Shown here in pieces: positions 1 to 48,535 of a stretch of DNA of 48,535 nucleotides. Numbering within the stretch: the stretch's first letter is position 1; the number at the start of each line of letters is the position of its first letter. The notes beneath the pieces were generated by a model. That model made no database searches. It was not told the DNA's origin and was given only the letters and a program-made list of their open reading frames with translations. Made by a program: the position numbers and the translations under genes. This stretch comes from Leisingera thetidis (GTDB lineage Bacteria; Pseudomonadota; Alphaproteobacteria; Rhodobacterales; Rhodobacteraceae), in contig NZ_CP109794.1 in NCBI RefSeq assembly GCF_025857195.1, positions 1 through 48,535 of the forward strand, in the 5' to 3' direction.

Positions 1-1401
1 ATGGCACGAGATATCCACAAGCCGGGCAGCAGCCTTCCCCCCTATTTCGGCATCGACCCCGACGCCGCCCTGGCCGATCTCGGCGCCCCCGCCAGCACCG
101 CGGGCTTTGCCGAAATCGCCGCCGCCTGCGCGCAGGGGCGCGCCGACCTCGCCAGCCGCGGCCTGAACGAGGAAGGCCGCAAGGAGCTGCGGCTGTTCTC
201 CACCTGGGAGATCACCCGCTACCTGATCCCGGTGGCCCAGGCCCATTTCCGCCGGGTGCTGAAGGCCAACCCCGATCTGCCGCAGGGCCGCTCCGAGACC
301 GAGGGCGGCGCCAAGTGGTTCACCCTCGACGAGGTGCTGCGGCTCAGGGCGCATTTCGGCGCGCAAGGATCGAAGGCCAAGGACTACCTGCCCTACCGCC
401 CCGAGGGGCTGCCCGCCAAGATGGTGGCGGTGGCCAACTTCAAGGGCGGCGTCGGCAAGACCTCGACCGCGGCGCATCTGGCGATGTCGGCCGCCCTCGA
501 CGGCTACAAGGTGCTGGTGATCGATCTGGACAGCCAGGGCTCGATGACCTCGATCTTCGGCGGCCGCGTGGAGGACGAATGGCAGACCGCCTTCCCGCTG
601 CTCGCGCGCCACTACGGCGAGCATCTCAGGGCCGAGAACCAGCGCCGCCTTGACCGCGGCGACGCCCCGCAGCCGCTGGACGAAGCGCTGGATGCGGCGA
701 TGGAGATGACCGCAGGCGACGTGATCCAGCCCACCCACTGGCCCAGCATCGACCTCATTGGCGCCCAGCTGAACCTCTACTGGGCGGAGTTCCAGATCCC
801 GGTCTGGCGGATGGCGGCGCGCTCCTGGAAGCTGTGGGACGCGCTGACCGAGCGGCTGGAGGCGGACGGGGTGCTGGACCAGTACGACGTGATCTTCATC
901 GACACGCCGCCCGCGCTCGGCTACCTGACCATCAACGGGCTGTCAGCTGCCGACATCCTCCTGGTGCCGATGGGCGCGTCGTTTCTGGAGTTCGACAGCA
1001 CCGGGCGCTTCTTCGACATGCTGCATTCCACCTTCGCCTCCATCGAGGAGGGCGAGAACCTGGCCGCGCGGGCCCTCGGCCGGCCCGGCCTCAATTTCGA
1101 ATGGGATGCGGTGCGCACCGTCATCACCCGCTATGACGGCGCCCAGCAGGGCGAGCTGGCGGCGCTCATGCAGGCCTACATGGGGCCGGTGCTGTCGCCG
1201 CACAAACAGGATTTCACCGCCCTCATCGGCCAGGCCGGCGAGCAGGTTTCGGGCATCTACGAGGCCGACTACCGCGACTTCAACCGCGAGACCTACGCCC
1301 GCGGCCGCGAGACCTTCGACGAGACCTACGCCGCCTTCAAGAAACTGCTGGCCGGGGTCTGGCGGCGCGAGGTGTTGCAGCAGCAGCGCGCGGCCGAATA
1401 A
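1..1401 (+). CDS. parA: ParA-type plasmid partition ATPase
   Basis: 466 residues. ParA ATPases drive segregation of low-copy replicons together with ParB bound at centromere sites. The deviant Walker A motif KGGVGKT is at residues 148-154, the Walker A' region VIDLDSQGS has its Asp at 177, and IDTPP at 300-304 is the Walker B-like segment. The first 130 residues hold a predicted DNA-binding part (FSTWEITRYL and WFTLDEVLRLR), as in the long plasmid ParA/RepA proteins that also repress their own operon. parB follows after 87 bp on the same strand. The gene starts at base 1, so its promoter is in the window only if the molecule is circular; then the 3' end of the window supplies its upstream region. 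The frame opens with ATG and the length is normal for the long class. Confidence 0.95.
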   Translation: MARDIHKPGSSLPPYFGIDPDAALADLGAPASTAGFAEIAAACAQGRADLASRGLNEEGRKELRLFSTWEITRYLIPVAQAHFRRVLKANPDLPQGRSETEGGAKWFTLDEVLRLRAHFGAQGSKAKDYLPYRPEGLPAKMVAVANFKGGVGKTSTAAHLAMSAALDGYKVLVIDLDSQGSMTSIFGGRVEDEWQTAFPLLARHYGEHLRAENQRRLDRGDAPQPLDEALDAAMEMTAGDVIQPTHWPSIDLIGAQLNLYWAEFQIPVWRMAARSWKLWDALTERLEADGVLDQYDVIFIDTPPALGYLTINGLSAADILLVPMGASFLEFDSTGRFFDMLHSTFASIEEGENLAARALGRPGLNFEWDAVRTVITRYDGAQQGELAALMQAYMGPVLSPHKQDFTALIGQAGEQVSGIYEADYRDFNRETYARGRETFDETYAAFKKLLAGVWRREVLQQQRAAE

Positions 1402-1488
1402 GGCCGGGGCAAGGATTTTGGGGCAGGATGCTGCCCGGCAGACACCGGCGTCTGCGGATGAGGCACCAAGGACAGGTCAGGACAGCAC

Positions 1489-2670
1489 ATGGCAAAACGC
1501 AAACGGCTCTCTCCGGCGCAGAGCGGATTTCTGACCGCGGCGCCCGCCGGCAAACCGGCGCTTGGCGGCCCCTCCAGCGTTGGCGCCGCGCCGATTGCCC
1601 AGGTGGCCTCGGATGCCTCGGCCCAGGCGGCGCTGCAGGAGCTGTCCGGGGTGCTGGAAAACGCCCGCGCCAGGGGGCTGATGATCGAGGAGCTGCCGCT
1701 GGCGGCGATCGACGAGAACCACCTGGTGCGCGACCGCATCGAGCAGGACGAGGAAGAGCTGCAATCGCTGATGGCGTCGATCCGCGCCCGCGGCCAGCAG
1801 ACCCCGGCCGAGGTGGTGCCGCTGGAGGATACTTTCGGCGGCCGCACCCACGGGCTGATTTCCGGCTGGCGCCGCCTCACGGCCTTGCGCAGACTCTATG
1901 AAGAGACCTCGGACCCGCAGTTCGCCACCCTCAAGGCGCTGGTGATCCGGCCCGACAGCGCCGAAGACGCTTATGTGGCGATGGTCGAGGAAAACGAGAT
2001 CCGGGTGAACCTCAGCCATTACGAGCGCGCCCGCATCGCGGTGCGGGCCTGCCGGGAGGGCGTCTTCACCCGCCGCAAATACGCGCTGCAGGCGCTGTTC
2101 GGCAATGCCACCCGCCCCAAGCGCTCCAAGATCGGCAGCTTTGTCACCCTGGTGGAGGCGCTGGATGCGGTGCTGTTCCACCCCACCGCGATCAGCGAGA
2201 AGCTGGGCCTGGCGCTGGTGCGCGCGATTGAGGCGGACGCGGGCTTTGCCGGGCGCGCCGCGGCGGCGCTGCAGGCGGGGGACCGCTCCAGCCCCGAGGC
2301 CGAGCTGGAGATCCTGACCCGGCTGGTGGAGGCGGATACGGCGGAAACCCCCAGGTTAGAGCCTGATATGCCGCCTGCCCCGGCTGCCGCCGCCGACCCT
2401 GTCCCGGGTGCGGAAATCCCGGTCCCGGCGGCCGCCCCGCCCGCGGCTGCGCCTGCGCCCAGGGCGCCGGCGGAACCGCTGGTCAGCCGTCCGCGGGTGC
2501 GCGGCGCTTATGACTGGGACGCCGCCCAGCCCGGCGAGCGGATCGCCCTGCCCGCCCCGGCCGGCGTCAGACTGGGCTATACCCCGAGCGCGCAGACAAT
2601 CGAGATCAGCGGCCCCGCGGTCACCGCCGACCTGGCCGAGGCGCTGCAGGCCTGGCTGAAGACGCTCTGA
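1489..2670 (+). CDS. parB: ParB-family partition protein
   Basis: 393 residues. ParB binds centromere (parS) sites and stimulates ParA. The N-terminal ParB/Sulfiredoxin fold spans about residues 65-170, with AIDENHLVRDR, then RARGQQTPAEVV and GLISGWRRLTALRRLYEE, and the helical part carries ENEIRVNLSHYERARIAVRAC. The region at about residues 205-220 (RPKRSKIGSFVTLVEALD) is the likely DNA-binding helix-turn-helix. The last third is Pro/Ala-rich (about 285-335), followed by a compact C-terminal end that may mediate dimerisation. It forms an operon with parA. A strong hairpin at 2721-2749 follows, then the first of three parS-like palindromes at 2801, 131 bp after the stop. That placement suggests the palindrome is the ParB target. 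Confidence 0.93.
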   Translation: MAKRKRLSPAQSGFLTAAPAGKPALGGPSSVGAAPIAQVASDASAQAALQELSGVLENARARGLMIEELPLAAIDENHLVRDRIEQDEEELQSLMASIRARGQQTPAEVVPLEDTFGGRTHGLISGWRRLTALRRLYEETSDPQFATLKALVIRPDSAEDAYVAMVEENEIRVNLSHYERARIAVRACREGVFTRRKYALQALFGNATRPKRSKIGSFVTLVEALDAVLFHPTAISEKLGLALVRAIEADAGFAGRAAAALQAGDRSSPEAELEILTRLVEADTAETPRLEPDMPPAPAAAADPVPGAEIPVPAAAPPAAAPAPRAPAEPLVSRPRVRGAYDWDAAQPGERIALPAPAGVRLGYTPSAQTIEISGPAVTADLAEALQAWLKTL

Positions 2671-2720
2671 GCCAGGCCGCCCCGCGGCTGCATCCTTCCC
2701 CGGATACTCCCGCCGAAGGC

Positions 2721-2749
2721 AAAGGGCTTTTCCGAGGAAAAGCCCTTTT
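2721..2749 (+). terminator. Hairpin terminator after parAB
   Basis: A perfect inverted repeat (AAAGGGCTTTTCC, then GA, then GGAAAAGCCCTTT) is followed by one more T. It sits 50 bp after the parB stop and before the convergent ugd gene. The T-run lies within the arm, so it should work as a rho-independent terminator for parAB and, because the arms are A/T-ended, possibly also in the other direction. Confidence 0.7.
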
Positions 2750-2800
2750 CAGACTCTGATATCTGCCGGGCGCGCGAGTCTGAACAAGGTCAGCATTATT

Positions 2801-2832
2801 GACCAAATGTTTCGCGCGCGAAACATTTGGTC
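2801..2832. promoter_or_regulatory. parS: parS-like 32-bp palindrome, copy 1
   Basis: This is a perfect 32-bp palindrome with the core TGTTTCGCGCGCGAAACA. The chromosomal parS consensus is TGTTTCACGTGAAACA, so the two arms match and only the centre differs. The flanks are shared with the other two copies: GGTCCGGTCCGGACC on one side and a TGCTGACCTT-type segment on the other. Copy 1 lies in the opposite orientation to copies 2 and 3. The conserved block spans about 2785-2848. Position just after parAB suggests a centromere or incompatibility site bound by this ParB (inference). Confidence 0.8.
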
Positions 2833-2860
2833 CGGACCGGACCTATTTTGAACAGGCCGC

Positions 2861-4171
2861 TCAGCTGCCCCGCCCGACCGCCACATAGGTCTCGAACCCG
2901 GCGCGTTTGGCGGCTTTTGCCGAGTAGACATTGCGCAGGTCCGCCATCCGCGGCACCTCCATCTTGCGGGCCAGCTTCTTCAGATCCAGCGCCCGGAACT
3001 CGTTCCATTCGGTCAGCAGCACCACCAGGTCCGCGTTCTGCACCGCCTTGTAGGGATCCTCCTCCCATTTGACGCCGGGCAGCAGCGCCTCGCCCTCGGC
3101 GCGGCCCTGCGGGTCGACCACCCGCACCTTGGCGCCGCCGCCGACCAGCGCGGGCACGATGGTCAGGCTCGGCGCCTCGCGCATGTCGTCGGTGTTGGGC
3201 TTGAAGGTGACGCCCAGCACCGCCACCGTCCTGCCGTTGAAGGAGCCGCCGCAGATGTCGCGCAGCTTCTCCACCATCCGCTGTTTTACCTCGTCATTGA
3301 CCCGCATCACCGTCTCGGTGATGCGCATCGGAAAGGCATGGTCCTGGCCGATCCGCGCCAGCGCCGCGGTGTCCTTGGGAAAGCAGGAGCCGCCGTAGCC
3401 GGGCCCTGCATGCAGGAACTTGTTGCCGATGCGGCCGTCAAAGCCGATGCCGCGGGCGACCTCCTTGACGTCGGCCCCGACCCGCTCGCACAGGCCCGCA
3501 ACCTCGTTGATGAAGGTGATCTTGGCGGCGAGGAACGCATTGGCGGCGTATTTGATCATCTCCGCCGATTCCAGGTCGGTGGTCAGGATCGGGAAGTCGC
3601 GCAGGTACAGCGGCCGGTAGATCTCCGCCATCACCTCGGCGGCGCGGTCGTTCTGCACGCCCACCACCACCCGGTCGGGCTTCATGAAATCCTCGATCGC
3701 GGCGCCCTCGCGCAGGAACTCCGGGTTGGAGGCCACGTCGAAGTCCGCCCGCGGATTGGTCTTGGCGATCACCTGCTTCACCTGCCGGTTGGTGCCCACC
3801 GGCACGGTGGATTTGGTCACCACCACCGCATAGCCGGTGAGGGCGGCGGCAATCTCCTCGGCGGCCGCCATCACGTAAGTGAGGTCGGCATGGCCGTCGC
3901 CGCGCCGGGTCGGGGTGCCGACGGCGATGAACACCGCCTCGGCGCCGTCCACCGCCGCCGCCAGATCATCGGTGAAGCTGAGGCGGCCCGCGGCGACGTT
4001 CTTTGCCATCAGCTGGTCCAGCCCCGGCTCGTAGATCGGCACCTCGCCGCCCTTGAGCCGGGCGATCTTGCCCGCATCCTTGTCGACGCAGACCACGTCA
4101 TGGCCGAAATCCGAAAAACAGACGCCGGACACCAGTCCGACATAGCCGGTGCCAATCATCGCAATGCGCAT
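2861..4171 (-). CDS. ugd: UDP-glucose 6-dehydrogenase
   Basis: 436 residues from the ATG at 4171; a TTG start six codons earlier is possible, but the ATG has GGGGAAAGGG just upstream. The enzyme oxidises UDP-glucose to UDP-glucuronate with two NAD+. The N-terminal Rossmann fold has GTGYVG at residues 7-12, followed by the central helical domain. The catalytic cysteine is C263 in GGSCFPKDT, and a C-terminal UDP-binding domain holds GVTFKPNTDDMREAPS. The length is normal for the bacterial class. It lies on the minus strand upstream of nothing obvious, flanked by parS copies 1 and 2 and next to the capsule exporter. It would supply glucuronate for the polymer (inference). UDP-ManNAc dehydrogenase is a less likely alternative. 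Confidence 0.93.
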   Translation of the reverse strand: MRIAMIGTGYVGLVSGVCFSDFGHDVVCVDKDAGKIARLKGGEVPIYEPGLDQLMAKNVAAGRLSFTDDLAAAVDGAEAVFIAVGTPTRRGDGHADLTYVMAAAEEIAAALTGYAVVVTKSTVPVGTNRQVKQVIAKTNPRADFDVASNPEFLREGAAIEDFMKPDRVVVGVQNDRAAEVMAEIYRPLYLRDFPILTTDLESAEMIKYAANAFLAAKITFINEVAGLCERVGADVKEVARGIGFDGRIGNKFLHAGPGYGGSCFPKDTAALARIGQDHAFPMRITETVMRVNDEVKQRMVEKLRDICGGSFNGRTVAVLGVTFKPNTDDMREAPSLTIVPALVGGGAKVRVVDPQGRAEGEALLPGVKWEEDPYKAVQNADLVVLLTEWNEFRALDLKKLARKMEVPRMADLRNVYSAKAAKRAGFETYVAVGRGS

Positions 4172-4322
4172 GGAATGCCCTTTCCCCAATCCCCGTCCGG
4201 CCGCTTGGCTGCAGCCCTTGTTATGAGATTAGAAGGATATATGGCGCCGGACAGGGCGCAAACCGGTTTTTTGCCCCGCTCCGAAGCGCGCCGCCCGGGC
4301 CGGGGAAGATAGGTCCGGTCCG

Positions 4323-4354
4323 GACCAAATGTTTCGCGCGCGAAACATTTGGTC
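4323..4354. promoter_or_regulatory. parS: parS-like 32-bp palindrome, copy 2
   Basis: The 32-bp palindrome is identical to copy 1 and sits between the ugd start and the kpsM-like stop. The conserved block runs from about 4310 (AGGTCCGGTCCGGACC) to about 4372 (GGCTGACCTTTTT). Its orientation is the same as copy 3 and opposite to copy 1. The remaining gap from 4172 to 4411 shows no other gene. A proposed role as a ParB centromere or incompatibility site is inference. Confidence 0.8.
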
Positions 4355-4411
4355 CTAATGGCTGACCTTTTTGCCGGGCGGGGAAACCCGCCGCGCCCGC
4401 CCGGGCGCGGT

Positions 4412-5248
4412 TCAGCGGTTCAGGATGTTGCGGTGGAACCGGCGCAGCAGCAGCAGGCCGAAGGCCAGAAGGACCAGGCTGGTCATCAGCACATAGACCC
4501 AATTGGCGTAAGCCGCGTTGTAGGTCGGGTAGAAGCCGGTGCGCATCAGCCCGGTGATATGGGCCAGCGGGTTGTACCACAGGATGTTCTGGGCGTTCAC
4601 CGGCAGGTCCTCGAAGATATAGAGGACGGCGGAGGCGATGAGCAGCGGCCGGTTGAGGATCGTCCAGGCCACGTCCCACAGCGGAAACAGCCCGGACAGC
4701 ACGCAGTTCAGCGTGCCGACGCCCAGCCCCATCGCCATCGCCAGCCCCAGCGCGGCGGCGACGGCGGGCAGGTCCAGCGCGGTGCGGCTGTCCACCGCCA
4801 GCAGGATGCCGCCGCTCAGCAGCGCGGTGATCAGGATGCCGGTCAGGCTGTTCAGGAAGAAGCGGGCCAGCACCGCATCGGTCCAGGTGACGGCGGGGTA
4901 GCGCAGCAGCGGCCGCGAATAGCTGAGCGCGCGGGTCACCGTGTTGGCCAGCTCCCGGTACAGGCTGAACGGCAGATAGCCGGTGGCGTAGAACAGCAGG
5001 AAGCTGGTGCCCAGCGACGGCGTCCGGATCACCAGCGAAAAGCCGATCGACAGGAACAGAATCGCCGCCAGCGGCTCCATCACCGCCCACAGGTAGCCGC
5101 CGGGCGTGCGCCCGTAGCGGGTCGACATTTCGCGCAGCATCAGCGCGGCAATGGTGCGCAGCGCCGCCAGGCGGCGGGGGGCGGTGCCGGGCGGCTGCGC
5201 CGGGGCAGGGGGGGCCGCCGCAGGCGCGGCGGGAGATGAGGTGTTCAT
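4412..5248 (-). CDS. kpsM: Capsule polysaccharide ABC exporter, permease (KpsM/Wzm type)
   Basis: 278 residues from the ATG at 5248 (MNTSSPAAPA); a TTG 24 codons upstream is possible but less likely. This is an ABC-2 family permease that exports polysaccharide across the inner membrane with a KpsT-type ATPase. After a Pro/Ala-rich N-terminus, the motif LMLREMSTRYGRTPGGYLW is typical of the family's amphipathic entry helix. About six hydrophobic segments follow, including ILFLSIGFSLVI, LLIASAVLYIFEDLP and VLMTSLVLLAFGLLLL. WYNPLAHITGLMRTGFYPTY is the conserved C-terminal region of KpsM-like proteins. It is divergent from the kpsE-kpsT pair, which starts about 100 bp away, so the three exporter genes share one control region. 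Confidence 0.9.
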   Translation of the reverse strand: MNTSSPAAPAAAPPAPAQPPGTAPRRLAALRTIAALMLREMSTRYGRTPGGYLWAVMEPLAAILFLSIGFSLVIRTPSLGTSFLLFYATGYLPFSLYRELANTVTRALSYSRPLLRYPAVTWTDAVLARFFLNSLTGILITALLSGGILLAVDSRTALDLPAVAAALGLAMAMGLGVGTLNCVLSGLFPLWDVAWTILNRPLLIASAVLYIFEDLPVNAQNILWYNPLAHITGLMRTGFYPTYNAAYANWVYVLMTSLVLLAFGLLLLRRFHRNILNR

Positions 5249-5353
5249 GAAGGCCGGCTGTGAAAGTGTGGTTGTGAACGGCTGCGCCGCAGGCGATACT
5301 ATGGAAGAAAGCACAGGCAATTACAAACCGCAGAAATGCGGGACAGGCAGACA
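5249..5353. promoter_or_regulatory. Divergent control region of the capsule exporter genes
   Basis: About 100 bp separate the kpsM-like start (minus) from the kpsE-like start (plus). The stretch is less GC-rich than its surroundings (GAAAGTGTGGTTGTGAACGG, then GGCAATTACAAACCGCAGAA). No clear -35/-10 pair can be fixed by eye. The call rests on gene arrangement. Confidence 0.4.
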
Positions 5354-6850
5354 ATGACACAGGACAGCCAGGCGCCCGCGGCAGACCGCTCAGAGCCGCA
5401 GGAACCGGAGGAAACAGGACGGGCCCGCGCGGGCAAGCCGCGGGGCGGCCGCAAGCGGCGGCGCGGCGGCGCGGCCGCGGAGCCGGTGGAGCTGCGGCCG
5501 CAGCAGCCGGCCGCGGAGACCGAGGCGGAGGCGGCGGAGACGGCCGCGGACGGGGCCGCGGCGGACGCCGGGGACGGCCCGGACGCCGGGGACGCGCCGC
5601 CGCAGCCGGGCAGGTCCCGCGGCCGCCGCCAGAAGAAGAAGCTGCGCAAATGGCGCAGCCAGGCCCGGGCCGCGCTGGCCGAGCTGGAGGCGGTGCGGGA
5701 CCAGCAGCCGGCCTTCCCGGTGGCCCGCTCCGCCCATATGAAGCGGCGGCACTGGGGACTGGCGGCCAGCTTTGTGCTGATGGTGCTGGCGCCGCTGGCG
5801 GCCACGGTGTTCTACCTGTTTGCGGTGGCCGGCGATCAGTATGCCTCCACCGCCGGCTTCACCGTGCGCAGCCAGGAAAGCTCCGGCGCCAATGACCTGC
5901 TGGGCGGGCTGGCCAGCTTTGCCGGCAGCAGCACCGCCTCCGACAGCGATATCCTGTATGAGTTCATCCAGAGCCAGGAGCTGGTGGCGGCGGTGGAGGC
6001 GCGCACCGGCCTGAGAGCCCATTATTCCGGCCGCTGGCCGCAGGACTGGGTGTTTGCGCTGTGGCCGCGGGCCACGATGGAGGATCTGACCTGGTACTGG
6101 CAGCGCATGGTGCGCATCGCCTATGACGGCGGCTCGGGGCTGACCGAGGTGCAGGTCACCGCCTTCGATCCGCAGATGGCGCAGGCGATCACCCGCGCCA
6201 TCGTCGAGGAAAGCCAGATCCGCATCAACGCGCTCAACGACCAGGCCCGCGCCGATGCGATGCGCTATGCCGAGGCCGATCTGGCGGAGGCGCTGGAGCG
6301 GCTGAAAGGCGCCCGCGAGGCGCTGACCCGGTTCCGCACCCGCACCCGCATCGTCGACCCGGAGGCTGACATCCAGGGCCGCATGGGGGTGATGAACAAC
6401 CTGCAGCAGCAGCTGGCCGAGGCGCTGATCGAATACGACCTGCTGGCCGGCTCCGTGGCGCCGGGCGACGTGCGGCTGAACAAGGCGCAGCAGAAGATCG
6501 ACGTGATCCGCGCCCGCATCGACAGCGAGCGCCAGACCTTCGCCTCCAGCAACACCGACACCGGCGGCGTCGGCGAGGACTACCCGTCGCTGATCTCGGA
6601 ATACGAACGGCTGACGGTGGACCGGGAATTCGCCGAGGAGGCCTACCGCGCGGCGCTGACGGCGCTGGAGGCGGCGCGCGACGATGCCGCCCGCCAGAGC
6701 CGCTACCTGGCCAGCTACATCACCCCGACCCTGGCCGAGGCGGCGGAATACCCGCGCCGCCATGTGCTGAGCGCGCTGATCGGGCTGTTCCTGCTGCTGG
6801 TCTGGGCGATCCTGGTGCTGATCTTCTATTCGATCCGCGACCGCAACTGA
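5354..6850 (+). CDS. kpsE: Capsule export inner membrane protein (KpsE/BexC type)
   Basis: 498 residues from ATG 5354; an in-frame ATG at 5336 would add six residues. KpsE-type polysaccharide co-polymerase proteins link the ABC exporter to the outer membrane channel. The first 125 residues are unusual: a cytoplasmic Ala/Pro/Arg/Glu-rich tail with basic patches (GRSRGRRQKKKLRKWR). One membrane helix follows at about 133-160 (LAASFVLMVLAPLAATVFYL), then a long periplasmic region with Wzz-like character (DQYASTAGFTVRSQE) and coiled coil at about 280-440. A second helix lies near the C-terminus (LFLLLVWAILVLIFYSI), ending SIRDRN. The kpsT-like ATPase starts 16 bp downstream. Confidence 0.88.
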   Translation: MTQDSQAPAADRSEPQEPEETGRARAGKPRGGRKRRRGGAAAEPVELRPQQPAAETEAEAAETAADGAAADAGDGPDAGDAPPQPGRSRGRRQKKKLRKWRSQARAALAELEAVRDQQPAFPVARSAHMKRRHWGLAASFVLMVLAPLAATVFYLFAVAGDQYASTAGFTVRSQESSGANDLLGGLASFAGSSTASDSDILYEFIQSQELVAAVEARTGLRAHYSGRWPQDWVFALWPRATMEDLTWYWQRMVRIAYDGGSGLTEVQVTAFDPQMAQAITRAIVEESQIRINALNDQARADAMRYAEADLAEALERLKGAREALTRFRTRTRIVDPEADIQGRMGVMNNLQQQLAEALIEYDLLAGSVAPGDVRLNKAQQKIDVIRARIDSERQTFASSNTDTGGVGEDYPSLISEYERLTVDREFAEEAYRAALTALEAARDDAARQSRYLASYITPTLAEAAEYPRRHVLSALIGLFLLLVWAILVLIFYSIRDRN

Positions 6851-6866
6851 CGGGCGGGGGCGGGAA

Positions 6867-7526
6867 ATGGCACAGATCCGGTTCGAGAACCTGACCAAGA
6901 GCTTCCGGCTCAAGGGCGAGCGCAAGGTAATCGTCGACAACCTGAACCTCACCCTGCCGGAGGGCAAGTCGCTGGCATTGCTGGGCCGCAACGGGGCCGG
7001 CAAGTCGACGCTGCTGCAGATCATCGCCGGCACCCTGCATGCCGATTCGGGGCGGGTGGTCTCGACCGGCACCCTGTCCTGGCCGGTGGGGCTGTCGGCG
7101 TCGTTCCACAAGGACCTGACCGGGGCGGAAAACGTCCGCTTCATCGCCCGCATCTACGGGGTTGACTGCGACGACCTGGTGGCCTTTGTCGAGGAGTTCG
7201 CCGAGCTCGGCAAATCCTTTTACATGCCGATGCGCAGCTATTCCTCCGGCATGCGCTCGCGGCTGACCTTCGGGGCGTCGATGGGGATCCGCTTCGACAC
7301 CTATCTGATCGACGAGGTGACCGCGGTGGGCGACAAGTCGTTCCGCCGCAAGAGCCGCGAGGTCTTTGCCGACCGGATGAAGCTGTCCAGCGCCATCATG
7401 GTGACCCATTCGATGAAGCAGGTGCGCGAGTTCTGCAACGCCGGCCTGGTGCTGGAAAAGGGCGAGATGCGCTATTTCGAGGACCTGGAGGAGGCGATCG
7501 CCGTGCATGAGGCGATGCTGGCCTAG
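6867..7526 (+). CDS. kpsT: Capsule polysaccharide ABC exporter, ATPase (KpsT/Wzt type)
   Basis: 219 residues. It powers the KpsM-like permease. Walker A is GRNGAGKS at residues 40-47. The signature region is YSSGMRSRLTFGASMG, as in KpsT, in place of the usual LSGGQ. Walker B is TYLIDEVTAVGD, and the switch histidine is in MVTHSMKQ. The length fits the short KpsT class without the C-terminal carbohydrate-binding domain of Wzt, so chain recognition by the ATPase is not expected. It is in an operon with the kpsE-like gene (16-bp gap) and ends 24 bp from the stop of a convergent Stealth gene. Confidence 0.93.
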   Translation: MAQIRFENLTKSFRLKGERKVIVDNLNLTLPEGKSLALLGRNGAGKSTLLQIIAGTLHADSGRVVSTGTLSWPVGLSASFHKDLTGAENVRFIARIYGVDCDDLVAFVEEFAELGKSFYMPMRSYSSGMRSRLTFGASMGIRFDTYLIDEVTAVGDKSFRRKSREVFADRMKLSSAIMVTHSMKQVREFCNAGLVLEKGEMRYFEDLEEAIAVHEAMLA

Positions 7527-7550
7527 CCGCCGCCCGGCAGGGCAGGGCGG

Positions 7551-9137
7551 CTATTCGGCGGCCAGGCTGGCGCCGCCGGCGGCGGCCGGGACCTCCTCGG
7601 CGATCGGGGTCGGGAAGCGGTTTGCCAGGAACAGCGGGATCTCCCGGTTCCACACCTCGTCATTGTGGCTGTCGCCGCCGTCATTGAGGCAGAAGGTGCG
7701 GATCTTGCGGCCTTCCTCCAGGGTCCGCAGCTCGCGCTGGATATCCGGGGCGGTGTTCTTGAGCAGCCGGCTGCGGTAGGCGATCCGGGTGCCGGCGCCG
7801 GTGGCAAAGGCATAATGGTGGAACAGGAAGGACACGGTGGAGACATCGCCGGCCGAGCGGAACTGCGCCTGCCGGGTGCGTTCGAAGGCCTCCGGGAATT
7901 CCGCTTCCATCTTCTCCAGCACTGATTTCTTCAGCGCATAAGGCGCGTGCTTGTGCAGCCGGGACGGCACCAGCCCGAAGCGGCGGCGCATCAGCTCGGC
8001 GCCGTTGCGGGCGGCGTTGAGGTAATCCTTGTCCTCGGCGCGCAGCGCCCCGTTGACCACGCCGTAATCCTCGAGGTTGGCGTTGCACTGGCCGTTGGCG
8101 GCAAAGAAATAGGCCTGCGGCAGCGGCTCGTTGATGAAGAAATCGTCGTTCAGATAGAGGAAGTTCTCCGCCAGCCCGGGAATCCGGTGCAGGAAGCTTT
8201 CGATCGCATGCGAGTTGAAGGTGGGCAGGCAATGCGCCGGGATCACCTCCGTGTGGTCGACCCAGACCAGCCGCTCCGAGGGCTCCAGCCACTCCGGCGG
8301 CGGGCAGTTGGAAAACACGAAAATACGGTTGATCCAGGGCAGGTAGCGCTCCACCGAGCGCAGCGAATAGCGCAGCTCGTCGCGGTTGGTGAACCGGGCC
8401 AGGCTGCGGGCGTCGGCCTCATGCTCGGCGGCCTCCTGGGCGATGCCCTTGGCCGCGGCATGCATCGCCTGCCAGCCGGGATCGCCGTTGTTGACCCAGG
8501 TGTAGACCAGGTCCACCGGCGCGCGCGGCGCCTCATCCGGCAGGCCGTCCAGCAGGTCGCTGCAGCGGTGCAGCCCGGGACGGTCCAGGACGCCCTGCAG
8601 CGAGGCGTGGATATGGCGCAGGAAGCGGTTGCTGCTGTCGCGGCTGTCGGCCTTGTCCTCCTGCTGGAAGTAGAGGCTGGCCTGCAGCCGGGTGGTGAGC
8701 CCGGCGGGCCAGCACAGGGTCATCTGCCGCCGCGGCTGGCGGCCGCGGGCGGGGTCCCATTGCAGGGGGCTGCCGAGGCTGGCTTCCAGCACCTCCCGGA
8801 AGGCCGCCAGATCCTCGGCGCGCAGCCCCAGGTGCAGGTCGTTGCCGCGGCTGGCCGGGAAGACGATCACGGCCATCTCCCGGGCCGCCGCCGTCACCGC
8901 GGCGCTCAGCCGGGCGGCGGCGTCGGGGCTGGAGAAAAACGCATCGCCGCCGAAGGCCGGGGTCCGGCTGAGCGCCGGGATCTGCGCCGCCACGCTGTTG
9001 CCGGGGCGGAAGCTGCGGCCTTGCGGGGCGGCGCCGCCGCGGCCGGCGTTCAGCCGGCAGTACAGGCGGCGGGCCATCGGGCCAAGCAGCGGAACCGGAA
9101 GGATCAGGGCCCGGAGGCGGCGCTTGAAATTCGGCAT
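7551..9137 (-). CDS. Stealth-family sugar-phosphate transferase 1
   Basis: 528 residues. Stealth proteins transfer a hexose-1-phosphate from a nucleotide sugar and build phosphodiester-linked capsules (known from CPS phosphotransferases and the GlcNAc phosphotransferase family). The four conserved regions are visible. CR1 is VDLVYTWVNNGDPGWQ, starting at residue 208. CR2 is FTNRDELRYSLRSVERYLPW, followed by IFVFSNCPPPEWL. CR3 is HRIPGLAENFLYLNDDFFI with the DD pair. CR4 is SFLFHHYAFATG. The N-terminal 200 residues are a variable domain with no recognised motif. A second family member, 12920-14431, lies 4 kb away on the opposite strand. The product is probably cytoplasmic or membrane-peripheral, with no clear signal peptide. 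Confidence 0.88.
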   Translation of the reverse strand: MPNFKRRLRALILPVPLLGPMARRLYCRLNAGRGGAAPQGRSFRPGNSVAAQIPALSRTPAFGGDAFFSSPDAAARLSAAVTAAAREMAVIVFPASRGNDLHLGLRAEDLAAFREVLEASLGSPLQWDPARGRQPRRQMTLCWPAGLTTRLQASLYFQQEDKADSRDSSNRFLRHIHASLQGVLDRPGLHRCSDLLDGLPDEAPRAPVDLVYTWVNNGDPGWQAMHAAAKGIAQEAAEHEADARSLARFTNRDELRYSLRSVERYLPWINRIFVFSNCPPPEWLEPSERLVWVDHTEVIPAHCLPTFNSHAIESFLHRIPGLAENFLYLNDDFFINEPLPQAYFFAANGQCNANLEDYGVVNGALRAEDKDYLNAARNGAELMRRRFGLVPSRLHKHAPYALKKSVLEKMEAEFPEAFERTRQAQFRSAGDVSTVSFLFHHYAFATGAGTRIAYRSRLLKNTAPDIQRELRTLEEGRKIRTFCLNDGGDSHNDEVWNREIPLFLANRFPTPIAEEVPAAAGGASLAAE

Positions 9138-9382
9138 CGGTGTGGCAATCCGCCTTGTGGTATGTGGTTTTCATCCGCGGCCGGACCCAATGTCCCCGGC
9201 CCGGCGCAGCGGCGGCCGGAGCGGCGGCCTGCTGTTCCAATGCCACGCTGCAGGGGCTTTGTCAAAAACCCTGCGGCAGGCGGCGGCGGCGGCGGCCGGG
9301 AAAGCCGTGCGCAGGGCGTCGTCTCTTTGTTATGTTGCGGCTATAAGCAAAGTGCGGAACTGACAAAAAGGATACGGCCGCT
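9138..9382. promoter_or_regulatory. Divergent intergenic region, Stealth 1 / 2H protein
   Basis: These 245 bp have no supported gene. Most is GC-rich, with alternating CGG runs near 9281-9300. An AT-richer patch at 9321-9375 (CTTTGTTATGTTGCGGCTATAAG) could hold the promoter of the plus-strand gene, but no properly spaced -35/-10 pair is evident. Confidence 0.3.
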
Positions 9383-10135
9383 TTGATCATCACCCACTCC
9401 AAGGTTCAGACGCTGCAGCCGGTCTGGGCCGATTTCTGCGGCTATTCGCTGATTTTCGAAAACCTGTCGCAGCCCGGCCGGGAGCCGCGCACGGCCACCT
9501 TTGCCGATGACAGCGAATCCCTGGCCTTCTTTGCCGCCGCCGCGGCGGCGCTGCACGGCATCGGCGCCGAGGCGCTGATGCGGCAGCTGCTGCTGTGCCT
9601 GCTGCCGCAGCACAGCTACCATGTCACCGCCGTCGACCTGATCAACGCGGGCAATCAGAAGAAAGTGGCGCTGCGGGCCGCCCGCAAGGCGGCCAGGACG
9701 GTGGCCCTGGCGGCCCGGGATCCGCAGGCGCTGCCGCCGTTCCTGGCCAAGCTGGGGCTGACCGGCGGCGCCAATGCGCAGTTCCCGGTGCGGTTCCGCT
9801 TCGGCGGCCTGGCGGCGCTCAACCGGCGGGCGCTGGTGATCCGGCTGGAACCGGCCGGACCGGCCGATGACCGGATGCTGGAGCGGATGCTGGACTGGCG
9901 CAGCGGCGTGCAGCAGCGGCTGGAGGAGAAGACCGGGCTGGCGCCGTCGCCGTACCAGGCGCATATGACGCTGGGCTATTTCGCCAGCCGCACCCTGGCG
10001 GAGCAGGCGCCGGAGCTGCTGGCGGCGCTGGAGCGGACGCTGGAGCGGGCGCTGGCCGGGCGGGTGCTGCCGGTGGCGGCGGCCGGGCTGTACAGTTTCA
10101 CCTCGATGGAGCGGTTCCAGCGGGTGCCCGGCTGA
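9383..10135 (+). CDS. 2H-phosphoesterase-like protein
   Basis: 250 residues with a TTG start preceded by AAAAAGGATACGG, a good ribosome site. Two HxT motifs occur: H80-V-T82 in YHVTAVDL and H194-M-T196 in AHMTLGYF. Each sits in a hydrophobic strand context, with 114 residues between them. This is the hallmark of the 2H phosphoesterase superfamily (LigT, CPDase, AKAP7 type), whose members cleave or form cyclic phosphates or 2',5' bonds. No signal peptide or membrane segment is seen. It has its own control region and lies between capsule export and sulfotransferase genes, next to a gene for a phosphodiester-forming enzyme, so a link to cyclic nucleotide signalling or to sugar phosphodiesters is possible (inference). 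The superfamily call is from motifs only. Confidence 0.6.
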   Translation: MIITHSKVQTLQPVWADFCGYSLIFENLSQPGREPRTATFADDSESLAFFAAAAAALHGIGAEALMRQLLLCLLPQHSYHVTAVDLINAGNQKKVALRAARKAARTVALAARDPQALPPFLAKLGLTGGANAQFPVRFRFGGLAALNRRALVIRLEPAGPADDRMLERMLDWRSGVQQRLEEKTGLAPSPYQAHMTLGYFASRTLAEQAPELLAALERTLERALAGRVLPVAAAGLYSFTSMERFQRVPG

Positions 10136-10201
10136 GGCCCGGCCCCGCCGTCCGCCCGCTGCCCGCCCGGCGGGCGCGGCCCGGCGGGCGCGCAGGGGGC
10201 C

Positions 10202-10228
10202 GGCAGGTGTTTGACAGGTGTTTGACAG
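10202..10228 (+). repeat. Tandem 11-bp repeat with TTGACA boxes
   Basis: The unit AGGTGTTTGAC occurs twice head to tail, each followed by AG, giving two TTGACA hexamers (10211-10216 and 10222-10227). The sulfotransferase start is 55 bp downstream. TTGACA is the sigma-70 -35 consensus, but no good -10 is seen 17 bp on. It may be a promoter element or an activator site. Confidence 0.4.
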
Positions 10229-10282
10229 GGGCCGCGGAATCTGGAAGAGAAGCACGATACAGCTCAACCGCGGGGACAAAAG

Positions 10283-11173
10283 GTGAAGACGTTTCTTTTG
10301 GGCGTGGGCTGCCAGAAGGGCGGCACCACCTGGCTGCACCGGTATCTGAGCATGCATCCGGCCTGTGACTTCGGGTTCCGCAAGGAATACCATGTTTTCG
10401 ACGCGCTCTGGATCCGGGGCGCCAAGACCGGCAAGTTCTACCGCTCGGCGCTGGCCGACCTGGCCCGGCGGGCGCGGCGCCAGGCCAAGCGCCAGGACCG
10501 CGAGACGGTGGAGCGCAGCGGCAAGGCGGCGCTGCAGCTGCAAAAGGCGCTGCAGCATGTCTCCTTCTATACCGATCCGGAAAACTACGCCGATTATTTC
10601 GACTGGCTGCACGGCTCCCGGCCGGGGCTGCAGCTGGTCGGCGACATCACCCCCTCCTACAACGGGCTTCCGGCGGAGAAATTCGCCGCCATCCGGGAGA
10701 TGCTGGAGCGCCGCGGCTTCCGGGTGAAGGTGATCTTCCTGATGCGCGACCCGGTCGAGCGGATCTATTCCGCCACCCGGATGCGGATCCGCGACCAGCA
10801 GGGCAAGCCCGGCAAGCAGGGCAAGGAGCCGCTGGCCTTCTTCAACAAGCGCTTTGCCTGGGGCGATGTCGAGATGCGCACCCGCTACGAGCACACCTTC
10901 GGCGCCCTGGACCAGGCCTTTGCCCCCGAGGATGTGCTTTACGGCTTCTACGAGACCCTGTTCACCGATGCCGAGGTGCGCCGGATCACCAGCTTCCTCG
11001 GGCTGGAGTACATCGACCCGGATTTCGAGGCCCAGGTGAATGCCTCCCCCCGCACCGCCGAGCTGGACAGCGGCAGCATTGCCAAGGTGCGCAGCTATTA
11101 CGACGCCACCTACCAGGCCGCCATGGCCCGGTTCGGAGAGGACCGTATCCGCGCCATCTGGCCCCACGCCTGA
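10283..11173 (+). CDS. Sulfotransferase domain protein 1
   Basis: 296 residues with a GTG start and GGGGACAAAAGG upstream. The enzyme would move sulfate from PAPS to a sugar hydroxyl. The 5'-phosphosulfate loop GVGCQKGGTTWLHRYLSMHP is at residues 7-26, and the 3'-phosphate-binding segment is VIFLMRDPVERIYSATRMRI. A YEHTFGALDQAF / YGFYETLF segment follows, and a C-terminal dimer-type region ends the chain, as in heparan-type sulfotransferases. There is no signal peptide, so sulfation would be cytoplasmic. It heads a plus-strand run of five genes (10283-15246). The next gene, after 54 bp, is another sulfotransferase-like protein. Confidence 0.85.
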   Translation: MKTFLLGVGCQKGGTTWLHRYLSMHPACDFGFRKEYHVFDALWIRGAKTGKFYRSALADLARRARRQAKRQDRETVERSGKAALQLQKALQHVSFYTDPENYADYFDWLHGSRPGLQLVGDITPSYNGLPAEKFAAIREMLERRGFRVKVIFLMRDPVERIYSATRMRIRDQQGKPGKQGKEPLAFFNKRFAWGDVEMRTRYEHTFGALDQAFAPEDVLYGFYETLFTDAEVRRITSFLGLEYIDPDFEAQVNASPRTAELDSGSIAKVRSYYDATYQAAMARFGEDRIRAIWPHA

Positions 11174-11227
11174 TGGCCCCCGCATTTTCCGCGCGCCCCG
11201 GCGCCGCGGCATAGGACGAGACCCAAG

Positions 11228-12121
11228 ATGACAGACCGACCCAAACTCAATTTCCTGCGCCCGGCCGGCCCGGCCGCCGGCCCGGTGCCCCTGGTGGCCC
11301 ATCTGGGGGCCCATAAGACGGCGACCTCGCTGGTGCAGAAGTATTTCAAGGCGAAGCGGAAATACTATCTGAAGCAGGAGGTGCTGGCGCTGACCCGCGG
11401 CGAGGTCAGCCCCTATATCTCCTGGGGCGATCAGATTCTGGAGGACCCCGGCAAGCTGAACGGCTTCCTGCATGAAAAGGCGGCCGCGGCGCCCGGCTGC
11501 AGCCTGCTCCTGTCCAATGAGAACGCGCTCGGCCGCCCGTTCAAGACCCGGCCCGGCCTCTATCCCGACCACGGCAAGATCATCGACGGCCTGCCGGCCG
11601 CGCTGGAGGGCTTCCGCCCGCGCATCGTCTATTCGATCCGCCCGCCCTGGGAATTCCTGGAATCCTACTACCTGCAGATGGTGCACCAGGGCTATTACCA
11701 GACCTTCAACCAGTACATCGGCGATCTCGACCTGGCCAAACTGTCCTGGACCCCGATCATCGAGCGGCTGCAGCAGGCCTTTGGCAAGGAAAACGTCTCG
11801 GTGATGGATTTCGGCCTGATCCGCCAGGGCCAGGAGGTGTTCCTGAAGGAATTCATCAGCCGCAACCTGCCGGAGGGGGTGGTGCCGGACCTGGAGTATG
11901 ACGCGGTGCACAACGCGTCGATCTCCGACCGCGGGCTGCAGATGGCGCTGCGGGTGAACCCGCTGCTGCGCCCCGGCGAGACCGGTGTGGTGCGCCGCTT
12001 CCTGCAGGAGCATTTCTCCAACCGCACCGAACCGCGGCCGCTGCTGATGAGCGAACAGCAGAAGAGCGAGCTGAAGGCGCGCTACGAGGATGAATACAAC
12101 GCCCTTGTCCAGCAGAGCTGA
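11228..12121 (+). CDS. Sulfotransferase-like P-loop protein 2
   Basis: 297 residues. The N-terminal P-loop-like motif HLGAHKTATSLVQKYF at about residues 24-39 matches the GxxKTGTT-type PAPS loop of bacterial sulfotransferase-like proteins. The strand RIVYSIRPPWEFLESYYLQMV holds the RxxxxxxxS 3'-phosphate site in a variant form (R-P-P-W-E-F). It therefore looks like a distant member of the family, acting on polysaccharide. The C-terminal tail is helical and charged (SEQQKSELKARYEDEYNALV). Its 3' end overlaps the next gene by 32 bp, which argues for translational coupling. A role other than sulfation cannot be excluded. Confidence 0.65.
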   Translation: MTDRPKLNFLRPAGPAAGPVPLVAHLGAHKTATSLVQKYFKAKRKYYLKQEVLALTRGEVSPYISWGDQILEDPGKLNGFLHEKAAAAPGCSLLLSNENALGRPFKTRPGLYPDHGKIIDGLPAALEGFRPRIVYSIRPPWEFLESYYLQMVHQGYYQTFNQYIGDLDLAKLSWTPIIERLQQAFGKENVSVMDFGLIRQGQEVFLKEFISRNLPEGVVPDLEYDAVHNASISDRGLQMALRVNPLLRPGETGVVRRFLQEHFSNRTEPRPLLMSEQQKSELKARYEDEYNALVQQS

Positions 12122-12923
12122 CCCGGCGGCGGCCGGGGCTTCCGCCGCCGCGCCGCTGGTCTCGGTGGTGATGCCCGCCTACAACGCCGCCGCGGTGCTG
12201 GGCCGGGCGGTGGCTTCGGTGCGGGCGCAGACGCTGGCGGACTGGGAGCTGCTGATCGCCGATGACGGCTCGCGCGACGGCACCGGCGCGCTGGCCCGCG
12301 CCGAAGCCGCGCGCGAGCCGCGCATCCGGGTGCTGGCGCTGCCGGAAAACCGCGGCGCCGCGGCGGCGCGCAACCTGGCGCTGGCGGCGGCGCGCGGCCG
12401 CTACATTGCCTTTCTCGATGCCGATGACACCTGGCTGCCGCAGAAGCTGGCGCGGCAGGTGGGCTGGATGCAGGCCGAAGGCATTGCCTTCAGCTACACC
12501 AGCTACCTGCGCGGCGACGGCCAGGCCTGGAGCCTGCGGCGGGCGCCCGCCAGCGTCACCCGCCGCCAGCTGCTGCGCGGCAATGCGATCGGCTGCCTGA
12601 CCGCGGTCTGCGACCGGCAGATGCTGGGCGATTTCACCATGCCGGGCTTCCGCCGCCGCCAGGATTACGCGCTGTGGCTGCAGCTCTTGCGGCGGGTGCC
12701 GCAGGCCCATGGGCTGGACGAGCCGCTGGCCTGCTACTGGCGCGAGAAGGGCCGCGCCAGCCTGTCCTCCAACCTGCTGAAGGGTGCCCGCGGCACCCTG
12801 CAGGTCTACCGCGAGCAGGAGCAGCTGTCCTGGCCGCTGGCGCTGTGGTGCCTGCTGCGGCACCTGTCCCGGCATCTGCGGCCGCGCCGCCGCCGGCCGC
12901 TGCCGCCGGGGGCGGCGCCATGA
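12090..12923 (+). CDS. GT2-family glycosyltransferase
   Basis: 277 residues. The GT-A fold signature is plain: VSVVMPAYNAAAVLGRAVAS near the N-terminus, QTLADWELLIADDGSRDGT, and the metal-binding FLDADDTWLPQKL (DxD). FRRRQDYALWLQLLRR carries the ED-like acceptor region typical of WcaA/EpsE-type transferases. No transmembrane segment is seen. The C-terminus is very Arg-rich (RHLRPRRRRPLP), probably for membrane contact. The start lies inside the preceding gene (32-bp overlap), and the stop overlaps the next start as ATGA. It would add one sugar to the repeat unit; donor unknown. Confidence 0.88.
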   Translation: MNTTPLSSRADPAAAGASAAAPLVSVVMPAYNAAAVLGRAVASVRAQTLADWELLIADDGSRDGTGALARAEAAREPRIRVLALPENRGAAAARNLALAAARGRYIAFLDADDTWLPQKLARQVGWMQAEGIAFSYTSYLRGDGQAWSLRRAPASVTRRQLLRGNAIGCLTAVCDRQMLGDFTMPGFRRRQDYALWLQLLRRVPQAHGLDEPLACYWREKGRASLSSNLLKGARGTLQVYREQEQLSWPLALWCLLRHLSRHLRPRRRRPLPPGAAP

Positions 12924-14431
12924 CCCGGCTGCCGCTGGCAGACCACCTGCTGGCCGCGCTCGGCAACCCGGCGCTGGCCCGGGAGGCCGCGGGCAAGCTG
13001 CTGGCGCGCCGCCGGGGCCGCCGCCGCCCGGAGGCCCCGGCGGCCCCGGCGGCGCTCGGCCTGGCGGCGGCGGACGGCTGCGGCCGCCGCCTGGTGGCGG
13101 CGCTGGCGGCGCATCTCGGGGTGCTGCGGCTGGCCGATGACGGCTGGCGGCAGTGGATCGGCGTCTCCGCCGCCAGTTTCGCGCCGGTGCTGCAGGCGCT
13201 GCAGCAGGCGGCCCCGGAGGCCAGCCTGCACCCGCTGGGCCAGGCCGGGCGGCTGACCCCGGGGCAGGCGCTGAAGGCGGGGGCGCTGCGGCTGCGGCTG
13301 ACCGGCCGGGCGGGCAGCGCGCTGATCGACCTGGAGCGCTATGAGCCGCGCGGCCCCGGCCATTGGGTCTCGGCCAATGCCGCCAATGCGGTGGCCCGCG
13401 CCCTGTTCAGCGACTGCCTGGAGGCCCCCGGGCTGCAGGAGGCGGAGCAGCTGGCGGGCGCGCCCTCGCCGGAACAGCTGCGCGACCGGCTGCCGGTGGA
13501 TCTGGTCTGCACCTGGGTCAGCCATGCCGATCCCGGCTGGCAGCAGCTTTATGCCGCCCATGCCGGCAGCTACCGCGGCGGCACCGATGCCGCCGCGATG
13601 ACCCGGTTCCACAGCAATGACGAGCTGCGCTTCCTGCTGCGCTCGGCGGCCTGGAACCTGCCCTGGCTGCGCCGCATCCATGTGGTCAGCAACTGCGCCC
13701 CGCCGGACTGGCTCGACCGCGGCCATCCCGGGATTGCCTGGGTGGACCATGCCGCGGTGCTGGCGCCCGCCGACCTGCCGACCTTCAACTCGCATGCGAT
13801 CGAGGCCGGGCTGCACCGGATCCCCGGCCTGAGCCGCCGGTTCCTCTATGCCAATGACGACATGTTCTTCTGCCGGCCGCAGGAGAAGGCGGGTTTCTTT
13901 GCCGCCAGCGGCGCCTCGCTGGCCTTTCTGGAGCCCGGCGCGATGGCCTGCGGCGCTTTGGCCCCGGCGGCGCCGGACTACCTGAATGCGGCGCGGGTCT
14001 CGGCCGGGCTGCTGCAGCAGGTGTTCGGGGTGCGGGTGGCGCGGCTGCACCAGCATGTGCCCTATGCGCTGAACCGGGAGCTGCTGCGGGAGATCGCCGA
14101 ACGCTTCCCCGATGCCATCGCCCGCACCCGCGCCAGCCGCTTCCGCAGCCCCGGGGATGTCAATATGACCAGCTTCCTCTACCACCATTACGCGCTGCTG
14201 CAGGGCAAGGCGCAGGAAGGCCGCATCGAGGCGGTGTTCGCGCGCTCCAGCGACCTGCGCTGGCGGCAGCAGCTGGAGCGCGCGCGGCGCCGCGGCTGCG
14301 ATGTGCTGTGCCTCAACGAAGGCGGCACCCGGCCGCCGGGCCGCGACTGGCACCGCCACAGCCGCCGCTGCCTGCAGCGGATGTTCCCGCATCCCGCCCC
14401 CTGGGAACGGGCGTCCGGAGCGCGGCCATGA
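12920..14431 (+). CDS. Stealth-family sugar-phosphate transferase 2
   Basis: 503 residues from the ATG that overlaps the preceding stop (ATGA). The conserved regions are CR1 VDLVCTWVSHADPGWQQ from residue 193, CR2 FHSNDELRFLLRSAAWNLPW with HVVSNCAPPDWLD, CR3 AGLHRIPGLSRRFLYANDDMFF, and CR4 NMTSFLYHHYALLQGK. It is a paralogue of the 7551-9137 protein with the same layout and a variable N-terminal part, but the two diverge enough to suggest different donors or acceptors (inference). An extra GC-rich Arg/Ala stretch at residues 25-50 is low complexity. Its position between two GT2 genes in a tightly overlapping operon suggests all act on one polymer. Confidence 0.88.
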   Translation: MTRLPLADHLLAALGNPALAREAAGKLLARRRGRRRPEAPAAPAALGLAAADGCGRRLVAALAAHLGVLRLADDGWRQWIGVSAASFAPVLQALQQAAPEASLHPLGQAGRLTPGQALKAGALRLRLTGRAGSALIDLERYEPRGPGHWVSANAANAVARALFSDCLEAPGLQEAEQLAGAPSPEQLRDRLPVDLVCTWVSHADPGWQQLYAAHAGSYRGGTDAAAMTRFHSNDELRFLLRSAAWNLPWLRRIHVVSNCAPPDWLDRGHPGIAWVDHAAVLAPADLPTFNSHAIEAGLHRIPGLSRRFLYANDDMFFCRPQEKAGFFAASGASLAFLEPGAMACGALAPAAPDYLNAARVSAGLLQQVFGVRVARLHQHVPYALNRELLREIAERFPDAIARTRASRFRSPGDVNMTSFLYHHYALLQGKAQEGRIEAVFARSSDLRWRQQLERARRRGCDVLCLNEGGTRPPGRDWHRHSRRCLQRMFPHPAPWERASGARP

Positions 14432-15246
14432 CGGCGCTGCCGGAGCTGACCGTCGCCGTCTCCACCATCGGCGCCCGGGTGCTGCAGCTGGCGCCGGAGC
14501 AGCTGCCGCCGGCGCCCGGGGTGCGGTTCCTGATCGTGCTGCAGCTGCCGGAACCGGTGCCGGAGGCGGAGGCGGCCGCGCTGGCGGCGCATCTGCAGCG
14601 GCTGGCGGCGCGGCCCGGCATTGCCGTGCTGCGGCTCGAGGGCAGCCGCGGCGCCGCCCGCAGCCGCAATGCGGCGATGGCCGCGGCCGAGACGCCGCTT
14701 TTGCTGTTTGCCGATGACGACCAGGGCTTCGACCCCGCAGGCTGGCAGCAGCTGCGGCAGCTGTTTGCCGCCCGGCCGCAGCTGGATTTTCTCTGCGCCC
14801 GGCTGCGCACGCCGGAGGGCGGCTGGCGCAAACCCTACGGGCCGGAGCGGATCCGCCCGGTGCGGCGGCTCAACTGCCTCAAGCTCGGCACCCCGGAAAT
14901 GGCGCTGCGGCTGGCGCCGGTGCGCGCGGCAGGGGTGCAGTTCGATCCCCGCTTCGGGGCCGGCGGGCCCTGGCCTGCGGGCGACGAGTTCATCTTCGCC
15001 TCCGATTGCCTGGCCGCCGGGCTGCGCGGCTGCCATGTGCCGGTCAGCCTCGGCGATCACCCGGCGGACAGCTCCGGGATGGCGCTGGACCGGGCAGCGC
15101 TGGCGGTGCGGGTGGCGCTGTTCCGCCGCGCCTTCGGGGCGTGGGCGCCGCTGCTGCGGCTGGTCTTTGCGCTGCGCCACCGCCGCCGCATCGGCGCCTG
15201 GCGCAGCGGCCTGGATTTCGTGCTGAACCGCCGTCTGCGGCGCTGA
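14428..15246 (+). CDS. GT2-like glycosyltransferase
   Basis: 272 residues, ATGA-coupled to the Stealth gene. The N-terminus (LPELTVAVSTIGARVLQL), the core GAARSRNAAMAAAETPLLLFADDDQGF and the following segment fit a GT-A fold with a DDD metal site. GGPWPAGDEFIFASDCLAAG supplies the family's acidic acceptor/base motif (xxDE). The family assignment is less sure than for the 12090 gene because the first strand is short and atypical. The C-terminus is basic (RHRRRIGAWRSGL). It ends the 10283-15246 operon. No terminator hairpin with a T-run is obvious after the stop. Confidence 0.72.
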   Translation: MTALPELTVAVSTIGARVLQLAPEQLPPAPGVRFLIVLQLPEPVPEAEAAALAAHLQRLAARPGIAVLRLEGSRGAARSRNAAMAAAETPLLLFADDDQGFDPAGWQQLRQLFAARPQLDFLCARLRTPEGGWRKPYGPERIRPVRRLNCLKLGTPEMALRLAPVRAAGVQFDPRFGAGGPWPAGDEFIFASDCLAAGLRGCHVPVSLGDHPADSSGMALDRAALAVRVALFRRAFGAWAPLLRLVFALRHRRRIGAWRSGLDFVLNRRLRR

Positions 15247-15510
15247 GCGGGCGGCAGCTGCCGGTGCGGCGGATTCCCGCCCAAGCGGTTTTTGGCGGCT
15301 GGCCGGTTACACGTTATGATAGGGTTCATATGATAGGCATTATGTTTGAAGAACCGCCAGCCCCGGCTGGCGGATTGCAGGATCGCCGCAGGGCGCAGAA
15401 GTTTTTCAGCGGTGTTGTTTTCAGAATTGCTTTTGGCGGAACATGAAGGCACTGCCGTACACAAAGAGCACGAGGCCGGGATTGGCAGATGGTATTGAGG
15501 GCAGGCAGGC
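15247..15510. promoter_or_regulatory. Control region upstream of the capD-yjb operon
   Basis: 264 bp with no supported gene. An AT-rich island at 15308-15350 holds the direct repeat TATGATAGG at 15315-15323 and 15329-15337 (14-bp period), followed by CATTATG. A CCGCCAGCCCCGGCTGGCGG inverted repeat lies at 15354-15373. The TATGATAGG pair could be an activator site or overlapping promoters of the downstream operon. Confidence 0.4.
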
Positions 15511-17391
15511 ATGTATAATCTGATCAGCGCGCTGTCGCGCAGGCAGAAGTCCTATGTCTTCCTGGCTGTGGATCTGGCGCTGCTGCCGCTGGCGCTGCTG
15601 TTCACCCTGGGGGTGCAGCCGCTGCCGGACCCCGCGCTTGCCACCCTGGCCCTGCTGCTGCCGGTGCTGCCCTATGTGCTGGCCGGCGCCGCGGCGCTGG
15701 CGCTGTGGCTGGGGCTGCCGCATGTGCAGCTGAACGCCTATGAACGCCATGCCGCGGCGCAAAGCGCGCTGCTGGCCGGCGGCGCGGCGCTGGGGCTGGC
15801 CCTGCTGGCGGCGGCCTTCGGACCGCCGCTCGGGCCGGGCACCTATGTGGTGTTCGCGATCTGCTATTTCCTGTTCATGGTGGTGGCGCGCGCGGCGATG
15901 CTGCAGCTGGTGCTGGCGGTCTACCGCCGCGCCCGGCCGCGCTGCCGGGTGCTGATCTACGGCGCCGGCAACACCGGCACCCAGCTGGCCCAGGCGCTGA
16001 AGGCGCATGACGGCATCGATCCGGTCGCCTTTGCCGATGACAATTCCTCGCTGCAGGGGCTGACCCTGGTCGGGCTGCCGGTCTATGCGCCCTCGCGGAT
16101 TGCCGGGATCGTGCAGGCGCGGGGGATCCGCCGGGTGCTGCTGGCGATGCCCTCGCAGAGCCAGCCGCGCCAGGCCCAGATCAGCCAGCGGCTGCAGAAG
16201 CTGGGGCTGGAGGTGCAGGCGCTGCCCTCCTTTGCCCAGCTGATCGGCGAGGAGGCGCTGGTCGACAAGCTGACCCCGGTGGCGCCGCAGGCGTTTCTGG
16301 GCCGGGCCGCCCGCGACGTGCCGCTGCTGGAGGCGGCCGGCGCCTACCAGGGCAAATCGGTGCTGGTGTCCGGCGCCGGCGGCTCGATCGGCTCGGAGCT
16401 GTGCCGCCAGGTGCTGGCCTGCCGGCCGCAGAAGCTGGTGCTGTTCGAGCTCAGCGAGCTGGCGCTTTACAATGTGCATCAGGAGCTCGGGCCGCTGGCC
16501 GCGGATGCCGGCATCGAACTGGTGCCGGTGCTGGGCTCGGTCACCGATCCGCGCCAGGTGCGGATGGTGCTGAACCGGCACGAGGTGCAGGTGGTGCTGC
16601 ATGCCGCCGCCTACAAGCATGTGCCGCTGGTCGAGGCCAACCCCTTGCCCGGCCTCGCCAACAATGTCTTCGGCACCCAGACCCTGGCGCGCGGCGCGGC
16701 GCGGGCAGGGGTCGAGCGCTTCATCCTGATTTCCTCCGACAAGGCGGTGAACCCGGCCAATGTGATGGGCGCCTCCAAGCGGCTGGCGGAGCTGATCGTG
16801 CAGGATCTGGCCACCCGCTTCGGCACCCGCACGGTGTTCACCATGGTGCGCTTCGGCAATGTGCTGGGCTCTTCCGGCTCGGTGGTGCCGCTGTTCCAGG
16901 AGCAGATCAGCCGCGGCGGCCCGGTCACCGTCACCGACGCCCGCGTGAAGCGCTTCTTCATGACCATCAGCGAGGCGGTGCAGCTGGTGCTGCAGGCCGG
17001 CGACATGGCCCAGGGCGGCGAGGTCTTCGTGCTCGACATGGGGGCGCCGGTGCCGATCCTGCAGCTGGCCCGCCAGGTGATCGAAAGCGCCGGCCACAGC
17101 GTGCGCGACGCCGCCAACCCGGAGGGCGACATCGCCATCGAGATCATCGGCTTGCGCCCCGGCGAGAAGATGGAGGAGGAGCTGACCCTGACCGAGGAGC
17201 TGATCCGCACCCGCCATCAGAAGATCTTCTGCGCCCGCGAAACCGTGCTGTCGGAGATCGAGGTGGCCGGCTTCCTGCGCAGCCTGCGCCAGGCGGTGGC
17301 GGCCGGCGACGAGGCGGCGGCGCGGCAGGTGATCCAGCGCTGGGTCGAGGGCTATTGCCTGCCGCCGGAGGCCGGCCGCAAAAGCTCCTGA
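15511..17391 (+). CDS. Membrane-bound nucleotide-sugar dehydratase/epimerase (CapD/WbpM type)
   Basis: 626 residues. The N-terminal 145 residues hold about four hydrophobic segments (for example LALLFTLGVQPL, LALLLPVLPYVLAGAAALALWL). A first Rossmann-like domain follows (YGAGNTGTQLAQAL, Gly at 151), then the catalytic SDR domain with GAGGSIGSE from residue 288. SSDKAVNPANVMGASKR (K411, K423) replaces the usual SYK with the family's S-M-K-like arrangement, and YKHVPLVEANP is the family signature. Family members make UDP-4-keto-6-deoxy sugars such as QuiNAc/FucNAc precursors at the membrane. The length matches PglF/WbpM/CapD. A yjbH-like gene follows after 190 bp. Confidence 0.9.
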   Translation: MYNLISALSRRQKSYVFLAVDLALLPLALLFTLGVQPLPDPALATLALLLPVLPYVLAGAAALALWLGLPHVQLNAYERHAAAQSALLAGGAALGLALLAAAFGPPLGPGTYVVFAICYFLFMVVARAAMLQLVLAVYRRARPRCRVLIYGAGNTGTQLAQALKAHDGIDPVAFADDNSSLQGLTLVGLPVYAPSRIAGIVQARGIRRVLLAMPSQSQPRQAQISQRLQKLGLEVQALPSFAQLIGEEALVDKLTPVAPQAFLGRAARDVPLLEAAGAYQGKSVLVSGAGGSIGSELCRQVLACRPQKLVLFELSELALYNVHQELGPLAADAGIELVPVLGSVTDPRQVRMVLNRHEVQVVLHAAAYKHVPLVEANPLPGLANNVFGTQTLARGAARAGVERFILISSDKAVNPANVMGASKRLAELIVQDLATRFGTRTVFTMVRFGNVLGSSGSVVPLFQEQISRGGPVTVTDARVKRFFMTISEAVQLVLQAGDMAQGGEVFVLDMGAPVPILQLARQVIESAGHSVRDAANPEGDIAIEIIGLRPGEKMEEELTLTEELIRTRHQKIFCARETVLSEIEVAGFLRSLRQAVAAGDEAAARQVIQRWVEGYCLPPEAGRKSS

Positions 17392-17403
17392 GCCGGTCCG
17401 GGC

Positions 17404-17447
17404 GCGGCCCGGATGCGGCCCGGATGCGGCCTGAGTGCGGCCTGGCG
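17404..17447 (+). repeat. 11-bp imperfect tandem repeat
   Basis: Four head-to-tail copies of a unit like GCGGCCCGGAT (then GCGGCCTGAGT, GCGGCCTGGCG) lie just after the CapD-type stop. The 17392-17581 gap holds no gene. The repeat has no T-run and does not look like a terminator. Confidence 0.45.
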
Positions 17448-17581
17448 GCTGCAGTGGCGGCGAAACTGCGGCGGCGGCAATTGAACCGGCCCCGCGTTCC
17501 ATGCTCTAAGCGGCACAACAGACCACAGGGCCGGGGCCGCAGGAACCGGCAGCAGGCAGTTCCAAAAGGCAGGTTTCCCCC

Positions 17582-19834
17582 GTGACACCGATCAAGACCC
17601 TTCTGCGCCGCGCCGGAGCTCTGGCCAGACTTCCGGCGGCGGCGCTGCCTGCCGCGGCGGCGCTGCTCTGCCTGGCGGCCCGGCCCGGCCCGGCGCAGGT
17701 GCCGCAGATCACCCGCGCCCTGCCGGATGCGGCGCCGGGCACCGAGGCCGCGGCGCCGCGGCTGAAGCCGCTGCCGCCGCCCAGCCTCAACTTCTTCGGC
17801 ACCCCCGGCATCATCGACATGCCAAGCGCCGAAATGCTGCCGGACGGCCAGTATGCGGTCGCCTATTCCTGGTTCGGCAACCAGGCCCGCTACAACATCA
17901 CCTTCCAGGCGCTGCCCTGGCTGTCGGCCAGCTTCCGCTACAACGGCATCGGCAACTGGAACCAGGGCGGCTTCGGCACCTATTACGACCGCGGCTTCGA
18001 CGTGCGCGCCCGGCTCTGGCAGGAGCAGGGCTGGCGGCCCGCGGTCACCCTCGGGCTGCAGGATTTCGCCGGCACCGGCATCTATGCGGCGGAATACCTG
18101 GCCGCCACCAAGCATTTCGCCACCCCCGCCGTCACCGCCGCCGGGCTGCCGGGGCGGCTGAAGCTGACCGCGGGCCTGGGCTGGGGGCGGCTGGGCAGCC
18201 ATGGCGCGATCGGCTCCCTGGGCGGCAGCCGCCCGGATTTCGCGGCCGGCTCCACCGGCGGCAAACTGTCCTACGACCAGTGGTTCCGCGGCCCGGCGGC
18301 GCCGTTCGGCGGCATCGAATGGCAGCCGGATGCGCGGCTCAGCCTGAAGGCGGAATATTCCTCCGACGCCTATGTGACCGAGACGCAGACCGCCGATGTC
18401 TTCGAGCGCAGATCCTCGCTGAACTACGGCATCGAATACCAGTATTCCGACCGGGTCCGCCTCGGCGCCTATTACCTGTACGGCAGCGAGATCGGCTTTT
18501 CCGCGCAGATCCAGCTCAACCCGAATCATCCGCCGGCCCCGATGGCGGTGCCGGCGCCGCATCCGGTCATCCCGCGCGCCCAATGGGCGGCGGAAGACCG
18601 CCACTGGCGCCAGGACTGGGCCGCCAGCGAAAGCAAGACCCGCAAGGTCCGCGACCTCGCCGCCGAGGCGCTGAAGGCGGACGGGCTGGTGCTGGAGGCG
18701 ATCACCTTCACCGGCACCGCGGCCGAGCTGCGCTACCGCAACAACCGCTACCGCTCGCAGAGCCAGGCGGCGGGCCGCGCCGCCCGCGCCCTGGCGCAGA
18801 CGCTGCCGCCCTCGGTGGAGACCTTCCGGCTGGTGCCGGTGCGCCGCGGCACCGGGCTGGCCGCCATCGAGGTGCGGCGCTCCGACCTGGAGGCGCTGGA
18901 GTTCGACCCGGAAGCCGCCGACGCGCTGTTTGCCGCCGCCGGGGTGCAGGACGCCGGGCCGCTGCCGGAGGCGGCGGTTGTCTCGGGCGAGCTGTACCCG
19001 GCCTTTGCCACCTCCATCAGCCCCTATACGCAGCCCGCCTATTTCGACCCCGAAAAGCCGTTCCGGCTGGATGCCGGGCTTGATTTTGCCGCCTCCTATG
19101 CGCCCGCGCCGGGCTGGCGCATCGCCGGCGCCATCCGCCAGCGGGTCTGGGGCAACGTGAAGAACGGCCGCGCCTCCAACTCGAAACTGCCGCATGTGCG
19201 CACCGACCAGGTGGAATACGCCCAGTTCGGCACCACCCTGGAGAACCTCTATGTGAGCCGCCTGTGGAAACCCGGGCGCAACCTCTATGCCCGCGCCACC
19301 GCCGGCCTGTTCGAAAGCATGTACGGCGGCGTCTCCGGCGAGGTCCTGTGGAAGCCGGTGAACAGCCGCCTCGGCCTGGGGCTGGAGGCCAATTACGTGG
19401 TGCAGCGCGAGTTCGAGCAGCGCTTCGGCTTCCGCGATTACAGGACCTTCACCGGCCATGCCTCGGCCTATGTCGAGCTGGACAGGGGCTATCTGCTGCA
19501 GCTGGACGCGGGCCGCTACCTGGCCGGCGACTACGGCGGCACCGTCAGCCTGAACCGGGAGTTCGACAACGGCTTCCTGGTCGGCGCCTTCTTCACCCTC
19601 ACCGATGTCTCGGCCGAGGATTTCGGCGAGGGCTCCTTTGACAAGGGCTTCCGCTTCCGCATCCCGGTGGACTGGCTGCTGGGCAAACCGTCGCGCTCCG
19701 GCTTCGGCCTGACCATCCGCCCGACCCAGCGCGACGGCGGCCAGCGGGTCGGGGTGCCGGACCGGCTTTACGGGCCGGTGCGCGAGGCCCACCGCAAGAG
19801 CCTGGAAGATCAGCGCGCGAGGTTCTGGGAATGA
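17582..19834 (+). CDS. yjbH: YjbH-type exopolysaccharide outer membrane beta-barrel protein (DUF940)
   Basis: 750 residues with a GTG start. An N-terminal signal sequence (basic MTPIKTLLRRAG, then an Ala/Leu core ending near PGPAQV) predicts export. The YjbH signature is clear: LNFFGTPGIIDMPSAEMLPDGQYAVAYS at the start of the mature protein, then WFGNQARYNITFQALPWL, YDRGFDVRARLWQE and DFAGTGIYAAEY. In the middle a periplasmic segment at about 330-470 resembles the domain that in enterobacteria precedes the last barrel. Beta-strand-rich repeats end near GFGLTIRPTQRDGG. YjbH/GfcD proteins serve in exopolysaccharide or group 4 capsule export. The stop overlaps the next start (ATGA). Confidence 0.9.
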   Translation: MTPIKTLLRRAGALARLPAAALPAAAALLCLAARPGPAQVPQITRALPDAAPGTEAAAPRLKPLPPPSLNFFGTPGIIDMPSAEMLPDGQYAVAYSWFGNQARYNITFQALPWLSASFRYNGIGNWNQGGFGTYYDRGFDVRARLWQEQGWRPAVTLGLQDFAGTGIYAAEYLAATKHFATPAVTAAGLPGRLKLTAGLGWGRLGSHGAIGSLGGSRPDFAAGSTGGKLSYDQWFRGPAAPFGGIEWQPDARLSLKAEYSSDAYVTETQTADVFERRSSLNYGIEYQYSDRVRLGAYYLYGSEIGFSAQIQLNPNHPPAPMAVPAPHPVIPRAQWAAEDRHWRQDWAASESKTRKVRDLAAEALKADGLVLEAITFTGTAAELRYRNNRYRSQSQAAGRAARALAQTLPPSVETFRLVPVRRGTGLAAIEVRRSDLEALEFDPEAADALFAAAGVQDAGPLPEAAVVSGELYPAFATSISPYTQPAYFDPEKPFRLDAGLDFAASYAPAPGWRIAGAIRQRVWGNVKNGRASNSKLPHVRTDQVEYAQFGTTLENLYVSRLWKPGRNLYARATAGLFESMYGGVSGEVLWKPVNSRLGLGLEANYVVQREFEQRFGFRDYRTFTGHASAYVELDRGYLLQLDAGRYLAGDYGGTVSLNREFDNGFLVGAFFTLTDVSAEDFGEGSFDKGFRFRIPVDWLLGKPSRSGFGLTIRPTQRDGGQRVGVPDRLYGPVREAHRKSLEDQRARFWE

Positions 19835-20520
19835 GCATGATCCGGATGACGGCCGCCGTTCTGGCGGCGGCGCTGGCGCTGGCGGGCTGCAGCCGCGGCC
19901 CGGAAAAGACCCAGGCCGAGGTCGAGGTGCTGCAGGCGGTGGCCGAGCAGTTCACCCGCCGCCGCAGCGCGCCGCCGCCGCCGGTGCAGCTGACCCGGGC
20001 GCTGCTGGACAAGCAGACCCAGGCCTATATCGAGGTCAGCATCGAAAACCGCGGCGCCACCGCCTATCTGACCCGCAGCCTCAGCCGCCGCGACAGCAGC
20101 CCCGGGCAGATCGAGGTCTGGCGCACCCAGGACAATGTGTCGCTGGCCCTGCGCAACGGCATGGTGATTGCCACCCGCGGCCTCGGCGGCGGCCTGTTGT
20201 CGGCGCAGGTGCCGGCCGCGGACGGGGTGGCGGGCCCGGCACGCGGCGGCGCGCGGCGCTATGCCCTGCGCGCCGAAGGCAACGGCCAGGCGGTTCTCAG
20301 CATGGCCTGCAGCCTGCAGGATCTCGGTCCCGATCCGGTGGAGATTGTCGGCCGCAGCCATCCCGCCCGCCATCTGCAGGAGCGCTGCGAGGGCGGCGGC
20401 GGGGTGGTGGTCAACGATTACTGGGTTGATTCCCGCCCCGGGCGAAATCAGGTCTGGCAGTCGCGGCAATGGGCCGGGCCGGAGACCGGATATGTGCGAA
20501 TCCGCCAGCTGCGGCTCTGA
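19831..20520 (+). CDS. yjbF: YjbF/GfcB-type exopolysaccharide lipoprotein
   Basis: 229 residues. A lipoprotein signal ends in the lipobox LAGC with Cys at position 20. The mature part begins SRGPEKTQAEVEVLQAVAEQF and contains TQDNVSLALRNGMVIATRGLGGGLLSA, a pattern typical of YjbF/GfcB. The final segment WQSRQWAGPETGYVRIRQL is also family-like. It would be a periplasmic lipoprotein acting with the YjbH-like barrel. The start overlaps the yjbH-like stop by 4 bp. No yjbG/gfcC homologue lies in the window, so this is a reduced version of the yjbEFGH set. Confidence 0.82.
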   Translation: MSMIRMTAAVLAAALALAGCSRGPEKTQAEVEVLQAVAEQFTRRRSAPPPPVQLTRALLDKQTQAYIEVSIENRGATAYLTRSLSRRDSSPGQIEVWRTQDNVSLALRNGMVIATRGLGGGLLSAQVPAADGVAGPARGGARRYALRAEGNGQAVLSMACSLQDLGPDPVEIVGRSHPARHLQERCEGGGGVVVNDYWVDSRPGRNQVWQSRQWAGPETGYVRIRQLRL

Positions 20521-20592
20521 ACCGGCGCCATTTTCCGCCCGGTTCCCGCGGCATTGCGGCAACGGGCGGAAAAAATCCGCAACGCAAACCGG

Positions 20593-20629
20593 ATTTCAAC
20601 AGTTTTGCTGATATTCCATACGTTGAAAT
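20593..20629. promoter_or_regulatory. Inverted repeat upstream of the yjbE-like gene
   Basis: ATTTCAAC at 20593-20600 and GTTGAAAT at 20622-20629 form a perfect 8-bp inverted repeat with a 21-bp AT-rich spacer. The yjbE-like start is 65 bp downstream. AAACCGG lies outside each arm in direct orientation. It looks like an operator or promoter region, giving the small secreted protein its own regulation. Confidence 0.45.
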
Positions 20630-20694
20630 GGAAACCGGCCTCCCCTAAGGTCGCCTCAACGCACCTTTCCATAGTTCTCCAGAGGAGTTTGAAA

Positions 20695-20934
20695 ATGAAA
20701 AACGTTCTTACCGCGCTGACCCTGGCTGCCCTGGCTTCGGCCACCGCCGTATCGGCTCAGCAGACCCCGCCGCCGGCTACCGGCGGTGAATCCGCAGGCG
20801 GCGGCATCGGTGCCGCCGGCGGCCTGAGCGCGGGCGCCATCGCCGGCGCCATCGCCGGCCTGGTTGTGCTGGGCGTGGTTGCCAACGACGACGACGACGT
20901 CACCACCACCACCACCACCACCACCACCAACTGA
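20695..20934 (+). CDS. yjbE: YjbE/GfcA-like small secreted Thr-rich protein
   Basis: 79 residues from the ATG with CCAGAGGAG as a near-perfect ribosome site. The signal peptide is MKNVLTALTLAALASATAVSA. The mature chain has a Gly/Ala-rich hydrophobic core (GLSAGAIAGAIAGLVVLGVV), four Asp and then nine Thr before a final Asn. E. coli YjbE and GfcA have the same plan, ending in a poly-Thr tail (from memory), and the gene lies directly after yjbH- and yjbF-like genes. The Thr codons are all ACC, giving a simple repeat prone to slippage. The order here is H-F-E rather than E-F-G-H. An intrinsic terminator follows. Confidence 0.75.
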   Translation: MKNVLTALTLAALASATAVSAQQTPPPATGGESAGGGIGAAGGLSAGAIAGAIAGLVVLGVVANDDDDVTTTTTTTTTN

Positions 20935-20980
20935 TCCGGTACCGGGCCTGGGGCCCGGAGCTTGTGAACAGAGACCGCGG

Positions 20981-21006
20981 AACGGGCCTTCAGGGGCCCG
21001 TTTTTT
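20981..21006 (+). terminator. Intrinsic terminator of the yjb genes
   Basis: AACGGGCC, a six-base loop TTCAGG, then GGCCCGTT followed by TTTT. The 8-bp perfect stem plus T-run is a textbook rho-independent terminator. It lies 47 bp after the yjbE-like stop and just before the convergent DUF2793 gene stop. Confidence 0.85.
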
Positions 21007-21015
21007 CATGCCCGG

Positions 21016-22197
21016 TCAGCGGATCAGCCATTCCTCCACATCCGCGGAGATCTGCCGCATCCGGATCCAGCGGCGGCCTGCGGGCTGGCCCTTGCGCAGC
21101 CTGAGCTTGCCGAGAAGCCCCGCCAGCGCCCATTCCGGTCGGGCGGCGCGCGGCCGGTAGGGGCGGGCCGGGTCAAAGGCGGGGTTCTGCCGCGGCCTGC
21201 CTGACGAATCGCGCAGGACCGTGCCGTAGGCGTCGCGCCGCCAGCGGTGTTTCCATGCGCCCATGTCGCCGTCGCCCACCACCGCCGGGTTGCCGCTGAT
21301 CACGCCCGCGGGCTCCTCGCCGGCGGCGGCGGGGCGGATCCTGTCCCCCTCCAGCACCACCGAGAGGCCGCGGCGGTCCTCGGCGCCGGGGTTGCCGTCA
21401 GCCCATTCGAACCATTCCGCGTAATCGGCGCCGCCGCCGGACCAGGCGCCGGAGCAGCTGCCGTTGCCGTCCGCCCCCAGCCGGAAGTCCGGGCTGCCGC
21501 CGCCGGCCAGCAGGTAATCGCTGCTGCCGCCGGCGATTTCCAGATGCGCCGACGGGCTGGCGGTGCCGAGGCCGGCATGGCCGCCGGGGGTGAGCGTCAG
21601 GGCGGTGTCCCAGCTGCTGCCGCCGCCCGAGACCTTGAAGGAGAGATCGTCATTGCCTGCCAGGCCGATTTCGGCGCGGCCGCTCCAGTCCGACTGGAAC
21701 AGCAGCGACGCGGTGTCGCCGCTGGCCGCCTTGTTCAGTTTCAGCTGGTGGCCGGCCCCGTCATGGGTCAGCAGCGTCGCGGGGCCGGAGACCGCCAGCG
21801 GGTTGGCCGCATCCGCGGCGGTGCCGACCCCGAGCCGGGCCAGGTTCTGGGTCTTTGCCGGCGGCAGGATCCAGGCGCTGCCGTCCCAGATCCGGAGCTC
21901 GGCTTCGGCGGCCCCCCAGGCGCGCCAGCCGGGCCGCGGCGCCAGGAACAGCCAGCCCTCGCCCTGCCAGACCGCGATCTCATGCGGGTGGCCGGCCCAG
22001 GCATCCGCTGGCGCCGCCGCCAGCGCATGGGTCTCGCCGATGCCTGGGCTGGCGGGCGGCGCGGCGGCGCCGAAGCCTTCGACGCGGAGCTGCACCAGCG
22101 CATCCAGGAGCTGCAGCGCCTCGTTGTGGGTGACATGTTTCTGCGCCTGGCCCGGCATCAGATAGGGCAGGGCGAGGATCGGCGAGGTCTGGGTCAT
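21016..22197 (-). CDS. DUF2793 protein with Peptidase_G2-like C-terminal region
   Basis: 393 residues from the ATG at 22197, with GGAGCCC upstream. The N-terminal 100 residues fit DUF2793: MTQTSPILALPYLMPGQAQKH, then VTHNEALQLLDALVQL and WQGEGWLFLAPRPGWRAW. This domain is common in alphaproteobacterial prophages and gene-transfer-agent-like proteins. The C-terminal half (YAEWFEWADGNPGAEDRRGLS, VVLEGDRIRPA, GVISGNPAVVGDG) resembles the Peptidase_G2/intramolecular chaperone domain that trimerises and cleaves itself in phage tail-spike proteins. The middle has beta-repeat character. No signal peptide. Its role among polysaccharide genes is unclear; a tail-spike-like glycan-binding protein is one possibility. 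Confidence 0.65.
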   Translation of the reverse strand: MTQTSPILALPYLMPGQAQKHVTHNEALQLLDALVQLRVEGFGAAAPPASPGIGETHALAAAPADAWAGHPHEIAVWQGEGWLFLAPRPGWRAWGAAEAELRIWDGSAWILPPAKTQNLARLGVGTAADAANPLAVSGPATLLTHDGAGHQLKLNKAASGDTASLLFQSDWSGRAEIGLAGNDDLSFKVSGGGSSWDTALTLTPGGHAGLGTASPSAHLEIAGGSSDYLLAGGGSPDFRLGADGNGSCSGAWSGGGADYAEWFEWADGNPGAEDRRGLSVVLEGDRIRPAAAGEEPAGVISGNPAVVGDGDMGAWKHRWRRDAYGTVLRDSSGRPRQNPAFDPARPYRPRAARPEWALAGLLGKLRLRKGQPAGRRWIRMRQISADVEEWLIR

Positions 22198-22478
22198 GGG
22201 GGCGGGCTCCTGGGGCGGGGGAAACGGGTCCGCGCCAGACTGCCAGAGCCGGGTCAAGCAGGCGCTAACGGGGCGTGCGCCGGGTGCGCAACAGGGGGCA
22301 GCGGGCGCAGGCGGGCAGGGGCGGCGGCCGCGCCTGTTCCAGCCCCGTTCCCTGCCTGTTCGCGCAATTGTCGTCAATCTGTAAACAATGTCCCTGATTT
22401 CGCCCGTTTTGCTTCCCGCTTTGCGCCCGGCGGCCCGGTCAGGGTCAGCCCCGGGTCGCAAGCGCAAAGGAGCGGGTT
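22198..22478. promoter_or_regulatory. Divergent region, DUF2793 gene / RTX protein 1
   Basis: 281 bp without a supported gene. The part at 22361-22395 is AT-richer and holds ATTGT at 22367 and ACAAT at 22385 as a loose inverted repeat. No clear -35/-10 pair was found. Upstream of the plus-strand gene, GCAAAGGAGCGGGTT is the ribosome site. Confidence 0.3.
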
Positions 22479-25091
22479 ATGGCACTGGCATTCACCGGAC
22501 GGTTCGCCGCAGAGGATCTGATTTTCGGTACCGACCTGCGCGATCTGGAAATCGCGGTGCAGGACGGCCAGGCCACGCTTTATGCGGCCACCGGAATGAA
22601 CGGCGGCATCAGCCGCTGGCAGCTGGCGGCGGACGGCAGCCTGCCGCAGGCGGCAGGCCAGCAGCTGCACGGCCAGGCCGGGATCCGGACCGGGGAGTTT
22701 CATCTGGCGGCAGCGGGCGGCGGGCGGCTGGTGCAGGGCCAGACCAGCCAGGGCGACCTGGTCTTTTATCAGCTTGAGAGCGATGGCAGCCTCGGCAGCC
22801 GGGACCGCGCGGCGCTGAGCGGTGCCGATGCCGGCGGCTTTGGCGCGGTGGCGGTGCTGGAGCTGGCGGATGGCAAGGCGGCGTTCTACGCGGTGGGGGC
22901 GGCCAGCGGCGGCCTGCAGGGCTGGCAGCTGGATGCGGCGGGCGGAGAGCTGGGCCGGACCGGCGCCGCGGGCGGCAGCGGCAGCTACAGCCTGGACCCG
23001 GCGGCGCTGCTGGCCACGGTGCAGACGGCGGACGGGCCGGTGCTGCTGGCGGCGGATGCGCAGGGGCTGCACAGCTACCGCGCCGATGCCGCCAGCGGCG
23101 CGCTGCGCCCGGCAGACGGTCTGGGGGCGGAGCAGGGGCTGTCCGTCTCCGGCATCACCGCGCTGGAGGGATTCGAGGCGGATGGCAAGGCCTGGGCGCT
23201 GATCGGCGCCGCGGGCAGCAGCTCGCTCACCCTGGTGCGGGTGAAGGCGGACGGGGACCTGCGCTTTGAGGCGCAGCTGCAGGACACCGCGATGACCCGC
23301 TTTGGCGGCCTCAGCGCGCTGGAGGTGGTGGCGGCGGACGGCCATGTGCTGGTGCTGGCGGCCGGCAATGACGGCGGCCTGAGCCTGTTCACCCTGGCCC
23401 CGGGCGCCGGGCTGATCCACCTGCAGAGCCTGGAGCATGTGCCCGGGCTGGGCTTGCAGAATGTGACCGCGCTGGAGGCGGTGGCGGCGGGCGGCATGCT
23501 GCAGGTCTTTGCGGCTTCGGGGGCGGCGGGCGGCATCAGCCAGTTCACCCTGCCGCTGGCGGATCTGGGCGAGGTGCGGATGGCGGCGGCGGCAGACGCG
23601 CGGCTGGACGGCAGCGGCGCGGATGATGTGCTGGAGGGCGGCCGGAGCGGCGCCAGGATCTATGGCGAAGCCGGCGATGACGTGCTGGTCGCGGGGACCG
23701 GCGGCGGCTGGCTCACCGGCGGCAGCGGCGCCGATAGCTTTGTGATCAACCCGGCGGCCGAGGGGGTGACGGTGCGCGATTTCACCCCCGGGGAGGACCG
23801 GCTCGACCTGTCGCTGTTCACCGGCCTTTACAATGCGGGCCAGCTGAACGCGCGGGAGCGCAGCGCCGGCATGGTGATGGAGGCGGAGGGCACCCGGATC
23901 GTGCTGATGAGCGCGGATGGCGCCCCGCTTGCACTGGAGGATGTGTTCGGCCCGTCTCTGCGCTTTGCCTTCCCGGAGCGGCAGGACCCCGGCGTGACCC
24001 TGCCCGGCGGCGGCTTTTACGGCGGCAGCGGCAGCGACCGGATCGGCGGCACCGGCGGCGGTGACGGGATCTTCGGGCTGGGCGGCAAGGACCGGCTGGA
24101 CGGCGGCGCCGGCCGCGACACGCTGGCAGGCGGCGACGGCCGCGACACGCTGCTGGGCGGCGCGGGCCGCGACCGGCTGGACGGCGGCGGCGGCCGCGAC
24201 ACGCTGCTGGGCGGCGCGGGCCGCGACCGGCTGGACGGCGGCGGCGGCCGCGACACGCTGCAGGGCGGCACCGGCGATGATGTGCTGAAGGGCGGGTCCG
24301 GCGATGATCTGCTGCGCGGCGGCGAGGGGGCGGACAAGCTGTTTGGCGAGGCCGGCACCGATCTGCTGAAAGGCGGCAGCGGTGATGATGCGCTGCAGGG
24401 CGGCTCCGGCAATGACAGCCTGGCCGGGGAAGACGGCGATGACCTGCTGGCGGGCGGCGGCGGCCGCGACCGGCTGGAAGGCGGCGCGGGCCGCGACCGG
24501 CTGGACGGCGGCGCCGGCCGCGACACGCTGCAGGGCGGCTCCGGCGACGATGTGCTGAAGGGCGCCGCCGCAGAGGATCTGCTGCGCGGCGGCGCGGGGG
24601 CGGACAAGCTGTTTGGCCAGGCCGGCGCCGATACGCTGCAGGGCGGCAGCGGCGATGATGCGCTGCAGGGCGGCTCCGGCGATGACAGCCTGGCCGGGGA
24701 AGACGGCGATGACCTGCTGGCGGGCGGCGGCGGTCGCGACCGGCTGGAAGGCGGCGGCGGCAGCGACCGCCTGGAGGGGCATTCCAGCCGCGACACGCTG
24801 CAGGGCGGCGGCGGGGCGGATCTGCTGGACGGCGGCGCCGGCGATGATCTGCTGCGCGGCGGCAGCGGCGCCGATGTGTTTGTCTTTGCCGGCGGCCACG
24901 GCGATGACCGGATTGCGGATTTCACCGCCGGCAGCGACCGGATCAGCCTGGCCGGCACCGGGGCCGGCCGCTTTGGCGAGCTGGACATCAGCCGCGCAGA
25001 GGGCGGCACGCTGATCAGCACCGGCTCCGGCAGCATCTTCCTGGACGACCTGGGGCCGGGCCAGCTGGGCGCGGATGATTTCCTGTTCTGA
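22479..25091 (+). CDS. RTX calcium-binding protein 1 with propeller-like N-terminus
   Basis: 870 residues. The N-terminal 360 residues show spaced motifs GGISRWQL, GGLQGWQL, GGLSLFTL and GGISQFTL, which suggest a beta-propeller. A first RTX block lies around residues 370-420, with EAGDDVLVAG and GGSGADSFVINP. The main RTX block is at about 510-800, with many GGxGxDxL nonapeptides of the forms GRDTLLGG and GRDRLDGG. The end (VFVFAGGHGDDRIADF... LGADDFLF) is a typical type I secretion signal region. No N-terminal signal peptide. Export would be by a type I system, probably the one at 42895-46097. A near-exact 270-nt block is duplicated (see findings). No adhesin or enzyme domain recognised. Confidence 0.85.
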   Translation: MALAFTGRFAAEDLIFGTDLRDLEIAVQDGQATLYAATGMNGGISRWQLAADGSLPQAAGQQLHGQAGIRTGEFHLAAAGGGRLVQGQTSQGDLVFYQLESDGSLGSRDRAALSGADAGGFGAVAVLELADGKAAFYAVGAASGGLQGWQLDAAGGELGRTGAAGGSGSYSLDPAALLATVQTADGPVLLAADAQGLHSYRADAASGALRPADGLGAEQGLSVSGITALEGFEADGKAWALIGAAGSSSLTLVRVKADGDLRFEAQLQDTAMTRFGGLSALEVVAADGHVLVLAAGNDGGLSLFTLAPGAGLIHLQSLEHVPGLGLQNVTALEAVAAGGMLQVFAASGAAGGISQFTLPLADLGEVRMAAAADARLDGSGADDVLEGGRSGARIYGEAGDDVLVAGTGGGWLTGGSGADSFVINPAAEGVTVRDFTPGEDRLDLSLFTGLYNAGQLNARERSAGMVMEAEGTRIVLMSADGAPLALEDVFGPSLRFAFPERQDPGVTLPGGGFYGGSGSDRIGGTGGGDGIFGLGGKDRLDGGAGRDTLAGGDGRDTLLGGAGRDRLDGGGGRDTLLGGAGRDRLDGGGGRDTLQGGTGDDVLKGGSGDDLLRGGEGADKLFGEAGTDLLKGGSGDDALQGGSGNDSLAGEDGDDLLAGGGGRDRLEGGAGRDRLDGGAGRDTLQGGSGDDVLKGAAAEDLLRGGAGADKLFGQAGADTLQGGSGDDALQGGSGDDSLAGEDGDDLLAGGGGRDRLEGGGGSDRLEGHSSRDTLQGGGGADLLDGGAGDDLLRGGSGADVFVFAGGHGDDRIADFTAGSDRISLAGTGAGRFGELDISRAEGGTLISTGSGSIFLDDLGPGQLGADDFLF
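24138..24810 (+). repeat. Nested RTX-coding repeats (27, 54 and 270 nt)
   Basis: A 54-nt block starting GGCCGCGACACGCTGC recurs at 24138, 24192 and 24246. A larger block around 24251 recurs at 24521, an offset of exactly 270 nt or ten nonapeptides. The copies keep the order QGG-DDVLKG-LLRGG-ADKLFG-DDALQGG-DSLAGEDGDD-LLAGGGG. This points to repeat growth by unequal recombination. Confidence 0.8.
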
Positions 25092-25108
25092 ACCGGTGCC
25101 CGGCGGGG

Positions 25109-25720
25109 CTAGCCCCGCCGGAAGATGTTGCCGATGGTCTGGAACACGATGTCGAAATCGAAGCACATGCTCTGATGGCGCTGGTAGATCAGGTCCAGCC
25201 GCGCCTTCACCGGCACGCAGAGGCGGGAATAGACCGCGTCGGTTTCTTCCGGGCTGCCGCAGCGCGCCAGCAGCGCCGCCTCATGCTTGTGATAGGTGAT
25301 CGAGGCCAGCCCGGTGACGCCGGGGCGCGATTGCAGCACCCGGGCATAAAGCGCCGGGTGCGCCTCGACATACTGGCGCAGGGGCGGGCGCGGCCCGACA
25401 AAGGAAATGTCGCCCCTGAGGATGTTCCACAGCTGCGGGAACTCATCCAGCCGTTTCGAGCGCAGCCAGGCGCCGGTGCGGGTGATGCGGGCCGATTTGT
25501 CGCCGCCCGAGACCCCGGCGTCGCTCTCCGCCACCGTCATCGTCCTCAGCTTCCACAAGGCAAAGGGCTGGCCGGGCGCCTTCATCCGCTCGGCCACATA
25601 GAACAAGGGCCGCCCCTCCTTCCACAGCAGCCAGGCCATCAAGAGCAGCAGGACAGGGCCCAGCAGCAGGATCAGCAGGGTGGCAAAGAACAGGTCGAAC
25701 AGCCGTTTGCGCCAGGTCAT
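25109..25720 (-). CDS. Undecaprenyl-phosphate sugar phosphotransferase (WcaJ/PglC type)
   Basis: 203 residues. This family starts polysaccharide repeat units by moving a sugar-1-phosphate to undecaprenyl phosphate. The membrane anchor LFFATLLILLLGPVLLLLMAWLLW is followed by RPLFYVAERMKAPGQPFALWKLRTM. LRSKRLDEFPQLWNILRGDIS, then FVGPRPPLRQYVE, holds the catalytic DE pair. SRPGVTGLASITYHKHE is the usual end of the core. The length is that of the minimal catalytic class without the extra N-terminal domains of WcaJ. It faces the RTX protein 1 gene (17-bp gap, convergent) and follows the SDR gene on the same strand. A priming role coexisting with an ABC exporter is discussed in findings. Confidence 0.92.
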   Translation of the reverse strand: MTWRKRLFDLFFATLLILLLGPVLLLLMAWLLWKEGRPLFYVAERMKAPGQPFALWKLRTMTVAESDAGVSGGDKSARITRTGAWLRSKRLDEFPQLWNILRGDISFVGPRPPLRQYVEAHPALYARVLQSRPGVTGLASITYHKHEAALLARCGSPEETDAVYSRLCVPVKARLDLIYQRHQSMCFDFDIVFQTIGNIFRRG

Positions 25721-25739
25721 AGTGATGTGTGCTCCACGT

Positions 25740-26588
25740 TTATCTGCCCGCCATATCAGGCTCTAACAAGGCCCATTCCGCCGCCATCTCTGCCGGATCG
25801 GCCGCTGCCAGCGGCGCCGGCAGCAGCGCCTGCAGGCGGGCAACGTCCAGCGCCACCTGCGGGATTGCCGCCGCCGGGGCCGGGCGGGTGGCAAAGGGCA
25901 GGCCCGCCGCCTGCAGAAGCGCGCCCATCGCCACCGGGCCCGGCTGCGCCACATTCAGCACCGGCGGCAGCGCCGGCGCGGCCAGCAGGGCGCCCAGCAC
26001 CCGGGCCAGGGTCTGCACGCCGATATAGCTGCGCCGGGGGGTAGCGCCATCGGCGAAACGGTCCAGCGCAAAGCCCTCCCGCCAGCCGCCGAGAATGGCA
26101 TCCAGCCCGGCGATATTGCCGATCCGCAGGGCGCAGACCGGCACGCCCAGCGCCGCCCCCAGCGCCGCCGCGCGCGCCTCCATCTCCGCCTTGGCGGCGC
26201 CATAGGCATTGGCGGGCTGCAGTGCCGCGTCCTCTGCCAGCAGGCCGCCCCGGGCGCCGTAGACCGCCGCCGAGGAGGCCAGCAGCACCCGGGCGCCGGC
26301 CGCCGCCGCCGCCCGCACCGCCGCTTCGCCGAGGCGGATATGGTCTGCCATGTCTGCGCCGCTTCTGCCCGGCACCGGCCCGGCCAGGCAGAGAACCGCC
26401 GCCGTGCCCTCCGCGGCCCGCGCCAGCGCCGCCGGCTCCGCCAGCGGATCGAAGACGTGCCAGCTGCCGGGACCGGCCTGCGCCCGCCGCGCCTGCAGCC
26501 GCAGCCGCAGCCCGTCCGGCGGGACCAGCTGCAGCAGCCGCCCGATCCGCCCTGTTGCGCCCAGAACCATTGCGGCGGGATTCGCCAT
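25740..26588 (-). CDS. NAD(P)-dependent epimerase/reductase (extended SDR)
   Basis: 282 residues from the ATG at 26588 (MANPAAMVLGATGRIGRLL), with AGGAACGGG upstream; longer upstream starts lack support. GATGRIG is the nucleotide-binding turn. LASSAAVYGARGG contains the catalytic Ser region, and YGAAKAEME holds the YxxxK pair. ALRIGNIAGLDAILGGW and RRSYIGVQTLARVL fit the sugar epimerase type. The substrate is unknown; a nucleotide-sugar 4-epimerase or 4-ketoreductase is likely. It is followed on the same strand by the phosphoglycosyl transferase (19-bp gap), so both probably act on the first sugar of the chain (inference). It is divergent from the Wza-type gene. Confidence 0.8.
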   Translation of the reverse strand: MANPAAMVLGATGRIGRLLQLVPPDGLRLRLQARRAQAGPGSWHVFDPLAEPAALARAAEGTAAVLCLAGPVPGRSGADMADHIRLGEAAVRAAAAAGARVLLASSAAVYGARGGLLAEDAALQPANAYGAAKAEMEARAAALGAALGVPVCALRIGNIAGLDAILGGWREGFALDRFADGATPRRSYIGVQTLARVLGALLAAPALPPVLNVAQPGPVAMGALLQAAGLPFATRPAPAAAIPQVALDVARLQALLPAPLAAADPAEMAAEWALLEPDMAGR

Positions 26589-26714
26589 CTCTGCTGCCCG
26601 TTCCTGTTGAACCCTCTGCCCCAGCCCAGTATCCTTTGCCCGGACAAAAATCAAAGCGGTTCCCCCGGACAGACGCCGCGGCGGACCCCAGAGCGCTTCA
26701 ATGACAGGCATCCG

Positions 26715-27833
26715 ATGCTGAAACTTCTTCCCTGGCTGGCCGCTGCCGGCCTGATCCTTCTGCCCGCTGCCTGTTCCCGCCTGCCCGGCGGCGCCCCCGC
26801 CAGCGAGGAGATCCTGAAGGAATCAGGCGAGGCGGATGCCGATTTCGCGCTCTACCGGGTGAACCGGGCGCTGCTGCCGGCGGTGGCGGCCTGGCCGCCG
26901 ACCGGCAAGCAGGAGCGGCTCAGCTGGCTGCCCGCCCATCAGGGCGCCAAGACCCAGATCATCCAGCCCGGCGACCAGCTGTCGTTGAGCATCTGGGACA
27001 GCAACGACAATTCGCTGCTGACCTCGGCGGGCCAGAAGATGGTGCAGCTGCAGGACATGAAGGTGGCCGCCAACGGCGCCATCTTCATGCCTTATGTGGG
27101 CGATGTGAACGTCAACGGGCTGACCCCGGACCTGGCCCGGGCCCGGCTGCAGCAGGCGCTGGAGCCGGTGGTGCCGTCGGCCCAGGTGCAGCTGGCGATG
27201 GCCGAGGGGCGCGGCAATTCGGTCGACCTGGTCTCCGGCGTCGCAACCCCCGGCACCTATCCGATGCCGGACCGCAACTACACGGTGATGGGGCTGATCT
27301 CGGCCGGCGGCGGCATCAGCGCCACCCTCAACAACCCGCAGATCCGGCTGGTGCGCGGCCGCAGCATCTATGGCACCTCGGTGGACAATCTGTTGAACAA
27401 TCCCCGCCTCGACACCCTCTTGCGCGGCGGCGACCGGGTGTTCGTCGAGGAGGACGAGCGCTATTTCCTCTCCTTCGGCGCCACCGGCGAGGAGGATCTG
27501 CACATCTTCACCAAGGACGAGATGTCGGCGATGGATGCGATGTCGGTGGCGGGCGGCTTCCAGGACGGCAAGGCGGATCCCAAAGGGCTTTTGATCCTGC
27601 GCGAATACCCGGCCGGCGCGGTGGCGCCCGGCGTGCGCGGGCCGCGCCAGCAGCGGGTGGTGTTCTCGCTCGACCTCACCTCCGCCGACGGGCTGTTCTC
27701 GGCGCGCCAGTTCCAGATCAACCCGGGCGATCTGGTGATGGCCACGGAATCGCCGGTCAACGACGTGCTGACCATCTCCAACATCTTCGGCAATTTCTTC
27801 GGCGTGTTCAGCCGGGCGGGGGTGATCGACTGA
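26715..27833 (+). CDS. Wza/KpsD-type polysaccharide export lipoprotein
   Basis: 372 residues. A lipoprotein signal MLKLLPWLAAAGLILLPAAC puts the Cys at position 20. The polysaccharide export (Poly_export) domain follows: IIQPGDQLSLSIWDSNDN, then VAANGAIFMPYVGDVNVNGL and ARARLQQAL. A SLBB-like domain holds VDLVSGVATPGTYPMPDRNY, TVMGLISAGGGIS and LRGGDRVFVEEDERYFLSFG. The C-terminal end (FQINPGDLVMATESPVND, VLTISNIFGNFFGVFSR) is a likely amphipathic outer membrane helix. It would form the outer membrane channel for polymer exported by the KpsMTE-like set, more than 20 kb away. The start was chosen on the signal peptide and the ATG at 26715. Confidence 0.92.
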   Translation: MLKLLPWLAAAGLILLPAACSRLPGGAPASEEILKESGEADADFALYRVNRALLPAVAAWPPTGKQERLSWLPAHQGAKTQIIQPGDQLSLSIWDSNDNSLLTSAGQKMVQLQDMKVAANGAIFMPYVGDVNVNGLTPDLARARLQQALEPVVPSAQVQLAMAEGRGNSVDLVSGVATPGTYPMPDRNYTVMGLISAGGGISATLNNPQIRLVRGRSIYGTSVDNLLNNPRLDTLLRGGDRVFVEEDERYFLSFGATGEEDLHIFTKDEMSAMDAMSVAGGFQDGKADPKGLLILREYPAGAVAPGVRGPRQQRVVFSLDLTSADGLFSARQFQINPGDLVMATESPVNDVLTISNIFGNFFGVFSRAGVID

Positions 27834-27999
27834 TCCGCCCCGCCCGGAAACCGGCCTGAATCCGGGCGGTTCCGGGCGTGCCCGGCCGCCCCGGGCGGCT
27901 GACGGCGGCCGGGGCCAATCCCCGGTTGCTCAAAGCCCCCCTGCGCGCTAGGAAATCCCCGATTGCTTTAGTGCCTACCGCTTTGAAAAGGGACCTCAG
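27834..27999. promoter_or_regulatory. Leader of the A-T-SGNH fusion gene
   Basis: 166 bp with no gene. The first part is a GC-rich set of CCGGGCGG repeats able to fold. The end (GCTTTAGTGCCTACCGCTTTGAAAAGGGACC) is AT-richer and gives a good ribosome site, AAAAGGGACC. No sure promoter. Confidence 0.35.
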
Positions 28000-30855
28000 A
28001 TGGACCAGGCTTCGGACGTCATTTCTCCTGCCGCTTCCCAAACCGGCTGGCGCGCCGGCATGGATTTTCTGCAGGCGGCAGCGGAACGGCCCGACGCGCC
28101 GGCCTTGACGGTGGAGGGCCGCAGCTACACCTATGCGGAACTGCGCACCGCGGCCCAGGCGGTGGCGGCGGCGGTTGCCGCCCGCGAGGCCGAAGGCCAG
28201 CAGCCGGTGGTCGCCTTTTATGCCCACCGCGGGCTGGCCAGCTATGCGGCGGTCCTGGGGGCGCTGCTGCGCGGCTGCGCCTATGTGCCGCTGAACCCGA
28301 AATTCCCGGCCGAGCGCAATGCCGCGATCCTGGCCCGCTCCGGCGCCGCCTTCCTGGCCCACCGGCCCGCCGATGGCGCCGTTGCCGCCGCCATTCTGGA
28401 GGCGGCCGGCACCGCGGCGCAGCGGCTGGAGCTGGGCGCGGACATGCTGGCGGCGGGCAGTGCCGGGCCGCTGCCCGAAGCGCGCCGCGACAATGCCTAT
28501 GCCTATGTGCTGTTCACGTCCGGCAGCACCGGGGTGCCCAAGGGGGTGGCGATCCGGCATGCGAACCTGCAGGCCTATCTCGACGCCGTCTTTGCGATGA
28601 CGGATTACGGCCCCGGCGACCGGCTCAGCCAGAATTTCGATCTGACCTTCGATCTGTCGGTGCATGACATGTTTGTGGCCTGGCGGGCCGGCGCGCATCT
28701 GGTGGTGCCCTCTGCCGCAGACCTCGAGAACCCGGCGGAATATGTCCGCGCCCATCAGCTGACCTGCTGGTTCTCGGTGCCGACGCTGGGTCAGAAGATG
28801 CTGCTGCAGGGCGCGCTGCAGCCCGGCGCGCTGGCGGGTCTGCGGCTGTCGCTGTTCTGCGGCGAGGCGCTGCCCGGCGATCTGGCCGAGGCCTGGGCCA
28901 AGGCCACCGGCCAGCGGGTCGAGAACTGGTACGGGCCGACCGAGGCGACGATTTCCTGCACCTGGTACCGGATCCCGGCCGGCGGCAAGGCCGCCGGGCA
29001 GGCCGGCCTGGTGCCGATCGGCGCCGCCTTTCCCGGCATGGAGACGCTGATCGCCGGCGAGGGCCTGGCCCCGGTGGCCGAAGGCGAGTCCGGCGAGTTG
29101 CTGGTCAGCGGCCCGCAGGTTGCCGATGGCTATCTCAACGACCCGGAAAAGACCGCCGCCGCCTTTGTCCGGCGGCCGGCGGACGGCAAGCTCTACTACC
29201 GCACCGGCGACCGGGTGAAGGCCGGGCCGGACGGGCAAATCCAGTTCATCGGCCGGATCGACAACCAGATCAAGATCCGCGGCTACCGGGTCGAGCTGGG
29301 CGAGATCGAGGCCCGGCTGCGCGCCGCCAGCAACGGGCACAACGCCATCGCCGTGCCGCTGCCGCTGAACGCGCCGAACCCGACCGCGCTGGCCGCCGCC
29401 ATCGAAGGCTACAGCGGCGATGAGAAGGCGCTGCTGGCGGCGGCGGCGGAAACGCTGCCGGACTACATGACCCCGTCGCGGCTGATGTCCTTTGCGCAGT
29501 TCCCGCGCAATGCCTCGGGCAAGATCGACCGCGGCGCGGCGGGCGCGCTGCTGGCCGCCGCGCTGGAGCAGGGCAGCGGCGGGGACGGGCCCGGGCGCCG
29601 GGGCGAGAAGCGGCGCCGCAAGCTGATCGCGATGATCCGGAAGATCAACCCGGCGATCGCGGCGGAGGACATCCTGTCGGCCGGCAACCTGATGGACGCC
29701 GGGCTCGACAGTCTCGGCTTTGTCACCTTCACGGTGGAGCTGGAAAAGGCCTTCGGGCTGGAGCTGGACCAGCAGGGCGTCAGCGCGCTGTCCTACCTGC
29801 CGCTGAGGAAAATCGCCCGGCTGCTGGCCGAGCGGCGCAAACAGAACAAGGCGCTGCTGGCGGCGGCCGGACGCAAGAAGGCCGGCGGCAAGACGGGCGG
29901 CGGCAAGAAGGCGCTGCGCAAGGCCCGGGGGCTTGACCTCAACGGCGCCGCCGCCGCCGCAGGCATCAAGACCGGCGGCCGGAAAGCCGGCAAGGGAAAA
30001 GCCGGGGGGAAAACCGGGGCGGATCTGCACGTGCGCGGCCAGCGGGCGATCAATTTCATCGAGACCTTTCCCGCGCTGGTCCGCGCCGCGGACAAGCCGC
30101 TGGCGCTGTTTGCCGGCTCCTCCGGCTTCCTGCGCGGCATTTCCAGCCAGGACATCGAAGCCCGCGCGGCGGCGCACGGGCTGGAGATCTGTGCCGCCAA
30201 TGCAGGCATCGGCGCGCTGAGCGTGGAAGGCATTGCCCAGCTTTGCGAATTCACCCGCGACACCCTGAAGGCAGCCGGCAAGCGGCTGCACTGGGGGGTG
30301 GCGGAACTGGACCCGATGCACCTCAGCGTGCTGCCGCCGGCCGGGGATCTGGAAATCGTGCAGGACTATCTGGCCGGCCGGATCAAGGCGCCGGCCGCCG
30401 GCGGCGGCGGCGACAGCCTCTGGACGCTGGAAACCCGCGGCACCCTGAGCCCGCGCGGCACGGCAGCGGCGGCCCCGGCGGAACCGGACTGGATGAAGCG
30501 GCGCAACGCGGAAATCCGCGACATGTTCCTGGGCCAGGTGGCGGTTGACGACAGCGCCGTCCTGACCTGGCTGCGCGGGGTGCGGGCGCTGGCAGAGGTG
30601 TCAGACCATCTGGCCGTGGCCATCCACCCGCTCAACCACCCCTCGCTCGGGGCGGAGCGGGCGGCGCAGGAGAGCGATCTCTACGCCGTGCTGCTGCAGG
30701 AACTGGGCGCCGAGCTGGGCCTCACCATCATCGACGATCAGGCGTTTGAGCTGGCGGCCGATGACTTCCTCGACAAGAACCATGTCAACTGGTGGCAGGG
30801 CAGAGAGAAATTCTCTGCCCAGCTGGTCGACCGGATCATGGCTCAGAGCGTGTAG
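28000..30855 (+). CDS. Adenylation-carrier-SGNH fusion (DltA-DltC-DltD-like)
   Basis: 951 residues in three parts. Residues 15-525 are an AMP-forming adenylation domain: FTSGSTGVPKG at 172-182, FDLTFDLSVHDMFVAW, LSLFCGEALPGD, ENWYGPTEATIS, YRTGD, GRIDNQIKIRGYRVE and the catalytic NASGKIDRG. Residues 540-605 are a carrier protein, with the phosphopantetheine serine S571 in DAGLDSLGF. A Lys/Gly/Ala-rich linker follows at 610-670. Residues 675-951 look like an SGNH/DltD-type acyltransferase: G706-S707-S708 in FAGSSGFLRGI and D925-K-N-H928 in FLDKNHVNWWQGREKF. The FDLS Asp and the FCGE.LP motif resemble D-alanine ligase DltA. No membrane helix is seen. It would load and transfer an amino-acid-like acyl group to a sugar (inference). 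No DltB-type protein is encoded in the window. It overlaps the convergent sulfotransferase by 13 bp. Confidence 0.8.
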   Translation: MDQASDVISPAASQTGWRAGMDFLQAAAERPDAPALTVEGRSYTYAELRTAAQAVAAAVAAREAEGQQPVVAFYAHRGLASYAAVLGALLRGCAYVPLNPKFPAERNAAILARSGAAFLAHRPADGAVAAAILEAAGTAAQRLELGADMLAAGSAGPLPEARRDNAYAYVLFTSGSTGVPKGVAIRHANLQAYLDAVFAMTDYGPGDRLSQNFDLTFDLSVHDMFVAWRAGAHLVVPSAADLENPAEYVRAHQLTCWFSVPTLGQKMLLQGALQPGALAGLRLSLFCGEALPGDLAEAWAKATGQRVENWYGPTEATISCTWYRIPAGGKAAGQAGLVPIGAAFPGMETLIAGEGLAPVAEGESGELLVSGPQVADGYLNDPEKTAAAFVRRPADGKLYYRTGDRVKAGPDGQIQFIGRIDNQIKIRGYRVELGEIEARLRAASNGHNAIAVPLPLNAPNPTALAAAIEGYSGDEKALLAAAAETLPDYMTPSRLMSFAQFPRNASGKIDRGAAGALLAAALEQGSGGDGPGRRGEKRRRKLIAMIRKINPAIAAEDILSAGNLMDAGLDSLGFVTFTVELEKAFGLELDQQGVSALSYLPLRKIARLLAERRKQNKALLAAAGRKKAGGKTGGGKKALRKARGLDLNGAAAAAGIKTGGRKAGKGKAGGKTGADLHVRGQRAINFIETFPALVRAADKPLALFAGSSGFLRGISSQDIEARAAAHGLEICAANAGIGALSVEGIAQLCEFTRDTLKAAGKRLHWGVAELDPMHLSVLPPAGDLEIVQDYLAGRIKAPAAGGGGDSLWTLETRGTLSPRGTAAAAPAEPDWMKRRNAEIRDMFLGQVAVDDSAVLTWLRGVRALAEVSDHLAVAIHPLNHPSLGAERAAQESDLYAVLLQELGAELGLTIIDDQAFELAADDFLDKNHVNWWQGREKFSAQLVDRIMAQSV

Positions 30856-31748
30856 CCGTAGCGCTCCGCCGCCGGAAAGGTGATCTCTTCCGCCATCCGG
30901 TGGAGATCGGCGTGCCGGGCATCTTTCCAGCTGTCGGCGGCCTTGATGGTGATGTCTTCGGCGCGCGCCTTCAGCACCCCTTCATTGGCCGGCGGGAACA
31001 GGTGCAGGTCGTCCCAGGACACCTTGGCCTCCGACCCGCTGGTGAAATTGGCGGTTGAGCTGTCCCGCCCGGCCCAGGCCAGGATCTCCCGGATGGTGTC
31101 GCGGGGGGCGGCGGTCAGATCCTCGTAGCGCAGCAGCTTGAAGCGCTCCGGGGCGGCGGCGCCGATGCGGGAAAACAGCTTCTGGCGCAGCCGCCATTCC
31201 CGGCTCTGGCCGCGCAGCCGCTTGATGTCGGACTGGCGCTTGGACCAGCTCACCGCCACCGCCCGCGGGTCGCGCACCAGGTTGAGCGTATACAGGGTGA
31301 CGGTGCCGGTCAGGCTCAGCGCATAGGCCTGTTCCGGGGATTTGGAGCTGTCGATCAGCATCCGCCCGCCGGCCGCTTCGGAAGCGGCGCCGTAAAGCTC
31401 CGAAAGGCCCGCAAGATAGGCGGCGTGATCCGCGCGCAGCCGGGCCTGCAGCCCGGCGTTGTTCCATTCGTGGTTGCCGCGGGCATCCTCCTTGAAGGCG
31501 GAATACCCCTTGGCCAGCCTGGGCAGCGCCCGCGGCTTTGCCAGCTTCCGCGTCACCTGCGACCAGAAGCTGCACTGGGCGAGCGGCCGCTGGCAGCTGC
31601 AGTCCGCTTCCCGGCGGATGGCCGCAGGCAGGTCGCGGATCTGGCCGATATTGCAGGTGTCCCCGTTCTGCGCCAGCAGCATGGACAAGAAGGTGGAGCC
31701 GGTCCGCCCGGAGCCGCCGATATAGAGCACTTCCGCTGTCATATTCAT
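30843..31748 (-). CDS. Sulfotransferase domain protein 3
   Basis: 301 residues from ATG 31748; two ATGs are close (MNM), and the first has GAGAG upstream. The PAPS loop is YIGGSGRTGSTFLSMLL near residues 8-24, and the 3'-phosphate segment is LNLVRDPRAVAVSWSKRQ. LLRYEDLTAAPRDTIREILAW is the family-typical second half. A CSCQRPLAQCSFW cluster of cysteines at about 50-62 is characteristic of a subset of these enzymes. It is on the minus strand after rfbA with a 181-bp gap and could belong to the rfb transcript. Its 3' end overlaps that of the A-T-SGNH fusion. It is more distant from the 10283 protein than a recent duplicate would be. Confidence 0.85.
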   Translation of the reverse strand: MNMTAEVLYIGGSGRTGSTFLSMLLAQNGDTCNIGQIRDLPAAIRREADCSCQRPLAQCSFWSQVTRKLAKPRALPRLAKGYSAFKEDARGNHEWNNAGLQARLRADHAAYLAGLSELYGAASEAAGGRMLIDSSKSPEQAYALSLTGTVTLYTLNLVRDPRAVAVSWSKRQSDIKRLRGQSREWRLRQKLFSRIGAAAPERFKLLRYEDLTAAPRDTIREILAWAGRDSSTANFTSGSEAKVSWDDLHLFPPANEGVLKARAEDITIKAADSWKDARHADLHRMAEEITFPAAERYGYTL

Positions 31749-31929
31749 CTCTCTCAAACTTGGCTTTGCGACCCTAGCGGCAAAGATTTTCCGGATCAAT
31801 CGCAGCCCCGGAAGGGGGCGCAGCCGGGGGTCTGCAGCCTCGTGTTCTACGCAAAGATGCCGGCCCGTGCCAGCCTGTTCTGTGCCCGGCCAGGGTCCTG
31901 GCATAATCCGTATTATGGTGAATGCTGGC

Positions 31930-32802
31930 CTAGCGCAGCAGCCCTTCCAGATAGGCGCCATAGGCGTTCTTGGCGAATTTATCCGCCTGGCGCTGCAGCT
32001 GCGCGTCATCGATCCAGCCCGCCTCATAGGCGATCTCTTCCGGGCAGCCGGTCTGCAGGCCCTGGCGCTCCTGCAGGGTGCGCACGAAATTGCCCGCATC
32101 CAGCAGCGAGCCGTGGGTGCCGGTATCGAGCCAGGCATAGCCGCGGCCCATGGTCTCGACCCGCAAGGCGCCCTCATTCAGGTAGCTTTGCAGCAGGTCG
32201 GTGATCTCCAGCTCGCCGCGGGGGGAAGGCTGCACGGCGCGCGCCCGCTCCGGCGCCGAGCCATCGAGGAAATACAAGCCCGTCACCGCGTAGTTCGACG
32301 GCGGAACGGGGGGTTTCTCGATGATCTCCCGAGCCTTGCCATCGGCGTCAAACGCCACCACGCCATAGCGTTCCGGATCGGCCACGTGATAGCCGAAGAC
32401 GGTGCCGCCCGATGCCTGCCCGTCTGCGGCGGCCAGCAGTTCCGGCAACCCGTGGCCGAAGAAGATGTTGTCGCCCAGCACCAGCGCCGCAGGCGCGCCC
32501 GCCAGGAACTCCTCGGCCAGGATGAAGGCCTGCGCGAGGCCATCGGGCGAGGGCTGCACCACGTAAGAGAGCGAAATCCCCCATTGGCTGCCGTCGCCCA
32601 AAAGGCGGATGAACTGCTCCTGGTCCTGCGGCGTGGTGATCACGCAGATCTCGCGGATGCCCGCCAGCATCAGCACGCTGAGCGGATAGTAGATCATCGG
32701 CTTGTCATAGAGCGGCAGCAGCTGCTTGGAGACCGCCATGGTGATCGGGTAGAGCCGGGTGCCCGAGCCGCCTGCCAGGATGATGCCTTTCCTTGCCGTC
32801 AT
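31930..32802 (-). CDS. rfbA: Glucose-1-phosphate thymidylyltransferase
   Basis: 290 residues. It makes dTDP-glucose from dTTP and glucose-1-phosphate, the first step of dTDP-L-rhamnose synthesis. The nucleotide-binding [16 protein letters not shown] and the sugar-binding [20 protein letters not shown] are present near the N-terminus. [18 protein letters not shown] and [11 protein letters not shown] are standard, and [13 protein letters not shown] with [16 protein letters not shown] closes the catalytic region. It is last of four rfb genes on the minus strand, and its ATG overlaps the rfbD stop by 4 bp. The length is the usual 290-ish. Confidence 0.97.
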
Positions 32803-33647
32803 GCCACTTCTCCCAAATCCTTCAAAATGTCATCCAGGCCCAGCCGCCAGTCCGGCTGCGGGAGCCCGAAAACAGACTCTAATGCAGAGCAATCAAGCCT
32901 GGAATTCAGCGGCCGCGCCGCAGGCGTTGGATAGGCGGATGTTGGAATATCCTCCACCGCGCAGGCAATTCCGGCCTGCCTGAAAATCTCCCGGGCAAAG
33001 CCCGCCCAGCTGGTCTGCGGCGCGCCTGCCAGATGATACAGCCCGGATTTTCCGGGATCCGCAATCAGCTGCCGCGCCATCTCCAGGCAGGCACCGGCAA
33101 TGTCGCGCGCCGGGGTCGGGGCGCCGATCTGGTCGGCTACAATGGTCAGCCGCTCCCGCTCTTTTCCGAGGCGCAGCATGGTTTTCACGAAGTTATGCCC
33201 GTGCGCCGAGACCACCCAGGAGGTGCGCAGAATGGCATAGGCGCCGCCCGCCGCGCGCACCATCTTCTCGCCTGCCAGCTTGGAGCGGCCATAGGCGTTC
33301 AGCGGGGCGGCGGCGTCACCGGGCTGCCAGGGTGCCGTGCCGCTGCCGTCAAAGACGTAATCGGTGGAGACGGTGACAAAGGGGATGCCCAGTTCCGCGC
33401 AGGCCGCCGCCATCGCACCGGGGGCGGCGCCGTTGATCACGTTTGCCAGCGCCTCTTCTTCTTCCGCCTTGTCGACGGCCGTGTAGGCGGCGGCGTTGAT
33501 CACCGCCTGCGGCTCTGCCTCGCGGATGGCCGCGGCGCAAGCGCCGGGATCGCCCAGATCCGCCTGGTCCCGGCCCAGGCAGGTGACGCCGTCATGCGCC
33601 GCCAGTTCCCGCGCCAGCTGGCCGGTCTTGCCGAATACGAGGATCAT
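32799..33647 (-). CDS. rfbD: dTDP-4-dehydrorhamnose reductase
   Basis: 282 residues from ATG 33647 ([15 protein letters not shown]). It reduces dTDP-4-keto-rhamnose to dTDP-L-rhamnose. GKTGQLA is the NAD(P) turn. [14 protein letters not shown] is the family signature, [10 protein letters not shown] gives the Thr region, and YGRSKLAGE supplies the catalytic Yxxx[19 protein letters not shown] is also typical. It lies in the rfb operon, with a 76-bp gap after rfbB and a 4-bp overlap with rfbA. Confidence 0.96.
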
Positions 33648-33723
33648 ATGCGCTCTCCAAGCTGTTCCGCCCCGCGGCCCCCCCACCCGCGGCCGGGGAC
33701 TGCCCTCTGCGGCTTATCTGACG

Positions 33724-34788
33724 TCACGTCCCCGCACCCTTGCCGGTGCCCAGCCGCCGGCCGACACCGTCGCGGTCCTGCAGGGCGCGCCACCAGCTCT
33801 CGTTGTCCAGATACCATTGCACGGTGCGCTCCAGCCCTTCCTCGACCGTGACCGAGGGCCGCCAGCCCAGCTCGTCGCGGATGCGGGAGGGATCGATCGC
33901 ATAGCGCGCGTCATGGCCCGGGCGGTCGGTCACGAATGTGATCTGGTCCTTGTAGGACTTGCCGTCTTCGCGGGGGCGCTTGGCATCCAGGATTTCACAT
34001 AAGGTCCCGACCAGCTCCAGGTTCGTGCGCTCGTTCTCGCCGCCGATGTTATAAGACCGCCCCAGCGCGCCCTTTTGCACCACCAGCAGGAGCGCATCGG
34101 CGTGGTCCTCGACATAGAGCCAGTCGCGCACGTTGGAGCCGTCGCCGTAGACCGGCAGCGGCTTTCCGGCCAGCGCATTGAGGATCACCACCGGAATCAG
34201 CTTCTCCGGGAAATGATAGGGGCCGTAGTTGTTGGAGCAGTTGGTCAGCACCACCGGCAAGCCATAGGTCTCGTGCCAGGCCCGCACCAGGTGGTCGCTG
34301 GCGGCCTTGGAGGCCGAATAGGGCGAGCGCGGATCATATGCGGTGTCTTCGGTGAACATCGCCGCGGGGTCGGCGGGCAGGCTGCCGTAGACCTCGTCGG
34401 TGGAGATGTGGTGGAAGCGGAACGCCTCCGGCCGCCCCGCCTGCACCCAATACTTGCGCGCGGCTTCGAGCATGTTGAAGGTGCCGGTGATATTGGTCTC
34501 GATGAAATCGCCCGGCCCGTCGATCGAGCGGTCGACGTGGCTCTCGGCGGCCAGATGCATCACCGCGTCCGGTTCATGGCGCGCAAAAACAGCGTCCAAG
34601 GCGGCGCGGTCGCGGATGTCGGCCTGCTCGAATGCGTAATCCGGGCTCTCTGCCGCCTCCGCCACATTTGCGAGACACGCGGCATAGGTCAGCGCATCGA
34701 GGTTCACCACCTGATGGCCGCGCGCCACCGCCAGCCGCACCACCGCCGAGCCGATGAAGCCCGCGCCGCCCGTGATCAGCAGTTTCAT
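33724..34788 (-). CDS. rfbB: dTDP-glucose 4,6-dehydratase
   Basis: 354 residues. It converts dTDP-glucose to the 4-keto-6-deoxy sugar. [15 protein letters not shown] is the NAD turn. [16 protein letters not shown] holds the catalytic Thr-Asp-Glu, and [15 protein letters not shown] holds Yxxx[18 protein letters not shown] and [19 protein letters not shown] are signature segments. [16 protein letters not shown] end motif is present as [29 protein letters not shown] precedes the ATG. It follows rfbC by 3 bp, so the two are translationally linked. Confidence 0.97.
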
Positions 34789-34791
34789 GCC

Positions 34792-35346
34792 TTATCCCTC
34801 CCACGCAAACGGGCTGCCGAAATCGGCCAGCCGCGGCGCCGCGGCGTCCTTTTCGCTCAGCAGCGGCGTGCCGCCGAAGCCCCAGCCGATGCCGCAGCTG
34901 TCCCAGGCCACCGCGCCGTCGCAATCGGGCGCATAATAATCGGTGCATTTGTAGATCACCTCGGTGTCCGGCACCCGTGTGATGAAGCCGTGCAGGAAGC
35001 CCTTGGGCACCAGGAGCTGCTTGCCGTTCTCCGCCGTGAGCTCGATGCCGAACCACTGGCCGTAAGAGGGCGAGCCCTTGCGGATATCCACCGCCACATC
35101 GAACAGGGCGCCCTGGCCGCAGCGCACCAGCTTGTCCTGGGCATGCGGCGGCGCCTGGAAATGCAGCCCCCGCAGGGTGCCCGCCTCGCGCGACAGCGAG
35201 TGGTTGTCCTGCACGAAGTCCAGCGCGATGCCGTGCTCTTCCAGCCGCCGCTTGCTCCAGCTCTCGCTGAAGAAGCCGCGCGCATCGCCGAACCGTGCCG
35301 GCGTCAGCACCTTCAGTCCCGGCAGTCCCGTCTCGTCTATCTGCAT
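34792..35346 (-). CDS. rfbC: dTDP-4-dehydrorhamnose 3,5-epimerase
   Basis: 184 residues from ATG 35346 (MQIDETGLPGLKVL); an upstream start 13 codons earlier is weaker. It is a cupin-fold epimerase. GDARGFFSESWSKRRL, QDNHSLSREAGTLRGLHFQ (with the catalytic His in RGLHFQ), VDIRKGSPSYGQW, LLVPKGFLHGF and YKCTDYYAPDCDGAVAW are the standard segments. It is the first gene of the operon rfbC-rfbB-rfbD-rfbA on the minus strand. It diverges from a GT4 glycosyltransferase gene with 131 bp between starts, which is the likely promoter zone for both. Confidence 0.96.
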   Translation of the reverse strand: MQIDETGLPGLKVLTPARFGDARGFFSESWSKRRLEEHGIALDFVQDNHSLSREAGTLRGLHFQAPPHAQDKLVRCGQGALFDVAVDIRKGSPSYGQWFGIELTAENGKQLLVPKGFLHGFITRVPDTEVIYKCTDYYAPDCDGAVAWDSCGIGWGFGGTPLLSEKDAAAPRLADFGSPFAWEG

Positions 35347-35477
35347 CGCACCCGTCCCGCCCTTGGGGTCATTCCGTTTGCCCACACCTAGCCCCGGGCT
35401 GGCGGCAGGGCAACAGCCCGGCGCTCTGCTGCGGCCCGCGCTTGCATCCGGCCGCGCTGCCCGGCAAGCATGTGTCC
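35347..35477. promoter_or_regulatory. Divergent control region, rfb operon / GT4 gene
   Basis: 131 bp between the rfbC start and the glycosyltransferase start. The stretch is GC-rich and no clear promoter hexamers can be fixed. The call rests on divergent gene starts. Confidence 0.35.
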
Positions 35478-36719
35478 ATGAAGATTTTGTTTGTGCATCA
35501 GAACATGCCCGGCCAGTACCGCGAGCTGGCGCCCTGGCTGGCGGCGCAGGGCGGCCATGAGATCGTCTTTCTGACCCAGCGCGGCGGCGTGCAGCTGGAG
35601 GGGATCCAAACGATTGTCTACAAGCCCTTCCGCACCCCGGAAAAGGATGCCTTCGGCCTCTCCAAGGACTGGGAGGCGGCGGCCGGCGCGGGCCTCGGCG
35701 CGGCGCTGGCGGCGCGGCAGCTGCGGGACGCGGGCTTTACCCCCGATATCATCATCGGCCACACCGGCTGGGGCGAGCTCTTGTTCATGAAGGACCCCTA
35801 CCCCGGCGTCCCGGTCATCGGCTTTTTCGAGTATTTCTACCGCACGGAGGGCGGGCTGGTCGGCTTCGACCGGGAGAACCCGCCCAACGACCAGGCCTAT
35901 TTCTTTGCCGAGGCGCGCAATTCGGTGCCTTATGCCAGCATCGAGCTGGCCGACCGGGGCCATGTGCCCACCGCCTGGCAGCGCGACCGCTTCCCGGCCA
36001 GCTTCCATGACCGGATGTATCTCTGCCATGACGGCATCCGCACCGACAGGCTGGGGCCGGATCCCGCCGCCACGGTGAGCCTCGGGCGGCTGGAGCGCCC
36101 GCTCAGCCGCGCCGACGAGGTGGTCACCTACATTGCCCGCAACATGGAGCGCGCCCGCGGCTTCCACATCATGATGCGGGCGCTGCCGCGGATCCAGGCG
36201 CAGCGCCCGAACGCCCGCATCCTGATGATCGGCGGCAACGAGACCTCCTATGGCGCCGAAAGCCAGCACCCCGGGGGCTTGCGCGGCGAGATGGAAGAGG
36301 AGCTGGGCAGCAGCGTCGACTGGAGCCGGGTGCATTTCCTCGGCAAGGTGCCTTACGCCGACCTCACCCGGATCATCCAGATCAGCCGCTGCCACATTTA
36401 CCTCACGATGCCGTTTGTGCTGAGCTGGTCGCTGTTGGAGGCGATGGCGATGCAGGCCACCGTGGTGGCCGCCGATGTGGCGCCGGTGCGCGAGGCGGTC
36501 CGCCATGGCCGGACCGGGCTGCTGGTGGATTTCTTCAGCCCCGGGGCGCTTGCCGACCAGGTGGCCGACGTGCTGGCGAACCCCGGCGGCTATGCCCATA
36601 TCGGCCCCGCGGCCCGCGCCCATGTGGTGGAGAAATACGATTTCCTGAGCCGCTGCCTGCCGGAGCATATCGCCGAGATCAATGCCCTCGTGCCGGAGGC
36701 ACGGAGAATTAAGATCTGA
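35478..36719 (+). CDS. GT4-family glycosyltransferase
   Basis: 413 residues from ATG 35478 (MKILFVHQNMPGQYREL). This is a GT-B fold enzyme; the N-terminal half matches the Glyco_trans_4_3-like type found in plasmid and capsule loci (DIIIGHTGWGELLFMKD, VIGFFEYFYRTEGG). The C-terminal GT1 domain has the nucleotide-sugar site VHFLGKVPYADLTRIIQIS and YLTMPFVLSWSLLEAMAMQ, with the donor-binding glutamate in LLEAMA, then HGRTGLLVDFFSPGAL. It diverges from the rfb operon, so a rhamnosyl transferase is a natural guess (inference). The stop codon sits inside the first unit of a 27-bp tandem repeat that continues downstream. Confidence 0.9.
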   Translation: MKILFVHQNMPGQYRELAPWLAAQGGHEIVFLTQRGGVQLEGIQTIVYKPFRTPEKDAFGLSKDWEAAAGAGLGAALAARQLRDAGFTPDIIIGHTGWGELLFMKDPYPGVPVIGFFEYFYRTEGGLVGFDRENPPNDQAYFFAEARNSVPYASIELADRGHVPTAWQRDRFPASFHDRMYLCHDGIRTDRLGPDPAATVSLGRLERPLSRADEVVTYIARNMERARGFHIMMRALPRIQAQRPNARILMIGGNETSYGAESQHPGGLRGEMEEELGSSVDWSRVHFLGKVPYADLTRIIQISRCHIYLTMPFVLSWSLLEAMAMQATVVAADVAPVREAVRHGRTGLLVDFFSPGALADQVADVLANPGGYAHIGPAARAHVVEKYDFLSRCLPEHIAEINALVPEARRIKI

Positions 36720-36827
36720 GCCGGAGGCACGGAGAATAACGCTCTGGCCGGAGGCACGGAGAATAACGCTCTGGCCGGAGGCACGGAGACTAAAACCCTG
36801 GCCGGAGGCGCGGAGACGAAAACCCTG
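36692..36827 (+). repeat. 27-bp tandem repeat across the GT4 stop codon
   Basis: Five head-to-tail units of the type GCCGGAGGCACGGAGAATAA + CGCTCTG start at 36692, 36720, 36747, 36774 and 36801. Units 2 and 3 are identical. Weaker units (GCCGCAGATGCGG) continue to about 36880. The first unit encodes the last residues of the glycosyltransferase and its stop. The rest of the gap up to 37053 shows no gene. Confidence 0.85.
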
Positions 36828-37053
36828 GCCGCAGATGCGGGGAAGCCCCCCGGCCGCAGATGCGGCAGCGCAGGCTCCGGCCGGGGCGGGGTTCATGGCG
36901 TCCGGCGGCCGCCCCGCCGCCGCGGCCGTTCCGGACAGCATCCGGGCCACCGGCCGGATGCGGCGGGCCCCGGCCCCGCCCGCATCCGGCAAGCAGCGCC
37001 AGGCCCGGAGGCCGGGCGCCTGTCGGGTGGCTGCGGCCGCACGGCCGGCCCGC

Positions 37054-37692
37054 TCAGTGGCGCTGCGCCTGCGGCGGCAGCTGCTCGGAGGCCCAAAGCG
37101 CGGCCTGGGTGCGGTTCTTGGCGCCGATCTTGCGGAAGCAGGTGCGCAGATGCACCTTCACCGTGGCTTCGCAGATGCCCAGCTCATTGGCGATGCTCTT
37201 GTTGGTGGCGCCTTCGGTCAGCTTGGCCAGGATCAGCTGCTCGCGCTCCGACAGCCCGTGCCCGTTGCGCTGCGGCGCGCGCGGTGCGGGCAGCGGCTGC
37301 ACCGTCATCGCGCCGGATGCGGTGTCCGGCAGCACAATGCGGTAGCCGTCCTGCACCACCTGCAGCGCGGCAATCAGCGCCCCCGCCGATTTGCGCTCCG
37401 GGATCACCGCCTCGGCATACTGGCTGAGGGCGGCCTGGGTGGCGGCCGGGCAGTGATCGCCGGTGATCAGGATCAGCTGCGGCGCGTCATTGGCGGCCCG
37501 GAACGCGCCGAGGTCCTCCTCCAGCGCGGTTCCGGTGTCATGGCTGTAGAACAGGACCAGGTCCTGCGCGGGCAAAGGCGGCAATTCCGCCAGGCTGCCG
37601 CAGCAGTGCCCGGTCTCGTAATCATGTGCTTCACAGATGGTCAGAAACATGTCCCTGAGAAGCCTGCTTTCCCCCACAACGTGAACAGGCAT
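37054..37692 (-). CDS. LuxR/FixJ-type regulator with degenerate receiver
   Basis: 212 residues from the ATG at 37692, with AAAGGAG placed eight bases upstream. The C-terminal LuxR-type HTH is clear: LSEREQLILAKLTEGATNKSIANELGICEATVKVHLRTCFRK split at about 145-190, with the recognition helix around EATVKVHLR. The N-terminal 120 residues look like a CheY receiver (VHVVGESRLLRDMFL, PQLILITGD), but where the phosphorylated Asp should stand the sequence is LVLFYSHDTG, without DxxMPG. Phosphorylation-independent control is therefore likely, as in CsgD/VpsT-type biofilm regulators (inference). It is transcribed away from the second regulator gene at 38382, across a 689-bp gap. Confidence 0.85.
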   Translation of the reverse strand: MPVHVVGESRLLRDMFLTICEAHDYETGHCCGSLAELPPLPAQDLVLFYSHDTGTALEEDLGAFRAANDAPQLILITGDHCPAATQAALSQYAEAVIPERKSAGALIAALQVVQDGYRIVLPDTASGAMTVQPLPAPRAPQRNGHGLSEREQLILAKLTEGATNKSIANELGICEATVKVHLRTCFRKIGAKNRTQAALWASEQLPPQAQRH

Positions 37693-38381
37693 CAATAACT
37701 CCTTTACTCGCAACATTGCCGGATCCTGCATCCGGCCCGTCCCCCAGGAGCGCGCTTTTGCGGCCAGCCCACCCCCGCAGGCTGCCTTTGCTGCAATGCG
37801 CCGCCGCTCCCTGGAACATACTCCCCCGCCTGCTGCCGTGCTGGCCCCGGCGGCGCTTGCGCACCGCCGTTTCCGGATCGTGGTAAAAACAGAACATGCC
37901 CGGAAAAAACATCCTGGGCCGGGCAACGCAGACGGGCGTCCAAAACACTTCTGATGCGCATTGCTGTGGATAAACCGTAGCGAATCCAGCCGTTCTTGTT
38001 AAGAAACTTCCCCTCATGGAGCAGCGCTTTTTGGCTGGCCGCCTGCGCCCTCCGCCCCGGATGCCGCCTTATCCGGCTGTTTTTCCACACGATCTGCCCC
38101 GGGGCTCTTACCCCGTTGGCATTGTCCCCATTGGGGAAACGCTGTGTTTCCAAGCCGGTTCTTACAATTTTAAGAGATTTTATCTTTCAAGCAAACAACC
38201 GTGGGTTTCTTCGATTCGCCCGCCCTGCCCCAAGCGGCTACCCCCATGGTGGTATTTTGCCGTGCCCGGCGGCCGGCCCGCCGCTGCCGGCCCGGCCTTA
38301 GGCGTACCCCCTCTGCCCGGTTTGCCGTTCCGGGCGCTGTGCTACCTTCAAGGCATTCATTATGTCATGCCGGGGGGCAAC
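37693..38381. promoter_or_regulatory. 689-bp divergent gap between two LuxR-type regulators
   Basis: No open frame here has a supported product; those present lack a good start, ribosome site or family motif. The base composition is clearly lower in GC than in neighbouring genes, especially at 38155-38210 (TTACAATTTTAAGAGATTTT). A CCCC-ATT-GGGG dyad is at 38122-38136. A long control region with several promoters or a long leader is likely. An unrecognised small RNA cannot be excluded. Confidence 0.5.
38122..38136. promoter_or_regulatory. TTGTCCCCATTGGGG dyad, copy 1
   Basis: The TTGTCCCC-ATT-GGGG element lies about 245 bp upstream of the second regulator. A nearly identical element (TTGTCCCC-ATTT-GGGG) lies 188 bp upstream of RTX protein 2. 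A shared operator for one of the two LuxR-type proteins is a reasonable guess (inference). Confidence 0.45.
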
Positions 38382-39470
38382 ATGGTTATGTTGAGTGCGT
38401 CCGTTTCGCAAACGGGCAGGTTGTTGTTTTCGAGGTCTCTTCAAAGGCAAATCGCTTCTCTGACACAGATGGCCCTGGTGCAGCCGGGGCACCGCCGCGC
38501 CCCGGTGCTGACCAGCGCCGCGGGCCTGGGCGAACCCTGCCCGGATGCCGCCGCCGCGGCGCTGCGGCGGCAGCTGCAGCCCGGCGCGGCCAAGGGCTTC
38601 AGCCTGCGCCGCGCGGGGGGCGCGGCGGCCCGGGCGCTGGCGGCGCAGCTGCCGCGGCAGCCGGAGCCGGCGGCGGCGCTGGCGGCGGAGCTGGCGGCAG
38701 GCCGCGGCTGGACCCTGTTTTCCTGCAGCTTCGAGGACGGCAGCGAGGATCTGATCGCGCTGCGGCTGGAAGACGGCCCGCATGACGCCCATTGCGGCGA
38801 CATCCTGCAGGCGATCTGGCCGGTGCTGCGCGAGGATGCCCTGCGCGAGCTGGCCGGCGAGACCCAGGCGGCGGTGACCAGCGCGCTGTTGTGGACCATT
38901 TCCAAGAAGACCGATTCTGCGGTGCTGGTGCTCGACGGCGAGGGCACCCTGCTGCATTGCAATGAATCGGGGCGCGACATGCTCGATGGCGGCGATCTGC
39001 TCAGCGACGGCGGCGGCCGCCTCAGCTGCGCCAGCCCGGGCGAGACCGCCGGCTTCTACGCGGCGGTGGCGGAATGCGCCCGCAGCCGCCGCGGCAGCGC
39101 CCGCGGCCCGCGCGAGCTGATCCTGTTCCTGGAGGACCGCCACAGCGGCATGCGGCTGCCGGTGTCGCTGACCCGCTACCGCTGCGCCGGCGCCGAGATG
39201 CCGCTGGTGGTGGCGATCCTGCCGCGCCAGCCCGACCGCCGCCGCATCGAGATGCTGGCCCAGAAGATGGGGCTGTCGCCTTCCGAGGCGCGGGTGGCGG
39301 CGCTGATCCAGCTGGGGCTGACCAACCGCGAGGCGGCGCATATCGCCGGCCTCAAGGAGCAGACCTTCAACACCTACGCCAAGCGGGTGCTGGCCAAGCT
39401 GCAGTCGGCGGGCCGCGCCGAGATGGCGCAGCGGCTGACCTGGCAGGCCTCATTGGGGAGGGCGTCATGA
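38382..39470 (+). CDS. LuxR-type HTH regulator
   Basis: 362 residues from the ATG at 38382, preceded by CCGGGGGGC; ATG 38367 and 38388 are alternatives. The C-terminal HTH is MGLSPSEARVAALIQLGLTN, REAAHIAGLKEQTFNTYAKR, VLAKLQSAGRAEM, a LuxR-type unit of about 60 residues. The region at about 180-270 (SALLWTISKKTDSAVLVLDG, EGTLLHCNESGRDMLDGG) reads as a PAS-like sensor domain as in many roseobacter orphan regulators. The first 120 residues are Ala/Arg-rich with no known motif. The stop overlaps the start of a membrane protein gene (ATGA). The CCCC-GGGG dyad upstream could be an autoregulatory site. Confidence 0.82.
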   Translation: MVMLSASVSQTGRLLFSRSLQRQIASLTQMALVQPGHRRAPVLTSAAGLGEPCPDAAAAALRRQLQPGAAKGFSLRRAGGAAARALAAQLPRQPEPAAALAAELAAGRGWTLFSCSFEDGSEDLIALRLEDGPHDAHCGDILQAIWPVLREDALRELAGETQAAVTSALLWTISKKTDSAVLVLDGEGTLLHCNESGRDMLDGGDLLSDGGGRLSCASPGETAGFYAAVAECARSRRGSARGPRELILFLEDRHSGMRLPVSLTRYRCAGAEMPLVVAILPRQPDRRRIEMLAQKMGLSPSEARVAALIQLGLTNREAAHIAGLKEQTFNTYAKRVLAKLQSAGRAEMAQRLTWQASLGRAS

Positions 39471-40159
39471 ACACGCTGTCGCTTGAGGCCCCGGTGCAGG
39501 GCCCGCCCGCCCCGGCCGGCAGCCCCGCCGGACAGAACCGGACCGCACCGGAGCGTTCCGCACCGGACCGCTCCGCGCAGGCGCCCGCCGGGCAGGCCGG
39601 GCAGGCCGGACCGGATGCCGCCGGGCAGGATGCCGGCCAGGATGCCGGACAGGATGCCGGACAGGGCGGGCCGGACACCCCGTCCCGGCCGCCGCGGCTG
39701 AGTGCGGCGGTGCTGGCGCAGATCGCCGCGGCGCTGCGCCAGGGCGGCCCCGGCGGCGCGCCGCTGGCGGCGCAGGCCGACCTGGTGGCGCTGCACAAGC
39801 GCCTCGCCGAGATGTTCACCACCCTCAATGAGGGGCTGGGCGCGCAGGCGGCGCAGAAGGCCGCCGCCGACCGCGCCGCGCTGACCGCCCGCATCGATGT
39901 GCTGGAGGCGGCGGTGAACCGGATGGAGGGGGCGCTCAGGATCGAATTCGAACCGGTGCTGAAGGCGGCGGTGGCGGAGGCGCTGGCGCAGGCCGCGCCG
40001 CCGCCGCGCCGCCGCTGGCGCGGGCTGCTGGCGGCGCTGCTGCTGGCGGCGGCGGCGCTGGCGGCCGGCGCCTGGTGGCACGCGCCGCTGCAGGAGGCCG
40101 GCCAGGCCGCCGCCGCCGCGGCCGCAAACCGCACCGGCTGGCAGCTGCCCGGCTTCTGA
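39467..40159 (+). CDS. Single-pass membrane protein coupled to the LuxR gene
   Basis: 230 residues from the ATG that overlaps the regulator stop (ATGA). I do not recognise it. Residues 1-70 are Pro/Ala/Gly-rich and disordered, with the repeat GQDAGQDAGQDAGQ. Residues about 75-165 are helical with heptad character (LVALHKRLAEMFTTLNEGL, then LTARIDVLEAAVNRMEGALR), so a coiled coil is likely. One membrane helix follows at about 183-205 (LLAALLLAAAALAAGAWW), with PPPRRRWR just before it, giving a cytoplasmic N-terminus. The short end is Ala-rich. Coupling to the regulator suggests it tethers or controls it (inference). Confidence 0.7.
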   Translation: MNTLSLEAPVQGPPAPAGSPAGQNRTAPERSAPDRSAQAPAGQAGQAGPDAAGQDAGQDAGQDAGQGGPDTPSRPPRLSAAVLAQIAAALRQGGPGGAPLAAQADLVALHKRLAEMFTTLNEGLGAQAAQKAAADRAALTARIDVLEAAVNRMEGALRIEFEPVLKAAVAEALAQAAPPPRRRWRGLLAALLLAAAALAAGAWWHAPLQEAGQAAAAAAANRTGWQLPGF

Positions 40160-40357
40160 AACACCTATTTTGTCCCCATTTGGGGGCATCGGCAGCAGCG
40201 CGGATGCGCTGCAATACAACCCAGAAGGCACCACGACGCCTTTTTTGCGCCAGACGGCCCCAAAGCAGTTTACCGGGGCCGCGGCAGTGGCGGGGGCACG
40301 GACCCGGGCAGCAGCCCGCTGCCCAGCCCCGGACAGTTAACGAGGAGGAAATTCACC
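40160..40357. promoter_or_regulatory. RTX protein 2 control region with CCCC-GGGG dyad and hairpin
   Basis: TTGTCCCCATTTGGGG at 40170-40185 repeats the dyad seen at 38122. AAGGC and GCCTT arms at 40225-40242 with a following TTTT run form a weak terminator-like hairpin, perhaps ending the regulator operon. AACGAGGAGGAAATTCACC just before the RTX ATG is a very strong ribosome site, in line with a highly made product. Confidence 0.5.
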
Positions 40358-42739
40358 ATGGGTATCCAAGACCAGAATCCGGACTGGGAAGTCTGCGATC
40401 CGACATGCGACATCCGGTTCAGCGACAACAAGTTCGACCCGGACTACAATGACGACACCACCGAGTGGGGCGGCACCGACGGCAATGTGATCAACCTGAA
40501 CGATCACGACGCCGGCGACAACGCCTCGGCCGGGGCCGGCGATGACGCGATCTACGGCAACCAGCGCAACAACCGCCTGTTCGGCGAGGAAGGCCAGGAT
40601 TACATCGAAGGCCAGGGCGGCGAGGACCTGATCGAAGGCGGCACCGGCAATGACACCATCTTCGGCGGCTGGAACGACCCGGAAACCGCGCATTACGACG
40701 AGGGCGACTGGATCGACGGCGAGGAAGGCTGCGATTACATCGACGGCGAAGGCGGCGATGACACCATCCTGGGCGGCGCGGATTCCGACACCATCTTCGG
40801 CGGCACCGGCGACGACCAGCTGTTCGGCGATGATGCCGACCGCGACTACAGCTATGAAGACGGCGACGCCGGCGACTACATGTACGGCGAAGACGGCAAC
40901 GACTGCATGGACGGCGAAGGCGGCGACGACTGGATGTGGGGCGATGCCGGCCAGAGCGATCTGAACGGCGACAACGACTACGACCACTCCAACAACAACG
41001 ACACCATGTACGGCCGCGACGGCAATGACCGCATGCACGGCCAGCAGGGCAACGACCGCATGGCCGGCGGCCTCGGCGACGACCTGGTGATCGGCGGCAT
41101 TGGCGACGACGAGATGTTCGGCGACGAGCGCCAGTCGCAGAATGACGACCTCGACTTCGGCGCCGACAACGGCACCGGCAACAAGACCGAGCAGGTCGAC
41201 GGCGACGACTGCATGCTGGGCGGCGACGGCAACGACACCATGGACGGCCAGGGCGGCAATGACACCATGTTCGGTGAAGCCGACCACGACCTGATGCAGG
41301 GCGGCCGCGGCGACGACCTGATGGACGGCGGCGCAGGCGCCGATGACGTCAACGGCGGCGCCGGCCAGGACACCCTGCGCGGCGGCTCCAACAACGACGT
41401 GCTGGAAGGCGGCGCCCAGGGCGACCTGATCTTCGGCGACCATGGCAGCAACCTGGGGGTCGAAGGCGGCAAATACGATCCTGCTCACGACTTCGACATC
41501 GACTGGGATTGCTGCGACGACGACGAGCAGCCCTCGGTCCAGGCCCATGCCGAAATGGAAGACGGCCTGAAGGAGGTCGACTGCCCGGACTGCTACACCC
41601 CGATCGACGAGGGCCCGGACGGCAATGACCGGATCCGCGGCGGCTCCGGCGACGACACCATGTTCGGCGAAGGCGGCAATGACGTCATCATCGGCGGCCG
41701 CGGCGACGACCATGGCCATGGCGGCGACGGCGACGACATCCTCAAAGGCGGCCACGGCGACGACACGCTGTACGGCGATGCGGATGACGACTGCCTGCAC
41801 GGCGAGGGCGGCGACGACAAGCTGTTCGGCGGCACCGGCGACGACACCCTCAAGGGCGGCGACCAGGACGACCTGCTGAAGGGCGAAGACGGCGATGACC
41901 GGCTGTATGGCGGCAACGGCGAAGACACCCTGCTGGGCGGCGAGGACGACGACAAGCTTTCCGGCGGCCGCGACAATGACGTGCTGAAGGGCGGCAACGG
42001 CGAAGACACGCTCTGCGGCAATGGCGGCAATGACTTCCTCGACGGCAATGACGACAACGACAAGCTGAAAGGCAACGGCGGCGATGACGTCCTGGAAGGC
42101 GGCGACGGCTATGACACGCTGTTCGGCAACAACGGCCGCGACTGCCTCTACGGCGAGGCGGACAATGACTACCTCGACGGCGGCAAGGGCGATGACTTCC
42201 TGGATGGCGGCGAAGGCAATGACACGCTGTTCGGCGGCAAAGGCAACGGCAACGACTTCCTGAAGGGCGGCGAAGGCAATGACACCCTGAAGGGCGGCGA
42301 TGGCAAGGATGTCTTCATCATCGACCTGAAATGGGACGGCACCAGCTTCTCGTCCAACGATGGCACCGACAAGATCCTGGACTTCGACATCGACCAGGAC
42401 CACGACGTGCTGCTGTTCCGTGTCACCAATGTCGGCGACGGCAAGGGCACCTCGGCGCAGGACGCTTTCGAGGAGCTCAATGAAAACGGCGGCGCAACCG
42501 TCACCGATGATGGCACCGACACCCACATCTCGGCGGGCGGCGCCACGGTGAAGATCCTCGGCCTGACCAACAACGAGAGCTACTTCAGCTCGCTTGGCCA
42601 GGACGCCAATCCGCTCGGCGGCGTTGGCATCAACGCGGTGACCACCGGCGATGCGGGCTCCTACGAGGCGATCCGCGTGCTGGCATCCGACACCGGCTTT
42701 GATGACAGCTTCGACAACATCTGGGGTCACACTGTCTGA
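40358..42739 (+). CDS. Acidic RTX calcium-binding protein 2, probable type I substrate
   Basis: 793 residues. Most of the chain (about 60-660) is RTX nonapeptides of the GGxGxDxx type, many with Asn/Asp-rich forms (GGDGDDILKGG, GNGGNDFLDGN). The N-terminus (MGIQDQNPDWEVCDPTCDIRF) has no signal peptide. The C-terminal 150 residues are non-repeat (VFIIDLKWDGTSFSSNDGT, ILDFDIDQDHDVLLF) and end FDDSFDNIWGHTV, fitting a type I secretion signal. A non-repeat insert at about 365-420 breaks the repeats (DIDWDCCDDDEQPSVQAHAE, VDCPDCYTP). Twelve cysteines are present, which is unusual for the family. Genes for a type I ABC transporter and membrane fusion protein follow at once. No enzymatic domain recognised; a structural or adhesive matrix role is likely. 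Confidence 0.9.
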   Translation: MGIQDQNPDWEVCDPTCDIRFSDNKFDPDYNDDTTEWGGTDGNVINLNDHDAGDNASAGAGDDAIYGNQRNNRLFGEEGQDYIEGQGGEDLIEGGTGNDTIFGGWNDPETAHYDEGDWIDGEEGCDYIDGEGGDDTILGGADSDTIFGGTGDDQLFGDDADRDYSYEDGDAGDYMYGEDGNDCMDGEGGDDWMWGDAGQSDLNGDNDYDHSNNNDTMYGRDGNDRMHGQQGNDRMAGGLGDDLVIGGIGDDEMFGDERQSQNDDLDFGADNGTGNKTEQVDGDDCMLGGDGNDTMDGQGGNDTMFGEADHDLMQGGRGDDLMDGGAGADDVNGGAGQDTLRGGSNNDVLEGGAQGDLIFGDHGSNLGVEGGKYDPAHDFDIDWDCCDDDEQPSVQAHAEMEDGLKEVDCPDCYTPIDEGPDGNDRIRGGSGDDTMFGEGGNDVIIGGRGDDHGHGGDGDDILKGGHGDDTLYGDADDDCLHGEGGDDKLFGGTGDDTLKGGDQDDLLKGEDGDDRLYGGNGEDTLLGGEDDDKLSGGRDNDVLKGGNGEDTLCGNGGNDFLDGNDDNDKLKGNGGDDVLEGGDGYDTLFGNNGRDCLYGEADNDYLDGGKGDDFLDGGEGNDTLFGGKGNGNDFLKGGEGNDTLKGGDGKDVFIIDLKWDGTSFSSNDGTDKILDFDIDQDHDVLLFRVTNVGDGKGTSAQDAFEELNENGGATVTDDGTDTHISAGGATVKILGLTNNESYFSSLGQDANPLGGVGINAVTTGDAGSYEAIRVLASDTGFDDSFDNIWGHTV

Positions 42740-42752
42740 GCCATAGGAACGG

Positions 42753-42779
42753 CGGGCCCGGGGGTTGACCCCGGGCCCG
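42753..42779 (+). terminator. GC-rich hairpin after RTX protein 2
   Basis: CGGGCCCGGGG, the loop GTTGA, then CCCCGGGCCCG make a perfect 11-bp stem. No T-run follows, so it may be a partial terminator or an RNA stabiliser that lowers expression of the transporter genes relative to the RTX gene. Confidence 0.55.
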
Positions 42780-42805
42780 TCCAGCCCTGGTTCAGGACAG
42801 CGATT

Positions 42806-42839
42806 TGGTCCCCGGCCAAGGATTGCATCCTTGGACCAG
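42806..42839 (+). promoter_or_regulatory. Leader hairpin before the type I ABC gene
   Basis: CCAAGGAT at 42816-42823, TGC, and ATCCTTGG at 42827-42834 form an 8-bp perfect hairpin; TGGT/ACCA extend it across an internal loop. AGATTATATAACTTCAATTCG lies just downstream and is AT-rich. The TATATAA may serve as a -10-like element. No specific riboswitch family is recognised. Confidence 0.35.
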
Positions 42840-42894
42840 GGCGCTGTTCTCCAGATTATATAACTTCAATTCGTGCAGCCGGGGGGCTACGACA

Positions 42895-44679
42895 ATGAAG
42901 GTAAGACGGGTATTTGACGGCCAACGGGGGGTGCTTGCCGCCATCTTCACAGCAAGCATCTTTGTGAACCTCCTTGTCCTGACAGCGCCGCTCTACATGC
43001 TGCAACTGTTTGCCCGGGTCATGGCCTCGGGCAGCATTCCCACTCTGATTGCTCTGACCACCGGCGCAGCCCTTGCGCTGGTGTTCTTCTTTCTCTTCGA
43101 CATGATCCGCCAGCGCCTGGTGGCGCGGCTCGGATCGCGGCTCGAGGCGCGGCTCAGCCCGCTGGTGCTGGAGGGCATGATCAGCGGCCGCCGCCCCGCC
43201 GCCCTGGCCCGCGCCGAACCGATCCGCGACATCCAGGAGCTGCGCGGCTTTGTCACCAGCCCGCTGTTCCTGGCGCTGCTGGACGCGCCCTGGTCGCTGA
43301 TCTTCCTGGCGCTGATCTTCCTGTTCAGCCCGGTGCTCGGCGCGGTGGCGCTGGTCGGCCTGGTGCTGCTGTTCAGCCTTGGCCTGCTCAGCGAGCTGCT
43401 GGCCCGGGGGCCGATGGACACGGCCGGCCGCCAGGCCGCCGAGACCAATGCCGCGGTGGCGGAAATGATGAACAACGCAGGCCTGATCCACGCCATGGGC
43501 AAGACCGCGCCGCTGATCGCGCGCTGGCAGCTCAAGGCGTTCTCGGCGCTGGTGTTCAACACATTGGCCACCGACCGGGTGGCGCTGATGACCTCGCTGG
43601 CCAAGGCGGTGCGGATGGGGCTGCAGATCGCGGTGCTGGGCACCGGCGTGGTGCTGGTGATCAACAACCAGCTGACGCCGGGGCTGATGATCGCCGCCTC
43701 GATCCTCCTGGGCCGCGCCGCGGCGCCGGTGGAGCAGTCGATCGCCGGCTGGCGCGGCTTCCTCAAGGCGCGCGCCGCGCACGGCCGGCTGAATGAATTC
43801 CTCGCCCATATGGGCGCCGCCCCGGAGCGGCTGGCCCTGCCCGAGCCGGAAGGCCGGCTGTCGGTGGAAAACGCCACCGTGGTGCTGCCGGGACGCGCCG
43901 ATCCGCTTTTGCTGGACATCACCCTGGCGCTGAAGCCGGGGCAGTCGCTGGGGCTGATCGGCCCCTCCGGCGCCGGCAAGACCACATTGGCCCATGCGCT
44001 GGCCGGGCTGCAGCCGCTGGCGCGCGGCCATATCCGCATCGACGATGCCGCGCTCACCGACTGGGACCCGGCGCAGATCGGCCAGCACATCGGCTTCCTG
44101 CCGCAGCGGGTCGAGCTGTTCCAGGGCACGGTGGCGGAGAACATCGCGCTGATGGACCCGGACGCCCGCCCCTCCGATGTGGTGGCGGCGGCCAAGCTGG
44201 CGCAGGTGCACGGGATGATCCTGTCGCTGCCCGGCGGCTACAACGCCGAGGTCGGCCCGCGCGGCGAGTTCCTGTCGGCCGGCCAGCGCCAGCGCATCGG
44301 CCTGGCGCGCGCCTTCTTCGGCGACCGCAAGCTGATCGTGCTGGACGAGCCCAACGCCAATCTCGACCCCGAGGGCGAGGAGGCGCTGGCCTGCGCCATC
44401 GAAGAGGCCTGCGCCCGCGGCGCCGCGGTGGTGGCGGTGACCCACCGGCTCAGCCTGCTGCGCCGGGTCAGCCATGCGGCGCTGTTGCAGGACGGCCGCA
44501 TCGCCCGCTTCGGCGAGGCCCGCCAGGTGATCGAGGCGGCGGCGCAGCCGCTGGCCCGGAGCCAGGCCCAGGCGCATCAGGACGATCCCAAGATCGCCCC
44601 GTTCCGCCACCGCAACGCGGACGGCGGCCCCGCCGGCAAGGGCGCCGATGCGCCCCGGACTGAAGGAGAAAGCGCATGA
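42895..44679 (+). CDS. Type I secretion ABC transporter (PrtD/HlyB type)
   Basis: 594 residues from ATG 42895 (MKVRRVFDGQRGVLAAIF); upstream in-frame codons are not supported. A membrane domain covers about 20-310 (ASIFVNLLVLTAPLYMLQLFARV, LVFFFLFDMIRQRLVARLG). The nucleotide-binding domain has Walker A GPSGAGKTT from residue 356, the signature LSAGQRQRIGLARAFFGD and Walker B LIVLDEPNANLDPEG, plus the switch VTHRLSLL. There is no N-terminal C39 peptidase-like domain, so it belongs to the PrtD class for RTX substrates. The start of the membrane fusion protein overlaps its stop (ATGA). The outer membrane TolC partner is not in the window and must come from elsewhere. Confidence 0.95.
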   Translation: MKVRRVFDGQRGVLAAIFTASIFVNLLVLTAPLYMLQLFARVMASGSIPTLIALTTGAALALVFFFLFDMIRQRLVARLGSRLEARLSPLVLEGMISGRRPAALARAEPIRDIQELRGFVTSPLFLALLDAPWSLIFLALIFLFSPVLGAVALVGLVLLFSLGLLSELLARGPMDTAGRQAAETNAAVAEMMNNAGLIHAMGKTAPLIARWQLKAFSALVFNTLATDRVALMTSLAKAVRMGLQIAVLGTGVVLVINNQLTPGLMIAASILLGRAAAPVEQSIAGWRGFLKARAAHGRLNEFLAHMGAAPERLALPEPEGRLSVENATVVLPGRADPLLLDITLALKPGQSLGLIGPSGAGKTTLAHALAGLQPLARGHIRIDDAALTDWDPAQIGQHIGFLPQRVELFQGTVAENIALMDPDARPSDVVAAAKLAQVHGMILSLPGGYNAEVGPRGEFLSAGQRQRIGLARAFFGDRKLIVLDEPNANLDPEGEEALACAIEEACARGAAVVAVTHRLSLLRRVSHAALLQDGRIARFGEARQVIEAAAQPLARSQAQAHQDDPKIAPFRHRNADGGPAGKGADAPRTEGESA

Positions 44680-46097
44680 GTCTGGTGGAACAGGAGCGCC
44701 GCAGCCCGGCGCCGCAAACCCCGGCCGGGACGGTGTCCCGGGGCGGCTTCCGCGATCTGATGCCGGCCGGCAGCGGCCAGGAGGTGCCGCTGCCCAAGCA
44801 CCCGCCGACCCGGGTGCGCCAGCTGGTGCTGTGGCTGGCGGTCTGCGGCTTCGGGCTGTTCGGCGGCCTGGTGTTCTGGGCCACCAAGGCCGAGCTGACC
44901 AGCGCGGTGGTGGCGCCGGGCGCCTTCAACGTGGCCGGCGACCGGCTGGCGGTGCAGCATTTCGAGGGCGGCATCCTGCGCGAGCTCAAGGTGGCCGAGG
45001 GCGACCGCGTCGCCGAGGGCCAGGTGGTCGCCCGGCTCGACGGCCGCCGGGTGCAGGCGCAGCTGGCGATCCTGAACGGCCAGCTGGCCAGCCTGCTGGC
45101 GCAGCAGGCGCGGCTGGAAGCGGAACGCAAGGACACCGAGACGCTGCAGCCGGGGCCGGAACTGGAGCGGCTCACCGGCCGGGCGCCGGACCTGGCGCAG
45201 CTGGTGGCGGTGCAGCACGACCTGCTGGCCTCCAACCGGGCGCTGTACCAGGGCCAGATGGACATCATCCGCACCCGCGTCAGCCAGCTCGAGGATCAGC
45301 TCAAGGGCCGCGATGCCCGGATCCAGGCCACCGAGGAGCAGCTGGCGCTGGTGCAGGGCGAACTGGCGGATCTGACCGGGCTTTTTGAAAAGGGGCTGGT
45401 GCCGAAGACCCGCATCAGCCAGCGGCAGATGCAGCAGAGCGGCCTGCTGGGCACCCTGGGCACGCTGGAAAGCGACCGCGGCAATGTGCTGGAGCGGATC
45501 GGCGAGATGGAAGAGCGGCGGCTGCAGGCCGGCCGCGACCGGGCGGCACGGATCGCCGCCGAAAGCCAGCAGGTGCAGGAGCAGATCCTCGATCTGCGCC
45601 AGCGCCTCGACGCGGCTCTGGATATCGCCGAGCGCCAGATCATCCGGGCGCCGCGCGCCGGCCGGGTGGTCGGGCTCAGCATCAACACCCTGGGCCAGGT
45701 GGTGGACCCCGGCCAGACCATCCTCGAGCTGATGCCCGAAGGGGCTGGGCTGCTGGTGGAAACACGGGTGGCGGTCGAGGATATCGACGAGGTTGCCGAA
45801 GGCAGCCAGGCGCGGGTGCAATTGACCGCCTACAGCTTCCGCTCCACCCCGCCGGTGCAGGGCGAAGTGGTGATGGTGGCGGCGGGCAGCAGCATCGACC
45901 AGCTGACCGGCCGCTCCTATTACCCGGTGCATATCCGCATCAAGGACAACGAGCTGGCGGCGCTGCCCAATGTCAAGGCGCTGCCCGGCATGCCGGCCCA
46001 GGCGATGATCGAAACCGGCCGCCAGACCCTGGCCGACTACCTGATCAGCCCGGTGCTCTCCAGCATGTCGCAGGCGCTGAAGGAAGGCAGCGGCTAG
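44676..46097 (+). CDS. Type I secretion membrane fusion protein (HlyD/PrtE type)
   Basis: 473 residues. A short cytoplasmic tail leads to one membrane helix at about 48-70 (LVLWLAVCGFGLFGGLVFWATK). The lipoyl/barrel-sandwich half motif is FNVAGDRLAVQHFEGGILREL, followed by VAEGDRVAEGQVVARLDG. A long coiled coil follows at about 115-330 (RLEAERKDTETLQ, RISQRQMQQSGLLGTLG). The second half barrel is IIRAPRAGRVVGLSINTLGQVVDPG, and the C-terminal HlyD domain has LVETRVAVEDIDEVAEGSQ and GMPAQAMIETGRQTLADYLISP. The length is normal. It is coupled to the ABC gene by ATGA and followed by a hairpin terminator. Confidence 0.95.
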   Translation: MSLVEQERRSPAPQTPAGTVSRGGFRDLMPAGSGQEVPLPKHPPTRVRQLVLWLAVCGFGLFGGLVFWATKAELTSAVVAPGAFNVAGDRLAVQHFEGGILRELKVAEGDRVAEGQVVARLDGRRVQAQLAILNGQLASLLAQQARLEAERKDTETLQPGPELERLTGRAPDLAQLVAVQHDLLASNRALYQGQMDIIRTRVSQLEDQLKGRDARIQATEEQLALVQGELADLTGLFEKGLVPKTRISQRQMQQSGLLGTLGTLESDRGNVLERIGEMEERRLQAGRDRAARIAAESQQVQEQILDLRQRLDAALDIAERQIIRAPRAGRVVGLSINTLGQVVDPGQTILELMPEGAGLLVETRVAVEDIDEVAEGSQARVQLTAYSFRSTPPVQGEVVMVAAGSSIDQLTGRSYYPVHIRIKDNELAALPNVKALPGMPAQAMIETGRQTLADYLISPVLSSMSQALKEGSG

Positions 46098-46154
46098 AGG
46101 GACAGCCGCAGTCAGGAAGGCCGCGGCCCAGGGGGGAGGGCCGCAGCCTGTCCG

Positions 46155-46186
46155 GGCCCGCTTCAGCCGCAAGGCTGAGGCGGGCC
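46155..46186 (+). terminator. Hairpin terminator of the type I secretion operon
   Basis: GGCCCGC-T-TCAGCC, loop GCAA, GGCTGA-G-GCGGGCC, then TGTTGGTTT. A long stem with a tetraloop and a T-rich tail lies 57 bp after the stop. Confidence 0.75.
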
Positions 46187-46280
46187 TGTTGGTTTCCGCC
46201 CCCGCCTGTTCCGCCGCCCCGTGCCGCTGCCCCGTGCCGCTGGCCGGCCCGTTTGCCTGCCGCTTTCGGCCGCTTTCGGC

Positions 46281-46310
46281 CGCCGCCCCTGCCCCGGAGC
46301 AGGGGCGGCG
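46281..46310. repeat. 12-bp perfect inverted repeat
   Basis: CGCCGCCCCTGC, spacer CCCGGA, GCAGGGGCGGCG. It lies in the 347-bp gap at 46098-46444 after two CGCTTTCGGC tandem copies. No T-run follows. The gap otherwise shows no gene except the start of the small protein at 46445, whose leader has short CAGACAGA repeats (46409-46428). Confidence 0.5.
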
Positions 46311-46444
46311 CTCACCCTTGGCAGGCAGCGGATAGCCCTCAGCACCCCCGTCCTATCCTTTGGTGCAGCAGCGCCGCCGCGCCCGCCATGCTAGAAAGAT
46401 CCCAGCACACAGACAGACACAGACAGACAGCAGGAGACAGACCC

Positions 46445-46660
46445 ATGACCCTGATCAGCACCCTCACCGGCGTTACCGCAAGCCTGGCAGCCGTGGCCGC
46501 GGGCTTTCTCCTCGGCCTGCCGCTGCTGGTGCTGGCCCTGATCTACCCGGTGGCCGGGGTGCTGGGCTGCACCGCCTGCCAGTGGGCGCTGGAACAGCGC
46601 GAGCGCCTGAGCGCGGAACCGCAGCTGGCCTATTACTCGCCCCGCCCCTACTTCGGCTGA
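46445..46660 (+). CDS. Small membrane protein, unrecognised
   Basis: 71 residues from an ATG with AGGAGACAGACCC upstream, a good ribosome site. Residues about 5-45 are strongly hydrophobic (LTGVTASLAAVAAGFLLGLP, LLVLALIYPVAGVLGCTACQ), giving one or two membrane helices. A short charged loop (WALEQRERLSAEPQ) and an aromatic tail LAYYSPRPYFG follow. I do not recognise the family. It sits alone between the type I secretion operon and the replication block, with a structured leader upstream and the third parS-like palindrome 180 bp downstream. Coding status is supported by the ribosome site and a clean hydrophobic pattern. Confidence 0.6.
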   Translation: MTLISTLTGVTASLAAVAAGFLLGLPLLVLALIYPVAGVLGCTACQWALEQRERLSAEPQLAYYSPRPYFG

Positions 46661-46838
46661 TCCCGCGCCGCCCTGATTTCCCCGGCCGGCACCGCCCCTC
46701 CGCAATCCGGCCTGCCGCAGCCCCGGCTTCAGATCCCGCCTCCCCCTCCTCCCCCCCGAGGACTGAAGCCGGGGCCCGCGCGCGCGCTCTCTCACTCTCC
46801 CCCCCGTCTTTTCCCCGCCCCGGAATAGGTCCGGTCCG

Positions 46839-46870
46839 GACCAAATGTTTCGCGCGCGAAACATTTGGTC
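46839..46870. promoter_or_regulatory. parS: parS-like 32-bp palindrome, copy 3
   Basis: The 32-bp palindrome is the same as at 2801 and 4323. The conserved block runs from 46824 (AATAGGTCCGGTCCGGACC) to about 46890 (ATGCTGACCTTTTTGG). It lies 172 bp beyond the repA stop. A dyad GAAACCGTCC-GGG-GGACGGTTTC follows at 46913-46935. On a circle, the three copies all lie within about 6 kb around repA-parAB. Confidence 0.8.
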
Positions 46871-46912
46871 AACCATGCTGACCTTTTTGGAGAGGGGTGA
46901 GAAAGCTTCCTG

Positions 46913-46935
46913 GAAACCGTCCGGGGGACGGTTTC
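46913..46935. repeat. 10-bp inverted repeat near repA 3' end
   Basis: GAAACCGTCC, GGG, GGACGGTTTC is a perfect dyad between the third palindrome and the repA stop. It has no T-run on either side within ten bases. It may fold in the repA mRNA tail or bind a protein. Confidence 0.5.
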
Positions 46936-47041
46936 GCTGTCGAACGGACGGAGCCCTTTGGCAAGATGACAGGGAAGCCCGCCGCTTCTTTCTGGTCTTA
47001 AATACTCAATTCCGTCGGCCGGCCCGGGGCGCAGGCGCCCG

Positions 47042-48064
47042 CTAGCCTGCGGCGCGTTTCCGGACCCAGCCGAGGAAGGCCGCGTCGGGCATCCGGAGCC
47101 GCGGGCTGCCGGTGCGCAGCCACATGGCGCGCCACTCCGCTTCCAGCGCATAGGCATCGGCGCCGGGGACCAGCGCCCGCGCCTGCTCCAGCGTTTCCGG
47201 CTTCAGGGAGGGCGCGTTCAGCGCCGCCTCGGTGACCGCCGCCTTCTGGGAAAAGCGGATCACGTCGCCGTCCAGTTCCTCCAGCGCGTAATCCGGCAGC
47301 GGCTGGTTTTGAATCATGCCGCGGATCATCTTGCGGAACACCCGGCGCGGCGAGGCGGAGCCGGATTTCTTCAGCAGCACCTCCACCGACACCTGCCAGC
47401 TGTTCTGCCGCCCGCAGTGCTTGCGCGCCAGCTCGTAGATCCGCCGCTCCAGCGGTTTGCGCAGCCGGAAGTAATCGCGGCTCAGCGTCAGCACCGATTT
47501 CGACAGCACCGCGCGGTAGAGCCAGTCGCTGAGCGTCACCGCCACGCTGACCATCTTGCCCGCCCCTTTTTTCGGACTGGGCGCCTTGCGCACGATCTCC
47601 CATTTCTCGATCAGGCCGAAGCCGGTGGTGACCTCTTGCCCGCCGGTAACGATATTGGTGGTGATGCGGGTGCCCGCCAGCCGCTCGAAGGCCTCGCGCA
47701 GGCGCCGGTAGGCATCGCCCGAGGTTTCGCGGTTGGTCGCCACCATCAGATCATGCGCCTTCAGATGCAGCGTCCGGCTGACCTGCCGCCCGGCATTCAG
47801 CGCCGCCATCAGCTGGCTGATGCAGAAGATCAGGATGTCCTTGTCGTGGATCGTCGCCAGCCCCTTGACGCTCGGCGTCACGGTGATCTCGGCGCCGTTG
47901 TGCTGGTAATTGAGAATGCGCCGGTCCGGCCGGGTGGCCAGCGAGAACAGCGGATGCTCCATCGATGCGAGGTCGTTCTTGGGGATCGCCCCGAAGATGT
48001 CGCAGAGGAAAAAATCCCCCTGCCCTTCCGGCGGGATCGCTCCCGCTGCCAGCTCTGCTGCCAT
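47042..48064 (-). CDS. repA: Plasmid replication initiator, RPA family
   Basis: 340 residues. The RPA (replication initiator protein A) family signature is seen in DFFLCDIFGAIPKNDLASME, HPLFSLATRPDRRILNYQHN, then IHDKDILIFCISQLMAALN and LHLKAHDLMVATNRETSGDA with YRRLREAFERLAGTRI. The central part, LSRDYFRLRKPLERRIYELA, is a winged-helix type DNA-binding segment. The C-terminus is ALEAEWRAMWLRTGSPRLR. It is transcribed away from the iteron region at 48120-48232, and, if the molecule is circular, divergently from parA. This is the RepA type used by roseobacter plasmids with a separate parAB pair (compatibility class RepA-I likely, inference). Confidence 0.93.
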   Translation of the reverse strand: MAAELAAGAIPPEGQGDFFLCDIFGAIPKNDLASMEHPLFSLATRPDRRILNYQHNGAEITVTPSVKGLATIHDKDILIFCISQLMAALNAGRQVSRTLHLKAHDLMVATNRETSGDAYRRLREAFERLAGTRITTNIVTGGQEVTTGFGLIEKWEIVRKAPSPKKGAGKMVSVAVTLSDWLYRAVLSKSVLTLSRDYFRLRKPLERRIYELARKHCGRQNSWQVSVEVLLKKSGSASPRRVFRKMIRGMIQNQPLPDYALEELDGDVIRFSQKAAVTEAALNAPSLKPETLEQARALVPGADAYALEAEWRAMWLRTGSPRLRMPDAAFLGWVRKRAAG

Positions 48065-48119
48065 CTGCCTGCCCGTTTCCGCTCGTCCCGGCCGCCGGAT
48101 CTCTGCGGATCCTGGCGAC

Positions 48120-48232
48120 TCGTTTTATCGTGGTTTTGATTACGCCCACCCTAGGGTTATCCACAACGGCCGGCAACGGGGGATCGGAATCGCTTTATCG
48201 GGGGTTCAGAGTCGTTTCATCGGGGTTTCAGA
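48120..48232 (+). other. oriV: Probable replication origin: iterons and DnaA box
   Basis: Three direct repeats of about 21 bp (consensus TCGYTTYATCGKGGKTTYAG) lie at 48120-48140, 48190-48210 and 48212-48232, the last two 22 bp apart. A weaker fourth copy may start at 48234. A perfect DnaA box TTATCCACA lies at 48157-48165, preceded by ACCCTAGGGT. An AT-rich stretch at 48300-48350 (TAACTAATAAATAACCCATA) could be the unwinding element. The set lies directly upstream of repA, as in iteron plasmids. Confidence 0.75.
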
Positions 48233-48535
48233 ATCGCCGGGTTCCGGAAATCCGCCCCGATCCCCCATGAAAAAAGGGCTTTGCGCGACTCGTCTGCCGC
48301 CTGTAACTAATAAATAACCCATATTTAACAGAGCAGATTTTTTTGCACGCCCTGAACCCCGCCGCTTTCCCCTGCCGCAACCGCCGGATTTTCTTAGAAA
48401 AACCAGAAGGCATGCGCATTTTTCTTCCATGTGCCGTGTTTTTGCGTATTCTGGCAAAAAGGCAGCACATCAAGGCTGCGGAACAGTAAGACAACGGGCA
48501 GGGCCGCGAGGCCCAAGGACAGCAGGCAGATCCTC
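48233..48535. promoter_or_regulatory. Origin-proximal AT-rich region and probable parA upstream region
   Basis: 303 bp with no supported gene. Besides the AT-rich stretch, it has two dyads: TTTTCTTAGAAAA at 48389-48401 and TTTTTGC-GTATTCTG-GCAAAAA at 48439-48460. If the molecule is circular, the second lies 75 bp before the parA start and could be the ParA autoregulatory operator. AAGGACAGCAGGCAG near the end would then give the parA ribosome site. Confidence 0.45.

Follow-up and report, generated by a model that had tools for sequence, protein, structure and literature searches.

In the Dlt scheme, by which teichoic acid receives D-alanine, the SGNH transferase acts outside the membrane and relies on a shuttle across it. 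Transfer in the Alm system takes place inside the cell, and AlmG is an acyltransferase of another kind than SGNH. PMC12930378 describes the Alm adenylation enzyme, carrier and transferase as acting on a glycolipid; the mechanism of the MBOAT-SGNH pairs is treated in PMC12148441.

Here we describe a locus of Leisingera thetidis in which adenylation, carrier (PCP) and SGNH domains occur on one chain, the A-PCP-SGNH protein (Table 1). The window, i.e. the whole stretch of DNA analysed (48 535 nt), belongs to contig 8 of the genome and contains ParA-like and RepA-type genes. It is probably a plasmid of the genus Leisingera, as the best DNA matches of positions 26001-48535 are Leisingera plasmids.

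Table 1. Features of the window that bear on the A-PCP-SGNH locus
Feature	Coordinates	Strand	Evidence and remarks
KpsM-like ABC-2 exporter permease	4412..5320	-	PF01061 34.5 bits; KpsM 86.5, below NCBIfam cut-off 300
KpsE/BexC/CtrB-like export protein	5336..6850	+	TIGR01010 217.1 bits, below cut-off 437.5
KpsT-like ABC ATPase	6867..7526	+	PF00005 58 bits
Stealth-type protein, possible capsule phosphotransferase	7551..9137	-	Stealth CR1, CR2, CR3
Second sulfotransferase, outside the ST-B group, near Stealth-type genes	10283..11173	+	PF13469 47.0 bits; tree place unsure
Second Stealth-type protein	12674..14431	+	Stealth CR2, CR3
Wza-type polysaccharide export protein	26340..27833	+	PF02563; true start probably further in
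A-PCP-SGNH single-chain protein	28000..30855	+	ATG start, 951 aa
Adenylation domain, residues 25-508	28072..29523	+	
Carrier domain, residues 544-590	29629..29769	+	PF00550 27.3 bits; S571 codon 29710-29712
Ala/Gly/Lys-rich linker, residues 610-675	29827..30024	+	
SGNH domain, residues 676-951	30025..30852	+	Fold model, fold matches, conservation, profile matches
SGNH-domain residues S708, G736, E769, D925, H928	S708 30121-30123; D925 30772-30774; H928 30781-30783		
Partner sulfotransferase ST-B	30843..31736	-	PF13469 44.3 bits, tree, co-occurrence; tail to tail with A-PCP-SGNH gene
dTDP-L-rhamnose genes rfbA, rfbD, rfbB, rfbC	31930..35385	-	Pfam; named by likeness to Leisingera record

Domains and relatives of the A-PCP-SGNH protein

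By eye, an AAGGGA motif stands upstream of the A-PCP-SGNH ORF. Pfam searches of the protein produced matches to AMP-binding (residues 25-379, 233.7 bits), to PP-binding, which exceeds its cut-off of 20.8 bits, and to AMP-binding_C (residues 437-508), which at 16 bits remains under its cut-off of 24.5; residues 600-951 had no Pfam match at E 10. The 66-residue linker is composed mainly of Ala (16), Gly (16) and Lys (13). Hydropathy analysis (Kyte-Doolittle) indicated no membrane helix: the top 19-residue mean is 1.37, and a mean above 1.9 occurs in one of the 117 aligned rows described below. The first-pass annotation had proposed the same domain order (adenylation, carrier with S571, Lys/Gly linker, C-terminal part), the fusion of three soluble functions without a membrane helix, and the positions of GSS (706-708), D925xxH928 and S571; all these claims agree with our results.

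A search of a protein collection yielded 5982 candidates at E 0.001 among 8000 scored, many perhaps matched through the adenylation domain alone; the best 120, including the window's own protein, were retained. Listed relatives have 38-81% identity to the 951-aa protein, most across >95% of its length; in view of these relatives of the plus-strand protein, an antisense ORF at 27808-30321 (837 aa) was left as unsupported. Among the 119 best other relatives, 116 have 850-1000 residues and can be aligned throughout with the window's protein, giving an alignment of 117 rows (P0023, P0044 and P0055 were left out). Residues S571, R682, G706, S708, N734, G736, E769, W808, G814, W831, R835, G845 and P877 are invariant in all 117 rows, and S707 (116 rows), H928 (116), H876 (114) and D922 (111) are nearly so; position 925 is D in 86 rows and N in 31. 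These counts include the Block I serine (S708) and the Block V DxxH (D925 and H928), both present. On sequence evidence, the A-PCP-SGNH architecture is that of a widespread family and not a product of chance, since 116 of the 119 best relatives share its length, align throughout and keep its motifs. Some relatives are annotated at source as non-ribosomal peptide synthetase or amino acid adenylation protein; the possibility of a peptide-synthetase fragment was dropped given the conservation of the C-terminal residues.

The gene is uncommon across genomes. It was detected in 3 of 21 genomes of a genus sample and in 7 of 394 genomes (393 genera) of a family sample, own genome counted in both; matches were found in 4 of 385 genomes of a class sample, two of them short with E near 5e-4. 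In genome G525 (locus L113), the gene reads in two stretches and contains a run of undetermined residues. A contig scan with two generic adenylation motifs says nothing on the full architecture, since none of the 80 matches listed extends past residue 639. In the plasmid collection, from which near kin of the window were possibly excluded, one record, that of Phaeobacter sp. G2, contains the C-terminal domain. A literature search, conducted mostly at the level of titles and abstract openings, found no paper on the A-PCP-SGNH fusion and no functional assignment.

The adenylation domain scores 358.6 bits with TIGR01733 (amino acid adenylation domain, cut-off 317.4) and 271.5 bits with the DltA equivalog TIGR01734, far under the cut-off of 559.85. 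The specificity of this domain, which the first-pass annotation had proposed to check, was approached through solved structures. Over the pocket region (residues 200-335) the nearest relatives are 4oxi (116.9 bits, first of 16), 6akd (81.1) and 8k4r (73.1), with DltA entries at 40.7-42.3 bits; over the whole domain, 4oxi scores 275.5 bits (best stretch 164-514) and DltA 3e7w 225.8. LgrA entries top the whole-domain list because two of their domains are summed (single domains of 6mfy score 184 and 194 bits). The database label of 4oxi is ‘Enterobactin synthetase component F-related protein’; it is probably AlmE with glycyl adenylate, and on account of this probable identity glycine is our best guess for the activated amino acid. 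The presumed pocket letters, at positions set by motif, are D218, L219, H222, F258, L285, C287, W310, I318, S319 and K508. The DltA-like adenylation suggested in the first-pass annotation was not supported in detail, the pocket being nearer to 4oxi (116.9 versus 41-42 bits) and the score lying below the DltA cut-off. The code 4oxi was not found in the available part of the text of PMC12930378.

The structure model of the C-terminal domain (pLDDT 93.4) has, by fold search, the SGNH fold that had been set as a check for residues 675-951. DltD (6o93) covers 233 of the 276 residues of the model, the most of any fold match; by Z it comes 47th of the 50 matches, and its rmsd of 5.0 is the highest among those shown. 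TesA-type thioesterases are also among the fold matches. The DltD Pfam model PF04914 had no match in the 951-aa protein (E 10) and none in the genome; thus, the earlier description of the C-terminal part as DltD-like stands at the level of fold and fails at the level of the Pfam model. Profile A1 of the C-terminal domain retrieved no PDB sequence, nor did it match any of the 8000 candidates of roughly the domain's length that were scored in the protein collection; a PDB search with L104 also had no match, while a genome search with the C-terminal domain did give distant matches. Profile kin of the SGNH domain are encoded beside MBOAT genes, and four of five distant SGNH proteins have no DltD match. 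SGNH proteins adjoining MBOAT genes were observed at L119:8219-10844, L120:9561-12068 and L121:9518-12050; one is distantly DltD-like, with Pseudoalteromonas and Colwellia proteins among its named relatives.

The likely nucleophile is S708, the second serine of the motif and the Block I serine by position, rather than S707 as previously supposed. Residue E769 is placed at the end of the third strand, where a classical SGNH enzyme has the Block III asparagine; judging from this position, E769 seems to replace the asparagine.

Sulfotransferase partner and gene neighbourhood

The start codon of ST-B is not fixed, as a long ORF reaching to 32177 overlaps rfbA. In the 10 genomes carrying the A-PCP-SGNH gene we found 74 matches to PF13469. 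An unfused match lies at most 0.4 kb from the gene in 8 of the 10 carriers, while 0.11 genomes would be expected to have one within 2 kb. In G013 and G023 the nearest sulfotransferase is of a second group (ST-A), and ST-B also lies close by; in G525 the nearest PF13469 match is 10.9 kb off. Genome G500 has two partial ST-B matches, one at a contig start just ahead of the fused gene, which look like a gene split by a contig break. An ST-A domain is fused to the N-terminus of the A-PCP-SGNH protein in five genomes and in P0055; chains of ∼1210-1270 aa combining sulfotransferase, adenylation, carrier and SGNH domains were seen at loci L114, L115, L116, L117 and L118.

For a sulfotransferase tree we combined 32 of the 74 PF13469 matches with P0055 and three proteins of Phaeobacter sp. 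G2 into 36 rows, omitting the ST-B pieces from G500. Ten carrier-locus rows, including 31065-31724 of the window, form one group (support 100/99) with none of the 15 background rows inside; the tree program warns of long branches, one of them at the junction of the ST-B group with a background row. With the window's ST-B as query, 6 of the 21 genomes of the genus sample and 23 of the 394 of the family sample have some match at E 0.001 (at most six candidates scored per genome in the latter). Strong matches (at least 142 bits and at least 38% identity, a line drawn after seeing the gap to the next best match at 75 bits and 30%) occur in exactly the carriers of A-PCP-SGNH, 3 of 21 and 7 of 394. 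Fisher p values for the co-occurrence, uncorrected for kinship or for the choice of line, are 7.5e-4 (genus) and 3.6e-15 (family). Judged by these sequence comparisons, ST-B is a specific partner of the A-PCP-SGNH gene in the sampled genomes, and co-occurrence with one sulfotransferase points to a mode of surface-sugar decoration not yet described.

The window also carries the Kps-type export set, ∼20 kb from the A-PCP-SGNH gene, as well as YjbH and YjbF; the KpsT-like ATPase has its best NCBIfam matches, which stay under their cut-offs, among exporters of teichoic acid or polysaccharide. Proteins with RTX calcium-binding repeats are encoded on the plus strand at 22479-25091 and 40358-42739, the latter gene adjoining type I secretion ABC and HlyD genes (42805-44679 and 44676-46097). 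Plus-strand ORFs at 31867-35388, 3338-4312 and 7947-9386 were rejected as wrong strand.

The Kps-type set was seen in 4 of 11 loci (the window, Phaeobacter sp. G2, G013 and G525). Its absence from the other seven says little, because nine of the ten other loci span just 12-20 kb and the distance in the window is ∼20 kb. Glycan genes are densely packed at the loci of the window and of Phaeobacter sp. G2; at two other loci the neighbours are mostly non-glycan genes. The neighbours at G015 include ThiF and amidase genes; those at G023 include AMP-ligase and flavin enzymes but also a glycosyltransferase. Among 83 neighbour ORFs of nine loci, Sulfotransfer_3 is the commonest family (seven ORFs) and two glycosyltransferase families count two each, in a tally that has 25 of 80 families listed and may undercount glycan genes, some ORFs picked by length in L110 being on the wrong strand. 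The acceptor may differ between lineages.

Proposed function and alternatives

No MBOAT protein (PF03062, DltB-type) was detected in the own genome; 3 of 14 control genomes give a match. The same model has no match in 8 of 10 carrier genomes, own included (G500 is 84% complete), and the matches in G013 and G023 are on a contig other than that of the A-PCP-SGNH gene; a diverged MBOAT could escape PF03062. The lack of both an MBOAT match and a membrane helix supports cytoplasmic transfer without DltB, as first proposed, and the Kps-type exporter of the window would fit a cytoplasmic site.

Sequence and structure model support the domains, the fold, the conserved residues, the lack of an MBOAT match, the sulfotransferase partnership and the exporter genes. 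With moderate confidence, we propose that the protein is a cytoplasmic single-chain aminoacyl transferase whose acceptor is a sulfated, ABC-exported, capsule-like polymer; here we infer the amino acid, every chemical step, the acceptor and the action of both enzymes on one molecule. The adenylation domain would use ATP to activate a small amino acid, with glycine the likeliest, and the aminoacyl group would be loaded onto the phosphopantetheine arm of S571. The SGNH domain would receive this group, probably on S708 with the help of H928 and D925 or D922, and hand it to a glycan, at one of its hydroxyl or amino groups; the dedicated sulfotransferase would modify the same product. For the window, a capsule-like polymer would serve as acceptor, synthesised intracellularly and leaving through the Kps-type ABC transporter; no MBOAT shuttle would be needed, because the polymer is made inside the cell and ABC-exported. 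Against this proposal stand the rank of DltD (47 of 50) and its high rmsd, the four of five distant SGNH proteins without a DltD match, the presence of a Kps-type set in only 4 of 11 loci and its distance from the gene in the window, the two loci with mostly non-glycan neighbours, the replacement of D925 by N in 31 of 117 rows, the apparent replacement of the Block III asparagine by E769 and the exporter scores below cut-offs. The SGNH domain may also hydrolyse, as SGNH folds include thioesterases such as TesA.

Such a thioesterase, or a transferase, would have its place in a small-molecule or lipid pathway, in which an NRPS-like A-PCP protein would have its aminoacyl product released by the SGNH domain and then sulfated. 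The names given to some relatives, the TesA-type fold matches, the two loci with mostly non-glycan neighbours and the seven of 11 loci (12-20 kb stretches each) where the Kps-type set was unseen are all consistent with it; the density of glycan genes at the window and Phaeobacter sp. G2 loci, the extent of the DltD fold match and the sequence kin that adjoin MBOAT genes are not, and we regard this pathway as unlikely. Transfer outside the membrane, with some carrier taking the aminoacyl group across in a Dlt-like manner, could be proposed from the DltD fold match; given that hydropathy shows no membrane helix and that PF03062 has no match in 8 of 10 carrier genomes, it is very improbable.

The substrate of the sulfotransferase could instead be the aminoacyl group, either while still bound to the carrier or once it has been transferred, so that the decoration would be a sulfated aminoacyl group. 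The partnership is kept whether or not glycan genes were seen close to the locus, and five genomes and P0055 carry a sulfotransferase in cis as a fusion; this fused enzyme, however, is ST-A, a different group from the obligate partner ST-B. A precedent is SulN, which sulfonates a carrier-bound peptide in sulfazecin synthesis (PMC11298585), while ABC-exported sulfated capsules have been proposed elsewhere (PMC11641403). We consider this alternative quite improbable. The specific variant in which ST-B sulfates the aminoacyl group and one chain transfers the amino acid cytoplasmically, leaving a sulfated aminoacyl substituent on the polymer, is fairly improbable.

A soluble SGNH domain joined to its would-be donor supplier would offer a one-protein test of carrier-to-acceptor transfer. 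The co-occurrence with ST-B defines a module that can be searched for in other genomes, and it predicts amino-acid-bearing, sulfated marine polysaccharides.

Comparison with described systems

The A-PCP-SGNH locus is a real, conserved system, working like Alm or Dlt aminoacylation. With SulM and SulN of sulfazecin synthesis it shares a carrier-bound substrate and a sulfotransferase; SulM differs, according to PMC11298585, in being a multi-module peptide assembly line whose terminal thioesterase is of a different kind and has a catalytic cysteine. The likeness to MBOAT-SGNH pairs of the PatA-PatB type is in the SGNH-domain profile kin encoded beside MBOAT genes, whereas here there is no MBOAT partner and the donor would be the fused carrier.

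DltABCD likewise proceeds from activation through a carrier to an SGNH transferase, and DltD 6o93 is a fold match; a true Dlt system was nevertheless dropped, as the locus differs in its sub-cut-off DltA score, in lacking matches to a DltB-type MBOAT and to the DltD model PF04914, and in having no membrane anchor by hydropathy. The AlmEFG system, which glycylates lipid A of Vibrio cholerae, is approached through 4oxi (probably AlmE), which among solved structures comes closest over the pocket; by its bit scores for the domain and the pocket the adenylation domain is AlmE-like, the one Alm feature that the analysis covered. Unlike in AlmEFG, a single chain here unites the parts, with an SGNH domain as the transferase.
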